Origin: Kyrpidia spormannii
GTDB lineage: Bacteria; Bacillota; Bacilli; Kyrpidiales; Kyrpidiaceae
Length of the DNA: 64,000 nucleotides
Assembly (NCBI RefSeq): GCF_002804065.1
Contig: NZ_CP024955.1
Span: 2,666,001 to 2,730,000, forward strand
Reading direction: 5' to 3'
In this document: positions 1 through 64,000 of the stretch, in pieces
Layout: the number at the start of each line of letters is the position of its first letter
Position numbering within the stretch: position 1 is the stretch's first letter
Program-made: the position numbers and the translations under genes
Notes under the pieces: generated by a model
Database searches by the model: none
What the model was told of the DNA's origin: nothing
Seen by the model: only the letters and a program-made list of their open reading frames with translations

Positions 1-2335
1 CAAGGGCCCAGAACAGGTTTTGGCGGATGTTGCGCATCGTTTTCCGGCTCAATTCCACGGCCCGGGCCACACCCGTAACATCGCCGCCTACCAGGGTAAT
101 GTCCGCCGTCTCGATGGCCACATCGGTCCCCGTGCCCATGGCAATGCCGAGATCTGCCGCCGCCAGGGCAGGCGCATCATTGATCCCGTCCCCCACCATG
201 GCAACGACCTTGCCCTGGTTGCGCAGCGCCTTCACCCGGTCCGCTTTACCTTGGGGGAGGACTTCCGCCCAGACTTCGTCGATCCCCACCTGCCGGGCCA
301 CCGCTTCGGCCGTCCGCCGGTTGTCCCCGGTAGCCATGACCACCTGGACGCCAAGATCTTTCAGTCGGCGAACCGCTTCGGCCGCCCTTTCCTTGACAGT
401 ATCCGCCACGGCGAGCACACCGGCAACTTTTCCGTCGATACCGACGAACATCGCCGTTTTTCCAAGCCCCTCCAATTCCTGGGCGGCACCTTCCACCGCC
501 GAGATCTCAATCCCTTCCTGGCGGAGAAGCGCCCGGGTGCCGACCAGGACCTTATGCCCCGCAACGACCGCCCGAACCCCGTATCCCGGAATCGCCTCAA
601 AGGAGTCCGCCGACTCAGTGGTCATGCCGCGTTCCATCGCGCCCCGAACAATCGCCTGGGCCAAGGGATGTTCCGACGGCCCCTCCGCGGAGGCCGCCAA
701 TCGCAGCAGCTCCGCTTCGTCTCCGTTCTTGACCACGATATCGGTCAGAGCCGGCTTGCCGGTGGTCAGTGTCCCCGTCTTATCGAGAATCACAGCGTTG
801 ATTTTCTGGGCCCGCTCCAAATGTTCCCCACCTCGGAACAGGATCCCCAACTCTGCCGCCTTCCCGGTCCCGACCATGATCGACGTGGGCGTCGCGAGGC
901 CCAGGGCGCACGGGCAGGCAATCACCAACACCGCAATCCCGTTCTCCAAAGCCCGGGTAAAGTTGCCCGGATCAATCAGCCCGAACCATAAAAGAAAGAC
1001 AACCACGGCAATGCCTACCACGACGGGTACGAAAACTCCCGAAATCGTATCGGCGATCCGCTGGATTGGCGCCTTCGTCCCTTGAGCCTCTTCCACGGCC
1101 CGGACGATCTGGGCGAGGGCGGTTTCTTTCCCCACCTTCACGGCCTCGATCAACAACGTGCCGTTCCCGTTGACCGTCGCCCCGATCACCGCGTCGCCCG
1201 GCTTCTTATCCACCGGTACGCTCTCCCCGGTCAGCATCGATTCATCTACCGTGGACAGTCCTTCCAGCACCCGTCCGTCCACCGGGATCTTTTCGCCGGG
1301 GCGCACCCGCAGCCAATCACCGGGAACCACCGCGTCGACCGGCACCTGTTCTTCCTGGCCATCCCGAACCCGGGTCGCCGTCTTTGCCTGCATGCCCATC
1401 AAATGGCGGATCGCTTCCGATGTCCGGCCTTTCGCCGCTGACTCCAGCCACTTGCCTACGAGGATCAGCGTGATCAGGATAGCGCTGGTTTCATAGTACA
1501 GGGCGGGATAATGACCCGTCGCCCCCGCGGCCACCCAGCGCAACGTCCCCCACAGGCTGTAAAAATATGCCGCCGATGTGCCCAGGGCCACGAGGACGTC
1601 CATATTGGCGCTTCCGTTGCGCAACGACTTGTACGCTCCGCGATAAAAAACCCATCCGATCAAAAATTGCACCGGCGTTGCCAAAGCAAATTGAAACCAA
1701 GGGTTCATGAGCAGCCCGGGCACAGGAATGCCGTGCAGCCCCGGGATATGCCCCACCATCGTGTAGAGAAGGGGCAACGATAGCAAGGTGGAGATCAGAA
1801 GACGATTGCGCTTCTCCACCGCCTCCTTACGGCGAAGATCGTCGGCCGCTGCATCTTGTTCCTCGTGCACCTTGGCATCGTAACCAAGGTCCCGAACCTT
1901 TTTTATGATATCGTCGATTTCGACGGCCCCCGGGTAATAGGTCAACGTTGCCCTTTCCAAGGCGAAATTCACCGTCGCCTCCACACCGGGCAGTTTATTG
2001 AGGCCCTTTTCAATGCGATTGGCGCAGGCCGCACAGGTCATGCCGGACAAATCCAGCTCCAAGCGCTGTTTGGCCACTTTGTAACCGAGGCTTCTGACTT
2101 TGTCCTCTATATCTTTCACCGACACCTGCCGCGGATCGAACTCCACCGTGGCCTTTTCCAGGGCGAGGTTGACAAATGCCTCCTCGATGCCCGGCAGTTT
2201 ACTCAGCCCCTTTTCAATCCGATTGGCGCAGGTCGCACAGGTCATCCCCTGAATGGCCAGAGTAACCTTCGTCCGATCGGGCCGGCGCTTCTCCGCAGAG
2301 CCCGATGCCGCGTGTTCCTTTATCTCTGTGGCCAC
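1..2335 (-). CDS. copA: Copper-translocating P-type ATPase, 3' end cut by window
   Basis: P1B-type ATPase that exports copper across the inner membrane. Reading the minus strand from a GTG at 2335, preceded by AAGGAGG about 9 nt upstream, I see two N-terminal heavy-metal-binding domains (GMTCATC near residues 31-36 and GMTCAAC near 104), transmembrane segments, the CPC transport motif near residue 472, the phosphorylation motif DKTGTLT near 518, TGDN near 667 and GDGINDAP near 715. About 778 residues are present. The frame runs off base 1 in the region that precedes the last two membrane helices, so roughly 70 residues are missing. The CPC motif and paired CxxC domains support copper or silver rather than zinc or cadmium. 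An in-frame GTG at 2341 is too close to the ribosome site. No csoR or copZ is visible in the window. Confidence 0.96.
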
Positions 2336-2366
2336 GGCCACTCGCCTCCTTATCGACGTGAGAACT

Positions 2367-2382
2367 GTACCCCCGTACCGTA
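2367..2382. promoter_or_regulatory. Possible copper-repressor (CsoR-like) operator
   Basis: GTACCCCCGTACCGTA lies about 30 bp upstream of the copper ATPase start. It resembles the GTA-C-run / G-run-TAC layout of CsoR operators, but one half is degenerate. The call rests on position and composition only. Confidence 0.25.
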
Positions 2383-2512
2383 TATGTACTCCAACGGGCC
2401 ATGTCCGTCAACCGGCGCTACGCCCCGTTTTGTCGACGCCAAGCTGCTCCCCACCGGTTACGTCTGAATGCCGCCGCTATTCGCCGAGATGCCCCGCTAT
2501 CGAGAGTCACTC

Positions 2513-3514
2513 TCAAAAGTGGAGCTGAAGTTGCACCGATTCCGTGGTTTTTTCGCCGCCCTCTCCTATTCCTTCCGAGCCATACCCCCCGGGCTCGTCC
2601 GATTGATCCGCAGCCAGAGAAGATCTCATCCCGTCTTTCTCCGCCGCCTCCCGGTAAAACGGGATCCCCATCCGGCGAATCCAGGCGTGAGCCCGGGCCA
2701 AGGTTTTCGCCGCAAAAGCTGCCGGCGGGTTTGTGCGCCGATACAGTTCCTCATATAAGGGAACCAGTTCCGGGTAGTGGGCCTGAATCGTTCTCATATA
2801 CCATTGTTTCACATCTGGAGCCAAACGCAACATAGAGGCCACTGCAAACTGGGCGTCATGTTTTTTCGCCGCGCGCAACACCGATGCCATCACTTCATCG
2901 CTATCGGTGAGCCCCGGCAGGATCGGTGCCAGGAAAATGCCCGCACGGATTCCCTGTCCCACGAGAGTTGCCACCGCCTCCAGGCGCTTCAAGGGAGATG
3001 GGCTCTCCGGCTCCAAGCGGCGCCACAACACCGGATCAAGGGTGTTGATGCTCATGTGAATCGCCCGGACCCTCGCCCTCACCAAAACATCGAGATCCCG
3101 AAGGATCAGCGGAGACCGGGTGGTCAGCGTGAACGGCACCCCATACTTCGCCAAAACCTCCAGGCAGCCCCGGGTGATCTTCATCTTGGCCTCGGCGGGC
3201 TGATAGGGGTCAGTGGCCGTCCCCACGGTCACCAGGCCTAATCCGCGAAGCGCCCTCTCCCCGCCCTTCCGCACCATCTCGGCCAACTGCCTATCCAAGG
3301 CCTCCGCGGCATTCTCCTTCACAAGAATGTGGCTCTGGAACGTATCATCGGCGTCCATCCCCAGATACGTATGAGTGGCCCGGGCATAACAATAGGAACA
3401 GCCGTGGGAACATCCCCGATACGGATTGATCGACCACGAAAATGGCATGTACGCCGACCGCACCCGGTTTAACGTTTGCTTCGTCACAACTCGCTCCAGG
3501 GTCCGACGCCCCAT
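2513..3514 (-). CDS. Radical SAM protein of the spore photoproduct lyase-like family
   Basis: Predicted cytosolic radical S-adenosylmethionine enzyme. With the ATG at 3514 the product is 333 residues. The [4Fe-4S]-binding CX3CX2C motif is at C35, C39 and C42 (GCSHGCSYCYAR), followed by a TIM-barrel-like region with TVGTATDPYQP, typical of the SplB-like 'Rv2578c' group rather than true spore photoproduct lyase. The open frame continues upstream to 3715, but that extension does not look family-like, so I prefer the internal start; its ribosome site is weak. The gene stands alone and is convergent with no close partner. The substrate is unknown: DNA repair is a family association, not shown here. 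Confidence 0.82.
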   Translation of the reverse strand: MGRRTLERVVTKQTLNRVRSAYMPFSWSINPYRGCSHGCSYCYARATHTYLGMDADDTFQSHILVKENAAEALDRQLAEMVRKGGERALRGLGLVTVGTATDPYQPAEAKMKITRGCLEVLAKYGVPFTLTTRSPLILRDLDVLVRARVRAIHMSINTLDPVLWRRLEPESPSPLKRLEAVATLVGQGIRAGIFLAPILPGLTDSDEVMASVLRAAKKHDAQFAVASMLRLAPDVKQWYMRTIQAHYPELVPLYEELYRRTNPPAAFAAKTLARAHAWIRRMGIPFYREAAEKDGMRSSLAADQSDEPGGYGSEGIGEGGEKTTESVQLQLHF

Positions 3515-3848
3515 TGCCACACCAACTCTCAAACATTTGTTCGTTTTCACTTTACCATAATGTCCACTCAAAAGCAAGAGCTGTCCGCCCAGATCCAAGA
3601 CAATTTGTCTTAAAAGACTGTGCCGTACGGATCCCCCGGCTTTAATCCACATATGAATCATCCAGAAAGGAGGGTATGCACGAATGCATGCCGCTTCCCG
3701 GCCACGTCTGAACACCGAGCCTAAATCGCGCCTATTTTAATTCCGAAAACTACGCCTGGTTTCGGTATGATTTTTGCTAAAGTTCACTGGGTGGCGGGCG
3801 AAAGGGACCGACAAAAATACCCCAGCCTTTTGCGGAGGTGACGGAAAA

Positions 3849-4377
3849 TTGAATGACCAAACCCGTTTGCAGACGTCAAGTCTGTCGGATGAAGACGCCA
3901 AAGATCTCGAACAACTCGGGTATCGCCAGGAACTGAGCCGCAATTTGTCTCTTTTCTCCAATTTCGCCATCGCCTTTTCCTTTATCTCGGCCACCACCGG
4001 CATCTTCAGCCTCTTCGGATATGGCCTGACCACCGGGGGTCCTGCGTTTATTTGGAGTTGGCCCATCGTGTTCACCGGTCAGTTGCTGGTGGCCCTGGCC
4101 ATGGCTGAGGTGGCCTCCCACTATCCCATTGCCGGGTCGATTTACCAGTGGGGAAAACATTTGGTTGGGGAAGGCTATGGATGGATCGCCGGGTGGATCT
4201 ATCTTGTCGCGTTGTTGGCCACGGTGGCGGCGGTGGATTTCGGCGGCGCTCCGTATGTCGCCCAATTGCTGGGATTGCCCGCCTCCAGCCACGGGGTGTT
4301 GGTGGCGGTGACGGCGGGCATGGTCATCCTGCAGACGATCATCAACATCCTTGGCGTGAGACTGATCGCAATCTTGA
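3849..4377 (+). pseudogene. APC-family amino acid permease, 5' part only (broken by an IS)
   Basis: N-terminal portion of an amino acid-polyamine-organocation permease. It starts at TTG 3849 behind GGAGG. Hydrophobic helices begin near residue 35 (NFAIAFSFISATTGIF), followed by the conserved GGPAF, EVASHYPIAGSIYQW and GWIYLVALLAT segments. Family resemblance stops near 4377, where IS200/IS605-type sequence begins; the frame then runs on with non-permease residues to 4508. The 3' half is not found downstream. A second, shorter degraded copy of a related permease lies near 14.3 kb. This fragment cannot make a working transporter. Confidence 0.85.
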
Positions 4378-4466
4378 CCTCCTCCCCCTTTTGGCGGAGG
4401 ATTCCTTCCTGCCACCAGGGGCCTTGTTGCACCCCTTGGATCGGTCGAACAACCGACTCCCCGGCG

Positions 4467-5666
4467 CTACACCGGAGAACAGGCGATCCGGGCCAGTCCA
4501 GCCCTTAATATGTTCATCGCTCCCACTGTGTCGGCATTGCCCTCATACCCGCACCTCTCGCACCGGAATGTCGTTTGCCTCGGCCGATTCGCTTGGCTCA
4601 CATGTCCGCATTCCGGAACCGGACAAGTCTGGCTCGTGTACGGGGCCGGGACGGTCCCCAGCCAGCCCCCCAACCAGTGGAGCTTGTAGCCCAAGAACGT
4701 TTGAAACATGAACCACCCTTGGTCCAGGATCGCTTTGTTCAGCCCGCTCTTCGCCCGCACGTTCTTCCCCGGATTTTCCCTCGTCCCCTTGGCTGACCGG
4801 CTCATGTTCTGGATCCGCAAATCCTCCACAAACACCATCGCGTGGGTTTTGCTGATGGCCGTGGAGGTCTTGTGCAGAAAATCCCGCCGGGCATTCGCAA
4901 TATGCGCATGAAGACGCTGAAGCCTGGCCTTCTGTTTCTGCCAGTTTCGCGAGAACCTTTTCTTCCGCGACAGCTTCCGCATTTCCCAAGCCAGTTTCGT
5001 TTCGTGCCGACGGAACCATCCCGGCGCATCGACAAACGTGCCGTCCGACAACGCCGCAAAATGCACAATTCCCCGGTCGATCCCCACAGCCGACTCCGAC
5101 GGGTGAACCGGCTCCGGCACGTCGATCTCCGTCTGGAAAGAGATGTACCAGTGCCCGGCCTGCCATGTTACCGTGGCATTCCGAATCGTCCCGTCGATGG
5201 TCCGGGACTTGCGGAACTTCACCCACCCGATCTTGGGCAGGAAAACCTTCGGCAAGACACACCGCCCGTCCGCATCCTTGGTCGACAGGTCGAGCTTGAT
5301 CTGTTTCGGGTCCGGAAAGCGCAGGCCCGCCTCGTCCCGGTTCTTTTTCTTGAACGTCGGGAAGCGCGCCGGGTTGGACTTGTCAAACGCCGCCCGGATT
5401 GCCCGATCCAGGAACTTGAGCGTCCATTGCAAAGGGTGCACAGGGGCGTTGGCCAAAAAACCGTATTCCTCGCTGTGTCTCCAGAGTGTCAGGAGCCGGG
5501 CAAGCTCCTCATACGAGAGTAAAGGGTACCCGGCCTCCAGTCGCCCCTTTTGCAAGGCCAGCGCCTTGTTCCAGACCAACCGCGCACATCCCCGGTAACG
5601 GGTGAGGCACTGGGATTGTTCCGTTGTCGGTTCCAAACGGAATCGAAATGACTTGAGAATTTTCAT
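4467..5666 (-). CDS. tnpB: RNA-guided endonuclease TnpB (IS605 type)
   Basis: TnpB nuclease of 399 residues, full length for the family. The N-terminal wedge domain starts MKILKSFRFRLEPT. The RuvC-like residues are all present: Asp in GIDRGIVHF near 195, Glu in VFVEDL near 282, and a zinc ribbon (CPVPECGH, then CERCGYEGNADTVGAMN near 375-385) with the final Asp. TnpB proteins of this group cut DNA guided by an omega RNA from the element's right end and promote retention of the element. The guide would be encoded at or downstream of its stop near 4467, next to the broken permease. The matching tnpA is truncated, so any current role is nuclease-only or none. Confidence 0.93.
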   Translation of the reverse strand: MKILKSFRFRLEPTTEQSQCLTRYRGCARLVWNKALALQKGRLEAGYPLLSYEELARLLTLWRHSEEYGFLANAPVHPLQWTLKFLDRAIRAAFDKSNPARFPTFKKKNRDEAGLRFPDPKQIKLDLSTKDADGRCVLPKVFLPKIGWVKFRKSRTIDGTIRNATVTWQAGHWYISFQTEIDVPEPVHPSESAVGIDRGIVHFAALSDGTFVDAPGWFRRHETKLAWEMRKLSRKKRFSRNWQKQKARLQRLHAHIANARRDFLHKTSTAISKTHAMVFVEDLRIQNMSRSAKGTRENPGKNVRAKSGLNKAILDQGWFMFQTFLGYKLHWLGGWLGTVPAPYTSQTCPVPECGHVSQANRPRQTTFRCERCGYEGNADTVGAMNILRAGLARIACSPV

Positions 5667-5688
5667 GTTTTTAGGATATACTTGGTCT

Positions 5689-5823
5689 ATGACAAAGTCA
5701 AACGAGATCCGTACAGGTCGACATTGCGTATATAATCTTCATGTCCATTTGGTCTTTGTGACTAAATATCGGCGCGGAGTGTTCACCAAAGAGATTTTGG
5801 AAGACCTGCGCGAGATCTGGTGA
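5689..5823 (+). pseudogene. Truncated IS200/IS605 TnpA (HUH transposase N-terminus)
   Basis: 44 residues starting MTKSNEIRTGRHCVYNLHVH. The metal-binding HxH (HVHLVF) of Y1 transposases is present, but the frame stops at 5823, about 90 residues short of the usual 130-140. The catalytic tyrosine helix is therefore missing. It is divergent from the intact TnpB, as in IS605. Confidence 0.85.
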
Positions 5824-6017
5824 ACAGTCTGAAAGGCGTGTCCAGCCGCTGCAAGGTGCTCGGGGAACGCAACGGCTCACGGTTCACATGCAAGAACCCG
5901 AACCACCGGTACAACGCGGACGCGGATTTTGTGGGGATGATGAACCTGTACAGGAAATGGACGAAGACATTCGTGTATCCCCGCAAAGGGGATGACCCAA
6001 AGCCAGAGGTTGCCTGA
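5824..6017 (+). pseudogene. C-terminal fragment of a second TnpB
   Basis: Reads a zinc-ribbon tail: SRCKVLGERNG, FTCKNPNHRYNADADFVGMMN, then a basic tail. The RuvC core is absent. It lies directly after the truncated tnpA, so a deletion appears to have joined the two. The sequence differs from the intact TnpB next to it, so it derives from another element. Confidence 0.75.
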
Positions 6018-6358
6018 AGGAAAAATATCCCTCTGGCCTCGCGGGAGGCTAACCGCCTGGACGGGACAGGGATTCCTGCCTTTCGCGAGTGCCCGTGTGG
6101 TACGGGATGGTCCTGAGCTTCTCTCTTTGGGGACCGGTTTGCCGGACGCGGGAGGAAGCACACGCCGAGAAGCGCGCCCACCCCAGGGGCGGCTCCCTTC
6201 CGGAAGGAAGGAGACAAAGGTCAGGCCGACAGCGGTCGTCGGATAGGTTTGGATACATATTCCGGCAACTGTTGATACCACGTTTATGTCAGGGAACTGA
6301 TGAGACGCTTCTGGGACCAGAAGCTGAGGCAAATCAGGAATCGTGTGGAGGCGTAGCG

Positions 6359-6739
6359 ATGAACAAATTCAGCCATATCGACTTGACAGTAAACTCTTGG
6401 GAGCAGGTCCGCCCGTTTTATGAGAATCTGCTCCATGCGTTGGGGTTTACCCGCACCTTTCATTCGGAAAAATGGAAAGTATTCGCCGCGGAAGGAGATC
6501 TTCCGAGCGTTCCTTATTTCGCCATCACGGAAGATCCCGATCATAAACCGAACGAAAATTTGATCGGGTTTTGGGCCCATGACCGCGCGGAGGTGGACCG
6601 GATTGCGGAGCTTGTGAAGCAATACGGGGGAACCATCATCAGCGGACCCCGGCTGTTCCCGATCAGCCCGACTTACTACGCCGTTTATTTTCAGGATCCG
6701 TGCGGCAACAAGTACGAAATGGTTCACCGATTGGATTAA
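6359..6739 (+). CDS. VOC-fold (glyoxalase/bleomycin resistance/dioxygenase) family protein
   Basis: 126 residues, one vicinal-oxygen-chelate domain of normal length. It opens HIDLTV, a typical first beta strand. Near the C-terminus comes YAVYFQDPCGNKYEMVHRL, the usual 'DPdGN.yEl' ending with a Glu metal-ligand candidate. His in the first strand and Glu near residue 120 are plausible metal ligands. The substrate is unknown. A GGAGGCG ribosome site lies just upstream of the ATG. It has no neighbours in the same operon, and gene relics surround it. Confidence 0.85.
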   Translation: MNKFSHIDLTVNSWEQVRPFYENLLHALGFTRTFHSEKWKVFAAEGDLPSVPYFAITEDPDHKPNENLIGFWAHDRAEVDRIAELVKQYGGTIISGPRLFPISPTYYAVYFQDPCGNKYEMVHRLD

Positions 6740-7163
6740 TGCGGGGGTGAACGTCTTTGACCGGGTTGTGGTTTTGCACCTTCAACAATCTCGCGTTCGG
6801 TTTTTTCACTTGACCTTCTCACACCCAGGATGAGAAGACGGACGGGCACCGCGGCTCTCGCCAAGATCGCGACCAGGGTCATGGCGTAATTGCGGATCAA
6901 CCAAATCCGGTGATCTTCGATGCGGCGAAGACCCGGAAGGCTGCCGTTGACGGCGATTCGGTACCAGCCTGTTTTGGGTCCGTTCGCGAGCTGCGGCGGC
7001 CGGTGCCGCCCGTTTCCCCGAATACAGAGGAAACGAGGCGGGCATCTGACAGCCGCGAACGCCGGCGACGTGGAAGGAGGCGCGGAATTTGCCGGTTGGG
7101 TGGCCCTCACCGCCGACAAGTGGCCGGCGATTTCGACGGGCAATGGGGGCCTCTGCCAGTGGA
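6740..7163. other. Gap with no recognisable gene
   Basis: No frame in this stretch looks like a conserved protein. The open frames present are low in recognisable motifs and rich in Arg and Pro, as expected from antisense reading of GC-rich DNA. It is likely decayed coding sequence between the VOC gene and the HIRAN gene. Confidence 0.5.
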
Positions 7164-7616
7164 TCAAGGTCGACCATTCCGTGTCTCAACGTCTTCCGAC
7201 ATGATGGATCCGTGTGGTTCCCACACGACGATCACATTGCTTGTGCTTTCTGACAATTTTTGGATCATGACGATCTCCTTGACATCGGGCAACAATTCCA
7301 CAATCACCGTGTCCTTAAGAATAAACCTCACAACCCCGGCTATGCTTTGTTCAAACAGATCGTAGATCCGTCCTGCGCTGCGGCATCCGCGCGGAACGGT
7401 GTGAGGACTGTTGGCCACGTACCCCACCTTGCCGATGGATGGAATCTCCGCCCGTATCGCTTCGGCATCGTGGGCATTGTCCGGTTCCTTGGTCAAAACG
7501 ATGATTTGGTTGAGTTGAAAAACTTGCGGCCCGAAATAGTGCTGAATGCCCGTGACAGCGATGTACACCCTTTCTTCCACATCCGTCACCCCCGGTATCC
7601 GATGTACCCTTATCAT
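7164..7616 (-). CDS. Stand-alone HIRAN-domain protein
   Basis: With ATG 7616 the product is 150 residues. A HIRAN domain spans about residues 12-105: VYIAVTGIQHYFG, then VLTKEPDNAHDAEAIRA, GKVGYVANS and a closing beta region. The DNAHDAEAI pattern (usually D.N..D..AI) and GYVANS are typical. In SNF2/Rad5-type helicases HIRAN binds DNA ends; single-domain bacterial proteins often occur in phage or defence contexts, but no function is established. The tail after residue 105 is unremarkable. The start is uncertain because no strong ribosome site precedes it; the frame also opens at 7640. Confidence 0.75.
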   Translation of the reverse strand: MIRVHRIPGVTDVEERVYIAVTGIQHYFGPQVFQLNQIIVLTKEPDNAHDAEAIRAEIPSIGKVGYVANSPHTVPRGCRSAGRIYDLFEQSIAGVVRFILKDTVIVELLPDVKEIVMIQKLSESTSNVIVVWEPHGSIMSEDVETRNGRP

Positions 7617-7640
7617 GATGCACAAGGCTCGCACCATCAA

Positions 7641-7855
7641 GGGGAGAGATACACGTCGACAAGCCGGGGTGTGGGCCGCTGCGCCACCGGGAAGCCGGTC
7701 ATGAGAACAAAAGGCTCTGCACCTTTGTCCCCTGGCGCCGCCCCGTCGTTCGCCCGTGCCATGGTCTTACGGGAGGTCTACCGGCGGGAGCTGCAGATCC
7801 GGCGGTCGCAGCTGGTGGTCGCCCTGGTAGCGGCGACAAGGGTCATTAAAAGGAA
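7641..7855. other. Short gap with an unassigned possible relic
   Basis: A plus-strand frame ends just before the terminator (REVYRRELQIRRSQLVVALV). I recognise no family. The terminator right after it suggests the tail of a lost gene. Confidence 0.3.
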
Positions 7856-7883
7856 AGGCCCGGGTTGAATCCGGGGCCTTTTT
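7856..7883 (+). terminator. Rho-independent terminator
   Basis: GGCCCGG at 7857-7863 pairs with CCGGGGCC at 7871-7878 around a GTTGAAT loop, followed by TTTTT. Confidence 0.8.
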
Positions 7884-8098
7884 CACTGTTCGAACAGCGG
7901 AAGACCACTGGCATACACGGCGCATAGGAGCCCCCTCACGACTCACACAACCTCGACGATCGGACCGTTCCGCGTGATCATGATCACACGATCGATACCC
8001 CCGCCAATTGGGCATCATTCCAGGTTCGCGCACCCTGATCGAACATTTCGACGCAATCCGGCCCCGCCGAGAAGCTCGGTGCCGATCAGCTCCCGGCC

Positions 8099-8278
8099 GT
8101 GTTTGCCCTGTACCGGAGAAAGGAGAAGGTCGAAGGCGGCGCAACGGCCGGGCCCGTTCCCACGGGGTTCGTCGGAAAGCCTGAAGATGTGGCGGCGGCC
8201 GCGGTGTATCTGGCTTCCGAGGAGTCGAACTATATGACGGGCAGTCTCCTCGTCATCGACGGCGGATGGACAGCCCAA
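8099..8278 (+). pseudogene. C-terminal relic of a short-chain dehydrogenase/reductase
   Basis: Only the last 50 or so residues are recognisable: GFVGKPEDVAAAAVYLASEE, then YMTGSLLVIDGGW. This is the standard SDR C-terminus near the subunit interface. The Rossmann motif and the YxxxK active site are missing. Sequence upstream does not continue the family in any frame, so this is a deletion remnant. Confidence 0.8.
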
Positions 8279-8466
8279 TTGGCTTCAGACGGTACAAAAT
8301 CGCCGTACGGACAGCACAACTCAGTATCGAAGGACCGTCCGGCGCCGCATACCAGATTGATGGCCAACCGGCCGCGTCCGTCAATGTTGTACTGCCGGGC
8401 TCATAAGAAATCACGGCAAAGGTCGACAGTCCGTTCGGGTCGGTATCCGACACGCATACGGCCCAG

Positions 8467-8745
8467 GTGGACCGCAACAGCACCGTGACATTCTCTTTCT
8501 CACGCAACATGCTGACAATCTCATCCCGAGATCTTGGCAACACAAAAGCCACGCTCATCGTCGATGGAGAATCGGGCCCTGTCGAGTTCAAATCCGGTTT
8601 CGTCGGTGCAACAGCTGCGGTCGGCCCTGTCCCTCCCCTGGATGGAGAACAGACCAAGGTGCAGGTTCGGAACCTTGGGGAACGTTCGTGGAATCGGACT
8701 CAGAATTTTATTCTTCTCAACAACAGGGGGGAATGGACCAACAAC
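8467..8745 (+). pseudogene. Unknown beta-rich protein fragment split by an IS256-family insertion
   Basis: A frame with beta-strand character (VTFSFSRNMLTISSRDLGN, TKVQVRNLG) runs into the IS at 8746. Joining across the element (remove 8746-10193) adds only WTYTML and a stop near 10211, so the insertion hit the last codons. No family recognised. The 5' end is also unclear, so the gene may already have been truncated. Confidence 0.5.
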
Positions 8746-10185
8746 GAGGTTGTCCCGGTCGTCGTGGATTTTCCTGACGGCCTTTTTCTTCAATTTACGC
8801 GGTGATGGATTTGTTTTCCTGCTGTGGTTGCGGATGTACACATTTGTGTAATGCATCAAGGAGCAGAGGGATTTGGCGAAATCCCTTGACGGTCCTGAAC
8901 TTTTTCTCCGCCTCCAAAAATCCTGCAGCCGCCCAGCGCAGCACCTGTTCCCCATTCTGCCAGCGCTTGACGTTCCGACTCACCATCCGCACCTTCTCAT
9001 TGGCTGATTCGATCGCATTCGTCGAGCGCAGAGTTCCCCGAAGCAGTTCCGGAACTCCCAGCCGGATCACGGTCACGGTCTCTTCCATCCCCTCGCGCAA
9101 ACTGGCTGCTGCTCCTGGATACGCCTTCTCAAGTTGTGCCGCCAATCGCCGCAGGGCTGCCAGTGCCTCTTTTTCGGTCTCCTGGCGCCAGGCCTCCCGC
9201 AATTGCCTCTTGACCCAATCTCGCTGTTTCTCCGGCAGATGCTCCAGGACATTGCGCTCCTTGTGCACCTGACACCGCTGAACCAATGCCGTCTCTCCAA
9301 ACACGTCCCGTACTGCGGCACGCAAAGCCTTACTCCCGTCGATGACGACCAGGATCCCATCATCGGGTTTCAGTCCCCGGTCCGTCAGCAGTCCTTTACA
9401 CACTGTCGCATTCTCTGTCGCTCCCTCCCAGACGCCCAGGATCTGCTTCTGTCCCCCTACGTCAATCCCTAATGCCGCCACTACGGTGTGGTCCGCCATG
9501 ACGATCCCGTCAATAACTAGCGCCACGTACCGGCGGTCGTCCAGGCGCCGCTGCATGAGTTTTTCGAGCAGCTTCTTCGTGGCGGCAATGAAACGCCGGC
9601 TAACGGCGCTCTTGCTCGTGCCGGAGGTTTCCACCTCGTTTCCGACCGGTTCAAGACCAAACGCATAGTTTCGGGTCGACAAGCCATGAATCATCCGCTC
9701 CAACGCGGCCTGGGTCAGCAGCGTTGGATCCTGAAAAGCCTGGTAGGTCTCCAGCGGGATTTCATGACCGTCGACGCTGCGTACCCGAACTTTTTCCACA
9801 GCCACCTTCCGGCCCCCAAGCATCACGGAGCCCTTTTCCTTTCCGTGTCGCACAGCCTTGCGCTTTGGATTGTGTTTCCCTTTGGGGCCCACCAAAGTTT
9901 CGACTTCCTCTCGCATCATGAGTTGAATCACTCGAAGCCCGGTTTGAACCGCCAAGGCCATGAGTCCCTCTTTCGCGCTCTCCATCACGTCCAGTAGCGA
10001 CAGTTGGAGGGTGAACTGCTGAGAAGGATCTAGTGTCGAAAACAGGCTCTGGTCATTTCTCACAATTTGATGTACCCTTGATTTCATAGGTGGCGTTCTC
10101 CTTTCTTGTTGTGCCCAATCCCGTTATACCAAACGGGTTCAGGAGACCGCCACCTTCAAATTTCCACGAAACCTGGGACAACGCC
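8746..10185. mobile_element. IS256-family insertion sequence, copy 1 (1440 bp)
   Basis: The ends are GAGGTTGTCCCGG at 8746 and GGGACAACGCC at 10185, an imperfect terminal inverted repeat of about 24 bp. An 8-bp target duplication, CCAACAAC, lies at 8738-8745 and 10186-10193. A near-identical copy sits in CRISPR array 4 (47404-48852) in the opposite orientation. The two differ by a 9-bp indel inside the transposase and a few substitutions, so transposition was recent. Confidence 0.96.
8795..10087 (-). CDS. IS256-family (mutator-type) transposase
   Basis: 430-residue DDE transposase. First Asp in VALVIDGIVMADH near 198, then GLTDRGL/ILVVIDGSKALR with the second Asp near 257, followed by the family's C/H region VQRCQVHKERNVLEHLP and the Glu-bearing helix (TNAIESANEKVR near 366). 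The length is normal. Compared with the other copy in this window it lacks three residues (LVD) after GLLTD. It should catalyse copy-paste transposition of its own element; no inactivating change is visible. Confidence 0.96.
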   Translation of the reverse strand: MKSRVHQIVRNDQSLFSTLDPSQQFTLQLSLLDVMESAKEGLMALAVQTGLRVIQLMMREEVETLVGPKGKHNPKRKAVRHGKEKGSVMLGGRKVAVEKVRVRSVDGHEIPLETYQAFQDPTLLTQAALERMIHGLSTRNYAFGLEPVGNEVETSGTSKSAVSRRFIAATKKLLEKLMQRRLDDRRYVALVIDGIVMADHTVVAALGIDVGGQKQILGVWEGATENATVCKGLLTDRGLKPDDGILVVIDGSKALRAAVRDVFGETALVQRCQVHKERNVLEHLPEKQRDWVKRQLREAWRQETEKEALAALRRLAAQLEKAYPGAAASLREGMEETVTVIRLGVPELLRGTLRSTNAIESANEKVRMVSRNVKRWQNGEQVLRWAAAGFLEAEKKFRTVKGFRQIPLLLDALHKCVHPQPQQENKSITA

Positions 10186-10569
10186 CCAACAACTGGACAT
10201 ATACGATGCTCTAGACCCAAACAACCGAACATGGAAGATCCACTCTGCCCAAAACAGCTATGGCACTTTATCATCAGATTCTCCGAACATTGTCATGACG
10301 CCCTGATGTTCGTCCATATGGCTCAGTGCCCCCGCTCCTCTGCGACCAGGGGCTTCTTTCAAACAGGGGTGGGCATCCGCAGTACCGGTCCCGGTTGGCC
10401 GCCAACCCCTCGGCACCCCCGCCCGGTGCTCGACAGCAGTCGATGCTCCGGAGGCTTACGCATGCAGGAAACCCTCCCCTTACTGGACGAAATATTGATG
10501 TGCATATATTCGCCACAGTTTATCTACGACACCGTCCGCGTCTTGTACAGGAAAGGGGGCGTTTCCTCA

Positions 10570-11964
10570 ATGAACATGCGAATGTTTTGGTTTCCGTTTC
10601 GCGTTGTCGCGGCGTTGTTGGTGTTGACCGGCGCAGCCGTTCCCAGGATCTTCACTTTACCGGCCTACGCGGCGACCCCGCCCATTCCGTACGTTGCCCA
10701 GCCCATTCCGCCGGTGCCGCCAGCGGCGGACGATACCTCGTTCTGGTTGCGGGCCGGGAACGATCTGTATCTTGTCGCCAGCACCGACGCGGGACTTCGC
10801 GGGCAGGGACCGCCCATTCTGTCGGCCGCCCCCGGCCAAACACTCTTTCTATGGGCATTCTCCAGCACCCGGGACGTCGAGCCTGATACCGACTGGTTTG
10901 TGAACAGTCCTGACGCCGCCGTCCGCCCAGGATCCCGGGACATCCGGTGGACCGTGCAGAACCGGAAGGCGGCCTGGGCCACTTTCACCGCTTCCAAACC
11001 CGGCATCTATACGGTGCAGGCTCGCTCCCGAGACACCTACAGTGTGCCGCTCGTTCTCATCATCGGGCTTCATGACCTGAAAACAAAAAGCCCTGTACCG
11101 GTTCCAGACGCTGAACATTCGGGCATCCGGCCGTTGAAGGGCCCTCTTCCGCCCGCGATCCCGCGAAAGACCGAGAATTTGACCTGTTGGCCCTACCAGC
11201 CCGTCGACGGATGGCTCCCGGTCATTGGACAAGCTTCCGGCGGGGTGAAATCCGTCACCGTCACCATCGCCGCCCGGGATTGGTCAAAATCCTGGAACTA
11301 CACTCTGCCGATCACCGCCAACGGGGTTTTCGGAGCCGAGCTGCGAGTTCCTTTCCAGGGCGACTTGGTCGTGTTTCTCACACCCGACTTCTTCCGGCAA
11401 TTGCAAACCAATGATGGCCGGTTGCAACAGTATGTCGGGTATGCTGTCCACTCGGACGCGGAAGCCCTGCCGGAAACCGATCTGGCGCGCCTCGCGTCCG
11501 CATGGGTGGATTACAACCAAAACCCTGCATTCGCAGCCACGGCGACCGTCCTGATGGATAACGCCCCCTCCATTCGCAGCGGTATCGCCGCCGTCGCCAA
11601 TTTTGTATCCGGCAAACTGCGGTACGATTGGGACAGCTTTTCCGCCGGGCGATCGGTGTGGAAAAGTGCCGACGATGCCTGGAAAAGCGGAAGCGGAGTC
11701 TGTCAACAATTCGCCGATCTGACGGTAGCCATGCTTCGCTCGGTCGGTATCGCCGCCGAAACCGTGTCCGGCGAAACCGTCGGCCCATACGCAGGTCCAC
11801 ACCAATGGCTGAGAGCCTGGGACGGCTCGAGCTGGGTCATTGTCGATCCGACGTGGAATCAATTCGGAAATCGAAGCACGACTGCCGTCTCCAGCGAATA
11901 TCTCACCGAAACCCAGGCGTACAAAGAAACTCATATTCCAAAAATCTTGGGCGCGGCCCAGTGA
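10570..11964 (+). CDS. Secreted transglutaminase-like (papain-fold) protein
   Basis: 464 residues. The N-terminus is a clear signal peptide: basic MNMRMFWFPFR, a hydrophobic core, then a cleavage region around PAYAATP. A roughly 270-residue region of beta-rich, bacterial Ig-like character follows. A transglutaminase-like domain occupies the C-terminus with the full triad: Cys in SGVCQQFADL near 377, His in PHQWLRAW near 412, Asp in VDPTWN near 427. Such exported proteins act on cell-wall or surface peptides; the exact reaction is unknown. I prefer the ATG at 10570, which follows a purine-rich AAAGGGGG. The longer frame from 10090 starts inside the adjacent IS and has no signal peptide. Confidence 0.88.
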   Translation: MNMRMFWFPFRVVAALLVLTGAAVPRIFTLPAYAATPPIPYVAQPIPPVPPAADDTSFWLRAGNDLYLVASTDAGLRGQGPPILSAAPGQTLFLWAFSSTRDVEPDTDWFVNSPDAAVRPGSRDIRWTVQNRKAAWATFTASKPGIYTVQARSRDTYSVPLVLIIGLHDLKTKSPVPVPDAEHSGIRPLKGPLPPAIPRKTENLTCWPYQPVDGWLPVIGQASGGVKSVTVTIAARDWSKSWNYTLPITANGVFGAELRVPFQGDLVVFLTPDFFRQLQTNDGRLQQYVGYAVHSDAEALPETDLARLASAWVDYNQNPAFAATATVLMDNAPSIRSGIAAVANFVSGKLRYDWDSFSAGRSVWKSADDAWKSGSGVCQQFADLTVAMLRSVGIAAETVSGETVGPYAGPHQWLRAWDGSSWVIVDPTWNQFGNRSTTAVSSEYLTETQAYKETHIPKILGAAQ

Positions 11965-12090
11965 GCCGCGCCTCCTGGCTTCCCACCGTCATAAGACCGT
12001 ATGGCCACCCGCATGATGGTGTGGACCGCTCTCCCAAATCTGCACAAATCTCACTTTGCGCAGAATTTGGGTTCGGGACTGTCATGTCCC

Positions 12091-13482
12091 TCATTTGATT
12101 TCCTGGCGGCCGGCGGCGTGATCCCCCACCCGCCCGCCGACGATCCCCGGCATCTCAGCGATACCTAGACCGTCGAACCGCCAAGCCCGCCTGGTCCATA
12201 CGGCCACCCGGCCTCCCAGACGGCCCGAGCAGGGCACCTCAACTTTCTTCAGCACTTGCGCCAGGCCGTTCATCGCCGCGTTCTCGTCCCGGAGATGGCG
12301 CGACCCGCACTCCGGACAGGTCCACTCCCGAACCTCCGGCGGAATCCCCTCTGGCACTTTGTAGTGGCAGGCATGGCAGGTGCGGGTCGACCCGTCTTCG
12401 TCCCACTCGCCGTACACTTTCCCGGATCGGGTCGCCACCCACGCCAGGGTTTCCTTGAACCGCCCAATGAGCGACTGGTTATTCATCGCCCGGCGCATCC
12501 CCCGGCTGATTCCCCCGCCGTGCGGCGCGTAATCTCCCACGAACACCGCGTCATACTCCCGGTACAGACGGTTGGCCACCGTGCGCAGGTACACCTTCGT
12601 CTGCTCTCGGCGCACCCGCCATAGTTCCTCCAACCGCACGTTCAGCTTCCGCCATCGCCGGGACGGCAGCCACGCCTCCGTCCCGTCTTCCCTCACCGCA
12701 CGCACCGACTTCCTCTGACACCGGTCCCGCAGGGACTTCACTTCGTCGATCCTGCGGTCCAGAATCTTGAGAAACCACGGGTTCAGGATTTCCGTCGCCA
12801 CCCCGTCGGTCCCCACTCCGTAGCCCAGGTTTTTGTGGTTGGGGTCGAGGGCGATGACCCGCCCCACCGGCCGCCGAGAAGGAACGGGCCGCTCCACCGT
12901 GAAGACGGCGTAGAACAACCGCCCTTCTTTCACGATCCGAAGCTGGCGGACCTTGTCCGAATCGAACCAATCGGGCAAAGGTTCCGCCAGCCGGGTGGAC
13001 ACATGGACTTGCTTCCGTTTGCCCGTCGCTTCGTCCATCGCCATCCCCAGGGACAGGACCAAGGTCCGACCATCCAACCGGAACCCCTTCCACGGCTCAT
13101 CATACTGCAATGAGAACCACTTTCGCTTCCACGACCGGAACTTTGGCCAGTTGACCCGTTTCGCCCGCCCGCCGTGGCGGCCCTTCTGGTATTCCTGGAT
13201 CGCACTGCTGAGCCGCAGGGCCGCGTTTTTCAGCACCGACGAATACACCGTCCGCAGGAACGGATATTCCTTCTTCAGCATCGGAATCCGGTTGCGCAGG
13301 CCCCGCTTGGTGTACAGCACCTTGGCCGCTTCCGGGTCCTGGGTGCTCCGGAACTTCTCCCGCAAGGTGTTCGCCTCTTCGAGCAGGTGATTGTACAGCC
13401 AGTTGGCGATCCGCGACTGGCCGTCCAGCACCGCCGCGGTGTGTTCATCCACTTCCAGAAGCATTTTCAAGGCAGATTGCAT
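12091..13482 (-). CDS. tnpB: RNA-guided endonuclease TnpB (IS607 type)
   Basis: 463 residues. The RuvC-like Asp is in VIALDPNHKNLG near 205. The second acidic position reads AVFVGDYAP near 310, an Asp where most TnpBs have Glu; this GDY form is known from IS607-associated TnpBs. The zinc ribbon CHACHYK and CPECGSRHLRDENAAMN, with the third acidic residue, is near 370-400. The N-terminus lacks the usual basic start, so initiation could differ. It overlaps the 3' end of the recombinase gene and is translationally coupled. It would be guided by RNA from the element end downstream of its stop. Confidence 0.9.
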   Translation of the reverse strand: MQSALKMLLEVDEHTAAVLDGQSRIANWLYNHLLEEANTLREKFRSTQDPEAAKVLYTKRGLRNRIPMLKKEYPFLRTVYSSVLKNAALRLSSAIQEYQKGRHGGRAKRVNWPKFRSWKRKWFSLQYDEPWKGFRLDGRTLVLSLGMAMDEATGKRKQVHVSTRLAEPLPDWFDSDKVRQLRIVKEGRLFYAVFTVERPVPSRRPVGRVIALDPNHKNLGYGVGTDGVATEILNPWFLKILDRRIDEVKSLRDRCQRKSVRAVREDGTEAWLPSRRWRKLNVRLEELWRVRREQTKVYLRTVANRLYREYDAVFVGDYAPHGGGISRGMRRAMNNQSLIGRFKETLAWVATRSGKVYGEWDEDGSTRTCHACHYKVPEGIPPEVREWTCPECGSRHLRDENAAMNGLAQVLKKVEVPCSGRLGGRVAVWTRRAWRFDGLGIAEMPGIVGGRVGDHAAGRQEIK

Positions 13483-14086
13483 CGGCCGCCTCCTTCAGTC
13501 GCTTCATGATGTCCCGGTTCTTCCGACTCCGGCTCCCGTACAGCCGGGCCGAAAACACCGTGATGATCTCCAGCACGTCCTGCACCAGCTCTTCCTCGAA
13601 GGTCGCCTCTTCCGAGGCATTGATGATGACCACCTCCGTTCCAAAATGCTCGCACAAGGAGAAGACCAACTCCGACCCGAAACGAAGCAGGCGGTCCTTG
13701 TGGGTGACCACCAACCGGCCCACTTCGCCGGAACAGATCCGGCGAATGAGTTCCTGCAGGCCCCGTTTGTTGTAGTTGAGCCCGGAACCCAAGTCGCGGA
13801 CCACCTCAAACCGCCACCCGTTTGCGGCGCAGAACGTCTCCAGCAACTCCACTTGCCGTTCCAAATCCCCCTTCTGGTCGTGACTGGAGACCCGGGCATA
13901 GGCGAGAGTGATCCGCTCTTTCGGTTCCGGCTCCCTGCTGGATCACCCGCGAAGGCTGGCCAGGTCATACCGACGGTGACCTCCGGGCGTCCGCTCCACC
14001 TGAATCTTCCCCTCCGCTTCCCAGCGGCGAAGGGTCTCCGGGGCAACTCCCAACTCTTTGGCGGCTCTACCAATGGAAACCTTCAT
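13445..14086 (-). pseudogene. IS607 serine recombinase TnpA with an in-frame TGA
   Basis: The ATG at 14086 opens a MerR-type helix-turn-helix (IGRAAKELGVAPETLRRWEA, then GGHRRYDLASLRG). Codon 48 is TGA (13943-13945). The same frame then continues into the catalytic domain: YARVSSHDQKGDLERQVELL with the nucleophile Ser, and RLVVTHKDRLLRFG. With no frameshift needed, a single nonsense change (CGA or TGG to TGA would do) explains the break. Re-initiation at ATG 13864 would lack the Ser. Either the element is dead for transposition in cis, or the stop is read through. Confidence 0.88.
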
Positions 14087-14255
14087 AGGATAATTCTACA
14101 CAAAATGATTAAGAATATCAATCTTTATTGAGATTTTTGCGAGCAGTTGCAAGCCCCCGCATGAAAAGGCAAACCTATGCAATGGCCAAACAGGAAAATG
14201 AATTCCCTCGGGTCGAACACGATCATTATGACTCCCGATCTCGACGATTGTACCC

Positions 14256-14370
14256 GGTCATTTTTCGGCGGCCCGGGTCCGCTCGTCGATTCCTACCTGA
14301 TCGCCCTGCTTACCACCGTCGCCGCCCTCGGGTTTGGCGAGGCGACCTGCGTCGCCCGGTTGCTCGGCCA
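14256..14370 (+). pseudogene. Degraded APC permease fragment
   Basis: SYLIALLTTVAALGFGEATC followed by VARLLG aligns with the segment WIYLVALLATVAAVDFGG...VAQLLG of the broken permease at 3.8-4.4 kb. Flanking sequence does not continue the family. It may be the lost part of a related permease or an old duplicate. Confidence 0.6.
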
Positions 14371-14468
14371 GTCGGCCCGGTGCGCTGTACGCCGTCGGTC
14401 TTCACCACCCCGTCTCCTTCGTGTTCGAGACCGCGGGGCACGTCAAGATCCCCGATACCGACACAATG

Positions 14469-15418
14469 TCACATTCGGACACGCCCAGTACTCTTTATTG
14501 CGCGATTTTTCCGCTGTAAAATGTCACCACAATTGGGGCACAGCCGCGGCTTGTCGGTAAACAGCCAGGTGAGAAAATCTTTGTCTTTTTCGCTCCGTTC
14601 AACGGCTTCCGTTCCAACTTGCACCGCGACCGAAGCAGGTACGCGTTTTTTGCACTGCGGATTGTTCGGACAGCCCCAAAACAGTCCGTTCCGGTCCCTT
14701 TGAAGAGCCATCTTGGCCGCGCAGAAAACGCAGAGGTACGCCTTTTGCTTGACGTCGAACTCGATCCGTCGACTGAGGGGTAAGACGTCCTTCTTGTCGA
14801 TGTGATAACGCTCATAAGGATCGAGCACCAGCGGTCGATGATACGTCAACGCAAGCTTAATGAGATCAAAGGTGGAGGCCGTCTCCGGAGCCGGCTTGGA
14901 ACCACGAAGCTTTTCAATAAATGTGTGCAACTGGTCGACCCTCAACAGATACGCGCCCGCTGGTTTTGAACCCCGGACCACCACTTTCGGATGCGGGAAC
15001 ACGATCACATTGGCAAGGGGTGGAACACCCCCGTGAGCAACAGAGCCGAACAGTTCCTGCAAGACGGCAATGTGGCGTTTATTTTGCTCGATCGGATTCG
15101 ACATGCCCTCCCGGTCCTCAACCCCGCGCTTCCCTCGCGCCATCCGAAACCAATTGTCGGCTTCGTCAATATAAATATGGTCCGGCAATGACTTGCTCTC
15201 GATGACCAAAAACCCCGCCGGCAGCGCAACGAAATGGTCAATCTGCACCGATCGCCCATTGTACTCGACTCGCAGATCGTTCGCCACGACGACGTCCGCC
15301 GCGTCCTTGTACCAAATTCCAGTTGGTACGCCACGTTCTTCTCCCCGGTCCGGCCGCTTAACAGCATGCGCAACTCGCGTTCAATGACCGGCCGTTTCTT
15401 GTGCGAGGAAGGCAGCAT
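14469..15418 (-). pseudogene. NERD-domain nuclease-related protein with zinc fingers, frameshifted
   Basis: The N-terminal frame from ATG 15418 reads MLPSSHKKRPVIERELR, LLSGRTGEKNVAYQLEFG and is then lost. The other frame resumes YKDAADVVVANDLRVEYNGR, SVQIDHFVALPAGFLVIESK, the NERD core with its D...E.K nuclease-like signature. One missing base in GGTAC near 15324 explains the switch. The C-terminus has three topoisomerase-type zinc motifs: CVFCAAK, CPNNPQCKKR and CPNCGDILQRK. Without the frameshift the protein would have about 315 residues. Its 5' end abuts CRISPR array 1, so it could be read from the array transcript. NERD proteins are thought to act on DNA; the role is unknown. Confidence 0.85.
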
Positions 15419-15473
15419 CTGCAACAAGTTCTCCAACTGGCACGTGGATGTACCAGGGCGTCTGGTCGCTGTG

Positions 15474-16391
15474 GTTTCAATCCCCAACCACGGGTCTACG
15501 TCGATGCTACAAACACCGACACAACTCATTCGAGAGGCGTATTTCGCGTTTCAATCCCCAACCACGGGTCTACGTCGATGCTACTTGCCGAACAGGCAGA
15601 AACACGCTGGCTAGTTCATGGTTTCAATCCCCAACCACGGGTCTACGTCGATGCTACGCCGGTCCCGGCGGCATGGCCTGCCAGATTCCTCCAGTTTCAA
15701 TCCCCAACCACGGGTCTACGTCGATGCTACTCGATCCGTTCCGTCCCCTGGCCAAGCCACGGCATCGTTTCAATCCCCAACCACGGGTCTACGTCGATGC
15801 TACACTCTATCTTCTTCTTAGCAATCGTGGAATTTACAGTTTCAATCCCCAACCACGGGTCTTCGTCGATGCTACATTTTTAGCCGGCCACCAGATGCGA
15901 CGGACAAAGTTTGTTTCAATCCCCAACCACGGGTCTACGTCGATGCTACGGTGCCATCACGCATTCACCTGCGACGCAACCGCAGTTTCAATCCCCAACC
16001 ACGGGTCTACGTCGATGCTACTCCAGTCGTGAGTTCCGCGAAAGCCTTGGTTACTCCGTTTCAATCCCCAACCACGGGTCTACGTCGATGCTACAGTTGG
16101 ACAGTTGGAGGACGAGGAGATCTTGCGGCGACTGTTTCAATCCCCAACCACGGGTCTACGTCGATGCTACCTGCCGCCGGGACCGGCGCGGGATGAAGTG
16201 CACCGATGTTTCAATCCCCAACCACGGGTCTACGTCGATGCTACTTCCGACATCATGGGCTCCGTGGACGCTTACTGTCTGTTTCAATCCCCAACCACGG
16301 GTCTACGTCGATGCTACCTTCCAAAGATACGGGAGGGGATCGGGTTTCGGTTGTGTTTCAATCCCCAACCACGGGTCTACGTCGATGCTAC
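15474..16391 (-). CRISPR. CRISPR array 1: 13 repeats of 37 bp, 12 spacers
   Basis: On the plus strand each repeat begins GTTTCAATCCCCAACCACGG and ends TCTACGTCGATGCTAC. On the minus strand it ends ATTGAAAC, the usual crRNA 5' tag, so transcription is right to left. Spacers are about 34-40 nt. The repeats are nearly identical; the one at 15838 has TCTTCG for TCTACG. The leader lies to the right (16392 on), as shown by sequence shared with arrays 2 and 3. The array reads toward the NERD pseudogene. Confidence 0.97.
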
Positions 16392-16600
16392 CGTTGTCGA
16401 ATGAACGGAAAAATCGGCGTGGATATGCGCTTTGCCCGTCAAGCCGACACGCTGGATTTTCGAGGATCGACATTCTGCTGAAAAACCTGGCCGATCCTCG
16501 AAACGGGGCGGTGACGAGCATGGGAGCCACCCCCTGGATTCTCGACGGTCAACGTTCTGGCGTCAGAATACCACAGATTCGAAGACCTGCCAACGCCTTT
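16392..16600 (-). promoter_or_regulatory. Leader of CRISPR array 1
   Basis: It starts CGTTGTCGAA next to the last repeat and contains TTTCGAGGATCG (about 16457) and its inverted partner CGATCCTCGAAA (about 16491). Further out come TTCTGGCGTCAG and ATACCACAGATTCG. The same blocks stand in the same order beside array 3, and the inverted pair beside array 2. It should hold the array promoter and the integration signals for Cas1-Cas2. Confidence 0.85.
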
Positions 16601-16617
16601 TTCAGACTCCTCCGTCT

Positions 16618-16725
16618 CCACGTTTGTAGATCCGTTCATCACGCGCTTCGATAAACATCCGGGGCAGCCCTTCGCGACCACCTTGCCCATCCCGAGCCGC
16701 CACACCCAATCTTCCACAAAAACAA
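16618..16725 (-). pseudogene. Relic of csa1 with an internal deletion
   Basis: The minus strand reads EDWVWRLGMGKVVAKGCP and then directly MFIEARDERIYKR. In the intact csa1 at 36.4-37.6 kb the matching pieces are VWRLRMGEAAGKGCP (near residue 55) and MFVEARDERMYN (near residue 278), so some 200 codons are missing between them. It sits just outside leader 1, exactly where csa1 sits relative to leader 3. Confidence 0.8.
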
Positions 16726-16771
16726 CAAAAAAACGACACCACCGGGAAGGAAAAACCATCCTTCCAGTCGA

Positions 16772-19054
16772 ATGAAAGAAGTGGGATGTCAAAGAAAGGC
16801 GGGGGGCGAGACATTGGACGTGTACGTTACACCGTGGTTGGAGTGGCTAAGAAATCCTTTTCAGCGACCGAATGCTCGACGGTGCCGTCCAGAGGACTTG
16901 GTCTGGCAGGACCCTGTGACCGGAACCTGCTTTGGTATTGAATCCCATGTTTACGATACATACCTGAAGGCGGTCCGGAACTGGTTGCAGACCCATGACG
17001 ACCCCGGGCTCCTCCTGAGCCGACGGTTTCCTTTCGGCACTACGGATCCGGCAATTTTGCGAGATGCTCAGGCTCTTGTGGGCATCGCCCTGCCGTATCC
17101 CCAACCGATGACGGCGCAAGAGGCCATTGACCAGCTCCATGCCGCGTCTGAAGCGGGGGCATCCATGCAAGGGCCACTGTTGCGCACCCGGCTGGGCGAC
17201 TTTCTGCACCTTCGCGTGACTCTGTTTTTCGCACTATTCCAACCGGAGGTCAACGATCGCTGGCCGGAACTGCGCCGTCTTCTGTGGTCTGATCTGAATC
17301 CCCCTCTGGCCGTGGAGGACTCCGAGCGGCTCTCGGCCGTAGAAGCGTTGTTGCTGACAGGTCAGGCGCCGGCCGAACTGCGGGGACGTCGCTTTTTGTT
17401 CGTCAAAGGTGGGGCGGTGCGCATCAAACAGTATTACCTCGAAACAGCCGACATCCAGATCATCCGCGGAGGTTCCCGCCTACTCGACGAACTGAATGGC
17501 AGCCGGCTCTTGCGCTGGATCGAGAACCTGGGACCGGAACGCGGCTGGATTCCGGAAAGCGTCGTGTACAGCGGCGGCGGCCGCACCCTGTTGGCGCTTC
17601 CCGTCGGCGCCCGGGGCATCGACGGTGAACCTCCGGAGCTCGCCATCGAGAGTTTATACGGACGGGTCACGATCACCGCCGAATGTGCCTTCATCGCTGA
17701 GCAGGCTCCGGCAGAGGCTTGGACCGATCCGCACTTCTCGGAATGGATGAGTTATCTGGAAACCCGGATTGTCGAGCGCCAGATGAGTCGGCCCCCGTTT
17801 TTTTATGGCGAACCGGATGATACTCCCGATCTGTCGCACACACTCAATCACTGCAACCCGACCCCGTACCAACTGTTCGGCGGTCCAACCCGAAGCGGGT
17901 CCTGTGCTTTTTGTCATTTTCGACCGGCTGTACGGCGGATCCCCCGGGCAGATGGGGATAAACCCGCCTGCCGCTCGTGCTACCACCGGGCGATGGCCGG
18001 ATCCTCCAGGGTCAAACGGGAACACCAGTTGCAGATTTGGAACGAAGCCGCACCTTTATTGGGGCTGGCGATGGATCGCGCCCCGAACCCAAAAGTTCCA
18101 GAGTCCTTGGTCGACCTGGGCGATCGTATAGCGGTGGTCTACGGAGACGCGAACAATCTTGGCCATTACGTCCAAAACATGAACACACCGGCCAAACTTC
18201 GCTATTTTTCGGATTTGGTCGACCATGTCACCCGGACCGCGGCCTGTACCGCCTTGGTCGAACAGATTCCTGACCTCAATTTCGAAATGATCGCCATGGC
18301 GGGGGACGATTTGTTCTTCGTCGCGCCAGCCGGAAATGCGCTCGACGCCGTCCCGACCATCATCGAACGATTCGAACGGGCCCTGTGCCGATACCGGCCC
18401 GGCACGACCTCCGTTCAGCACGAAGAAACGATGAGCCTGTCGGTGGGAGTCGCCGTGGGGGCGAATGACCAAGCTTTCTTACGGCTGCAGATGACGGCGG
18501 ATGAACTCCTGAAATCGGCGAAATCGGCCAAAAAGAACGGCTCTTTCGAAGGGGGAACGGTGGATTTTCTACACCTCAAAAGTTCTGTACCGTACGCCGG
18601 ACGGCTGACCGATTACCGGCTGCGGCAGCGATCCGCACAAGAACCGGGGGAAGGGGGAACCATTTTTAAACATCTCTACGCCCGTCCTTACACAGCCTCG
18701 GATTTTCAAAAACTATTGGATTTCATTCGGGATATCAAGCGTTTTACGTCATCGGCCTGGATTCGTCAGTTGTGCCAAGCCGCCGAGACCATGAGCATAT
18801 CGGCAGGGGATCTGTACGCGGCATATCTGACCTTCCGAGATTCGGTTCGGGAACAACGGGCCGAAGTCGTCCGGCGATTGAACAGCCTGTATCTCATACA
18901 GGGGAAGAAACAGCGAGGCAAGATCCTCTGGTGGTCTGAAGGCGAACACCACTACAGCCTGTGGCACGATGTGTTGGAGCTGTGGGATGTTCTCGGGGCC
19001 GCCTCATCCCAGGAGACAACGGAGGTCTCGACGGCGACGGAGGTGGCACAATGA
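16772..19054 (+). CDS. cas10: Type III-D-like Cas10, large subunit without an HD domain
   Basis: 760 residues. Two cyclase/palm regions are visible: VVYGDANNLGHYV near 455 and the signature loop IAMAGDDLFFV near 507-516, where the usual GGDD reads AGDD; both metal-binding Asp are kept. A zinc-binding insert (CAFCHFR, CRSCYHR near 379-402) precedes them. I find no HD-nuclease motif at the N-terminus, so ssDNA cleavage is probably absent. Cyclic oligoadenylate synthesis remains possible, and two CARF-HEPN genes nearby would be the receivers. ATG 16772 has no good ribosome site; TTG near 16814, after GGCGGGGGGCGAG, is an alternative. The stop overlaps the next start (ATGA). Confidence 0.93.
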   Translation: MKEVGCQRKAGGETLDVYVTPWLEWLRNPFQRPNARRCRPEDLVWQDPVTGTCFGIESHVYDTYLKAVRNWLQTHDDPGLLLSRRFPFGTTDPAILRDAQALVGIALPYPQPMTAQEAIDQLHAASEAGASMQGPLLRTRLGDFLHLRVTLFFALFQPEVNDRWPELRRLLWSDLNPPLAVEDSERLSAVEALLLTGQAPAELRGRRFLFVKGGAVRIKQYYLETADIQIIRGGSRLLDELNGSRLLRWIENLGPERGWIPESVVYSGGGRTLLALPVGARGIDGEPPELAIESLYGRVTITAECAFIAEQAPAEAWTDPHFSEWMSYLETRIVERQMSRPPFFYGEPDDTPDLSHTLNHCNPTPYQLFGGPTRSGSCAFCHFRPAVRRIPRADGDKPACRSCYHRAMAGSSRVKREHQLQIWNEAAPLLGLAMDRAPNPKVPESLVDLGDRIAVVYGDANNLGHYVQNMNTPAKLRYFSDLVDHVTRTAACTALVEQIPDLNFEMIAMAGDDLFFVAPAGNALDAVPTIIERFERALCRYRPGTTSVQHEETMSLSVGVAVGANDQAFLRLQMTADELLKSAKSAKKNGSFEGGTVDFLHLKSSVPYAGRLTDYRLRQRSAQEPGEGGTIFKHLYARPYTASDFQKLLDFIRDIKRFTSSAWIRQLCQAAETMSISAGDLYAAYLTFRDSVREQRAEVVRRLNSLYLIQGKKQRGKILWWSEGEHHYSLWHDVLELWDVLGAASSQETTEVSTATEVAQ

Positions 19055-19761
19055 TCGGCAACGGTGGCCCAAAATCCCTGGTTCAGTGGCACTGGATCCT
19101 TCGGCCTGAAACGCCGTGGTCGGTGCGAGGCCCCGGACAGGAAGGGGCATCCGTTTCCGGTCCGGCTCTCGATTGGCGCGGCCGCCCTTATGTGCCTGGC
19201 TCAACGATGCGGGGAAAGATTCGAGACAGCTTTAGCAGGTTGGCGCATGCGTTTCAAAACACCTCTGGGGAACCTGACACCATCCTGTCCGGTCATCGGA
19301 AGGATTGGCGTGACATGGAACGTTACTGTTTCGGCGCTCCCGGCATCCAACCCGGTCGACTGTACGTCGACGACAGCTATATGCCCGACGATGTCGACGC
19401 CTCCAACCTTCAGTTCGCCTCACACCACCGCACGGCCATCCATCGGCGGCTTGGCGTGGTGAAAGACGGTTTCTTGGTGTCGGAAGCCTTGGTGGGGACG
19501 GAATGGTCCTTTGTCGGAGGCATGAGCCTGTATTCGACCCGCGAGGATGTGGTCGCTCTTCTGACCCTGGCGATACTCGGGATTGAACATCTCGGCAGCG
19601 GGCGATCCATCGGGAGGGGCCGCCTGTCCTGGAATTTAAGTAACGATGACGGGCCTGGAACCAGCCGACTGACCGTCACTATGGATGGAGATCCGTGGAC
19701 TCCGGCGACCTCGTTATCCGACTTGCGGGAATGGACTTTTCAGACATGGTTCCAGCGGTGA
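19051..19761 (+). CDS. Cas7/Csm3-like RAMP protein, first of four
   Basis: 236 residues. The RAMP fold is shown by YVPGSTMRGKIRDSFSRL near 50-68 (the 'iPGSslkG' helix) and the glycine-rich loop GSGRSIGRGRL near 202-212. A conserved ASHHRTAIHRRLGVVKDGFL segment matches Cmr4/Csm3-type backbone subunits. It should form part of the crRNA-binding backbone of the type III complex. The catalytic Asp of Csm3 ('GxD' loop) has no obvious counterpart near residue 35, so target RNA cleavage by this subunit is doubtful. It overlaps cas10 by four bases. Confidence 0.88.
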   Translation: MIGNGGPKSLVQWHWILRPETPWSVRGPGQEGASVSGPALDWRGRPYVPGSTMRGKIRDSFSRLAHAFQNTSGEPDTILSGHRKDWRDMERYCFGAPGIQPGRLYVDDSYMPDDVDASNLQFASHHRTAIHRRLGVVKDGFLVSEALVGTEWSFVGGMSLYSTREDVVALLTLAILGIEHLGSGRSIGRGRLSWNLSNDDGPGTSRLTVTMDGDPWTPATSLSDLREWTFQTWFQR

Positions 19762-19785
19762 CACCAACACAAAGGAGAGAGGTTC

Positions 19786-21087
19786 ATGGATCGTTGGTGG
19801 AAGATTCTCCTCACCCCCCGGTCCCCGTTCCTGATCGCCGGGAGGCGGATGACAGATAACGATTACGAGACCTTGGATTACATCCCCGCCCGGATTCTGA
19901 AAGCCGCGGTGGCCCGGGCCATCGTCGAGTCGTACGGCGGGACGCCGGAAGACGGTTCGGCGGTCCGGTACTGGGTCGGTCCGGAATTGGACGTCTCCCG
20001 CTGTCGGCCGGAATGGCGCCATTGGGTCAAATCCTTTTCCGACATCCTGTTTTCAGATGCCGTTCCCTTTGGAGCCAGTCGCGCCTCAAGCACATTGCTG
20101 GTCTGTAAAAAGGACAAGTCCCATCCGCCCATCGATGATCTGCCCCACCGATTTCGCAGTCGAAGTGAAATGGCGTCCCCGGAAATCTTGCCCGGCGCCA
20201 TAAAAGACCGATCGCTCAAGTGCTGCGAGTGTGGAAGCCGTTTCGAACGCTGGAAGGATGGCTGGAGGCTGCCCCCCGTCCATGGGCGAAAGGGTGCGGT
20301 CGCTCATGTGCAAAAACGAGTTTTCACCCGGGTGGAGTTGGACGACTGGCGACAAACCCACCGAGACGCTCACCTGTTCAGCCTCGCCGTGGGGATCCCC
20401 GCGGCCGTGGTGGAAGCCGACGTGCGGCCCCTCGTCTTCGAAGGCTGGATTCGCGCTCCGGAGGGCGTCGATCTTGTCCTCCCACAAGGCACTGAACTGC
20501 GGGTGGGCGCCTATCTGGGAACGGGTTTGGGGCGCATGGGGATAGAAGTGGTTCCGGAGAACTCCCGGGATCGGGAAAGATGGACCGACCTCCGGGATTG
20601 GGAGACCGAAACGGGGGAAACGGCCACTATACCGCTGATTCTTCAGACGGAAGCTCTGTATGCGGTGGGCAGCGGACAAAAACATCCGACAAGCATCGAG
20701 GAAGATTTAAACCGTTATGCCGACTGGTGGAAACAAAGACCATCCCCAATCCCCGCTCCCCGTTCTTTGAAGGTGTCGTATGCCTCCATTCAATACGAAT
20801 CCCGCTACCCGTTTCTCGCCGGACAGCCGGGGATCAGGTCCGCAGAGCCGCTGTGGTACTGGTTGGGCGGCAGTCTGTTCGTCTTCTCTGTCGCGGACCC
20901 GGCGGAGAAGGAGATATTGTTCCAGTGGGCAACATCGATCATCCTGAACGGGGTGCGGTCAGATGTATCGGTCGAAGGGATCCGGGAAGGCGGTCGGGAA
21001 GGCCTGGAATCAGTGGTAAACGGGGTCGAGACCACCTGGACGCCGGTTCGGATGTGGTCGGCCGAGAACCGCTCTGATAAGCAGTGA
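19786..21087 (+). CDS. csx10: Csx10-like RAMP protein (Cas5-type subunit, type III-D marker)
   Basis: 433 residues. It opens with a RAMP strand (WWKILLTPRSPFLIAGRR), then DYIPARILKAAVARAIV, the counterpart of the 'iPgsalrGala' helix. A Cys pair (CCECGSRF near 145) forms a zinc site, FTRVELDD lies near 183, and a glycine-rich loop GTGLGRMG is near 245. Length and layout fit Csx10, a subunit that caps the crRNA 5' tag end and defines subtype III-D. A ribosome site GGAGAG lies 7 nt before the ATG. It sits between two Csm3-like genes, as in III-D loci. Confidence 0.85.
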   Translation: MDRWWKILLTPRSPFLIAGRRMTDNDYETLDYIPARILKAAVARAIVESYGGTPEDGSAVRYWVGPELDVSRCRPEWRHWVKSFSDILFSDAVPFGASRASSTLLVCKKDKSHPPIDDLPHRFRSRSEMASPEILPGAIKDRSLKCCECGSRFERWKDGWRLPPVHGRKGAVAHVQKRVFTRVELDDWRQTHRDAHLFSLAVGIPAAVVEADVRPLVFEGWIRAPEGVDLVLPQGTELRVGAYLGTGLGRMGIEVVPENSRDRERWTDLRDWETETGETATIPLILQTEALYAVGSGQKHPTSIEEDLNRYADWWKQRPSPIPAPRSLKVSYASIQYESRYPFLAGQPGIRSAEPLWYWLGGSLFVFSVADPAEKEILFQWATSIILNGVRSDVSVEGIREGGREGLESVVNGVETTWTPVRMWSAENRSDKQ

Positions 21088-21106
21088 TCTGAAGGGAGGA
21101 TGGATC

Positions 21107-21601
21107 ATGAGAAAAGAAACGGCGATCTTGAGCCAACACGTGGACTGGCTGGTCCGACAGGCGGAGGAGTTCGGAACCCATGTGGTAAACGCCCTGCGGA
21201 AAACCTCGAACCCGCAACAAGGCGGCCAGGCCAACAATAAACCGAACAACCGTAAGGATCCGGCCGGAGAATTCGGCAAATCTCAAATCGAGAATCTGCT
21301 CGCGGCGATGAATCACATCACATCTCTGGAAGAACTGAAACTTTTCGTTCGTTACCAGATCGGCCGCGACGACAAGCGAAACGGATGGGCCCGGGTCGGC
21401 GATCGATTCCTGGCGATTCTCGACGAGATCCAGAGACGGGGAGAACACGATGTGTCCGAACCCCGCAGTCGGCAACAACTCCAACATGAAATGGTGGAAC
21501 GGTTCCTGCTGTATTGGAAATGGCAACACACGTACCTCGTCCATCGAATCCCCGAGGGCACCCATCCGTCCCCGGCTCAACAAAGGAGGAACGCCCGATG
21601 A
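21107..21601 (+). CDS. Type III small subunit (Csm2/Cas11-like)
   Basis: 164 residues, mostly alpha-helical and charged. The central block IENLLAAMNHITSLEELKLF then VRYQIGR resembles the conserved core of type III small subunits, which line the inner face of the complex and bind target RNA backbone. The stretch 35-55 is low complexity (Asn, Gln, Gly, Lys). The ribosome site GGGAGG precedes the ATG, and the 3' end overlaps the next start by four bases. The identification rests on position, size and this core. Confidence 0.78.
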   Translation: MRKETAILSQHVDWLVRQAEEFGTHVVNALRKTSNPQQGGQANNKPNNRKDPAGEFGKSQIENLLAAMNHITSLEELKLFVRYQIGRDDKRNGWARVGDRFLAILDEIQRRGEHDVSEPRSRQQLQHEMVERFLLYWKWQHTYLVHRIPEGTHPSPAQQRRNAR

Positions 21602-22512
21602 GTTTGTTGCATCATTCCCTTCAAAACGCCTGGATCATCCGGGGGACCCTGGAGCTCATGTCCCCTTTGCACATCGGGGTCAGCGAAAGGGGGGCGATGG
21701 GGATGGACGCCAAGGTTGTCAGATGGCCGGACGGGCGGCCGGTGATTCCCGGATCTTCCCTGAAGGGCGTCCTGCGCTCCTTCCTGGAAACGGTCGGCCA
21801 GAACGAAAGCTTGCGAAACCTTCTGTCCCCTGAAGGACCGCCGGTATGCATCATCACCGAAAACCCCTGCGGACGGGAATTTCGCAAGAAAGAAGACCGG
21901 GACAAGTGGCGCCGACGTCAAATGGCCATCCCAACGAATGGAGATCCCGATCCAGACGACGGATCGCGGGGAAGCTGGGACAATTTGTCCGAAGAAGAGA
22001 AGGCCGAGATCGATCGGGAGCTGGCCGAGGCCATCTACCGGTCGCTGTGTCCCATCTGCCGACTCTTCGGCAACCAACTCTTTGCGGGGAAGATTTCCAT
22101 ACCCGATCTGGTTCCCGAACAGGGTCACCCCACCGAGTGGTTCGACGTTCGGGACGGCGTGGGCATCGATCGGGACACCCGAACGGCCCGAAATGGTGTG
22201 AAATACGATTTTGAACTCGTGAACCCTGGAGTGGTGTTCCCGCTCACCGTCCGCGCCATGAACCTCGAAGACGATGAACAGGCCTGGCTGCTGCTCGGGC
22301 TTGAGGCCCTCCGCAATGGAGAGCTTTTTCTTGGGGGAAAGACATCGCGAGGTTTGGGCAGCGTGCGCGGAATCGGAAGTTGGCGGATTTCCCGTATGGA
22401 ATCGCGCGGTCCGGAGGATATCGTTCTTCACTACCTGGGACGGGATGAAGAAGAAGACTATGAACCGTGGGTCAACCAGGTCATGGGCCGCTACATGTCA
22501 GCCGGGAGGTGA
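21598..22512 (+). CDS. csm3: Csm3-like Cas7 RAMP with catalytic Asp retained
   Basis: 304 residues. N-terminal strand IIRGTLELMSPLHIGVSERG, then GMDAKVV near 37, placing an Asp where Csm3 has its target-RNA cleavage residue. VIPGSSLKGVLRSF follows near 51-64. A Cys pair in SLCPICRLFG near 148-155 is typical of Csm3-like proteins, as is RDGVGIDRDTRTA near 182. The glycine-rich loop is GGKTSRGLGSV near 243. It is likely a backbone subunit that cuts target RNA at 6-nt steps. ATG overlaps the small-subunit gene (ATGA). Confidence 0.92.
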   Translation: MSLLHHSLQNAWIIRGTLELMSPLHIGVSERGAMGMDAKVVRWPDGRPVIPGSSLKGVLRSFLETVGQNESLRNLLSPEGPPVCIITENPCGREFRKKEDRDKWRRRQMAIPTNGDPDPDDGSRGSWDNLSEEEKAEIDRELAEAIYRSLCPICRLFGNQLFAGKISIPDLVPEQGHPTEWFDVRDGVGIDRDTRTARNGVKYDFELVNPGVVFPLTVRAMNLEDDEQAWLLLGLEALRNGELFLGGKTSRGLGSVRGIGSWRISRMESRGPEDIVLHYLGRDEEEDYEPWVNQVMGRYMSAGR

Positions 22513-22517
22513 GAATC

Positions 22518-23411
22518 ATGTTTCGATCCTTACACATTGAGGCGACCATCCAATATACCATAACCCCGGAAACCCCTGTTTCAATCCGCAGGGGCGGCGC
22601 CAACCCCGTCGATCCCGGCAGCCCGGACGCCCAAGTGGTGAAATACTGGAAAGCCGGGCAATGGGTTCCGGTGATCCCCGGATCATCGATTAAAGGTGTG
22701 TTTCGCAGTCGCGGGGAACAGATTCTGAAAGGCAACGGGTTGTCTGTGGACGACGTGTTCAACCACAAGAATGACAGCCACAAGGCGACCGAGACGCGAA
22801 GGGACAGTGGACAACAGCCGTACGACCGGGGCCGGGACCTGTATGACCAGCAGTGTGCGGCCAGCAAACTGTTCGGATCTCTGGCCGTGGGCAGCCGAAT
22901 CTTTTTCGAAGACGCTGTCCCTCGGGATCCTTCAGCGGTACGGCTCGGTTTGCGGGAGGGCGTGGGGATCGACCGCCTCACCGGCGGGCCGGCGCCCAGA
23001 GCCCTGTATACCTATGAAGTCGTCGAGTCCGGGGAGTTCACCGGCAGGATCGTGCTTCAGAACTTTGAACTTTGGCAGCTCAAACTTGTGGTTGCCCTGT
23101 TGCAAGATCTTCATGAGGGCCGCCTCCGGCTGGGAGCGTCCACTTCGAGGGGACTCGGTCGGGTGCGCGTGGTTCAGGACCACTTCCAGCTAAATTGCCT
23201 GGACTACCGCGATGGGCCCAAGCCCGGACGCCGTCCCCTCCGGGACGTCTTCGGCCGCAGCTCAACGGACGACTTGGAGTGGACCGCCGACCTGCTTCGT
23301 TCCAGGGCGGTGCTGGAAGGCATGGAGGCCGTCGAAGAGTTCTCCCAAAGTCTTCTCGATCCCTCCCCAGAGACGGTCACCCGAAAATCGGCCGGCTCCG
23401 AAAGGCGGTGA
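22518..23411 (+). CDS. Csm3-like Cas7 RAMP, third of four
   Basis: 297 residues. Strand YTITPETPVSIRRGGANPVD near 13-32 keeps an Asp at the Csm3 catalytic position, followed by VPVIPGSSIKGVFRSRG near 53-69. The segment LREGVGIDRLTGGPAPRALY near 152 and the glycine-rich loop GASTSRGLGRVRV near 210 are RAMP hallmarks. A C-terminal helical extension of about 70 residues is extra compared with its neighbour. GGGAGG lies 8 nt before the ATG. Expected role: crRNA-binding backbone, possibly a second RNA-cleaving position. Confidence 0.9.
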   Translation: MFRSLHIEATIQYTITPETPVSIRRGGANPVDPGSPDAQVVKYWKAGQWVPVIPGSSIKGVFRSRGEQILKGNGLSVDDVFNHKNDSHKATETRRDSGQQPYDRGRDLYDQQCAASKLFGSLAVGSRIFFEDAVPRDPSAVRLGLREGVGIDRLTGGPAPRALYTYEVVESGEFTGRIVLQNFELWQLKLVVALLQDLHEGRLRLGASTSRGLGRVRVVQDHFQLNCLDYRDGPKPGRRPLRDVFGRSSTDDLEWTADLLRSRAVLEGMEAVEEFSQSLLDPSPETVTRKSAGSERR

Positions 23412-23416
23412 TTGTC

Positions 23417-24412
23417 ATGGGCCCATTTCACTTTTATTCCGTCGATCCTCACCCTCGTCGTCAGCCGCCAAGACCCCGGGATACCCTGGACCGCAACTTG
23501 GTGCACGGCCGGCTTTATGTTGTGTTGGAAACTTTGACACCATTGATCGTGGGCACCGGGGGCTACGAGCTCCGGAACGATCGCTTCGTTCGCGCCATTC
23601 ACCGGGAAGGCGGGATTCCGGTGATCCCCGGTTCAACCCTCAAGGGGGTGCTGCGCAGTTACGTGGAACTCCTGTCGAAATCCTGTATCCTCTTCGTGGA
23701 TGGGCGGAGCCATCCCAATTTGACCTGTTCGACGACGTTCCGGCGCGGAGCGCCGAGTTCAGCGGTTTGCCCCGCCTGTCAACTGTTCGGCATCATCGGC
23801 AATAAGATCGCTTTAAGGAGTCTCATCTCAGTGGGCTCCTTTCGCCCGACCACCGCTGCAAGAGAGGAAGAAGCTCGGCTTCCGCAATTGTACCGTCCTC
23901 GGCTCAAACGAGAAGAAAACGGCACACCTTGCCGGAAAGTGTACAACCACGGCGATCCCAAATACATTCTGGAGGCCGTCCCGAAGTGGAAGAATTGCCG
24001 GCCCGACTGGCACCAGGCGGTATCGGCCGGCGTCAAATTCAGCGGATTCGTCGATTTTGAGAATTGCACCCCTGAGGAGGTCGGCCTGTTGGTACTGGCG
24101 ATGGGAGCCGTGCCGACCTGGAAATTCCAGCTCAAAGTTGGTTATGCAAAGCCTGCATTCTTCGGCAGCGTCCAACTGGACATTGCGGACGTCCAACCCG
24201 CCGACCAGAGCTTGTCCTCAGGCCGACGCTTCACGAAAGAGACCTTGTGGAACTGGGCGGAACAATATCTTCAGCAAGACGACTGGAACCGGCACCGCAT
24301 CGAGGACGTGAGTCGCATCGAACAGTTTGAGGCAGCCAGACACCACGTACCGCAGAATCATGAATACCTTGGGTGGAACCTGGAGGATGGGGTGTACGGA
24401 TGGGTACCCTGA
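23417..24412 (+). CDS. Csm3/Csm5-like RAMP, fourth of four
   Basis: 331 residues. After a proline/arginine-rich start comes LYVVLETLTPLIVGTGGYEL with the RAMP first strand, then IPVIPGSTLKGVLRSYVELL near 70-88. A Cys pair, VCPACQLFG near 117-124, matches Csm3-like proteins. The RDGVGID block of its neighbours is missing, and a conserved C-terminal part contains LKVGYAKPAFFGSV. It may cap the far (3') end of the crRNA as Csm5 does, or be one more Cas7. No clear catalytic Asp in the N-terminal loop. Confidence 0.85.
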   Translation: MGPFHFYSVDPHPRRQPPRPRDTLDRNLVHGRLYVVLETLTPLIVGTGGYELRNDRFVRAIHREGGIPVIPGSTLKGVLRSYVELLSKSCILFVDGRSHPNLTCSTTFRRGAPSSAVCPACQLFGIIGNKIALRSLISVGSFRPTTAAREEEARLPQLYRPRLKREENGTPCRKVYNHGDPKYILEAVPKWKNCRPDWHQAVSAGVKFSGFVDFENCTPEEVGLLVLAMGAVPTWKFQLKVGYAKPAFFGSVQLDIADVQPADQSLSSGRRFTKETLWNWAEQYLQQDDWNRHRIEDVSRIEQFEAARHHVPQNHEYLGWNLEDGVYGWVP

Positions 24413-24987
24413 CACGCTCTCAGAAAGAATCTATCGACAAGTTCTTGGTCAAACTGTTCCATTCATCCGATCCGGGGGGCGAATCGGGCCCGGTCCCGGC
24501 GCCGGGCCGGACGGCGGCCGGTAATCCGTCCGGCCCCCACGGAAACCGGAAGAACACCCGGACACCGGAGCGCCGCCCGGATTCCTCTGCCGGCAAGCCG
24601 GACGCACCCGGGGCGGCCCTCAACCCGGTCAACATCCCCGGGACGATGGTCCAACGCATCCTGGAGCTGTGGAAAGTCATGGAGGAAGACCTGGCATCCC
24701 GGCGTACCCCCTCGGAAACCGAAAAAGGGATGAATTACGTCGTCCGGGCCACCCTCTCCGGTGTACGAAAAATCCCCGACCTCCGCGACCACGCCGAAGG
24801 CCGGGAACTTCGACAACGAGTGGAGAGCGCATTCGACGTTCTCTTCCGCGTGGACAAAAAGCAGAACTGGGAAAACCTGAGCCGACTGGTGGAACGCCAC
24901 TGGCGCCCCAATCAGATCACCCATGCCGAAGCGGTGTATTTTTTGGGATGGCTGCGCCGCTTGTTGCCGCGGGATCGAAGTCAGTAG
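24400..24987 (+). CDS. Unknown protein at the end of the type III-D-like operon
   Basis: 195 residues, start ATG 24400, overlapping the preceding gene by 13 bp. Residues 22-75 are a Pro/Gly/Arg-rich linker. The C-terminal 110 residues are helical: MVQRILELWKVMEEDL, then GVRKIPDLRDHAEG and WENLSRLVERHW. The helical half resembles a small-subunit-like helical bundle, but I cannot assign it. Position suggests a complex subunit, possibly a second Cas11-like piece, or a Csx19-type accessory. Confident as a gene, not as to function. Confidence 0.75.
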   Translation: MGTLTRSQKESIDKFLVKLFHSSDPGGESGPVPAPGRTAAGNPSGPHGNRKNTRTPERRPDSSAGKPDAPGAALNPVNIPGTMVQRILELWKVMEEDLASRRTPSETEKGMNYVVRATLSGVRKIPDLRDHAEGRELRQRVESAFDVLFRVDKKQNWENLSRLVERHWRPNQITHAEAVYFLGWLRRLLPRDRSQ

Positions 24988-25012
24988 CGGCGGGCGGCTC
25001 CGAGATGATGGA

Positions 25013-25035
25013 GGGCGAGCCGGCCCCGCTCGCCC
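25013..25035. terminator. Hairpin between convergent operons
   Basis: GGGCGAGC (25013-25020) and GCTCGCCC (25028-25035) form an 8-bp GC stem with a 7-nt loop between the convergent type III operon and the CARF-HEPN gene. There is no U-run, so intrinsic termination is uncertain. Confidence 0.4.
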
Positions 25036-25095
25036 CCACTCTTGATGATCGAGGAATCCGCTATTGCTCACCAATCCGGGCAGCCGAACCAACGC

Positions 25096-26370
25096 TTACC
25101 ACAACTGTTTCAACTCATCAGGCAGCCGATTCGGGAGCTGTTCCAATCGGCCGACTCTTTTGCCGGTCCAGCTCGGAATCTTCCCAAGGACCTCGCGACA
25201 CATCTCAATAACCGGCCGGGCCGAACGAAGATAGGTCATTTTATCCACCGGCCTGTCGCCGTGGGCTAACTTCGAGAGATTTCTGTGTTGCAGGAAATCA
25301 AGAAAAACGTTGCGCCGCCCCTCATACCACCGCCCGAGTGCATCGTCCGGAAAGAATTGCAACAAGTCCCACGCCGCCATCAGTCCCAGCTTCACCGTGT
25401 CCTCTCTGGCCTCCCGATGCAATTCCATAAAAGGCCGGGCTTCACTTGGAACCTTTGACACATCCACATCCGAGGTGTGAATTCCGTACCTCTCTTGCAG
25501 CCAGACCTGCACCAAGAGCTCCAGCGAGCGATACACCCTGGCGACGGCGTCGTCATACCTTTCCTGGCAATACCGGCGTTCCGCGTTATGTAAGAGATCC
25601 TCTACAGCGGTATAAGACCGGGAACCTTGCTCACTTTGAAGATATCCGAGGACGGCGATCTGCTTGAGATAACGCCCGTAAGGCTTCAGACTGTCGTAGG
25701 CCCGTGCGTATTGAAACTTGTCCCATTCCTTCAATCCTTGGCAAAAATGAATCGCTCCCCGCACCCGTTGCGCGTTGTCAGTTTGCAAACCGGCCACCGC
25801 TTCCCGCAAAATGGCCTCCGCGCCGTCATAGTCGTACACAGTCAGCCGCTGATCCACACTGTCGAGGATTCGCTGGGTCCGAACCCGGGCTGTGGGTGCG
25901 GCGGTGGTATGCTCCGTTCGATCCGCCACCTTTTCGAGATCCCGCCGATCCCCCACCGTCACCAGCAACTGAATCTCTGGATCATCCACGGCGACCGTCA
26001 CCAGAGCCGCAGACATCGTTTTCGTTCCGCCCGTATAATCTGCACAGATCCGCCCTCTTGGGTACTCTTTCTTGACGAAAGCCACTTCTTTCCGAATGGC
26101 TGCATAACAGAGCTCAAAATCATCCGGAGGCATCGTGACGACTTTGTAGTGTCCCTCCGGCAGTTCCGTGAGCACGACAATGTTCGGCAGATCCGGGGCC
26201 TTGCCGGGTGAACTTCGCAGCACATTGCCCTTCCCAACCACCTGCTCATAGGACCCCTTGGTGGTCCCGAGATCGTGGGAACACAGAAAAACGACGAATT
26301 CCGGCTTGATCGTTTCGATGGCGCGAACAATCGGCTGATGGTTGCCACCGACGGTCACCAATAAAACCAT
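25096..26370 (-). CDS. CARF-HEPN protein of the TIGR02710 type (Csx1/Csm6-like RNase)
   Basis: 424 residues from ATG 26370, preceded by GGGAGGGAAGG. The N-terminus is a CARF ligand-binding domain: MVLLVTVGGNHQPIVRAI, and DYTGGTKTMSAALV near 108-121, the loop that contacts cyclic oligoadenylate. A helical middle follows. The C-terminus carries an R-X6-H motif, RNLSKLAHG near 365, matching the catalytic signature of HEPN ribonucleases. Expected function: RNase switched on by the cyclic oligoadenylate product of Cas10. It is directly downstream of cas6 on the same strand, 149 bp apart, so probably in one unit with array 2 and cas6. Confidence 0.88.
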   Translation of the reverse strand: MVLLVTVGGNHQPIVRAIETIKPEFVVFLCSHDLGTTKGSYEQVVGKGNVLRSSPGKAPDLPNIVVLTELPEGHYKVVTMPPDDFELCYAAIRKEVAFVKKEYPRGRICADYTGGTKTMSAALVTVAVDDPEIQLLVTVGDRRDLEKVADRTEHTTAAPTARVRTQRILDSVDQRLTVYDYDGAEAILREAVAGLQTDNAQRVRGAIHFCQGLKEWDKFQYARAYDSLKPYGRYLKQIAVLGYLQSEQGSRSYTAVEDLLHNAERRYCQERYDDAVARVYRSLELLVQVWLQERYGIHTSDVDVSKVPSEARPFMELHREAREDTVKLGLMAAWDLLQFFPDDALGRWYEGRRNVFLDFLQHRNLSKLAHGDRPVDKMTYLRSARPVIEMCREVLGKIPSWTGKRVGRLEQLPNRLPDELKQLW

Positions 26371-26519
26371 CGTCCCTTCCCTCCCCTCTTGTCCTTCATC
26401 TCGTCTCTGCACCGGAAACGCGGTTTTTTATTTAAAATTTTAGATACAACCGTCGATAAAGAAATTCAACCATGCCGGGTAAAAATCCTCTGAGCCGACA
26501 CTTCAACCGACAAATTTGT

Positions 26520-27602
26520 TCATCCCCATAAACACCGATATCTTCCGAACCCGAACACCGCTTGTTTTCCTGCGTGCAGATATTGCCCCGCCGTCAAAAA
26601 CGGAACATACGGCGCCAAATCCCCTTCGTACGTCGCCGCACCGACAATCCCACCGAACTGCATATTTTGCCCCTGTCGGGTTGAAAACCGCCAATACTCT
26701 TTCCATTGTACATCAGAATCCACCAACCGAACTTCGGTGGCCAAATCGAAAAGAGAAGTATAGGGGATGTCGAGATGTGTTCCGCAGTGCTGCTCCATCA
26801 GCCGGGATATGCGACGGACTGCGGCCCGCAGCACAACATGAAAATCCGGACGGCTGACCAAGGCGCCCTGCCATTTCGTCCGAAAAGGCGTTTCGAAAAC
26901 GAGGGTCACCCGGCCCGGAGGTCGATCCAATCCCGAGAAAACCGTTTCGGTTTCGAGATGTGCCGCGGTGACCGGCACGTGATACGGATGGACACCGGTG
27001 CCGAACCGCTCTTGTTTTTTCGAGTACACCAACCAATTTCCTGCCGTGCCCAACGCCTCCACGCTTTCCAAGACTCCGACGTCGCGACGGCCACCGACCC
27101 CCCGCTGAAACAGCGCCTGAAACGCTTCGATAAAATGCTGCAAATATCCCATGGCTCTTCCCACCAAAGTGAGATCAAAGGAGAAATGTTCACCCGGCCG
27201 CCAATGAACACTGCCGCGCTTCGGCATGTACAGAATGTAAGGGGCAACGAAATCCCTGGGATGGCGAGATGAACGCCGCGTCGGCTCCGCGGCGCCTGCC
27301 GAGGCGTCATCGCCCGCATCACTCGGCTCGGATTGCCAATCCAGCTCTTCACCTCCACCTCCCGGTGCGAATACAGCCGCCACCGGACAAGCATCCGAAT
27401 AACGGCACCCGGAGCGGCATAAGCCCTCTCCAAATCCCAAAGCGACACATTGTTGCTCGCGGAACACCGTGCCGAAGCCGCCTCGAAGCGTGGCTTCGGC
27501 AAACTCCCGCAGAGCCATGCCCCCCTCCCCAGCCCGAACCCAAAATCGATACCGCCCAAACGCCAAACCCTTTAACACATCAAACCCAATCTCTTTCACC
27601 AC
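26520..27602 (-). CDS. cas6: CRISPR RNA endoribonuclease Cas6 (RAMP)
   Basis: 360 residues from GTG 27602, which follows GGAGG by 5 nt. The C-terminal half is a RAMP domain ending HAGKQAVFGFGRYRCL, the glycine-rich loop typical of Cas6. The middle has MGYLQHFIEAF and the WKEYWRFSTRQG, FGGIVGAATYEGDL block seen in the large pfam10040-type Cas6. A cysteine cluster (CRSGCRYSDAC near 50-60) may bind metal in the N-terminal half. It cuts pre-crRNA in the repeat stem. The frame continues 18 nt upstream to a TTG that lies inside the end repeat of array 2; I prefer the GTG because of the ribosome site. Confidence 0.88.
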   Translation of the reverse strand: MVKEIGFDVLKGLAFGRYRFWVRAGEGGMALREFAEATLRGGFGTVFREQQCVALGFGEGLCRSGCRYSDACPVAAVFAPGGGGEELDWQSEPSDAGDDASAGAAEPTRRSSRHPRDFVAPYILYMPKRGSVHWRPGEHFSFDLTLVGRAMGYLQHFIEAFQALFQRGVGGRRDVGVLESVEALGTAGNWLVYSKKQERFGTGVHPYHVPVTAAHLETETVFSGLDRPPGRVTLVFETPFRTKWQGALVSRPDFHVVLRAAVRRISRLMEQHCGTHLDIPYTSLFDLATEVRLVDSDVQWKEYWRFSTRQGQNMQFGGIVGAATYEGDLAPYVPFLTAGQYLHAGKQAVFGFGRYRCLWG

Positions 27603-27613
27603 GATGTCCTCCC

Positions 27614-28388
27614 ATTTCAATCCCCTACCTCGGGTCTTTGCGACTGCAACGCCAGAAGCGGCGAGGCTGGCAAACGACGCACAACTGTTTCAATCCCCTA
27701 CCTCGGGTCTTTGCGACTGCAACTCGGATGGCTCTGGCCCTCCGGATGGCGTGGAAGGGTTTCAATCCCCTACCTCGGGTCTTTGCGACTGCAACGACGC
27801 ATGGAATCATAGCGTCTGGCCAGCCAAGGACGAAGTTTCAATCCCCTACCTCGGGTCTTTGCGACTGCAACACGACGAGGCTATTGCTATTTTGCGCCCG
27901 TTTGTTCGTTTCAATCCCCTACCTCGGGTCTTTGCGACTGCAACCTGTCAAGATTCTTATCACCCTTGCTACTGGTGTGATGGTTTCAATCCCCTACCTC
28001 GGGTCTTTGCGACTGCAACTTCGCCGTCGGTCCGGCGTGCCAGGCAACCTCGTTTTCCGTTTCAATCCCCTACCTCGGGTCTTTGCGACTGCAACAAGGG
28101 CCAGCGGAGGACTGGCATTAAGGTTTTCTACTGTTTCAATCCCCTACCTCGGGTCTTTGCGACTGCAACTACTATCGCCATGTCTCTCTGCCTATCCTGT
28201 TACGGGTGTTTCAATCCCCTACCTCGGGTCTTTGCGACTGCAACGAGTGGAGGACGCCTCGAACTGGTCGGCGATCTGATGTTTCAATCCCCTACCTCGG
28301 GTCTTTGCGACTGCAACGGAGGCTCAGGGTTTCCTAGCTCGTCCAATACAGGTTTCAATCCCCTACCTCGGGTCTTTGCGACTGCAAC
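27614..28388 (-). CRISPR. CRISPR array 2: 11 repeats of 37 bp, 10 spacers
   Basis: Plus-strand repeat begins GTTTCAATCCCCTACCTCGG and ends TCTTTGCGACTGCAAC; on the minus strand it ends ATTGAAAC. Spacers are about 35-41 nt. The leader-distal repeat (27614) has A for the first G. The leader is at the right (28389 on). Transcription runs straight into cas6, whose ribosome site begins right after the last repeat. Confidence 0.97.
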
Positions 28389-28560
28389 CGTTGTCGAAAG
28401 AGCACGAAAACCTTTGTGGGACAAGGGCCCATCTCCACAGATTTTTTGCGCTGTGTCGAGGATCACCATTTTGCACAAAAACCCGGGCAATCCTCGAAAG
28501 TCCGGTGCCGTAGTCGACAATCGGCTTTTCCGCCTCCAGCAAGGCACGGCACCTATCCCC
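28389..28560 (-). promoter_or_regulatory. Leader of CRISPR array 2
   Basis: Begins CGTTGTCGAAAGAGCACG, like leaders 1 and 3, and holds GTGTCGAGGATC (about 28455) with its inverted partner ATCCTCGAAA (about 28491). It is more diverged than the other two leaders. Confidence 0.75.
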
Positions 28561-28877
28561 TACCAACGGGTCTCCACGTGAGCATCAATTACAAAACCAA
28601 ATACTTTCAATCCCCTATCCCTGTTGTTCTTCACCAGTCTCACCATTCTTCAAGATGCCGGGTTTCGCCACCCGGGTGATCCCAAGCTCTCCACAGATCC
28701 GGCACGGCAACGGGTCTATTCTCAGTGTACCCGTGACCGTACCGGAAGACAACCTCTCATTCCAACTTCCTGCCCTCCGCGGACGTGGTGACCCGACGCC
28801 CGGTGACACCCCGGTTCCCGACTTCCAGAGCGGGACCACCCTCCCGTTCCGTGCCGAGTCTCCTGCATCTCCGAAGT
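28561..28877. other. Gap with a repeat-like fragment and no clear gene
   Basis: CTTTCAATCCCCTATCCC near 28605 matches the first half of the array 2 repeat and may be a dead repeat. A minus-strand frame with a single CRICG motif exists, but I cannot support it as a gene. Confidence 0.35.
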
Positions 28878-29612
28878 TTATACGAGCCGCCGATACCAGC
28901 TGTAATGATGAGACGACTGCACCAACCGATAAGGCAGGCGGTATTCCCGAAACCTGCGATGTTTCCCCAATTGCGCCCGGGACTTCGAATAACTGTTCAG
29001 GCGATCGAACAAATCGTCGAGATTCTTCCCTTCCCCGATCTCGTCCAACACCTGAACGGTCATGAACAGACTCGGGTCCCCACTCAACTCATCGGCCGGG
29101 ACACAGTAGCCCTCCGGCAGTTCCTCCACCACGCGAACATCCACCGGTTGAAAGAAACTCCCCCTCTTCCCAAAATACTGAACGTGCCACAGGGCATCTT
29201 CCAGCAGAGCTACGTCCTTCGGCGCCAGGTCGCCAACAGACAAAGCCACCCGGAGTTCTCCCCGAAAGAAACAGAACTCCCGAAAAGCGATCGACGATCC
29301 GTACGGCCCTTTGTCGGGCGCATCAGACAAACCGTCCTTCCGGCTTTCTTTCAGGATTTTTACAAACGTATTCGTCACCACGGCTTCTTCCGGAGGACGC
29401 AGGAGAATCCTCTGTGTGGCCGCCATGCGGAACAGCGCCTTCGCCGCGGTTTCTCCGCCGATCCGATAGCCGGCGTCCACCAAAGCCATGCCCACCGCAT
29501 AAGGCGTGGGAACCAACAGCGTCTTCCCTCCACTCGAAGTGGCTTGGGCGGTGCGGAGGGAGAACAGCGACACCGGCCGATACAGGGCCTCCATCCAACG
29601 CGTCCCGGTCAT
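28878..29612 (-). CDS. cas5: Type I Cas5 (RAMP) subunit
   Basis: 244 residues from ATG 29612, behind GGGGTGAAG. The N-terminus MEALYRPVSLFSLRT is followed by KTLLVPTPYAVGMALVDAGY, the Cas5 version of the RAMP helix. GPYGSSIAFREFCFF near 105 and the C-terminal HYSWYRRLV fit Cas5 of I-A/I-B-type complexes. It should bind the crRNA 5' tag and anchor the large subunit. Last gene of cas3-cas8-cas7-cas5; start overlaps nothing but lies 14 bp inside from the cas7 stop. The frame could also begin at TTG 29636. Confidence 0.9.
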   Translation of the reverse strand: MTGTRWMEALYRPVSLFSLRTAQATSSGGKTLLVPTPYAVGMALVDAGYRIGGETAAKALFRMAATQRILLRPPEEAVVTNTFVKILKESRKDGLSDAPDKGPYGSSIAFREFCFFRGELRVALSVGDLAPKDVALLEDALWHVQYFGKRGSFFQPVDVRVVEELPEGYCVPADELSGDPSLFMTVQVLDEIGEGKNLDDLFDRLNSYSKSRAQLGKHRRFREYRLPYRLVQSSHHYSWYRRLV

Positions 29613-29625
29613 CGCCTTCACCCCG

Positions 29626-30585
29626 TCACACCTCAAGCCGATCGATCAGTTCACTCATGTGTTCGGCGAATTCGCCGAGAGAACCAAAAGGAATCACCTG
29701 CACACTCCCGGGTCTGCGCTTATTAAGTACATCCGCGATCCGAGACATTTCTTCGATAAAACGACTGTTGAGCGCACTGGTGAGGGGAGCGGGCTGGGTC
29801 GTGGTGGACACCGACAGGCATCCTTCGAAACCTACGATATGAGGATTCTGGGTATTCCGATGCGCTCCAGACGGCTTTAAAAACGTGTACAACACGCTTT
29901 CCAACAACGCTTTCTGCCGTTTCAACCTTTCCTCGGGCGGCAATACGTACTCCAACGTGATGTCGTTGCGTCCGACCCGAAATAGGTCGAGGTTGACGAC
30001 CGCCGCATACCGTCCGGAAGACGCCGGCCGGTGAAATATATTTTGTCCGGTATTTTCTGCCCCGGTTCTCTCACCGGATCCCTTTCCCCGTCCTTCCGGG
30101 GCGTATTTGACATGAAAATACTCATCGGTCCGCGTTGTATCGGGCTTTCCGACCAACCACCCAAACTCCACGGCAGACTTGCGCCCGATGGAACGCTTTG
30201 TCCCGCCGATTTCCCGGGTGATCAAAATTCCCTCCAGATCATCCAGCACACACCATTCCAGAGCCCGGCTGAGCACCTCCGAGTCCAGGGCTTTGGCGCC
30301 AAACGACGCCGCAAAATCATCGTCCGCTACAATGCGATTGGCGTCAAATCTTTTGCACGGTCCACACAAGGACAACTCCTGCTCCAAAGCGATGTGATAC
30401 AGGTGTTCTGCCTGAATGTGCTTCATCATGTCCCCGCTCACCGCATTCACAGTATACAGCTGTTGGTCCTCACCCACGATCTGGACCAAACGGGTCTGAA
30501 GATAATTCCCTTCCGCACCCTCGTTGTTTAACGAGTGCAAGTCCAACGTCACCAAGCCAGAGATCCCGATGGAAGAACCTCTCAT
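29626..30585 (-). CDS. cas7: Type I Cas7, DevR/Csa2/Cst2 family backbone
   Basis: 319 residues. Start MRGSSIGISGLVTLDLHSLN, then NNEGAEGNYLQTR, typical of Cas7 in I-A and I-B systems ('RAMP strand plus LNnEg'). AVSGDMMKHIQAEHL near 48 and CGPCKRFDANRI near 75 follow, and the conserved TREIGGTKRSIGRKSAVEFG near 122. The C-terminus has QNPHIVGFEG and a long helical tail. Several copies coat the crRNA spacer. ATG overlaps the cas8 stop (ATGA) and the product runs into cas5. Confidence 0.93.
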   Translation of the reverse strand: MRGSSIGISGLVTLDLHSLNNEGAEGNYLQTRLVQIVGEDQQLYTVNAVSGDMMKHIQAEHLYHIALEQELSLCGPCKRFDANRIVADDDFAASFGAKALDSEVLSRALEWCVLDDLEGILITREIGGTKRSIGRKSAVEFGWLVGKPDTTRTDEYFHVKYAPEGRGKGSGERTGAENTGQNIFHRPASSGRYAAVVNLDLFRVGRNDITLEYVLPPEERLKRQKALLESVLYTFLKPSGAHRNTQNPHIVGFEGCLSVSTTTQPAPLTSALNSRFIEEMSRIADVLNKRRPGSVQVIPFGSLGEFAEHMSELIDRLEV

Positions 30586-32384
30586 AGTTCCTTTTCCCCC
30601 TCATCACGTGTTTGTTCCTCTTGTCCGGCCGCGCCCTTCCCGTCTCCGGATGTCCCGGCATCAGCATCTCGCCGGCCCGTGGTATGGCCGAAAGCCACCA
30701 GCAGCATGCCGACCAACGAAGACCCATACTCATCAATCAGGCGAATCACTTCCTCCAGATCTTCAGTCGCCACCTTGTTTTGGCGAACCGACCGACCCTG
30801 CTCCGCCAACCTCGCTCGCTCGTAGTTATAACTCGCGACGAAATCACAGAGCTCTTTTACAAAATCCTCTTTGAATTCCGCCTTCCGCCGCCAAGATTGG
30901 GCAAGCCCGTAATGAATAGAAACCGGCAGTGGTGTGTTCATCGCCTTGCGGTACTGAGGAAGAATGGTCGAGTTGCGAATGGCTCGCGCCACCGCCTGAA
31001 ACCCCGGGTTATCAATGACCTTTGTCAGTTTCTTTTCTTTTTCCTTGTCATTCTCGTCGTAGCTCATGAGCACCCTCCTCATGTTCTCTTCGCTGAATGC
31101 CCGCAACCCCCGCTTCCCCGAGGCCAAATCTTGCATCAACACCGCCGCGTACAACACGAAGAATTCCAGGGCATCGCGCAAGTCCCCGGTGACGAGAAAA
31201 TCGCGGTATTTCAACAAAACCGCCATGTGATCGGAACGGTCTTCCCGAAAACCCCGGAGCCGATCCTGGTGTTCATTCAGAATCTCGTTCCATGCCACAG
31301 CATCCTCGCGGCTGTCCACGGGAAACCACCCGGGCAGCGAGAGAAACGACACATTCATGACCGCCGACGCCGTCCCAAGATTTTTGAAATAACTTTGGTA
31401 CAATCCCCCAATCACATCCGAGGGCCGCTTGCGGAGCAGGGAAAAAACGGGACTCCCCGGGTGATCGGGGGAGACGTTTTTGGCGAACTCCGAGTGTCGG
31501 ATGATCAACTGGGCGGTTTTCAGCGCCATCAAACAATCCAGACGGACATTGCCCCCCCACACCTCCTCGCGACGAAGCTCCCGGGCCAGCATCCGGATCG
31601 CTCCTGGTTCAGCCTGTTTCGGCGCCAGACCTAGAATCTTCGTATCGTCGCCGACCACAAAGGTGAACAGGACAAGGGTCATAGCGCGGAATTTCATCCA
31701 TTCGGCAAACCAGTCGGTCAACACATCCGGATAACCGGCGGGACTGGTGCTATCCGGTTTCGGGCGGTGAATTCCTTTACCCGCAATGGGGTTATAGAAT
31801 TGCAAGGTACTGGCCGCCTTTGCGAACGCGGTTTCATCCTCCCCCGCTTCCGAAAACCCCAGCCGAGCGGCCACAATCCGGCGGATCCGCTCCGGCTCAG
31901 CTTCGGCAATCGCCTTCAAGAGGTTGTTGTACGCATTGGATCCCATGCGCATGCTGTTGAACGTTTTCATGAGCGGAAGCAGAGAATCCGGCGGATCCGG
32001 CATCTCGTCCAGCGCGTTTTCCACGGTCCGTCTCCGACGCCCCAAAGCCTTCACCCGTTCCCGATAGGCCGCTTCTTTTCGGCGTTCGGCCTCGTAGTCG
32101 AAAAGCGACGGTGAAAGCTGTTGCACCGACCTCGGCACATCCTCGTTTTCCCTTAATTTTAAATACGGATAACCCGGTGATGGGCGCCAAGCGTTGAGTT
32201 CTTGTTCCGAAAGCGGCGGATGACTCACGACGGCAAAATGATCCCCGCGATCCTCTAACATGACTGTCCGCCGACGATCGATGCGGGGAGAGCCGTCTTC
32301 CGAAATCAACGGGAAATCTGCGACCAAATCAGCCAGACCGACGGCGCATAGAACATCAGCATAAGTATTCGTGGTCTTTGGCAC
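30582..32384 (-). CDS. Type I Cas8-like large subunit
   Basis: 600 residues with no strong motif that I recognise. Position (between cas3 and cas7), size, and features such as a central FYNPIAGKGIHRPKP and a helical C-terminus followed by a charged low-complexity tail support a Cas8 of the I-A/I-B (Cas8a1/DevT-like) group. Cas8 recognises the PAM and recruits Cas3; the helical C-terminus can act as a Cas11-like small subunit in some I-B complexes. ATG 32384 is preceded by GGAGG. The stop overlaps cas7 by four bases, so the two are coupled. Confidence 0.8.
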   Translation of the reverse strand: MPKTTNTYADVLCAVGLADLVADFPLISEDGSPRIDRRRTVMLEDRGDHFAVVSHPPLSEQELNAWRPSPGYPYLKLRENEDVPRSVQQLSPSLFDYEAERRKEAAYRERVKALGRRRRTVENALDEMPDPPDSLLPLMKTFNSMRMGSNAYNNLLKAIAEAEPERIRRIVAARLGFSEAGEDETAFAKAASTLQFYNPIAGKGIHRPKPDSTSPAGYPDVLTDWFAEWMKFRAMTLVLFTFVVGDDTKILGLAPKQAEPGAIRMLARELRREEVWGGNVRLDCLMALKTAQLIIRHSEFAKNVSPDHPGSPVFSLLRKRPSDVIGGLYQSYFKNLGTASAVMNVSFLSLPGWFPVDSREDAVAWNEILNEHQDRLRGFREDRSDHMAVLLKYRDFLVTGDLRDALEFFVLYAAVLMQDLASGKRGLRAFSEENMRRVLMSYDENDKEKEKKLTKVIDNPGFQAVARAIRNSTILPQYRKAMNTPLPVSIHYGLAQSWRRKAEFKEDFVKELCDFVASYNYERARLAEQGRSVRQNKVATEDLEEVIRLIDEYGSSLVGMLLVAFGHTTGRRDADAGTSGDGKGAAGQEEQTRDEGEKEL

Positions 32385-32495
32385 GGTCCATTCTCGGCGT
32401 TCTATTGTGCCTCCCTCCTTTCATGTTCAAATACACATTCATTTTGCAACATCCGAACGAGATAGTTAATAATTAAAAAAATAAATATGGTTACT

Positions 32496-34973
32496 TTATA
32501 TGCATTCCGTCGCCCACTCCCGGGTCGCCTTCTGATCTGCCAACCTTAATGCCCGCACCGCAAACCAATACAAAAACAACATGCCGGGCGTACAATTCGG
32601 CGAGTCTGGCCGGATGAACAGACCGGTCAGGTATTCCGCCTCATCCGCGGCGTAGTCGACAATGTCCGCCGGAAAGGGAACGCCGTGAAGACGTAACACC
32701 TGGTCCATTTCTTCCCGCGCCTTCCGGTCCCACCGCACCGGGTACCATTTTTCCGCCCGGGCCTGGTGATGACGAGCCACAACGGAGGCCAGAGCAAACA
32801 ACAATCCCCTCAGGGCTTCCTCATCCATTCTTACGGCGTTCACTCGCTCCGCCAACACCGCGGCCGATCGCAAGAACCAAACCGCCCCTTGGACGGCGTG
32901 GGGGGGACGTTTGAACGAGGGGTTGCGCTGTTCAGCCATGATCGCCGGGTCTTCCACGGTTCGACCGTGCGCCAAAGGAAGACCTGTTCTATGGGCCGGA
33001 TCATCCGGAAAAAATCGCTCCATCCACCCCCTCATCGCCGATTGCCATTCCGCCGATAATTTTCCCGCGTCGTGGAACACCGCCGCCCACACGCACAGAT
33101 CTTCCACACTCCACGGCATCGCGCCTAAATCCGCTTCCATGACCTCGGCGAGCTTTCGGCTCCCCACAGGATGTCGGGCCGTGTGAGCACGCACTTCGGA
33201 CACCACCCGATCCACATGGTCCCGGAACGTCTCAGCTTTATACAAGCTCCGAGGCACCGTGCGTTTTCCGAAATAGTGGATCGGGATCTCATTGCCTTGA
33301 ACCCCGATCTCAAGGCCGACCCGGCGGTCGTACCGCGCCATGTGAGGCGGCAATGCCAGTAGCCAGGCTTGTGTGATGACCTCTTTGGTCAGCGGCCTCC
33401 TTTGCCAATCCAAACGAATGCCGGATTCCTCTTCCTTCCCCTCCCGCGGAACCCATACGTACGAGTGCTCTGAATCTGTCCCCGTCGTTTCCCCGAAGCG
33501 ATCACCCAACAATCCAAACAGGGCCGTCACTGGAATGGAAAACAACTCCGGCCTCTGATCAAAGTCGATCTCTTCGGGATGATCGGTGATAGCCACCTGA
33601 ATATGATGAATATTCCGAACCAGTTTTGCCAAAGCACTGCGTTCTCCGTCGGTCATCACCTCTCCAACGGACTTTGTCAGACCAAGAATCCGCTCGATCT
33701 GGGCCTGAAGAACCTCCGTCTCTTCCCGATGCACCTCTTGTAACCAGGCATTTTCATCTATGAATGAGAAAATCTCTCCCGATCGGGCTTCCAGATAAGC
33801 CCGGGTCCTCTCCAGCCATTGCAGTTCCGTTCTCGTGCGGTACGGGCCTGCCTTCGATTCTCCCCGCTCATTCACGGGCAACTCGTACACGTATACATCG
33901 CCTCGGTGGCGCGGGGGCTTGTATCGGGCACTGCGCCCTCCACGCTGAATCAGGGCGTTGGCCGGCGCCAACTCGGTATGTTCCACATCGGCACTGATAT
34001 CCACTCCGGCCTCCACCACCTGGGTGCTGATTAGAATCGCATTGCTCTGCACAGCATCGGGCCCGAAATACGGCCGCAACTTTGCCTCCACCGCTGCGCG
34101 ATCCTCCCGGAGAAACCGGCTGTGCAACAGAAACAATTCGGGACGCCCATACCCCCCGCTGCCCACTTTTTCCTCGCTCAATCGGGAGTCCAGCTCTTTG
34201 TACAGCTCCTGCGCCCGGGTGACAGTATTGCAGATGACCAGGCTCCGACCGCCTCGGTGCCGAGCCAACACGTCATCCGCCGTCAGCGGCCGACTCACCC
34301 AGCGCCAGCGGCGCTCCTTGTCGCGATGACTCGGCATCATCGCCAACTCTTCTTGTGACACCGCAATCCACTCACCGCCCAGGTGTCGGTGGAGCCGTTC
34401 CAAACTCTCCTTGGTCAGCGTGGCGGTCATCAGCACAAACTGGGTAACGTTCTTGAGACGGCCGGTCATTTCAATCACAGTTTTCCAGGCTCGCTCGGGG
34501 TCAAACAGGTGCACCTCGTCGAAAATGACCAAAGCGCCCAACAGAACGCCCGCGTTGATGTTGTCCAAAGCCGGCGAGAGGGAAACGGGCATCATTAAAT
34601 AGGAAGAGAGAAGTTGGTCAATCGTGGTGAAGCAAATGTCTCCTTCAAAATAGACGTCTTCGCGGTGCTCCCCTGTTTGCAGCGTCACCCGCAGATCCGG
34701 AGCCACTTTCTCACACATTTCCGCAGTCGACTTCCACAACTGATAGGCCAGCGTCCGCATCGGGAGCGCATAGAGCACACGGTCGGCGAAACGCTTCCCC
34801 TGCCGATGGGCGGCCACGAAGGGCAACAACACGGCCCACGTCTTCCCCGCCCCGGTAGGCGCATGCACCACCGCGTGTTTGCCGGCTCGCAACACCTGGC
34901 ACACTTTTTTCTGATAAGGATACAGCGCCGCCTGTTCCCCGACCCATTCACGCAGAAGGTCCTCTTCCAACAT
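32496..34973 (-). CDS. cas3: Cas3 helicase with C-terminal HD nuclease
   Basis: 825 residues. The N-terminal superfamily 2 helicase shows Walker A APTGAGKT near 39-46, FDEVHLFD near 150, LMTATL near 178 and ISTQVVEAGVDISADVEH near 310-325. The HD nuclease is at the C-terminus: VFHDAGKLSAEW near 629-640 and a later HH pair (VVARHHQARAEKW near 735). Most Cas3 proteins carry HD at the N-terminus and I-A systems usually split the two; here they are fused in reverse order. It unwinds and degrades target DNA after Cas8 recruitment. First gene of the effector operon, read from the direction of array 3. Confidence 0.95.
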   Translation of the reverse strand: MLEEDLLREWVGEQAALYPYQKKVCQVLRAGKHAVVHAPTGAGKTWAVLLPFVAAHRQGKRFADRVLYALPMRTLAYQLWKSTAEMCEKVAPDLRVTLQTGEHREDVYFEGDICFTTIDQLLSSYLMMPVSLSPALDNINAGVLLGALVIFDEVHLFDPERAWKTVIEMTGRLKNVTQFVLMTATLTKESLERLHRHLGGEWIAVSQEELAMMPSHRDKERRWRWVSRPLTADDVLARHRGGRSLVICNTVTRAQELYKELDSRLSEEKVGSGGYGRPELFLLHSRFLREDRAAVEAKLRPYFGPDAVQSNAILISTQVVEAGVDISADVEHTELAPANALIQRGGRSARYKPPRHRGDVYVYELPVNERGESKAGPYRTRTELQWLERTRAYLEARSGEIFSFIDENAWLQEVHREETEVLQAQIERILGLTKSVGEVMTDGERSALAKLVRNIHHIQVAITDHPEEIDFDQRPELFSIPVTALFGLLGDRFGETTGTDSEHSYVWVPREGKEEESGIRLDWQRRPLTKEVITQAWLLALPPHMARYDRRVGLEIGVQGNEIPIHYFGKRTVPRSLYKAETFRDHVDRVVSEVRAHTARHPVGSRKLAEVMEADLGAMPWSVEDLCVWAAVFHDAGKLSAEWQSAMRGWMERFFPDDPAHRTGLPLAHGRTVEDPAIMAEQRNPSFKRPPHAVQGAVWFLRSAAVLAERVNAVRMDEEALRGLLFALASVVARHHQARAEKWYPVRWDRKAREEMDQVLRLHGVPFPADIVDYAADEAEYLTGLFIRPDSPNCTPGMLFLYWFAVRALRLADQKATREWATECI

Positions 34974-35243
34974 CTATTTTCACCCCTGTGTGGACGATCC
35001 GTCCCAGCATCCTGTTAGCGATCCATCACGGATAGAACCGCTCACTTCTACACGAAGATTAACACAAACATACTGACAACATACATGACAGCAAACAGAT
35101 GTTAGTGCTTAAAAAAACGCGACCCACCATCGCGGGTGCCGGGAATGTATCCGGAAATTCCCCATCCATTGACTATCTCTAGAGTGTATGGTCCCGGAGA
35201 CGGTCAAACCGACCCAAAAGCGGCCAACAGATCAGCAGTCTTA
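34974..35243. promoter_or_regulatory. AT-rich region upstream of cas3
   Basis: This 270-bp stretch separates array 3 from cas3. Near 35071-35093 it holds TACTGACAACATACATGACA, which shares TGACA/TGTCA elements with the palindrome upstream of cas1 (39669-39688). It likely holds the cas3 promoter; no clear -35/-10 pair. Confidence 0.4.
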
Positions 35244-36084
35244 CGTCCCCACCCCAACCACGGGTCTTGGTCGATGGAACGCCTGGACCGGCGGCGAAGG
35301 CGAGTATGCAGGTGATGTTTCAATCCCCAACCACGGGTCTCCGTTGGTGGAACGAGGTGCGCGAGCCAGCTCCAGGCCCTGTCGCGGGGTTTCAATCCCC
35401 AACCACGGGTCTTCGTTGGTGGAACGACAACGGCGGCTGGAGCAGTTGGATGCCCATCGGTTTCAATCCCCAACCACGGGTCTTCGTTGGTGGAACATCT
35501 TTGTCCCCTAAAGAGAATCAAAAACGCCTCACGTTTCAATCCCCAACCACGGGTCTTGGTCGATGCAACGGAACAACAATGGGGACACCGCGGTGCTGTA
35601 CGATGGCCAGTTTCAATCCCCAACCACGGGTCTTGGTCGATGCAACGCGCACTGTCCGGCCTGGCATCGCAAGCCTATCAAGTTTCAATCCCCAACCACG
35701 GGTCTTGGTCGATGCAACTAAATATCTCCGGCTCTGCTTCAGAGGCCGAATTACGTTTCAATCCCCAACCACGGGTCTTGGTCGATGCAACATCGGGATG
35801 ACGCGCAATCGGTAGTCTGGAGGCGGCGTTTCAATCCCCAACCACGGGTCTTGGTCGATGCAACACGGAGACCCGCTGGGCCGCCAACGCCGGACGGCTG
35901 GTTTCAATCCCCAACCACGGGTCTTGGTCGATGCAACAAAAGGCGGGCCGAAACATGAGGGACAGTCCATCGAGTTTCAATCCCCAACCACGGGTCTTGG
36001 TCGATGCAACGAGAGCATGAGCCACACACCGGGCCCATGGAAAGTGTGTTTCAATCCCCAACCACGGGTCTTGGTCGATGCAAC
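35244..36084 (-). CRISPR. CRISPR array 3: 12 repeats of 37 bp, 11 spacers
   Basis: Plus-strand consensus begins GTTTCAATCCCCAACCACGG and ends TCTTGGTCGATGCAAC (from 35533 on). The four left-most repeats are altered: 35244 has GTCCCCACCCC at its start and GATGGAAC at the end, 35317 ends CTCCGTTGGTGGAAC, and 35389 and 35461 end TTCGTTGGTGGAAC. Decay at the left confirms the leader on the right. The repeat is intermediate between those of arrays 1 and 2 and reads toward cas3. Confidence 0.97.
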
Positions 36085-36300
36085 CGTTGTCGAAAGCGCG
36101 GAAAAATCGGCGTGGTTGCACGCTTTGCGGGTCGAGCGGATGTGCCGGATTTTCGAGGATCGACAGTCTGCTCAAAAACCCCGCCGATCCTCGAAACCGG
36201 TCGACACCGAGTGGTGGTGGACGCCGCAGGATTCGCGAATGTCAAGGTTCTGGCGTCAGGATACCACAGATCTGCGGACCTGCCAACGTCCTTTCGGGTC
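36085..36300 (-). promoter_or_regulatory. Leader of CRISPR array 3
   Basis: CGTTGTCGAAAGCGCGGAAA next to the array, then TTTTCGAGGATCGACAG near 36150 and its inverted partner CGATCCTCGAAA near 36184, then TTCTGGCGTCAGGATACCAC near 36247. It is very close to leader 1 block by block. It lies between csa1 and the array. Confidence 0.88.
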
Positions 36301-36432
36301 GCCGCATCTCAATGTTTCGCCACCCCGCCGGAAAGTCATCAGAAAGGTCGCAGCAAACAACCGGCCGGAAAGTGATCAAGTCCCTGAACCTGCGCGGCCT
36401 CAACTGAACACCAACTGGTAACGAGTTGGACC

Positions 36433-37575
36433 TCAGGCCGTCTCGGCAGGAGAATCCACTGACGAAGGGGCCTTGTCCTTTTTCTTCGCTCCCGCTTTCC
36501 CGTCGCGACCCTCGCGCCTGAGGTCGGTAGCTGAGACTTCGGAAGACTCTATCTCGTCGACAGTTTTTGGTTTATTGACGGTGGATTGCGAAACCACGGC
36601 GGCGTCCGGCGGATGCAAACAGCCGCTCTGTGTCGCAGCGCCGTGACAGACGTTAATAAATCCGCACGAAACCGGACATTCTTGGGGTTGTCCAGGATCC
36701 CGCCGGTACATCAAGTTATACATCCGCTCATCGCGTGCTTCGACAAACATCTGCCGCAGAGCATCGTCGATCAAATAGAATTCTCTTTCAATCCCAATCC
36801 TCTGGTCGTCCATCGAAACATAGACGACACATCCCAGATTCACCGGCACCTCCAAGGCCGCTTCCATGGCCAGTGCATAACCCGCCCCTGCCAACTTGTC
36901 CTCTGGCCGCGGCACCCCGAACTTAACGTTCACCACCATGGGTTCCGCCCAGGTACCCACATCCACCCTTAAATGTCGACTCAACCCGAGGTACGAACCG
37001 TCGATCCGCTGCCCGGTCACGACAGGGAGTGCCCTTGCCACCATGGCATCTGCGGACAGGTGCGGATGGCAAGAAACCGTCTCCGGCAATCGGACAAATA
37101 TGCGCTCCGCTTCAAAATCCCACAGACGTCGACCGGTTGTTGCGGCTTTGTCCCGCACGCCGATGGGCAACCGGCGGACCCATGACTCCCACTCGTCGCC
37201 GGCGGCCGTCATTTCGGCCATGATCCGTCCCCAGTCGGTGTCATACGTGTACACGCCGCGTTTCGCGCGATACACCACCTGGTGAACCACCTCATGATAA
37301 AAACCGGCCAACACCGCCTGCTCCGAAACTTCCGGTTCGACCTGCAGAATGCGGCGAACATATACATCCCTCCCGGTTGGGCACCCCTTTCCGGCAGCCT
37401 CCCCCATCCGGAGTCGCCACACCCGGTCCGCCCCCTCAAACGGAGGCTCAAGAGGCGGGCGGTACCAATTCCACCCACGCAAATCCTCCACGACATCGGC
37501 CGCTCTCGATTCTGGAAGCCAATGGTACAGCAACTTCTTTCGGTCATCCTCGGTGAGAAAATACACGCCTTCCAT
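36433..37575 (-). CDS. csa1: Csa1 (Cas4-family) adaptation protein, type I-A marker
   Basis: 380 residues from ATG 37575. Recognised by VWRLRMGEAAGKGCPTGRDV near 52, the middle GSYLGLSRHLRVDVGTW and MVVNVKFGVPRPEDKLAGAG (acidic and Lys residues of a RecB/Cas4-type nuclease), MFVEARDERMYNLMYRR, and the iron-sulfur cysteines CPVSCGFINVCHG near 302-312. Csa1 works with Cas4, Cas1 and Cas2 in spacer selection. The last 65 residues are a Lys/Ser/Asp-rich tail. GGAGG directly touches the ATG; GTG 37566 is spaced better, so the start may be three codons later. It lies between cas4 and leader 3. Confidence 0.9.
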   Translation of the reverse strand: MEGVYFLTEDDRKKLLYHWLPESRAADVVEDLRGWNWYRPPLEPPFEGADRVWRLRMGEAAGKGCPTGRDVYVRRILQVEPEVSEQAVLAGFYHEVVHQVVYRAKRGVYTYDTDWGRIMAEMTAAGDEWESWVRRLPIGVRDKAATTGRRLWDFEAERIFVRLPETVSCHPHLSADAMVARALPVVTGQRIDGSYLGLSRHLRVDVGTWAEPMVVNVKFGVPRPEDKLAGAGYALAMEAALEVPVNLGCVVYVSMDDQRIGIEREFYLIDDALRQMFVEARDERMYNLMYRRDPGQPQECPVSCGFINVCHGAATQSGCLHPPDAAVVSQSTVNKPKTVDEIESSEVSATDLRREGRDGKAGAKKKDKAPSSVDSPAETA

Positions 37576-37580
37576 CCTCC

Positions 37581-38237
37581 TCAAGAGAGATCGTTACAAT
37601 AGCCCCGAAATTCGCAATGAACACACCGTTTTCGACTCCATGGCGGCAAGAACATCTCTGCAGCCACAATTTGATGCAGACGCGACAAGATGCGGCCGAC
37701 ATACTGTCGCGCCCCTGCGGTGAACGTGACCACCTGAATCCGTTTGGTATCCGCATTGTATAACCAGCCTTCACGTACCGGCGCCCCATAACTTTCTTCC
37801 ACCAATAACCCGTACGCAACCAACTGATACGCCGCGTTCTTACCAAACGTTTGCCGATCAGACACTTTGATCTCCACGGGAATCCACTCTCGAACATCAC
37901 GCCCGGCCTTAACACCCGTCGACGGCCGGCTCGCATTTTCCCCGGGTATGGTGGAACCGTGGTGAAGTTCAATCAACAAATCCAGTTTTCCCGTAAGCCT
38001 CAGCCGTTCGCTCTGAAGATACACCTCAAAATGTTTCCGACCGTTGCCACCCCCAAACTTCCGAAAGCCCCTTCGCCGCTCCAAAAGCTCTTCTTGAACG
38101 TGCCGTTGCTTGCCGACCTGCATCGAATACGACAGGTGGAACGGCACCCTCATCACATGGCGAAAATACGGAATTCGGGGGCAGTAGGCATACTGTTTGA
38201 TGTCACCAACGGTGAACCAGGCGTCACATGTCCTCAT
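37581..38237 (-). CDS. cas4: Cas4 exonuclease (RecB/Dna2-like, 4Fe-4S)
   Basis: 218 residues from ATG 38237. VGDIKQYAYCPRIPYFRHVM near 9-28 gives the first cluster cysteine, and CVHCEFRGYC at the C-terminus gives the other three. The nuclease core has LTGKLDLLIEL (Asp) near 86-96 and IPVEIKVS (Glu-x-Lys) near 122-129, then QLVAYGLLVEE (motif QxxxY). It trims prespacers and selects for the PAM end. It overlaps cas2 by 14 bp and is followed by csa1 after 5 bp. The longer upstream frame covers cas2 in another phase and is not used. Confidence 0.95.
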   Translation of the reverse strand: MRTCDAWFTVGDIKQYAYCPRIPYFRHVMRVPFHLSYSMQVGKQRHVQEELLERRRGFRKFGGGNGRKHFEVYLQSERLRLTGKLDLLIELHHGSTIPGENASRPSTGVKAGRDVREWIPVEIKVSDRQTFGKNAAYQLVAYGLLVEESYGAPVREGWLYNADTKRIQVVTFTAGARQYVGRILSRLHQIVAAEMFLPPWSRKRCVHCEFRGYCNDLS

Positions 38238-38529
38238 CGCGATACCCCCATCCCCGGGAGAGGCGTACATCCGGTCGGCCCACCTGTCCGACGACGATTT
38301 CCTGAACGAGACGCACATCCCGATCACAAAGAGAATACACCTCGATTTTGCCGTCCTTGTCTCCAAGAGTCCAACGCAGGCGCAGGACCAGTTCACTTCG
38401 CCGCGTCGACGACAGCACACCCCGAAAAGCGCTGTACTGGGTTCGCACAAGTCCATAATCTTTGCACACTTCACTGATGCGATGACGGATCCGGTCGTCC
38501 TCCACATCATAAATCACCAGCACATGCAT
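38224..38529 (-). CDS. cas2: Cas2
   Basis: 101 residues from ATG 38529. First strand MHVLVIYDVEDDRIRHRIS with the conserved Asp after strand 1, then CKDYGLVRTQYSAFRGVLS and KIEVYSLCDRDV. Ferredoxin-like dimer that forms the core of the Cas1-Cas2 integrase. It lies between cas1 and cas4, 42 bp after cas1. Confidence 0.97.
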   Translation of the reverse strand: MHVLVIYDVEDDRIRHRISEVCKDYGLVRTQYSAFRGVLSSTRRSELVLRLRWTLGDKDGKIEVYSLCDRDVRLVQEIVVGQVGRPDVRLSRGWGYRDEDM

Positions 38530-38570
38530 TCCACTTCCCCCTCTGCGATGTGGCTCACTCCGACTGCCGA

Positions 38571-39578
38571 TCACCAGCTCCAGACAAACGGTTCGTAGGG
38601 CCGTTCCCCTCGGACGAAGGTTGCCACATGGCGGGCCTGCTCCTGCATAATTGTGCCCAGCGAAAATTTCTTGCCCGCATACCGATCCTTGCTCGCCAAT
38701 CTTTCCATGATCTCACCCGCCAAACGACGCCGGTCCTCCAACGTAAACGTCCCGTCCTCCTGCACATCCGGTCGATAACCTTTATTCACCATGCTGAATA
38801 CCGTCCGATCGACAACGGGAACGCGGAATTCTTCCATAAAATCGAGCACCAATGACGGTCGCCCCGACCGATCGGCATGCAAATATCCCGCATGAAGATC
38901 CAGCCCCGCCAGCAACAGACAACGAGCCGCATGGGATTGCAGAATGCCGTACCCGTAGTTCAAAAGCCGGTTTAGAGGGTCTTCTGCTTCTTGGTGCCGG
39001 CGTCCCGGGAACATCAAATCCTCCGGAAGCACCTCTTTGACCCCGTCCCAATACACTTTGGCCCCGGACGCTTCCACGGCCATGATGGCACTGCGGACCT
39101 CGTCAATGTTCTCTCCAGGAACTTCAACGACCCGGGCGGCATAGTCATCCACTTCTGCCGCCCGGGCTCGCAGTCTTTCATAGAGAGATTGCTCACGTTG
39201 CCGGTGTTTGGCCCAGTATTTCAGTAAGTTCGCTTGTTGGCGTAATTTCCCATATACGAAGGCGCGACTCAGACTGACCGCCCGATCGTCCCGGTACGCC
39301 TCCAACTGGGCCCTTCGGGTTTGGACCGCACCCTGCAGTTGCGGACTCATGATTTTAGCGTACGGCACTCCCCGCCCATCGATAAAATCAATCGGAGCCC
39401 CGCGCTCCATACATGCCCGAATCGCATCGGCAGACAAGGTCACCCCTTGCCCCACGACCAACACTGCCTCTACGTCGAATAGAGGGATTTCCCGGGTCGA
39501 CGCTTTGCCACTGCGGATCACCAATCGCTCACTGGTCTTTCCGATGAACGCCCCAAAATCCTCAACAATGACGTGCAT
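38571..39578 (-). CDS. cas1: Cas1 integrase of the CRISPR system
   Basis: 335 residues from ATG 39578. All active-site residues are present: Glu in IMAVEASGAKVYWDG near 163, His in LHAGYLHADRSGRPSLVLDF near 228, and Asp/Glu in LDFMEEFR near 240. Length and layout are normal for a CRISPR Cas1. It inserts new spacers at the leader-proximal repeat with Cas2. First gene of cas1-cas2-cas4-csa1. The window also has a quite different Cas1 homologue, the casposase at 51.6-52.9 kb. Confidence 0.98.
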   Translation of the reverse strand: MHVIVEDFGAFIGKTSERLVIRSGKASTREIPLFDVEAVLVVGQGVTLSADAIRACMERGAPIDFIDGRGVPYAKIMSPQLQGAVQTRRAQLEAYRDDRAVSLSRAFVYGKLRQQANLLKYWAKHRQREQSLYERLRARAAEVDDYAARVVEVPGENIDEVRSAIMAVEASGAKVYWDGVKEVLPEDLMFPGRRHQEAEDPLNRLLNYGYGILQSHAARCLLLAGLDLHAGYLHADRSGRPSLVLDFMEEFRVPVVDRTVFSMVNKGYRPDVQEDGTFTLEDRRRLAGEIMERLASKDRYAGKKFSLGTIMQEQARHVATFVRGERPYEPFVWSW

Positions 39579-39861
39579 GATGGGCCCTCCCCCCTTCGCA
39601 AACTGCAACAACGACAGCAGTCCCCCATGCGTTATATCCAGAATCTGAATCTTTTATACCAAACAACCGCTGACATATATCTGTCAGCAAATCTCCGTTC
39701 GATTCCAAAAAAGAAAAAAGACAGATTCGCCGCTCACCACAACCAATCCTAGATCAACATCGCTTGTTTGACCTGAATGGTCTTGAAGAAGGACTTAGAC
39801 ACTACGCCGTCGAAATTTTAAAATGGGCTGGGATGTAGACCAAGGAGAAAGGGGACCGACG
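39579..39861. promoter_or_regulatory. Divergent promoter region between cas1 and a CARF-HEPN gene
   Basis: It contains the inverted repeat GCTGACATATATCTGTCAGC at 39669-39688 (7-bp arms, 6-bp centre), a likely operator able to act on both directions. The downstream gene has AAGGAGAAAGGGGACC before its ATG. Confidence 0.55.
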
Positions 39862-41157
39862 ATGGCCGTCAAATTCCTATCGTTTCTTGGAACGGGTGAC
39901 TATAAAGAGTGTCGCTACGAACTGGGTACCCGCCGCTCTTCCCTGACACGGTTTGTCCAACACGCCATCCTCGAACTGTTGGAGGAAACCCGGCCAACCG
40001 AAGCGTACATCTTCTTGACTCCGGAAGCTGAAGAGTTCAACTGGATCGCGACTCCAAAGCGTGGCTATCCAGGTCTTTCCTTCGCACTCTCTGATCTTCG
40101 ACGCACAAAGCCCCTGGAAATTCACACGGTTCCCATCCCGTCCCAACAGGACGATGATGCCATTTGGACGTCGTTTCACGCTGTGCTCTCCGTCTTACAA
40201 CCTGGTGACCGAGTCGTCTTCGACATCACTCATTCGATGCGTTATCAGCCGATGCTCGCCCTGCTTGTTCTTCACTTTGCCCGGGTACTGCGAGAGGTGC
40301 AATTGGGAGGCGTCTATTACGGTTATATCGAAAAATTGGGGCCTTCGAAACAAATTGATGATATACCCGTGGAAAAGCGCATTGCTCCGGTGGTCGATGT
40401 GACGGCACTGGCCGATCTTCAAGAATGGATCACCCGGACCTACGCTTTTGTAGCCGCCGGGCGGGCCGAGCCCCTGCGGCAATGGGTCAAAGAGGCCCGG
40501 ACCCGGGCTCCTTCCTCTTGGCAATGGGCCGAAGAACTCACCGACTCCTGGAGCTCCGTAACCGCGGCGTTGTACACGAACCGGGCACTTACCATTCCCG
40601 ACACGGCCAGGCGAGCAGCAAAACACTTGGCTGAAGCCCCCAAAGAAATGCCGCCCGCCATGGGTCCGCTGCGGGCCTTGTTCGAGCACGCGAATCGAAG
40701 CATCGCTCCCTTGGGCAGCCAAGATCCGGTGGAATCGGGATTGGCGGCGATTCTTTGGTGTATAGACCATGGATTGATCCAGCAGGCCTATACCCAAACC
40801 CGGGAACTGATCATCACCGCCGTTGGACTGGCATTTGGCTTGCCGGTGCAGGGTAAAGAAGAACGGGATCGCATCGAAGAATTGGTCACCGTCGCGCAAA
40901 AGTTCGCAGCGAACCCCCGCAATCGAAAACCGCTGGAGAACATGACGTATCCCCGAGACCGGGATTTGGTATTTACGTTGTCACGCCACACGGGTCTCCT
41001 CAATGATTTCGATGAAGTGCGCAAATTGCGCAACGACCTCAGCCACTGCGGCGATACCCATTCTCCGGCGTATTTTGAGACGTGGCTCCGGGAGCACATG
41101 CCGGTCGTCAAGGAGCATTTGTTGCGATTTTGGAACACCAGGCAATCGCGGAGATAG
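39862..41157 (+). CDS. CARF-HEPN protein of the Csx1/TM1812 type
   Basis: 431 residues from ATG 39862. The CARF domain starts VKFLSFLGTGDYKECRYEL, and the ligand loop is FDITHSMRYQPMLALLVL near 119-136, as in the TM1812/Csx2 group. The C-terminal HEPN domain has VRKLRNDLSHCG near 385-396, an R-X4-H catalytic motif. Expected to be a ribonuclease activated by cyclic oligoadenylate. It is transcribed away from cas1 and lies far from cas10. It is not closely related to the CARF-HEPN protein at 25.1-26.4 kb, so two different effectors may answer one signal. Confidence 0.9.
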   Translation: MAVKFLSFLGTGDYKECRYELGTRRSSLTRFVQHAILELLEETRPTEAYIFLTPEAEEFNWIATPKRGYPGLSFALSDLRRTKPLEIHTVPIPSQQDDDAIWTSFHAVLSVLQPGDRVVFDITHSMRYQPMLALLVLHFARVLREVQLGGVYYGYIEKLGPSKQIDDIPVEKRIAPVVDVTALADLQEWITRTYAFVAAGRAEPLRQWVKEARTRAPSSWQWAEELTDSWSSVTAALYTNRALTIPDTARRAAKHLAEAPKEMPPAMGPLRALFEHANRSIAPLGSQDPVESGLAAILWCIDHGLIQQAYTQTRELIITAVGLAFGLPVQGKEERDRIEELVTVAQKFAANPRNRKPLENMTYPRDRDLVFTLSRHTGLLNDFDEVRKLRNDLSHCGDTHSPAYFETWLREHMPVVKEHLLRFWNTRQSRR

Positions 41158-41244
41158 GCACGAGTCGTTAACGGATGCGGCGAACGAGATCCTTTTTCCT
41201 CCGCTCCCACACAGATTAGTAGGAGCGTACCAGTCTATCTGGTG

Positions 41245-41285
41245 GGGGTCAATTTTCACTGACGATCTGGGGTCCATTTTCAGTG
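41245..41285. repeat. Two direct repeats, probable end of a lost IS21-family element
   Basis: GGGGTCAATTTTCACTG (41245-41261) and GGGGTCCATTTTCAGTG (41269-41285). Terminal repeats of this form ('GTGAAAATTGACCCC' in reverse) are typical of IS21-family ends. No istA or istB is present. It lies just outside the left end of array 4. Confidence 0.55.
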
Positions 41286-41328
41286 TATATCAACACTCAG
41301 CGCACATAGGCATAGATCCATCCGGAAA

Positions 41329-43182
41329 GTTTCCATTCCTCATAGGCACGCTACGAACCGTGGACGGGTACATCATCTCGCCGGTCCCTCGATGGTTTCC
41401 ATTCCTCATAGGCACGCTACGAACGTCCTGAATTTTCTCGCCAAACCGTTTCATGAGCATGTCGTTTCCATTCCTCATAGGCACGCTACGAACTATTGGT
41501 GCGATTGTGTGACGTCGCCAGAGAGGCTTCGTGTTTCCATTCCTCATAGGCACGCTACGAACTCGTTCCGAGCAGTGATTCATGGCCCATGCAAGTTCAG
41601 AGTTTCCATTCCTCATAGGCACGCTACGAACCGAAAAATGGAAAAAGGTAGGTGGATGACATGAAATGGGTTTCCATTCCTCATAGGCACGCTACGAACG
41701 GTCTATCGGTTGGCGAAAAAGATTCAAAAATTGAAGTTTCCATTCCTCATAGGCACGCTACGAACTGTGGTGGTGGGCGTTAGATTTCGCGCAAGACGGA
41801 GATTGTTTCCATTCCTCATAGGCACGCTACGAACGGCAAAGGCCGAGCTCTCAACGGCGACCGGGCTAATCGAGTTTCCATTCCTCATAGGCACGCTACG
41901 AACCCGGTCGTACTCCAGGCCGGGATGATCCCGAACAGCCTGTTTCCATTCCTCATAGGCACGCTACGAACCGGGGGCTTGCGTTTTCGACGTTGGCTTT
42001 CCCGGCTATGTTTCCATTCCTCATAGGAACGCTACGAACTTCCAGTTTCGGCTGATGTCCACATGTCCGCAGAAGGGAGTTTCCATTCCTCATAGGCACG
42101 CTACGAACCCGGAGTTGGCGATATTCGCGGATACCGGGTGGGAACCGTTTCCATTCCTCATAGGCACGCTACGAACTGACCAATAGGAAGACTGTTCCGC
42201 CTGATGAGAAACTCCGTTTCCATTCCTCATAGGCACGCTACGAACTAGCTCACGGAGAGTCTTCGCCTTGTAAGTGGGATGTCGGTTTCCATTCCTCATA
42301 GGCACGCTACGAACGCGACTCGGTTTCGGGGATTTCCGGACGGCGGGTGGCGGGGTTTCCATTCCTCATAGGCACGCTACGAACGCCTGACGGCCTCTTT
42401 CATCGCCTCGACAACCCACTGGTTTCCATTCCTCATAGGCACGCTACGAACCCGAGGCGTTTCGCGATTTGTCCGCGTGTCATACCGTGGGTTTCCATTC
42501 CTCATAGGCACGCTACGAACGCGACGCAATCTTGCCAACGGGAGGCCAGCCGATCTCGTTGTTTCCATTCCTCATAGGCACGCTACGAACCAGACCCAAA
42601 CGATGATGCAGGGGCTGTCGCAAATGTTTGTTTCCATTCCTCATAGGCACGCTACGAACCGCCCTTTTCATTGTCGACGCCGTGATCAATTACCGCGTTT
42701 CCATTCCTCATAGGCACGCTACGAACCATATTGTCCACTACGATATGAAGCGTAGTGGACAATAGGTTTCCATTCCTCATAGGCACGCTACGAACCCTTC
42801 CACGCCCCTGACGATCTGGGAGAGGGCGATGAGTTTCCATTCCTCATAGGCACGCTACGAACCCGATGGATGCGCCGATCTGCCGGTACGTCATGGTGCG
42901 GGTTTCCATTCCTCATAGGCACGCTACGAACGGCCTGGGCGGATCCACGGCATCGGCGACATTTCGCCCGAGTTTCCATTCCTCATAGGCACGCTACGAA
43001 CCCTCATCCCTCCCTATTAGCTCGCAACGATCGGATCGAGGTTTCCATTCCTCATAGGCACGCTACGAACTGTCAATCGTCCGTCATCTTTCCGGGCCCT
43101 ACCTTCGGGTGTTTCCATTCCTCATAGGCACGCTACGAACGCGGGGATAATGCGCTTTACGAGGGAGGCACTCCTGGTTTCC
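41329..43182 (-). CRISPR. CRISPR array 4, segment A (about 28 repeats of 30 bp)
   Basis: Plus-strand repeat begins GTTTCCATTCCTCATAGG and ends CACGCTACGAAC; on the minus strand it ends ATGGAAAC. Spacers are 35-41 nt. The repeat at 42008 has GGAACGC for GGCACGC. The last repeat (43177) is split after GTTTCC by an IS3-family element. If it follows arrays 1-3, the leader is to the right, beyond the window. Confidence 0.98.
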
Positions 43183-43372
43183 TGAGGTGGACCCCATTAT
43201 CAAGACATTTTTTTGGCCCTTTTTAAAGTGTGTCGGGATTCCTGAATTTGGATATGGACGCCGGGCCTGTTTTCCATTTCTGGATCATCCCTCGATCATT
43301 CTGGTGGAGGGGCACCCCCTAGTCTTTCGTGCCCACTCCTGCAGGAGGCCCCCCTCGGTGGAGGGGCCCCCT

Positions 43373-44119
43373 CTAGAGCCCGTGCACAGAGGCCGGCGTC
43401 ACGTATCCCAGGGACTGGTGCGGACGCCTGTGGTTGTAGAACTCCAGGTATCTGGCGATCCCTTCCCGAGCCTGTTTCGGCGTTTGGTAGTCGTGAAGAT
43501 ACACCTCTTCCTGCTTGAGACTCCGCCACAGGCGCTCGGTGAAGATATTGTCGAGGGCTCGACCCCGACCGTCCATGCTGATCTGAATCCCATGATTTAG
43601 CAGCACGTCCGTGTACTTCGGGCTGGTAAAGTGACTTCCCTGGTCGCTATTCATGATCTCTGGCGTCCACTGCTCAAGGGCCTGATCCAAGGCCTTCAGA
43701 ACGAAGTCCATGTGCAAGGTTTGATCCAGCTCATAGCTGACCACATAACGGGAGTACCAGTCCAGGATCGCCACCAGATACATCCAGCCATGCGCCATGC
43801 GGATATACGTGATGTCGATGCCCCAGACCTGATTCGGACGCTCGATCTTCAGGCCGCGCAACAGGTAGGGATACACCCGGTGTGCCTGGGCGCGCCGGCT
43901 CAAATTGGGACCCGGAGTGATGCCGGCAATCCCCATCTCCCGCATATGACGCTGGACGGCCTTTCGATTGACGGTCCAATGTTCGCTGCGTAAAATGGCT
44001 GTGATGCGTCGGGAACCGTAGAACGGATGCTCCGTGTAGATTTGGTCAATCCGGTGTTTGAGCCTCACCTCCTCCTCGGATGGTCCGACCGGCTTGTAGT
44101 ACAGGCTGGAACGGTTCAA
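43373..44119 (-). CDS. IS3-family transposase OrfB (DDE integrase)
   Basis: Independent frame of 248 residues; in the fused product the frame extends upstream to about 44210. It contains an HTH_21-like region (HPFYGSRRITAILR) and the rve core: VWGIDITYIRMAHG (Asp), IMNSDQGSHFTS (Asp) and NIFTERLWRSLKQEEVY (Glu), spaced as in IS3. It should be made mainly as an OrfAB fusion by -1 slippage. No inactivating mutation is seen. Confidence 0.95.
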   Translation of the reverse strand: MNRSSLYYKPVGPSEEEVRLKHRIDQIYTEHPFYGSRRITAILRSEHWTVNRKAVQRHMREMGIAGITPGPNLSRRAQAHRVYPYLLRGLKIERPNQVWGIDITYIRMAHGWMYLVAILDWYSRYVVSYELDQTLHMDFVLKALDQALEQWTPEIMNSDQGSHFTSPKYTDVLLNHGIQISMDGRGRALDNIFTERLWRSLKQEEVYLHDYQTPKQAREGIARYLEFYNHRRPHQSLGYVTPASVHGL

Positions 44120-44153
44120 GCCCAGAAGCTTGGCCTGAACGGAGAGCGGGAGT

Positions 44154-44486
44154 TCACGTTCTTGGAAGTCGATGAGAGCCAGCCTGTCCTCTCGACTGAG
44201 CGAGGCGAGATTTTTTTTCCAACCAAGACAATTGTGTGCTCAGGCGACCGACCTCCGCATACAATTCTTGGATCTTGTCTTCATATTCTGAACGAATTTT
44301 GGCCAGCTGTTTATTCTCAGGTTCAAACGCTCGTGGCCAGTTTTCCAAGGCGAGATCCCGCCACTGGCGGAGTTGATTGACGTGAACACCGTACTCGGAT
44401 GCCAACTGAGATAACGTCTTTTCCTCTTTGAGAATTTCCAGGACAACTTTGGTTTTGAAGTCAGTATCATACTTTTTTCTCGGCAT
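44154..44486 (-). CDS. IS3-family transposase OrfA (helix-turn-helix)
   Basis: 110 residues: MPRKKYDTDFKTKVVLEILK, then LSQLASEYGVHVNQLRQWRD (helix-turn-helix near 30-50) and a leucine-zipper-like helix to about 90. The run of eight A at about 44210-44217 (minus strand TGGAAAAAAAATC) allows a -1 shift into the OrfB frame, giving KKNLASLSRED and so on. The tail after the A-run is the non-shifted ending. Confidence 0.92.
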   Translation of the reverse strand: MPRKKYDTDFKTKVVLEILKEEKTLSQLASEYGVHVNQLRQWRDLALENWPRAFEPENKQLAKIRSEYEDKIQELYAEVGRLSTQLSWLEKKSRLAQSRGQAGSHRLPRT

Positions 44487-44539
44487 GGGCCTACTTTAAA
44501 ATCTCCCTTCTTGTTGTCCAGTTTCTTGGGTCCATTATA

Positions 44540-47403
44540 TCCATTCCTCATAGGCACGCTACGAACCATCAACATCCTCTCGCAGGACACGATATTCGTA
44601 CCACGGTTTCCATTCCTCATAGGCACGCTACGAACATATACACTTTTATGTTGTTTTTTAAGCTCATGACAGGTTTCCATTCCTCATAGGCACGCTACGA
44701 ACCCGGCGCTGATGAGGCAGGCCGAAAACGAGGAGGAGGTTTCCATTCCTCATAGGCACGCTACGAACGGAGAATTTTTTCCCTCTCTTCGGATCAAAGC
44801 TATACGTTTCCATTCCTCATAGGCACGCTACGAACACGGGGGACTGCGGGCGATGGTGGAAAGTGTGGCCGGGGTTTCCATTCCTCATAGGCACGCTACG
44901 AACGCATGAGGCGGAAGTATCCATACCTCGATGTTGCGCGTTGTTTCCATTCCTCATAGGCACGCTACGAACCGGGCCGCGTTTGTGGCGCGTCCACGGG
45001 TCACCAGAGTTTCCATTCCTCATAGGCACGCTACGAACCCAAAGCGAACCGGCTCCGGCGGCGGTGAGTGCGGCTCCGGTTTCCATTCCTCATAGGCACG
45101 CTACGAACCGTAGCTGTTCCAGCCGTTGTATTTCTCACTCATGTTAGTTTCCATTCCTCATAGGCACGCTACGAACGCGCAAACCGCTATCCGTAGCCCA
45201 ACTCGAAAAGGTACTCGGGTTTCCATTCCTCATAGGCACGCTACGAACATACAACATAAGCAATCGTTCTGTTTTCGTCAGATGTTGCGTTTCCATTCCT
45301 CATAGGCACGCTACGAACGACGTAGAACTGTCTGATCGTTTCCGGTTTCCGGTTCTCCCATGTTTCCATTCCTCATAGGCACGCTACGAACAACACAAAT
45401 TAATAAAGTATTTTAACAATATGATGCAAGGTTTCCATTCCTCATAGGCACGCTACGAACAGGACAACATGTGCACGTTGGCCGAGCCGCCGAGAGTGTT
45501 TCCATTCCTCATAGGCACGCTACGAACCCACAACGGCCGGAGAGAGCATCGCGGCGGGTGCGGTCGGGTTTCCATTCCTCATAGGCACGCTACGAACCGG
45601 TGGACACGACACAGACCCAGGTGCAGGCTCAACCGACTTAGTTTCCATTCCTCATAGGCACGCTACGAACAAAATTCCTCTTTTGGCACATATCGGATCC
45701 TATCGGTTTCCATTCCTCATAGGCACGCTACGAACTCATAGTTCCATGCGGGATACAGTGGATCGATCAGAAGTTTCCATTCCTCATAGGCACGCTACGA
45801 ACCCGCCGTGCCTTTTCGGGGTCCCGGCAACGGTATGAAGTTTCCATTCCTCATAGGCACGCTACGAACGGCGGGCTTCCGTCCGCCGACTTCCCGTAGT
45901 ATTCGGAGTTTCCATTCCTCATAGGCACGCTACGAACTACGGGCCGTGCTACTACGGGTTGCATTCGGGTGAAGTTTCCATTCCTCATAGGCACGCTACG
46001 AACTTCGGATGCTCTTTATTGCCGTGCGTGGTGGGCGGAGTTTCCATTCCTCATAGGCACGCTACGAACATTCGGATTTCGATCAGTTTCCCGTAAAGTG
46101 CATTCATGTTTCCATTCCTCATAGGCACGCTACGAACGTTTTCGACACAGAGCCCAGGAGTTCCGCTGTCGCCAAAGTTTCCATTCCTCATAGGCACGCT
46201 ACGAACTAGCTCACGGAGAGTCTTCGCCTTGTAAGTGGGATGTCGGTTTCCATTCCTCATAGGCACGCTACGAACTCGGAATTGATCTGCTCTGGGTGAA
46301 AGAAGGATGGGAGGTTTCCATTCCTCATAGGCACGCTACGAACCATGCTGGCCAGTTTCGTTAGCAAAACGTTCATACCGTGTTTCCATTCCTCATAGGC
46401 ACGCTACGAACGGATAATAAAATCTCGTTTGAAAGGAGGACTATCGGAAGGGTTTCCATTCCTCATAGGCACGCTACGAACCCATTTTCTTTGTACTCAA
46501 TGCCAAATGGATGTCTGTGTTTCCATTCCTCATAGGCACGCTACGAACAATGGTTCATCATTTTCCTGCTCTTTTTCGGGGCCGGTTTCCATTCCTCATA
46601 GGCACGCTACGAACACGCGACTACTATCATCATTCTGGTATTGCTGATCTGTTTCCATTCCTCATAGGCACGCTACGAACCGGGTTTGTGAATACTGGAA
46701 ATACCTACCTGAAGGTACTGTTTCCATTCCTCATAGGCACGCTACGAACTTCGTGCTGGAAACCAATTGCGCCGTGAGGGGATGGTGTTTCCATTCCTCA
46801 TAGGCACGCTACGAACTCTACACCACTCTAGAGGAGGCGGAGGCGGACATCCCGAGGTTTCCATTCCTCATAGGCACGCTACGAACTCCTCCAGCACTTA
46901 TGCTGAAGAAGATTGCGATTGTATTGTTTCCATTCCTCATAGGCACGCTACGAACCATCCGGCACCGTCGCTAGGGTGTCGGAAGAGAAAAAGGTTTCCA
47001 TTCCTCATAGGCACGCTACGAACTTCGTGATATAGGTTTTCGATTGCCCTCGTGCCAGCCGGGGTTTCCATTCCTCATAGGCACGCTACGAACCCGCCAG
47101 ACACTTCGACAATCCATTTTCCGTTTACCTGGGTTTCCATTCCTCATAGGCACGCTACGAACCATTCCTCGGGATCTGCGGCGGACGGTGAAACGGTCTG
47201 TTTCCATTCCTCATAGGCACGCTACGAACCCGGAATCCAAGGCATGACCACTCACCCACTCCCCGAGTTTCCATTCCTCATAGGCACGCTACGAACTCAG
47301 TGAGAGAGTGCCGGAAAAGAAGAGCGAGCCCACACGTTTCCATTCCTCATAGGCACGCTACGAACTTGAGTCCGGCCATGTACCCCCGCCCATCCATCAT
47401 TTG
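44540..47403 (-). CRISPR. CRISPR array 4, segment B (about 41 repeats)
   Basis: Starts with the rest of the repeat split by the IS3-family element and ends in a spacer carrying the target duplication ATCATTTG of the second IS256-family copy. Repeats are almost perfectly conserved. The spacer at 46207-46245 is identical to the spacer at 42246-42284 in segment A. Confidence 0.98.
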
Positions 47404-48852
47404 GGCGTTGTCCCAGGTTTCGTGGAAATTTGAAGGTGGCGGTCTCCTGAACCCGTTTGGTATAACGGGATTGGGCACAACAAGAAAGGAGAACGCCACC
47501 TATGAAATCAAGGGTACATCAAATTGTGAGAAATGACCAGAGCCTGTTTTCGACACTAGATCCTTTTCAGCAGTTCACCCTCCAACTGTCGCTACTGGAC
47601 GTGATGGAGAGCGCGAAAGAGGGACTCATGGCCTTGGCGGTTCAAACCGGGCTTCGAGTGATTCAACTCATGATGCGAGAGGAAGTCGAAGCTTTGGTGG
47701 GCCCCAAAGGGAAACACAATCCAAAGCGCAAGGCTGTGCGACACGGAAAGGAAAAGGGCTCCGTGATGCTTGGGGGCCGGAAGGTGGCTGTGGAAAAAGT
47801 TCGGGTACGCAGCGTCGACGGTCATGAAATCCCGCTGGAGACCTACCAGGCTTTTCAGGATCCAACGCTGCTGACCCAGGCCGCGTTGGAGCGGATGATT
47901 CATGGCTTGTCGACCCGAAACTATGCGTTTGGTCTTGAGCCGGTCGGAAACGAGGTGGAAACCTCCGGCACGAGCAAGAGCGCCGTTAGCCGGCGTTTCA
48001 TTGCCGCCACGAAGAAGCTGCTCGAAAAACTCATGCAGCGGCGCCTGGACGACCGCCGGTACGTGGCGCTAGTTATTGACGGGATCGTCATGGCGGACCA
48101 CACCGTAGTGGCGGCATTAGGGATTGACGTAGGGGGACAGAAGCAGATCCTGGGCATCTGGGAGGGAGCGACAGAGAATGCGACAGTGTGTAAAGGACTG
48201 CTGACCGATCTTGTGGACCGGGGACTGAAAACCGATGATGGGATCCTGGTCGTCATCGACGGGAGTAAGGCTTTGCGTGCCGCAGTACGGGACGTGTTTG
48301 GAGAGACGGCATTGGTTCAGCGGTGTCAGGTGCACAAGGAGCGCAATGTCCTGGAGCATCTGCCGGAGAAACAGCGAGATTGGGTCAAGAGGCAATTGCG
48401 GGAGGCCTGGCGCCAGGAAACCGAAAAAGAGGCACTGGCGGCCCTGCGGCGCTTGGCGGCACAACTTGAGAAGTCGCATCCAGGAGCAGCAGCCAGTTTG
48501 CGCGAGGGGATGGAAGAGACCGTGACCGTGATCCGGCTGGGAGTTCCGGAACTGCTTCGGGGAACTCTGCGCTCGACGAATGCGATCGAATCAGCCAATG
48601 AGAAGGTGCGGATGGTGAGTCGGAACGTCAAGCGCTGGCAGAATGGGGAACAGGTGCTGCGCTGGGCGGCTGCAGGATTTTTGGAGGCGGAGAAAAAGTT
48701 CAGGACCGTCAAGGGATTTCGCCAAATCCCTCTGCTTCTTGATGCATTACACAAATGTGTACATCCGCAACCACAGCAGGAAAACAAATCCATCACCGCG
48801 TAAATTGAAGAAAAAGGCCGTCACGAAAATCCACGACGACCGGGACAACCTC
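47404..48852. mobile_element. IS256-family insertion sequence, copy 2 (1449 bp)
   Basis: Starts GGCGTTGTCCCAGG, ends GACAACCTC. The 8-bp duplication ATCATTTG is at 47396-47403 and 48853-48860; the last G is the first base of the next repeat, so the insertion lies exactly at a spacer-repeat border. Without it the spacer is 37 nt. Nearly identical to copy 1 but 9 bp longer. Confidence 0.96.
47502..48803 (+). CDS. IS256-family transposase, copy 2
   Basis: 433 residues, almost identical to the product of copy 1 (8795-10087). Differences I see: three extra residues after GLLTD (LVD), Thr for Pro in KTDDG, ILGIWEG for ILGVWEG, EALVG for ETLVG, KSHPG for KAYPG, and Phe for Ser in DPFQQF. DDE residues and the C/H block are unchanged, so it should be active. 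Confidence 0.96.
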   Translation: MKSRVHQIVRNDQSLFSTLDPFQQFTLQLSLLDVMESAKEGLMALAVQTGLRVIQLMMREEVEALVGPKGKHNPKRKAVRHGKEKGSVMLGGRKVAVEKVRVRSVDGHEIPLETYQAFQDPTLLTQAALERMIHGLSTRNYAFGLEPVGNEVETSGTSKSAVSRRFIAATKKLLEKLMQRRLDDRRYVALVIDGIVMADHTVVAALGIDVGGQKQILGIWEGATENATVCKGLLTDLVDRGLKTDDGILVVIDGSKALRAAVRDVFGETALVQRCQVHKERNVLEHLPEKQRDWVKRQLREAWRQETEKEALAALRRLAAQLEKSHPGAAASLREGMEETVTVIRLGVPELLRGTLRSTNAIESANEKVRMVSRNVKRWQNGEQVLRWAAAGFLEAEKKFRTVKGFRQIPLLLDALHKCVHPQPQQENKSITA

Positions 48853-48859
48853 ATCATTT

Positions 48860-49265
48860 GTTTCCATTCCTCATAGGCACGCTACGAACATGTCGTCGAG
48901 CAAATCTTCGGCACGTTCGTCGTGGTTTCCATTCCTCATAGGCACGCTACGAACGAACCTCGGAAGTTGAGTGTACCGACATGCGATAGTGAGCGTTTCC
49001 ATTCCTCATAGGCACGCTACGAACTTGTTTTGCCGATTTTCCACCTCCCGACGAACCTGGCTGTTTCCATTCCTCATAGGCACGCTACGAACCACCACGC
49101 AAGATGTAATCTCCGAGGAAAACTGCGGGTCTCGTTTCCATTCCTCATAGGCACGCTACGAACGCCGGCGTTCCAGTCATCCTGATCCCGGGGTCCTGAG
49201 TTTCCATTCCTCATAGGCACGCTACGAACCCGCTTGTCCTCGTCGTACACGGCGCCGTTGCACAG
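48860..49265 (-). CRISPR. CRISPR array 4, segment C (6 repeats)
   Basis: Repeats at 48860, 48924, 48993, 49062, 49133 and 49200. The last spacer (from 49230) is cut after 36 nt by the casposon; its final 14 nt, GCGCCGTTGCACAG (49252-49265), are the target duplication. Confidence 0.98.
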
Positions 49266-50394
49266 GGGGCTAGCGTAAAGGGGAGGCGATCAGAGTCACC
49301 CACCAAAATATGGATTGGCACAATTCTTGCATGTGTCCACCCATCCCCACAGCTTCCACCTTCTCCCATCTCACCCCATCCCACCACCTTCCACCCATTT
49401 CCATGCCACCCCATCCATGCCCTCCCATCTCACCCTATCCAAAAAATAGCCATATAATTTTCACACAATTAACCCCATAGGCCCATAGTCCTATCCCCCT
49501 ATATTCACAATTGTATCAGCATCCCACACAATTCCATCCCTCTCCGTTTTCGCAATTGTAGCCACATCTCACACAATTCCCCTTCCTATCCCGCCCATAT
49601 GTCGGCAACATGTCTCCAATATTCCCGCATCATGTTGTCCGTCTCTCATGGACTACAATTATACGTTCGCCACCCCGGGAACCGCCGCCCAAGGGGACTA
49701 CCGCCGCCCCCGGCTCGCCCCCGGGGACAACCGACCGGACACCCCCCGCCCCGGGAATCCCCGTCGAATCCTCCGCCACCCCAACCTATTTCCATAATCC
49801 GTAAACCCTTCCATTTCTACCGGCCCATCTGAGGCATGAAAAAAGGGCGGGGAATATCCTCATACCCCCGCCACCGAATCGCCCCCGTCTCCGCCCGCCC
49901 CTAGCGGTCCCCCGGGGACAACCCGCCGGACATGATCCTGTCGCCCGTTTCCCCCGCCCGACCAATGGAGACCGCCCCGGGAATACCAGTCCGGTCCCCT
50001 ACAGCCCAGCGATCCAGGGCGGTCCCAACAATCTCCTACGGTCCAGGGCAATCCCATGTCCCCCAGGGCAACCCGGCATGATTCTGCCACCGTCCGCCCA
50101 CTCCCGGGCAATCCCACGGCATATCAATCCGCCCGCCACCGCCCCGCCCACTCCCGCCCCGTGAACCGCCGCCCAGGGCCGTCCCTGTCGCATTCGTCTC
50201 CGCCGATCTCGAGTTTTCCCGCCCCGGATAGCGGCAACATAGCGACACCCCGCCAGCATGATACCGGCAAAATAGCGGCATTCCCGTCCACTCCGCCCCG
50301 GGACACCCCAGGCCACCCCACGGCAACCCACGGCAGACCACGCCGGGAACCGCCGCCCCGGCTTACTTTCGTGCGGTGAAGTGGGAAAGGAAGA
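49266..50394. repeat. Casposon left terminal inverted repeat (1129 bp)
   Basis: Same length as the right copy (62353-63481) and identical in every part I compared, including the outer 80 bp and the inner end up to GGAAAGGAAGA. It contains tandem motifs: CTCCCATCTCACCC twice near 49366 and 49424, and two 33-bp direct repeats (49503-49535 and 49548-49580) built on CAATTGTA and CACACAATTCC. The inner 500 bp are very GC-rich. No gene is supported in it. Confidence 0.96.
49845..49872 (-). terminator. Outward-facing terminator in the left inverted repeat
   Basis: On the minus strand GGCGGGG pairs with CCCCGCC around a 13-nt loop, followed by a run of six T. It would stop transcripts leaving the casposon toward array segment C. 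The mirror copy is at 62875-62902 on the plus strand. Confidence 0.7.
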
Positions 50395-50593
50395 GGGCAA
50401 AAGAAAAAAATCCAGCCGGTGCCGGGGGAGGTAAGGGGATTAAACCCACTAAAACTATCGTTTAGACCTGGACTAGATTCTAGAGCCCTTTTTGGGGTAA
50501 TATGTTTATGGAGTTACGGAAATCAACCAAGATTGACATCTTAAACTTGCCGATATTTACAGGTCTCACATTCCCAATGAGGAGGTAAGACAT

Positions 50594-50935
50594 TTGGAGA
50601 AGTACGATATTTTATTTCTCGTTCCTCGTGAACAGGCTGAAGGAATTTATAAGGATAAACCAGATTCTATCGACGTACTTGTATGGAAATCACAAAACTG
50701 GATAGACTATACTATATTCGGATTGAACATTTTACAGCATCTTGAGTGGCTGTATCAGACATATTTGTCACTTAGAAAGGTGAAGTATACGGGAAAAGAG
50801 ATTAAAATAATTCGATATGATGATCGAACTGAACTAAACTTAAATAATTATAGTTTAGATGAAATAACCCCTGAACTAATTACAAGTTTATTTAATCAAC
50901 TAGGCAACGATACCAGTAAGAATCAATCGCCGTAA
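50594..50935 (+). CDS. Unknown small casposon protein
   Basis: 113 residues, start TTG 50594 behind GGAGG (50581-50585). Rich in Asp, Leu, Ile and Lys and markedly more AT-rich in codon use than the rest of the element, with a possible helix INILQHLEWLYQTYLSLRK. No family recognised. First gene inside the left inverted repeat, alone on its strand. The AT-rich DNA here (50.45-51.55 kb) suggests a separate origin from the GC-rich operon. Confidence 0.6.
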   Translation: MEKYDILFLVPREQAEGIYKDKPDSIDVLVWKSQNWIDYTIFGLNILQHLEWLYQTYLSLRKVKYTGKEIKIIRYDDRTELNLNNYSLDEITPELITSLFNQLGNDTSKNQSP

Positions 50936-51055
50936 TAGAAAATCTTATTCCAAGATCTGTGACCGGCAGGATGTTTACTGGAAACATTGCCAGCGTTTAT
51001 TTACTTCCGACGATTTTTCTTGGCCTCTACGGGGCGTGAAGAAAATGAGAATTGG

Positions 51056-51442
51056 TTATTTCTTGTACATACTTTCAATGATCAAATGGTCCATAGGATC
51101 ATTTTCTTTTTTCCATCTATGCAAGTATTCTATCACCTCGTCAGGAGTATCAAAGTACATCACTAAATTGGGGTCAGTTTCTTTATTATTCCATAAAGCA
51201 TAATCTCCCTCTGGTAAGATTGTAATATACCATGTTTTGGAGTCATCATGGGCGATTTCAAAAGAATTTTGTTCCAAACTTTCAACCCCTAAGAAACCTA
51301 ACGCCTTTGCCAAACGTCCTTTGCTCATTTTTCGTTTCCTCCCCAAAATGATTGGTGTTTCAAACATTAGATATAGAGCAAGAGCAAACAGGATGATGTA
51401 TATGACATCAGCGGTGTGCGACCAAAGGATAAAATCATCCAT
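51056..51442 (-). CDS. Unknown casposon protein with one membrane segment
   Basis: 128 residues. Residues 11-34 form a membrane helix (VIYIILFALALYLMFETPII), followed by a basic stretch GRKRKMSKGRLAKALGFLG and a cytosolic beta-rich part with ILPEGDYALWN and FDTPDEVIEYLHRWK. It is downstream of the casposase on the same strand but separated by 135 bp, and is AT-rich like its left neighbour. Function unknown; it may be a cargo gene. Confidence 0.65.
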   Translation of the reverse strand: MDDFILWSHTADVIYIILFALALYLMFETPIILGRKRKMSKGRLAKALGFLGVESLEQNSFEIAHDDSKTWYITILPEGDYALWNNKETDPNLVMYFDTPDEVIEYLHRWKKENDPMDHLIIESMYKK

Positions 51443-51577
51443 TTACTGCCCATTCCCTCTCTTCTCTGTTAACTAAATTCTCGATGTCCGTACCACATAA
51501 GATAGATACGACAATTAAACCGACAATCCTCTCTGGCTGATAATTATGTTGTCACATCCAAGGCACCCGGACGGGGA

Positions 51578-52939
51578 TTAACCGCCCGCCCGGTGCCGCC
51601 GGTATTTCGTCCGAAAATACTCCTGGCACTTCGAACAGTATTTCGGGCTTGTCTTGTTGTGGTGCATCGTAGTCGGATAATCCATCGGCCCGCCGCACTG
51701 GATACACCGCCCTGCCTTCTCCCGCTCTTTCCGGTACCGCCGCTGTTTCTCCCGGTCCCGGCACCGGTAGGAACAGTACATTTGTTTCGGGTTGTTTGGG
51801 ATAAATTCGCGGTCGCAGTCGCTTGCCGCACATATGCGGGCGGTACCCGGCTTGCTTTCATTTTTGGCATCCTTCTGTTCATACTCCCGGATCGGAACGG
51901 GCAAAAACTCCAAACCGTCCGGGCGTTTTATGCGTACTGTCGTCGGTACGGCAGGCGGTGCGGCGGGCGATTTCAAGACCTCCGCCAATGGTTCGACAAT
52001 ACGTTCAAACCGTCCCCGGACCTCTTTCGTCGCCACCCGGTCATGCCACTGCCGGGCAAAATCCGGGTTTAAGACGCATGTTCCGTCCGATTTGTAGATG
52101 AAGGATTCCACGCGGGCGTATAATCCCGGTTCACCCGGTTTCATGAATGCGGAAAACACCGCCCGGTCAATGATCGGGCGAACCGGTTCCACCACATCAT
52201 AGACCAGTGACGGGCGGGTGGCGTGGTACGCATGAAGCAGGGGAATGTCCGGGTCTATCCGGTATTCGACGATCACCCGCCGGGCGAGACCGGCGAGAAT
52301 CGTATAGGCATAGTTCAGCGTGGCGTGAAACGGTGACACCGCTCGCCGTGGTGTCCCCGTCTTCGGGGACGAGCGGGGGCCGACGGTCTGCCAGTCACGG
52401 GACGGAACCCGAGACGGGCGGTCAAACCGAATCGGGATACCAGCGACACAACCCCAGTAGACCGCCGCCGCCCGGGCTTCCACCAACCGCAGGGCGTCCA
52501 AGCTGTCCGGTTCCGCTTCGACGGGGACCGCCGGACATTCCTCAATGATACCGGCCTGTGCAAGCCACTGGAGTACCCTCCATTCGCCCGCAATTTTGGC
52601 TTCGATCATGGGCCGGGCCAGGGCCAACCGTTCCCATTCGCCCATTCGGGCCTGCCGAGCTTTCGTGTGGGCGGACACATGCCCGGCGGGAATGACTTCG
52701 GCCTGTATTTCCGCGTGTTCGTCAATCACCGTGAACGCCACCCCGTGCCGGTTCAGCCATTCAAACACGTCGAACGAGAGGGAACCGCCCCAGCAGGAAA
52801 CGATGATGTGGTCCACGTCCGGGCGGCTTGCTTCAAATACCGTCCGGCGGTTGAACTTCGATCCGAACCGTTCCGTGACCACTAGATTCCCGCGTTCCAC
52901 GCTCAACCCCACCATGCCCACGGCCCTGTAGATACGCAT
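51578..52939 (-). CDS. Casposase: Cas1-family transposase with C-terminal zinc fingers
   Basis: 453 residues from ATG 52939 (ATG 52945 touches the ribosome site, so the second is preferred). The Cas1 core keeps the catalytic residues: Glu in LVEARAAAVYWG near 154, His in LLHAYHATRPSLVYD near 235, and Asp/Glu in YDVVEPVRPI near 246. The N-terminal beta domain is shown by VVTERFGSKFNR and HIIVSCWGGSLSFD. Unlike CRISPR Cas1, about 90 residues are added at the C-terminus with two cysteine clusters: CAASDCDREFIPN then YCSYRCRDREKQ, and CIQCGG then YCSKCQEYF, in a very basic setting. These probably bind the element ends or the target. The protein should integrate the casposon with a 14-bp duplication. 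Confidence 0.96.
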   Translation of the reverse strand: MRIYRAVGMVGLSVERGNLVVTERFGSKFNRRTVFEASRPDVDHIIVSCWGGSLSFDVFEWLNRHGVAFTVIDEHAEIQAEVIPAGHVSAHTKARQARMGEWERLALARPMIEAKIAGEWRVLQWLAQAGIIEECPAVPVEAEPDSLDALRLVEARAAAVYWGCVAGIPIRFDRPSRVPSRDWQTVGPRSSPKTGTPRRAVSPFHATLNYAYTILAGLARRVIVEYRIDPDIPLLHAYHATRPSLVYDVVEPVRPIIDRAVFSAFMKPGEPGLYARVESFIYKSDGTCVLNPDFARQWHDRVATKEVRGRFERIVEPLAEVLKSPAAPPAVPTTVRIKRPDGLEFLPVPIREYEQKDAKNESKPGTARICAASDCDREFIPNNPKQMYCSYRCRDREKQRRYRKEREKAGRCIQCGGPMDYPTTMHHNKTSPKYCSKCQEYFRTKYRRHRAGG

Positions 52940-52941
52940 GG

Positions 52942-54030
52942 TCATTCCCCCGTTTCCGGTTCAGGAAATTGAATGCGTTCCAATGCCATGCGGCGGTATG
53001 TCTCCCATACCTTTTCTCGCGTGAACCCCATGCGTTTTCTCCCTTTTTCATACGCCCGGCGGTCGGTGCGGTTAAGTGCCCGACGGGTGGAATCCATCAC
53101 AAATAACGTCCAAACATAATTTTCGAATTCTGTAATGTCCTCATTGAACGTTTGGAAAATCACCCCTGCTGTCTGTTTCGCAAGCGGATGCCCAAGCCAT
53201 AAAGACAAGATCGAATTAGTGACAATATCTTCCATGTATAATTTCCATTCGCGTAACGGCAGTTTTCCAAGGAATCGTATCAATTCGTCCGGCGTTTCCA
53301 GTTTGGCAATCTTTTGAAACACAGTTAAACCCTCTTTTTTTACGTCCTGCTTGATTTTTTCCGTCGTTTCCCCGGTCAATGCCGCAATTTGTTCGAAATT
53401 CCCGGTCAAATATTCACCGGTAAACCGGTCGAAATCTTTTTCCCATATAGTTTCAATTGGGAATTCGTTTAATTGCTCCTGCATCTTTTTTGCCGTCTTT
53501 CCCTGTGTACGATGTTCGGCGACATATTGAACCAATTCGTCCATATCCCGAGTTTCTCCCGGATCATTAGCAATAAGCGGTGGATATTCCATATCATGTT
53601 TCATCTTTTCATACCGTTTTTCAAGCATCGAAACAATGGTTTGCATCATCAATTCCCATCCGGCGTCAGTCAACGGAAATCCGCCATGCAAGGCCAGAAT
53701 CACCGCATACGCCCCGTCTCCCAGGGCTTTCGACAGATAGGGTGGGGTATCGTCTGCCCGCCATTGGTAATAATCCGCCAAAATGGACAGCCGGGCGGCG
53801 GTTTCGGCGGATTCGATAGCGTCCACGCCCTTCCGCCCATGCCGAATATGCCGAATCGGGCTTTCTATGATTCCCAGGTTCGCCCATCTCATGAACAACC
53901 GTCGGTTGCCTTCGAACCCAAAAACGTTTGTCGGGCGGCTTTCGGTCAACAGTTTTCGGGAGTACTCGGGAAGGATGGGGGATTTTAATACCGCTTTTAC
54001 TGTTTTCCGTCTCGTTTTTCCTTTAACCAT
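52942..54030 (-). CDS. Unknown protein co-transcribed with the casposase
   Basis: 362 residues from ATG 54030, preceded by AAAAGGGGCGAAAATC; the frame also opens at 54087. It ends inside the casposase ribosome site, so the two are translationally coupled. Mostly helical and charged: RRLFMRWANLGIIESPIRHI, GDGAYAVILALHGGFPLTDA, a central LDKEW-rich part and an Arg-rich C-terminus (RRALNRTDRRAYEKGRKRMG). No family recognised. Coupling points to a role in transposition: a casposase partner, a DNA-binding helper or a target selector. It is the best candidate for an undescribed function in the element. Confidence 0.75.
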   Translation of the reverse strand: MVKGKTRRKTVKAVLKSPILPEYSRKLLTESRPTNVFGFEGNRRLFMRWANLGIIESPIRHIRHGRKGVDAIESAETAARLSILADYYQWRADDTPPYLSKALGDGAYAVILALHGGFPLTDAGWELMMQTIVSMLEKRYEKMKHDMEYPPLIANDPGETRDMDELVQYVAEHRTQGKTAKKMQEQLNEFPIETIWEKDFDRFTGEYLTGNFEQIAALTGETTEKIKQDVKKEGLTVFQKIAKLETPDELIRFLGKLPLREWKLYMEDIVTNSILSLWLGHPLAKQTAGVIFQTFNEDITEFENYVWTLFVMDSTRRALNRTDRRAYEKGRKRMGFTREKVWETYRRMALERIQFPEPETGE

Positions 54031-54065
54031 GCGGATTTTCGCCCCTTTTGAACAATGAAATATAT

Positions 54066-54227
54066 TCACATTGTAACGTGTAAGCAAAAACGTGTCAAGC
54101 GGGTTTTCTCGTTATCCAAAAAAAGTTTTATGCCCGTGAATCCTTGATATAACTGGTTTTTTTGAAAGTGGGACATATTATGTCCCGATTGGAAGGTGCA
54201 TTGTAACGTTAGCATGGAAGACGGGGG
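54066..54227. promoter_or_regulatory. Divergent control region of the casposon
   Basis: It separates the casposase operon (minus) from the replication operon (plus). It holds the perfect palindrome GGGACATATTATGTCCC at 54170-54186, and CATTGTAACGT twice (about 54070 and 54191), related to CATTGTAAGTT near 54594. These are likely operators that set the balance between transposase and replication genes. Confidence 0.6.
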
Positions 54228-54512
54228 GTGAACCCGAACATGGAGAGATTCGCGGTCTACTGGAAATGCCCACGGTGCGGCCTGGCCGTCCCCGACTGGC
54301 CGACGGTGCCGCAACCGAACCGGCGGAAATTCATTTGGGCACATGCGGAATCCCATATTGTCCCGGGCGACCGGGTGCCGCCGGTGGAGTCTTCGAAAGA
54401 CCGGGGATACCAGCGGCGGCGGCGGTACGAACAAAAATTGCAGGAATGGATCAATGGCGGGTTTACGCATATCGGGGAACCGCCGAAAAAAGGGGAGGAA
54501 ACCATGCCATAA
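54228..54512 (+). CDS. Small zinc-finger-like casposon protein
   Basis: 94 residues from GTG 54228, or 90 from ATG 54240. KCPRCGLAVPDWP (CxxC near 14-17) with IWAHAESHIVPGD (His pair near 38-42) looks like a single zinc-binding knuckle of the C2H2 kind. A basic Arg-rich stretch (RRRRYEQKLQEW) follows. It is probably a DNA-binding regulator. It lies directly downstream of the palindromic operator and alone before the next promoter. Confidence 0.65.
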   Translation: MNPNMERFAVYWKCPRCGLAVPDWPTVPQPNRRKFIWAHAESHIVPGDRVPPVESSKDRGYQRRRRYEQKLQEWINGGFTHIGEPPKKGEETMP

Positions 54513-54690
54513 TCCGAAATTCATAGTTTCAACTTACCGCGCTATGGCATAGCACACAAAGTTTATATTTTCAACTAACAATGAAATACTTTAGCATTGT
54601 AAGTTGAAAACTCCATAATAGGTAACTATTGACAAAAGTATGCTAGCGTGATAGAGTGACACCAAACTACGAGAAAGGAATGATCCACAT
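54513..54690. promoter_or_regulatory. Promoter and operators of the casposon replication operon
   Basis: TTGACA at 54631-54636 and TAGAGT at 54654-54659, 17 bp apart, form a good sigma-A-type promoter. Upstream, AACTAACAATG and CATTGTAAGTT make an 11-bp inverted pair spaced 11 bp (about 54574-54608), and TTTCAACTTAC near 54528 is a further half-site. The likely binder is the 78-residue helix-turn-helix protein encoded next. Confidence 0.7.
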
Positions 54691-54927
54691 ATGAACACGT
54701 TCAACGAAGAATATGTGACAACCAACGAATTCGCTAGGCTCTTGGGGGTGTCCGTTCCGTGGTTTCGACAAATTCAACGTGGAAACTTCAAAGGACCGAA
54801 ACCGCCGGAACCGGCTGTCAAGATGTCGAAACTCTATCTTTGGAAAAAAGAGGATGCCGAAGCCTATGCGGAAAAATATCGCCGGTACAAAGAACGCATG
54901 AATCATTGGGAGGCGAGCGAATCATGA
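54691..54927 (+). CDS. Small helix-turn-helix DNA-binding protein (excisionase/AlpA-like)
   Basis: 78 residues. VTTNEFARLLGVSVPWFRQI, then QRGNFKGPKPPEP and KLYLWKKEDAEAYAEKYRR, is the layout of winged-helix AlpA/Xis or MerR-like proteins: recognition helix, proline-rich wing, C-terminal helix. It probably regulates the promoter just upstream or bends DNA for transposition. First gene of the long plus-strand operon; the next start overlaps its stop (ATGA). Confidence 0.8.
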   Translation: MNTFNEEYVTTNEFARLLGVSVPWFRQIQRGNFKGPKPPEPAVKMSKLYLWKKEDAEAYAEKYRRYKERMNHWEASES

Positions 54928-55019
54928 GTCAACACGTGGCGGGGATCATCGTTGAAATTACGTCTATGATCGCTGTCATTCACCTTGGCTTGCAAGCATT
55001 CAGCAGGCGACGGCGATAG
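54924..55019 (+). CDS. 31-residue single-span membrane protein
   Basis: MSQHVAGIIVEITSMIAVIH followed by LGLQAFSRRRR. A hydrophobic stretch of about 20 residues with a basic tail, coupled to the preceding gene by ATGA. The coupling and continuous operon structure support translation. Function unknown. Confidence 0.55.
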   Translation: MSQHVAGIIVEITSMIAVIHLGLQAFSRRRR

Positions 55020-55029
55020 ACGGGGAGGG

Positions 55030-55245
55030 ATGCGGATGGAATGGACGGCGACGCGAATTCAGCTTCATGCCATGCGGAGGAAACTCTGCCGGATGCTGGA
55101 CGAGTGCGACCCGTGCGAACACCAGGAATATCCACAGTGCATGAAATGTGTTCACGGGAACCGCATGCGGGAACTCATGAACGAAATCATGAAGACGCAA
55201 AAGCGGGACCGGGAAGAGCGGAGGATGCTTATGTCCGGGACATGA
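55030..55245 (+). CDS. 71-residue cysteine-rich protein
   Basis: ATG 55030 behind GGGGAGGG. Helical, with four cysteines in CDPCEHQEYPQCMKC near 27-41, likely one zinc site, and basic/acidic flanking helices (MRELMNEIMKTQKRDREERR). No family assigned. The stop overlaps the next start. Confidence 0.6.
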   Translation: MRMEWTATRIQLHAMRRKLCRMLDECDPCEHQEYPQCMKCVHGNRMRELMNEIMKTQKRDREERRMLMSGT

Positions 55246-55337
55246 TCGTCCTGCATGAAAAAAAATACCCGGACGCCACCCGGGATGAATTGGTGAAAAT
55301 CTACCACCAACGATTGAAGGGGAGGAAATCAAATTGA
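55242..55337 (+). CDS. 31-residue basic peptide
   Basis: MIVLHEKKYPDATRDELVKI followed by YHQRLKGRKSN. Coupled by ATGA to the preceding gene and overlapping the next start by four bases. It could be an independent small protein; only the coupling supports it. Confidence 0.45.
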   Translation: MIVLHEKKYPDATRDELVKIYHQRLKGRKSN

Positions 55338-55741
55338 GTAAACCCAAGAAAAAACCACAAACGGGCGGCGTTACGCGAATCAAAGCGGCCTGCGGACACT
55401 TAATTTCCTATCCTGCGGCGTGGAATATACTCGCCAATGAAATGAACCGGGCGTTTATTACAGTGTGCGGTTGCGAATGTGGAAATGGGCATGCAATTAT
55501 CGTCCAAAAATCTGGGATTGACATTGTGACCTCAGACAACCCATTACGGCTTGTAGCTACATTGGACAAGATTCCTGTTCATGAAGAAGTTTGGGTGGAT
55601 GAAAGCGGAATTCTACCCTTTAAGTCTACTGCAAACAAAAAGCTCATCCATCAATTTATGAGTCGGTTGTCTAAAATCGGCCCTCCATTAACCGGGAAGG
55701 AAAAAAGAACCCGCGAACTCACAAAGCAATTTTTTCAATGA
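55334..55741 (+). CDS. Unknown casposon protein (135 residues)
   Basis: Start TTG 55334 behind GGAGG. Basic N-terminus (SKPKKKPQTGG), cysteines in KAACGHLIS and VCGCECGNGHAII (near 20-53) that may bind zinc, then a beta-rich middle. No family recognised. The TTG overlaps the stop of the small peptide gene. Confidence 0.65.
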   Translation: MSKPKKKPQTGGVTRIKAACGHLISYPAAWNILANEMNRAFITVCGCECGNGHAIIVQKSGIDIVTSDNPLRLVATLDKIPVHEEVWVDESGILPFKSTANKKLIHQFMSRLSKIGPPLTGKEKRTRELTKQFFQ

Positions 55742-55787
55742 TATTGGATTGTGAGTTTCTTGGGATATGGAAAGGCAGGTGTGACGC

Positions 55788-56252
55788 ATGGCTAAAACAA
55801 AACCCGGTTGGTTTGCTCCAAAATACCAAACCTTTGAAGACTGGGCGGTGGCCCAAAAGAACACGAATTCGGCGTATTTCAAACGAATCGCCCGGGCACA
55901 TGCCCGGTATCCCAAGGCAACCCTTTCCGAGTTGCGGGGACACGGGAAACCAACTGGCCCTCGCATGTGGATGATAACGGAAGACGGAAAGACCAGCGGT
56001 GTACAACCTAAAAACTTCAAAGAACGTAGCAAAATCGGGACGTATTGGAATGATCTCCATAATGCGTTAAACGCGAAAGACGAACAAACCGTAAAGGAAT
56101 TCAAGCGGAAATACAACCGGAAAACATGGACCGATGTTTCTGGGCAAAAACACCGGTTCAATACCGACATCGAAGGTGACATTTATTGGCTTCAACTATC
56201 CGGTGAACTGCGTTTCGGCGAATCCATTTACGTCGCGGAGGTGCCTGCCTAA
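55788..56252 (+). CDS. Unknown casposon protein (154 residues)
   Basis: Starts MAKTKPGWFAPKYQTFEDWA; then YFKRIARAHARYPKATLSEL and RSKIGTYWNDLHNALN. Strongly basic and aromatic-rich, a mixed alpha-beta look, probably nucleic-acid-binding. Residue pattern YPKATLSELRGHGK resembles DNA-binding repeats in phage proteins but I cannot name a family. AGGCAGG precedes the ATG; its stop overlaps the helicase start. Confidence 0.65.
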   Translation: MAKTKPGWFAPKYQTFEDWAVAQKNTNSAYFKRIARAHARYPKATLSELRGHGKPTGPRMWMITEDGKTSGVQPKNFKERSKIGTYWNDLHNALNAKDEQTVKEFKRKYNRKTWTDVSGQKHRFNTDIEGDIYWLQLSGELRFGESIYVAEVPA

Positions 56253-57607
56253 TGAATAAAGCCTTACATCAGCATTATAACACGACGACAACATGCGGGC
56301 AAAATAAAAATCGTCCGCCGATGGAACACCAAAAAATAGCCATCGAAACCCTGCGAAAAATGAAATTTGCATTGCTTGCCTATGACATGGGTCTTGGAAA
56401 AACGAAAATCCTCATTAATTCCGTGCAATTATTGCCGGTCCCGAAAGCCATTGTCGTCACGAAAGCCGCGCTGTTATCCCATTGGAAAAATGAATGCGAC
56501 GTGGAAAATATTTCGGCTTGGGTTGTTCGCGGAACAAAATCAAATGGTTCCGTTTCCAGTATTTCCGAATTCAATGAATGCCATTCCGGTATTTTGCTCA
56601 TGTCTTTTGAAACGATTACGGCATTGGTCGAAACCGTAAATCGAATTTTGGCAAAACCCGTGCAGTTGATTGTAGACGAATCGCACTTGATTACGAATCC
56701 ACGGGCAAAACGGACATGGACTTTGTGGAAATTACGAAAATCCGGCGTGTGGCTGTCCACGGGAACCCCGATCATGAACGATGTCGAAGACCTGTTCCCG
56801 ACTGTCACCCTGTTGAACGTGTGGCGGGGAACCCTGGCGGATTTCCGCCAAGAATTCGAATATCTTGCGTATACGATCACGACGGAATATGGGGATGAAA
56901 TCGACATTTGGGAACCCCAGGACGACGCCCTGGAACGGCTTCACCGGATGCTGGCACCCGTCACCCTTCGCATGACGGCGGATCATTTGAAACCGACACT
57001 CTACATCCGCTGTGTCGAATTCCATGAGGACCCTATCACAGTCGAAAAGGCGGAATCCGACTGCCGTTTGGAGGAACTTACTAACTGGCGGGTAGCCTAT
57101 GCGGACCCGGACAAAAACACGGCCCGGTATGAATTGCTCTTGTCCCTGCTTGAAACCCATGCCGGGAACTCGGTCATGATCGTAACGTCTTTTGAGACGG
57201 TGGCCCGCCGGTTGTCCGAACGGCTTCAGGACGGCGGGAAACGGGTGGGGATCATTTCCGGAAATGTCCCGGCGAAAAAGCGGGACGAGGCTGTCCGACG
57301 TGCCAATGCCGGGGAACTGGACGTGCTTTTGGTGGTGAACGCCGCCGGTCGGGAAGGGCTGAACCTGCCCGGGGTGCCGGTCATGGTCTTTTGGGACGGG
57401 GACTGGACGGACGCCGGGCATCGGCAGGTTATGGACCGCATTCGCCGTGTCACCAGCCGTCACCCGTTGGTCACGGTCTATGAACTCATGGGCACCCGGG
57501 CACCGGACTCCTATTTGAAACGAGTCCGGCAGGAAAAAGCGACGGTCGAACGGGCCTTTTGGGACGGGGTGCGGCTGTCCGCCGTGCGGGAGGGCGAACA
57601 AACATGA
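56252..57607 (+). CDS. SNF2-type superfamily 2 helicase/ATPase of the casposon
   Basis: 451 residues. Helicase motifs in order: MEHQKIAIETLRKM (Q-like region), YDMGLGKTKI near 43-52 (Walker A), IVVTKAALLSHW (Ia), LIVDESHLI near 139-147 (DExH), LSTGTPIMND near 168-177 (III), VMIVTSFETVA, VVNAAGREGLNLPG near 360-373 (V) and QVMDRIRRV near 391-399 (VI). Short and lacking extra domains, like the phage SNF2 proteins. It may open DNA for the polymerase. It is linked to HNH and PolB by overlapping starts. Confidence 0.92.
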   Translation: MNKALHQHYNTTTTCGQNKNRPPMEHQKIAIETLRKMKFALLAYDMGLGKTKILINSVQLLPVPKAIVVTKAALLSHWKNECDVENISAWVVRGTKSNGSVSSISEFNECHSGILLMSFETITALVETVNRILAKPVQLIVDESHLITNPRAKRTWTLWKLRKSGVWLSTGTPIMNDVEDLFPTVTLLNVWRGTLADFRQEFEYLAYTITTEYGDEIDIWEPQDDALERLHRMLAPVTLRMTADHLKPTLYIRCVEFHEDPITVEKAESDCRLEELTNWRVAYADPDKNTARYELLLSLLETHAGNSVMIVTSFETVARRLSERLQDGGKRVGIISGNVPAKKRDEAVRRANAGELDVLLVVNAAGREGLNLPGVPVMVFWDGDWTDAGHRQVMDRIRRVTSRHPLVTVYELMGTRAPDSYLKRVRQEKATVERAFWDGVRLSAVREGEQT

Positions 57608-57957
57608 GTTGGGAAAGCCTCGGATGGAACTATGACGACATGACGGCCCGGCGGCGGATACGGCTGAAATCCCCGGCCCCGGAATGTTTTCTTTGCGGCG
57701 AACGAAACCCGCACACATTGGAAATCCATCATGTCGAAGGGAATCACCGGGGACCGACCGTGCTTTTGTGCCGGAACTGCCATGCCGTGGTCACGGCGAA
57801 ACAGGTGGCGGGACTGGACGACCTGAAACGGTTGAAAGACTCCCGCCGGAAAGAAGTGGCCGGACTCATTCTCATGGCGGACGCCCTGGGGGACCGGTTG
57901 CGGATGCTGGCTGGGATGATCGCTGACAAGCTGGATGAAATCGGGAGAGAATCATGA
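57604..57957 (+). CDS. HNH endonuclease of the casposon
   Basis: 117 residues. Zinc cysteines C28/C31 and C56/C59 enclose the catalytic HNH: IHHVEGNHRGPTVLLCRNCH with H42, H43, H48 and H60. A helical tail of 50 residues follows. HNH nucleases are a common companion of casposons; a role in nicking or recombination of the element is inferred. It overlaps both neighbours by four bases. Confidence 0.93.
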   Translation: MSWESLGWNYDDMTARRRIRLKSPAPECFLCGERNPHTLEIHHVEGNHRGPTVLLCRNCHAVVTAKQVAGLDDLKRLKDSRRKEVAGLILMADALGDRLRMLAGMIADKLDEIGRES

Positions 57958-60900
57958 TGCCGAAGAAAACTGAGACGAAACCCAAAGGAATCCGGGAAGG
58001 GCTTTCGATCAGCACCCGGGCCTATACGGTCATTCGGGGCGGGGAGCAGGACAACAAAACGAAACCCCGCCGGGACTGGAACGAGTGGAATGCGGAGGAA
58101 ACCCACCCGTTCGGGTATCGGATGCTCGTATTTGACACGGAAACCACAAGGGACAGTATCCAAAAGTTGCGGTTTGGTTTCGCCCGGGTGTACGAGTCGG
58201 GGAACGTGCTGAAACGGGTGGACGAAGTGGAAACCCCGATTCTCAAACGACACATTCTCTTCTACGCCGAAGACCTGCCGTCGGAGGAAATCCGCATGCT
58301 GAAAGACTACGCCCGGCAAAACGGTTCCATCGTGGTCATGACCTGGGATGAATTCGTGCGGGACGTGTTCATGAAAGAAATTTGCATACATGGTTCGGTC
58401 ATCGTCGGTTTCAACGTGCCGTTCGACGTGTCCCGGATAGCCTGCGATGTCCAAACCTTTCAGCACGGCAAACACGTGGACGAATTCATTTTCGACATGA
58501 CGGGAAGTGACTTCGATTACCGGGTTTCCATTCAATCCCTCAATTCGAAAGCGGCCTTCATTCGGCTTGTGCCGCCGCGAAACCAGACGAAGAAAAACGA
58601 ATTCGGGGTAGGGCTTCAAGGGCGGTTCCTGGACGTGCGGACATTGATTTGGGCCTTGCACTCCCAGTCGGTGGACCTCAAACGGGCGTCCACGAAACTG
58701 TACAAGGTGAAGCATCCGAAACTGGACACCGACGAACACGGAAAAATGACGATGGAATATATCGAGTACGCCGACCGGGACCCACTCACGACCTTCGAAG
58801 TTGCGGTCGAAGCTTTGCGGGATTTTTATCGTCATCCGCTGGTGGACGCCCGGGGCGAACCCTTGGAACCCCATCGGATGTACAGTGCCGCCAGTGTCGG
58901 GAAAGCCTATTTCCGGGCGATGGGGATTCAACCGTTTCACGTCCAGAACCCTGACTTTCCGCCGGAAATCCTGGGGTATGTCATGGACACGTATTGCGGC
59001 GGGCGGGCGGAGTGCCATTATCGGCGGAAACCGGCGGTGGCCTGCCATACAGACGTTCAGTCCATGTACCCGTCGGTATTCGTGCTCCAAGGATTATGGG
59101 ATTTTGTGACGGCGGACAAAATCCGATACGAACAGTGCGGGGAAGAGGTTGCCCGGTGGCTGGAAACCCTCACCCTGGACGAGATGCTGAAAAAAGAGAC
59201 GTTCAAACGGTTGAATGTGATATGCGAAGTCATACCGGCGGGACATTGGTTGCCGACCAAAGCTGACTACGGCGGAAATTCGTTCAACATCGGGATCAAC
59301 TATTTGGACCTCGGCGGGGTGTCGAAATGGTTTACCCTGGCCGACCTTGTGGCCTGCAAGCTGAAAACCGGCAAAGTGCCGAAAATCCTTCGGGCCTATC
59401 GGTTCATCCCGGAAGGGAAACAGGAAACCCTGCGGCCCGTCGCCCTGCTGGGGAATCCGGACCTTTTGATTGATCCGGCAAAAGACGATTTTTTCAAAAC
59501 GGTTATCGAACTTCGGTTGAAATACAAAGCGATGAAAAAAGACCCGGAGGCCAATAAAATCCAGTACGGCCTGAAAATCCTCGCCAACAGCACCAGCTAC
59601 GGCGTGTTCGTTGAACTGAACCGGGAAGAGTTGAAGGAAATGACGGAAGTGGATGTATACGGGATTGAACATGTGAAAACATGGACGGATACCGTCGAAC
59701 GGCCCGGGACCTATTTCAACCCGATCATCGGAACGCTCATTACCGGCGGTGCCAGGATGATCCTGGGTATTATCCAATGTTTGGTCGAACAGGAGGGCGG
59801 AACCTATGCGTTCACCGATACGGACAGCATGTGCGTCATTGATTTGCGGACGGACGACCTCACCAAACAAGACCCGTATGCCATAGCCAAAAAGGTGTCG
59901 GAGAAATTAAAATGCCTGTACCCATACCGGCAGGAACCGGGCAAGGAAAAATCCCTGTTGGGACTTGAGGACGTGAATTTTATCGACGGGGAATATCGCC
60001 CGCTTTACGTGGTGGCGATCAGTGCGAAACGCTATGTCTTGTTTCGCGTGGTGGGCGGGCAATTGAAATTTTGGAAGGAAACCCGAAAATTCCCGGTTGT
60101 GCAGGGGAGATTGCGGACGTGGAAACAGGACGGGAAAACCCTCGTCAAGCGGACGGGACGCAAACCAAAATTGAAAAAACGGGGCAAAACGGAATGGGGC
60201 AAGTATACGGAACACGGTTTGGGACATTTGATGCAACCGTACCCGAAACCGGAAATGACCAAAGAGGATTTTGAACGGGACCTGTGGAAATTCGTGGTGG
60301 ACGATGTGTTGCGAAATCATCCGGTGCCCGGATATACGCCCCCCCAAAAAAGAGTGTACCCGGATTATGCGGACCTCCCGATTATGGGACAATTCAGCAT
60401 TACGAAACCCCGGTTATACCATATGGTGGAACGGGAGAAGGGGAAACCCTATGCGGACAGCGTGAAACCGTTCGGTTTTTTGACTGTGGCTTATCAACAA
60501 TTGAAAAGCCTGCCCATGTTTTTCTATGATTACCACCCGAAGACAATCGACCGCTACTATTGCCGCCGGGACCGGGCAATTGCAAACGGCCCATGTAATG
60601 CGAAGGCCATTTGCCAGTACCGCGACAAATGTTTGTCGGGACTGGAACCGTCGCCGGTGACGGCGTATATGGACGACGTGCGGTTGTGGGATACGGTGCA
60701 GTGGCGGGATCGGGCGACTTTGGAACCGATGGACATTCGCCCGGTGCCGCCGCTCCCGCCTGATACGATCATGGGGGACGTGATCGAAGTCCCGCCCATA
60801 TCCGGGGTATATGTGCAAACGTATCGGATTTTGTTCGAGGAATACGGGATTCATCCCGAATCGAAGTACGACGACGAACGGGGAAGACCATGCATGCCCT

Positions 60901-61961
60901 ATACCGCCGGTCTCCTGTACCCGACGTATGTCCGGGCGAAGGAAATCCGGATGCAGGGAAAAGTCACCCATACTGTGTATGTCGAAGAAGAAAATGAGGC
61001 AAGCGGATTGCCCGACGACCGCTTGACGCCGATTCTTGATTATGGCGTCAAACCTGTCGAACCCGTTCCCGACCCGGCGGCGGAGTTGTGGAACACGTTG
61101 CGGGAAAAAATCCGCGAAACCAAGGGGAAACGAAAATTGGCGGGGCAGTTGGAAATTACGTATGACCAATTAAAGCGACTTATGAATGGAACCCGGAACC
61201 CGTCGCCGAAATTGTTATCACGCATGGCGGCCCATTTCGGGATCGAAAACAGCGTGGCAAACAAGAAAGACGCCCGGGGACCGAAAGCATTGGAAACGCC
61301 GAAAAATACGGTGTACCCGGTCGGTTATTTGGCGACCCAAGGAGTTAACCCGGATGAAATGAAACAGATATTCCCCGGTACGTTCATGGAATTGTACGGC
61401 GTGGAATATGTGGTGCATACGCCGGAAACGAAAAAATACGTGGAAACCATTCGGGCCGAACAGCGTAAAAGACAAACCCGCGAAATGATCGACGTGTTGA
61501 TAAATGGAAAAATCTCGGCAATCAACACGTCCAACCCTGGGAAACCCGCATGGATTCGCCCGGATGATATTTTGTGGGTATTCGCGGAAAAAACGGTTGG
61601 ACGAAAAACTTGGATTTTGGCGGTCTTAACGAAAACAGGGGAAATCATGGTGATTAAACAAACGGACGGGCAAAACCAATATTTTTTCCAAGCGGGATTT
61701 TTGCCAAAGGCATCTCAACTGCCGCAGGACAAGTATAACGAAATCACCAAAAACGGATACCGGAAAATATGGACCAAACGGGTGCGGTACGTGTCACGCT
61801 TCGACGGGACCGGGTGGTGTCCGAATATCAAGTTTGAGGCGGCATGCAAATTGTATCAACTGAGGAAAACGGACCTGGAGGGGGTGAGGCGGGACAAAAC
61901 AGGACGGCTTCATGCGGCGGATGTGTTGGAAATTGCCGCCGAAAAATACCGGGAAAGATGA
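57954..61961 (+). CDS. Family B DNA polymerase with C-terminal extension
   Basis: 1335 residues, much longer than a typical replicative PolB (about 780). Proofreading motifs: VFDTETTRD near 59-67 (Exo I), VGFNVPFDVSRI near 150-161 (Exo II) and YIEYADRD near 268-275 (Exo III). Polymerase motifs: TDVQSMYPS near 364-372 (A), GLKILANSTSYGVF near 538-551 (B) and FTDTDSM near 619-625 (C). From about 1040 a helix-turn-helix appears (RKLAGQLEITYDQLKRLMNG), and the last 200 residues form an extra domain ending in a helical part. It should copy the element. There is no sign that it is the protein-primed kind beyond its presence in a casposon. Confidence 0.96.
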   Translation: MMPKKTETKPKGIREGLSISTRAYTVIRGGEQDNKTKPRRDWNEWNAEETHPFGYRMLVFDTETTRDSIQKLRFGFARVYESGNVLKRVDEVETPILKRHILFYAEDLPSEEIRMLKDYARQNGSIVVMTWDEFVRDVFMKEICIHGSVIVGFNVPFDVSRIACDVQTFQHGKHVDEFIFDMTGSDFDYRVSIQSLNSKAAFIRLVPPRNQTKKNEFGVGLQGRFLDVRTLIWALHSQSVDLKRASTKLYKVKHPKLDTDEHGKMTMEYIEYADRDPLTTFEVAVEALRDFYRHPLVDARGEPLEPHRMYSAASVGKAYFRAMGIQPFHVQNPDFPPEILGYVMDTYCGGRAECHYRRKPAVACHTDVQSMYPSVFVLQGLWDFVTADKIRYEQCGEEVARWLETLTLDEMLKKETFKRLNVICEVIPAGHWLPTKADYGGNSFNIGINYLDLGGVSKWFTLADLVACKLKTGKVPKILRAYRFIPEGKQETLRPVALLGNPDLLIDPAKDDFFKTVIELRLKYKAMKKDPEANKIQYGLKILANSTSYGVFVELNREELKEMTEVDVYGIEHVKTWTDTVERPGTYFNPIIGTLITGGARMILGIIQCLVEQEGGTYAFTDTDSMCVIDLRTDDLTKQDPYAIAKKVSEKLKCLYPYRQEPGKEKSLLGLEDVNFIDGEYRPLYVVAISAKRYVLFRVVGGQLKFWKETRKFPVVQGRLRTWKQDGKTLVKRTGRKPKLKKRGKTEWGKYTEHGLGHLMQPYPKPEMTKEDFERDLWKFVVDDVLRNHPVPGYTPPQKRVYPDYADLPIMGQFSITKPRLYHMVEREKGKPYADSVKPFGFLTVAYQQLKSLPMFFYDYHPKTIDRYYCRRDRAIANGPCNAKAICQYRDKCLSGLEPSPVTAYMDDVRLWDTVQWRDRATLEPMDIRPVPPLPPDTIMGDVIEVPPISGVYVQTYRILFEEYGIHPESKYDDERGRPCMPYTAGLLYPTYVRAKEIRMQGKVTHTVYVEEENEASGLPDDRLTPILDYGVKPVEPVPDPAAELWNTLREKIRETKGKRKLAGQLEITYDQLKRLMNGTRNPSPKLLSRMAAHFGIENSVANKKDARGPKALETPKNTVYPVGYLATQGVNPDEMKQIFPGTFMELYGVEYVVHTPETKKYVETIRAEQRKRQTREMIDVLINGKISAINTSNPGKPAWIRPDDILWVFAEKTVGRKTWILAVLTKTGEIMVIKQTDGQNQYFFQAGFLPKASQLPQDKYNEITKNGYRKIWTKRVRYVSRFDGTGWCPNIKFEAACKLYQLRKTDLEGVRRDKTGRLHAADVLEIAAEKYRER

Positions 61962-62013
61962 AGACATTTCCTTTCACGCTTCACCGTGATAAAGTGAAAG
62001 TGGGGTGGTCCGA

Positions 62014-62157
62014 TTGCAAGGGGTAAAAGCACCGACGTTAAAACGAACGGTTTTTGAATGCTTGGCATGTCATACGGTGCGGACGGTGGAATCTTTGGGA
62101 GTGGTTATATGGGGACCGAAGTGCCAGACATGCGGGAAACCAATGAAGCGACTTTGA
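62014..62157 (+). CDS. 47-residue zinc-ribbon protein
   Basis: Too short for usual gene calling. TTG 62014 starts a frame with FECLACHTVRTVE (C16, C19) and GPKCQTCGKPMKRL (C37, C40), a classical rubredoxin-like zinc ribbon spacing. It follows PolB by 52 bp. Low certainty on the start codon; the motif itself is clear. Confidence 0.55.
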   Translation: MQGVKAPTLKRTVFECLACHTVRTVESLGVVIWGPKCQTCGKPMKRL

Positions 62158-62318
62158 TTGCCCGGGCATGGGTGGAAGACGGGATGATTCGGTGCCTACC
62201 GCAGATGTGTGAGGCAGGAGGCATGCCGTGCCCAAGATTGGAGTTATGCCATATTGTCCGAGTCACACTAGATAGGGTACAATCATGCCGGACAGAGCGA
62301 AACGGTGAAGGGGCATGA
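62130..62318 (+). CDS. 62-residue cysteine-containing protein
   Basis: MRETNEATLIARAWVEDGMI, then RCLPQMCEAGGMPCPRLELC with four cysteines near 21-38. It overlaps the zinc-ribbon gene by 28 bp in another frame and is followed at once by a terminator. Two neighbouring small cysteine-rich frames make both plausible. Confidence 0.45.
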   Translation: MRETNEATLIARAWVEDGMIRCLPQMCEAGGMPCPRLELCHIVRVTLDRVQSCRTERNGEGA

Positions 62319-62322
62319 CTCC

Positions 62323-62345
62323 CCGCCCTTCGGGGCGGCCTTTTT
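62323..62345 (+). terminator. Terminator of the casposon replication operon
   Basis: CCGCCC (62323-62328), loop TTCG, GGGCGG (62333-62338), then CCTTTTT. It sits just inside the right inverted repeat. Confidence 0.9.
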
Positions 62346-62352
62346 GTTTCCT

Positions 62353-63481
62353 TCTTCCTTTCCCACTTCACCGCACGAAAGTAAGCCGGGGCGGCGGTTC
62401 CCGGCGTGGTCTGCCGTGGGTTGCCGTGGGGTGGCCTGGGGTGTCCCGGGGCGGAGTGGACGGGAATGCCGCTATTTTGCCGGTATCATGCTGGCGGGGT
62501 GTCGCTATGTTGCCGCTATCCGGGGCGGGAAAACTCGAGATCGGCGGAGACGAATGCGACAGGGACGGCCCTGGGCGGCGGTTCACGGGGCGGGAGTGGG
62601 CGGGGCGGTGGCGGGCGGATTGATATGCCGTGGGATTGCCCGGGAGTGGGCGGACGGTGGCAGAATCATGCCGGGTTGCCCTGGGGGACATGGGATTGCC
62701 CTGGACCGTAGGAGATTGTTGGGACCGCCCTGGATCGCTGGGCTGTAGGGGACCGGACTGGTATTCCCGGGGCGGTCTCCATTGGTCGGGCGGGGGAAAC
62801 GGGCGACAGGATCATGTCCGGCGGGTTGTCCCCGGGGGACCGCTAGGGGCGGGCGGAGACGGGGGCGATTCGGTGGCGGGGGTATGAGGATATTCCCCGC
62901 CCTTTTTTCATGCCTCAGATGGGCCGGTAGAAATGGAAGGGTTTACGGATTATGGAAATAGGTTGGGGTGGCGGAGGATTCGACGGGGATTCCCGGGGCG
63001 GGGGGTGTCCGGTCGGTTGTCCCCGGGGGCGAGCCGGGGGCGGCGGTAGTCCCCTTGGGCGGCGGTTCCCGGGGTGGCGAACGTATAATTGTAGTCCATG
63101 AGAGACGGACAACATGATGCGGGAATATTGGAGACATGTTGCCGACATATGGGCGGGATAGGAAGGGGAATTGTGTGAGATGTGGCTACAATTGCGAAAA
63201 CGGAGAGGGATGGAATTGTGTGGGATGCTGATACAATTGTGAATATAGGGGGATAGGACTATGGGCCTATGGGGTTAATTGTGTGAAAATTATATGGCTA
63301 TTTTTTGGATAGGGTGAGATGGGAGGGCATGGATGGGGTGGCATGGAAATGGGTGGAAGGTGGTGGGATGGGGTGAGATGGGAGAAGGTGGAAGCTGTGG
63401 GGATGGGTGGACACATGCAAGAATTGTGCCAATCCATATTTTGGTGGGTGACTCTGATCGCCTCCCCTTTACGCTAGCCCC
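62353..63481. repeat. Casposon right terminal inverted repeat (1129 bp)
   Basis: Mirror image of 49266-50394. On this strand it shows long G-rich tracts (GGGATGGGGTGAGATGGGAG and similar, 63310-63410), the two 33-bp direct repeats at 63167-63199 and 63212-63244, and an outward terminator at 62875-62902. No gene is supported. Confidence 0.96.
62875..62902 (+). terminator. Outward-facing terminator in the right inverted repeat
   Basis: GGCGGGG, 13-nt loop, CCCCGCC, then TTTTTT. Mirror of the one at 49845-49872. Confidence 0.7.
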
Positions 63482-64000
63482 GCGCCGTTGCACAGCTGGT
63501 TTCCATTCCTCATAGGCACGCTACGAACTCCGAAGTGATCGCCCACGAGAAGGGGAATGATGTAGTTTCCATTCCTCATAGGCACGCTACGAACCAGGAG
63601 TTTGTTTGTCAGCACAGCCGCGCTGCCGGCGTGTTTCCATTCCTCATAGGCACGCTACGAACGATCCGGGCCCGGCGGCATGAGCCTGTGGAGAGGGGGG
63701 AAGTTTCCATTCCTCATAGGCACGCTACGAACGCAGCTCCCGGACATCGTCGTCCATCGGCGGGTTCTGGTTTCCATTCCTCATAGGCACGCTACGAACG
63801 CGGCTTCGGTCTGCGTCATCTCGGCTTCACCTCCTTTGTTTCCATTCCTCATAGGCACGCTACGAACGGGGTTGATGGTGGTGGAGATTGAGTTGATGCG
63901 GAAGATGTTTCCATTCCTCATAGGCACGCTACGAACCCCCGGGCTGGATGGCCGCCAGCGCAGCCGCAACGAAGTTGTTTCCATTCCTCATAGGCACGCT
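63482..64000 (-). CRISPR. CRISPR array 4, segment D (7 complete repeats and one cut by the window end)
   Basis: Starts with the second copy of GCGCCGTTGCACAG plus CTG, then repeats at 63499, 63564, 63632, 63703, 63769, 63838, 63906 and 63976 (incomplete). The array continues past the window, where the leader is expected. Confidence 0.98.

Follow-up and report, generated by a model that had tools for sequence, protein, structure and literature searches.

The gene considered here, P0001, lies on the minus strand at 52942–54030 of the window (the whole 64-kb stretch of DNA that was analysed), and is the first gene of the operon that also encodes a casposase. Its frame runs from an ATG at 54030 to a TGA at 52944–52942 and specifies an orphan protein of 362 residues; the open reading frame of this length placed at 52942–54030 in the preliminary description is confirmed with exact coordinates, to which we add the minus strand. 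When this DNA was shuffled 2000 times, the longest frame reached 200 codons, and casposon-like codon use is +0.20 for the P0001 frame versus −0.16 to −0.40 for the other five. A frame length beyond that of the shuffles, together with a codon use unique among the six frames, argues that P0001 is a genuine gene. A longer version could begin with a TTG at 54087, but as this codon falls within a canonical promoter (TTGACA-N17-TACAAT), the ATG at 54030 is the likely start. The GC3 of P0001 is 0.52 versus 0.71 for the casposase. At the 3′ end of the gene, the stop codon shares bases with the casposase start codon in an ATGA sequence (52942–52945, minus strand), and a Shine-Dalgarno-like run (GGGGGA) is found just 5′ of the casposase ATG, within the P0001 gene. 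Thus, the earlier statement that the gene ends inside the casposase ribosome site holds as to the tight coupling, with the overlap now located precisely at the casposase start codon. Overlaps of 4 nt are common in prokaryotic operons, and the overlap by itself is weak evidence for a partnership; it becomes meaningful because such an overlap is conserved across archaeal casposons (see below).

The casposase (51578–52945, minus strand) is a Cas1 homologue of 455 residues (Pfam Cas_Cas1, 4.4e-27), for which the best PDB match is the Methanosarcina mazei casposase (6opm, 7.5e-15). Residues E156, H238, D250 and E253 are conserved in the alignment, and the tree places the protein with archaeal casposases against CRISPR Cas1 (support 98/96), albeit on a long branch. 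At the C-terminus, a cysteine-rich, zf-CGNR-like region (below cut-off) replaces the archaeal C-terminal helix-turn-helix (HTH), and neither the Pfam scan nor the alignment revealed the HTH fused to Cas1 that is the mark of family 2. The cysteine-rich region (51578–51850) is also 40% identical to a stand-alone protein of 79 residues in another Bacillota genome (L009, 1486–1725), where it lies outside any casposon seen in that genome.

Both genes belong to a complete 14.2-kb casposon (49266–63481) bounded by terminal inverted repeats (TIRs) of 1141 bp, of which the left arm (49266–50406, plus strand, starting GGGGCTAGCG) is 100% complementary to the right arm (62341–63481, minus strand). The repeat begins with GGGG, like the TIRs of archaeal casposons, and is present in two copies in the whole genome and in none in three relatives. 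TIRs of 1141 bp that are identical throughout are unusual in length, and their perfect identity suggests recent movement or gene conversion. Transcribed away from the casposase are, all on the plus strand, a homologue of g212, a conserved archaeal casposon protein of ∼212 residues (55788–56252; phmmer 2.6e-13), an SNF2-type helicase of 451 residues (56252–57607), an HNH-like protein (57559–57957; phmmer 1e-12 against the archaeal casposon HNH) and a family-B DNA polymerase (PolB) of 1335 residues (57954–61961; phmmer 1.6e-104 against archaeal casposon PolB). The helicase, which stands between g212 and HNH, is absent from that place in archaeal elements, and the polymerase carries a candidate C-terminal HTH at residues 1052–1097 with a score below the curated cut-off (HTH_3, E 0.0018). 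The features by which a casposon is recognised, namely a casposase-related Cas1, its own family-B PolB, TIRs and a target-site duplication (14 bp), are all present in the element. Among 398 genomes of the phylum and 398 of the class, the only casposase or casposon PolB relatives are those of the window itself; none were found in phages or IMG/VR, and no PolB relative on plasmids. The region 48000–64000 contains no Rfam family.

The casposon interrupts one single spacer of a CRISPR array (41330–64000), of which 80 full repeats fall within the window. The 14-bp duplication is found at 49252–49265 (left copy GCGCCGTTGCACAG, plus strand) and at 63482–63495 (right copy, plus strand), the latter separated by 3 nt from the CRISPR repeat that follows at 63499. 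Once the element and a single copy of the duplication are subtracted, the spacing of the repeats at the insertion becomes 69, as compared with 65–73 elsewhere in the array. No convincing match to the casposon was observed among the CRISPR spacers, and no earlier description of a casposon inserted in a CRISPR array was found in the literature consulted on casposons. Mimicry of a host gene by the insertion site was also considered and rejected, as the two 3-mismatch matches lie over ordinary coding frames, cover just 20–22 of the 39 spacer bases and are chance-like. The same array is broken by two more transposase loci (43373–44486 and 47502–48803); read by eye, these further loci comprise a pair of transposases of the IS3 type and one seemingly of the IS256/mutator type.

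As previously proposed, P0001 belongs to no recognised family: relatives are absent from Pfam, NCBIfam, PHROGs, PADLOC and the PDB sequences, and no homologue was found in 299 Bacillota genomes, 61 relatives, phages, plasmids or IMG/VR. Weak matches to AddB (E 0.18), phrog_11524 (0.069) and ThsA (0.024) were taken as chance. The protein is cysteine-free with a pI of 8.4 and has a basic N-terminus, with 13 K/R versus 3 D/E in residues 1–50. Pfam profile scans and a MerR test detected no DNA-binding domain. A MerR-like N-terminus noticed by eye (residues 34–92) was discarded, having no Pfam match and a score under that of many of 500 shuffles with a test profile built from just four MerR domains of the same genome. 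The AF2 model of P0001 alone is all-helical and of low confidence (pLDDT 39), too poor for a judgement on the fold.

For comparison, a casposase scan with a two-sequence alignment against 84,980 species genomes yielded 13 loci, all archaeal, and this set was enlarged to n = 37 distinct family-2 casposases through fetched regions and a search within one archaeal phylum (295 genomes). An intact gene on the same strand, hereafter the slot gene, lies directly upstream in 31/37, a count that does not amount to 31 independent events as the archaeal casposases are mutually related. The gap between the slot gene and the casposase ranges from −19 to +11 nt in 30 of 31 cases, with 13 at −4 and 8 at −1. 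In these elements a g212-HNH-PolB operon diverges from the slot gene and cas1, and the PolB, HNH, g212 and Cas1 of the window are homologous to their archaeal counterparts and retain the same order and orientation. P0001 would thus be the occupant of this conserved slot in the window. Conservation of the gene next to other casposases had been put forward as a check of its role, and here the outcome is divided: the sequence of P0001 is absent from all related casposons seen, while its position is filled in most of them. An orphan sequence with no relative in any search and a GC3 below that of the casposase could in principle be cargo or an unrelated passenger (e.g. a counter-defence gene) that by chance came to lie ahead of the casposase. 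We regard this as quite improbable, given that position, orientation, size class and stop-start overlap are as in the archaeal slot gene, and that the variable extra genes of the archaeal elements stand outside the PolB-to-Cas1 core. The slot is not obligatory, as in one divergent casposon (L100) PolB adjoins Cas1 with no recognisable slot gene. At a further locus (L127; G783:C1:420001-440000), two casposases, each with a coupled slot gene, occur within 10 kb, which we read as nested or tandem casposons. In M. mazei, the cas1-solo gene belongs to a two-gene operon, MM_3249-MM_3250 (PMC7465815); the cited work names the operon alone, and from the layout in relatives we read it as a probable slot gene plus cas1-solo.

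The archaeal slot protein, with a typical size of 283–333 residues, gives a confident AF2 model (pLDDT 89) in which a MarR/MecI-like winged helix (VIA-align Z 9.0, rmsd 1.7 Å, 65 residues) is accompanied by a HEAT/ARM-like solenoid (Z 10.2, rmsd 4.9, 156 residues), where solenoid Z-scores of such size indicate a common arrangement only. The model agrees with the HTH protein with C-terminal HEAT repeats described in family-2 casposons by Krupovic et al. 2014 (PMC4046053). P0001 gave no match to this family by hmmsearch --max or hhalign with either an 11-member or a 25-member profile, and homology to the archaeal HTH-HEAT family was rejected at the sequence level with both profiles; a common function of the two would therefore rest on position. 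The window is not alone in having an occupant that looks unrelated, since the divergent archaeal casposon G1071 (L099/L125), which is readily recognised by its casposase (6.5e-100), PolB (8.7e-220) and g212 (4.2e-25), has a slot protein of 333 residues for which these tests likewise indicate no relation to the archaeal slot family. Within the archaeal family, the median pairwise identity is 33% for the slot protein, 41% for HNH, 47% for g212, 55% for PolB and 68% for the casposase, making the slot protein the least conserved and fastest-diverging of the five core proteins. The slot position thus appears to persist while the sequence that fills it turns over, through either fast divergence or replacement.

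These data bear on the preliminary proposal that the tight coupling marks a stoichiometric partner of the casposase, perhaps the counterpart of Cas2, i.e. a scaffold bridging casposase dimers. The first part is strengthened by the conserved coupled gene at archaeal casposases and the collinear element, whereas the Cas2 counterpart, for which the tight gene coupling is the only point in favour, is most improbable. Pfam, NCBIfam and PADLOC yield no Cas2 match for P0001, and its 362 residues, helical in the low-confidence model, are the wrong size for Cas2, which is a small protein of ferredoxin-like fold. One would moreover expect a scaffold to show no less conservation than the enzyme, yet the slot protein is less conserved. 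Finally, purified M. mazei casposase integrates site-specifically and partner-free; the Cas2 position in its tetramer is taken by one of the subunits (PMC6977970), and the enzyme is active alone although its gene is in a two-gene operon (PMC6977970, PMC7465815).

Upstream of P0001, a predicted sigma-70-type promoter (54070–54098, minus strand) consists of a −35 box TTGACA at 54098–54093, a 17-nt spacer and a −10 box TACAAT at 54075–54070. The −10 box is overlapped by a perfect 23-bp dyad, ACAATG-N11-CATTGT (54052–54074), a putative operator, whose second copy lies in the divergent regulatory region (54578–54600) at a distance of 526 bp; no others occur at ≤1 mismatch in the window. Such an arrangement would suit control of the operon by a repressor that the element itself encodes. 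A separate perfect 17-bp palindrome, GGGACATATTATGTCCC, lies between the divergent operons at 54170–54186. Given that P0001 heads the operon and that the dyad is confined to these two sites, P0001 may be mainly a transcriptional autoregulator that binds the dyad over its own −10 box and the divergent copy and so restrains both casposon operons, in which case the coupling would merely tie the dose of repressor to that of transposase. The MarR/MecI-like winged helix of the archaeal slot protein is consistent with this, but no DNA-binding domain is detectable in P0001, and a small HTH_17-like protein of 78 residues encoded early in the divergent operon (54691–54927, plus strand; HTH_17 E 0.0019, below cut-off) is equally well placed and is a candidate for the alternative regulator. 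An archaeal dyad, TCTCC[TC]T-N5-A[AG]GGAGA, is present in the divergent region of 18/33 family-2 casposons, in most cases at a distance of 87 nt to the start of g212 (e.g. L028 6305-6499, L121 11355-11552 and L033 8793-9102). Its arms change symmetrically (CTT/AAG to CCT/AGG), 18 of its 20 occurrences in 633 kb fall in casposon divergent regions, and it is possibly an operator or a leader hairpin of the g212-HNH-PolB operon. As an operator of the slot gene it was rejected: the distance is fixed to g212 and not to the slot gene, so that slot-gene autoregulation is not favoured by it. Overall, we hold autoregulation as the main role of P0001 to be a tentative possibility, on the unlikely side.

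The targets of the elements also differ. Among casposons with the main archaeal slot family, those for which a tRNA could be identified (L118–L120) lie at tRNA-Leu 3′ ends, and the duplications of this family mostly end in RTGCG; the element with the unrelated slot protein (L125) lies at the 3′ end of a tRNA-Arg(cct), and the window element in a CRISPR spacer. Hence, three slot types are found at three target kinds, and the slot protein is the core component that diverges fastest, as might be expected if P0001 selects the target by recognising or bending the site (here the CRISPR spacer) and recruits the casposase to it, in the manner of TnsD of Tn7. A role as target selector has been suggested for casposon HTH proteins (Krupovic et al. 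2014, PMC4046053), and the window casposase is devoid of the C-terminal HTH found in the archaeal enzymes; the M. mazei casposase was inactive when it lacked this domain (PMC6977970). The association is nonetheless confounded, as the casposase sequence splits likewise, and it rests on three types. In addition, the M. mazei casposase shows stringent site specificity in vitro with no partner present (PMC6977970), and a casposon with no recognisable slot gene (L126) has transposed too. Target selection as the main role of P0001 is therefore unlikely in our view. Bolder still, P0001 could found a new family that serves as a separate targeting or assembly subunit for a casposase that lost its C-terminal HTH, such that target choice moved to an exchangeable partner gene and insertion into a CRISPR array was permitted; we offer this only as a long shot.

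The reading that we favour, with a probability of roughly one half, is that P0001 is an accessory DNA-binding or scaffold protein of the casposase that is made in step with it. The two genes would be transcribed together from the one promoter, the ATGA overlap would probably lead to translation of P0001 in step with the casposase, and the protein would act with the casposase on DNA, at either the ends or the target. Repression of its own operon, by way of the dyad at the −10 box, may be a further function of P0001. Such an accessory or regulatory role fits better than that of Cas2 on account of the predicted DNA binding of the archaeal occupant, the basic N-terminus of P0001 and the putative control sites of the operon; a function shared with the archaeal slot family is suggested by analogy of position.

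The CRISPR adaptation enzyme Cas1 is viewed as a descendant of the casposase, which raises the question of how a transposase that works by itself became reliant on a partner, Cas2. In almost every archaeal family-2 casposon, the casposase gene is already tightly coupled to that of a partner; the literature searched revealed no functional test of this partner gene. This partner is the fastest-changing core component, and unrelated proteins fill the slot in elements at tRNA-Leu, tRNA-Arg and a CRISPR spacer. The role of the coupled partner is thereby a defined and testable question, and the window provides an unusual bacterial case for comparison.

With regard to known systems, Cas2 of CRISPR adaptation and P0001 both adjoin the gene of a Cas1-type integrase, but they differ in size and share no sequence match, and the casposase needs no Cas2 (PMC6977970). 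TnsD of Tn7 resembles P0001, in its proposed role of a DNA-binding selector beside a transposase, by functional analogy only. The closest parallel is the HTH-HEAT slot protein of family-2 casposons (PMC4046053), which has the same place, strand and stop-start coupling, a similar size (283–333 versus 362 residues) and collinear neighbours (g212, HNH and PolB), whereas sequence homology is not detectable and the winged helix is not detected in P0001. Bacterial casposons make up family 3, e.g. AceAut-C1, HenMar-C1, NitAL212-C1 and StrAlb-C1, and in AceAut-C1 a zinc-binding region is fused to the Cas1 C-terminus (PMC4046053). Compared by description, the window element is like these in its bacterial host, HNH, PolB and putatively zinc-binding Cas1 C-terminus, whereas no mention of 1141-bp TIRs, an SNF2 helicase or insertion in a CRISPR array was seen in the descriptions consulted.
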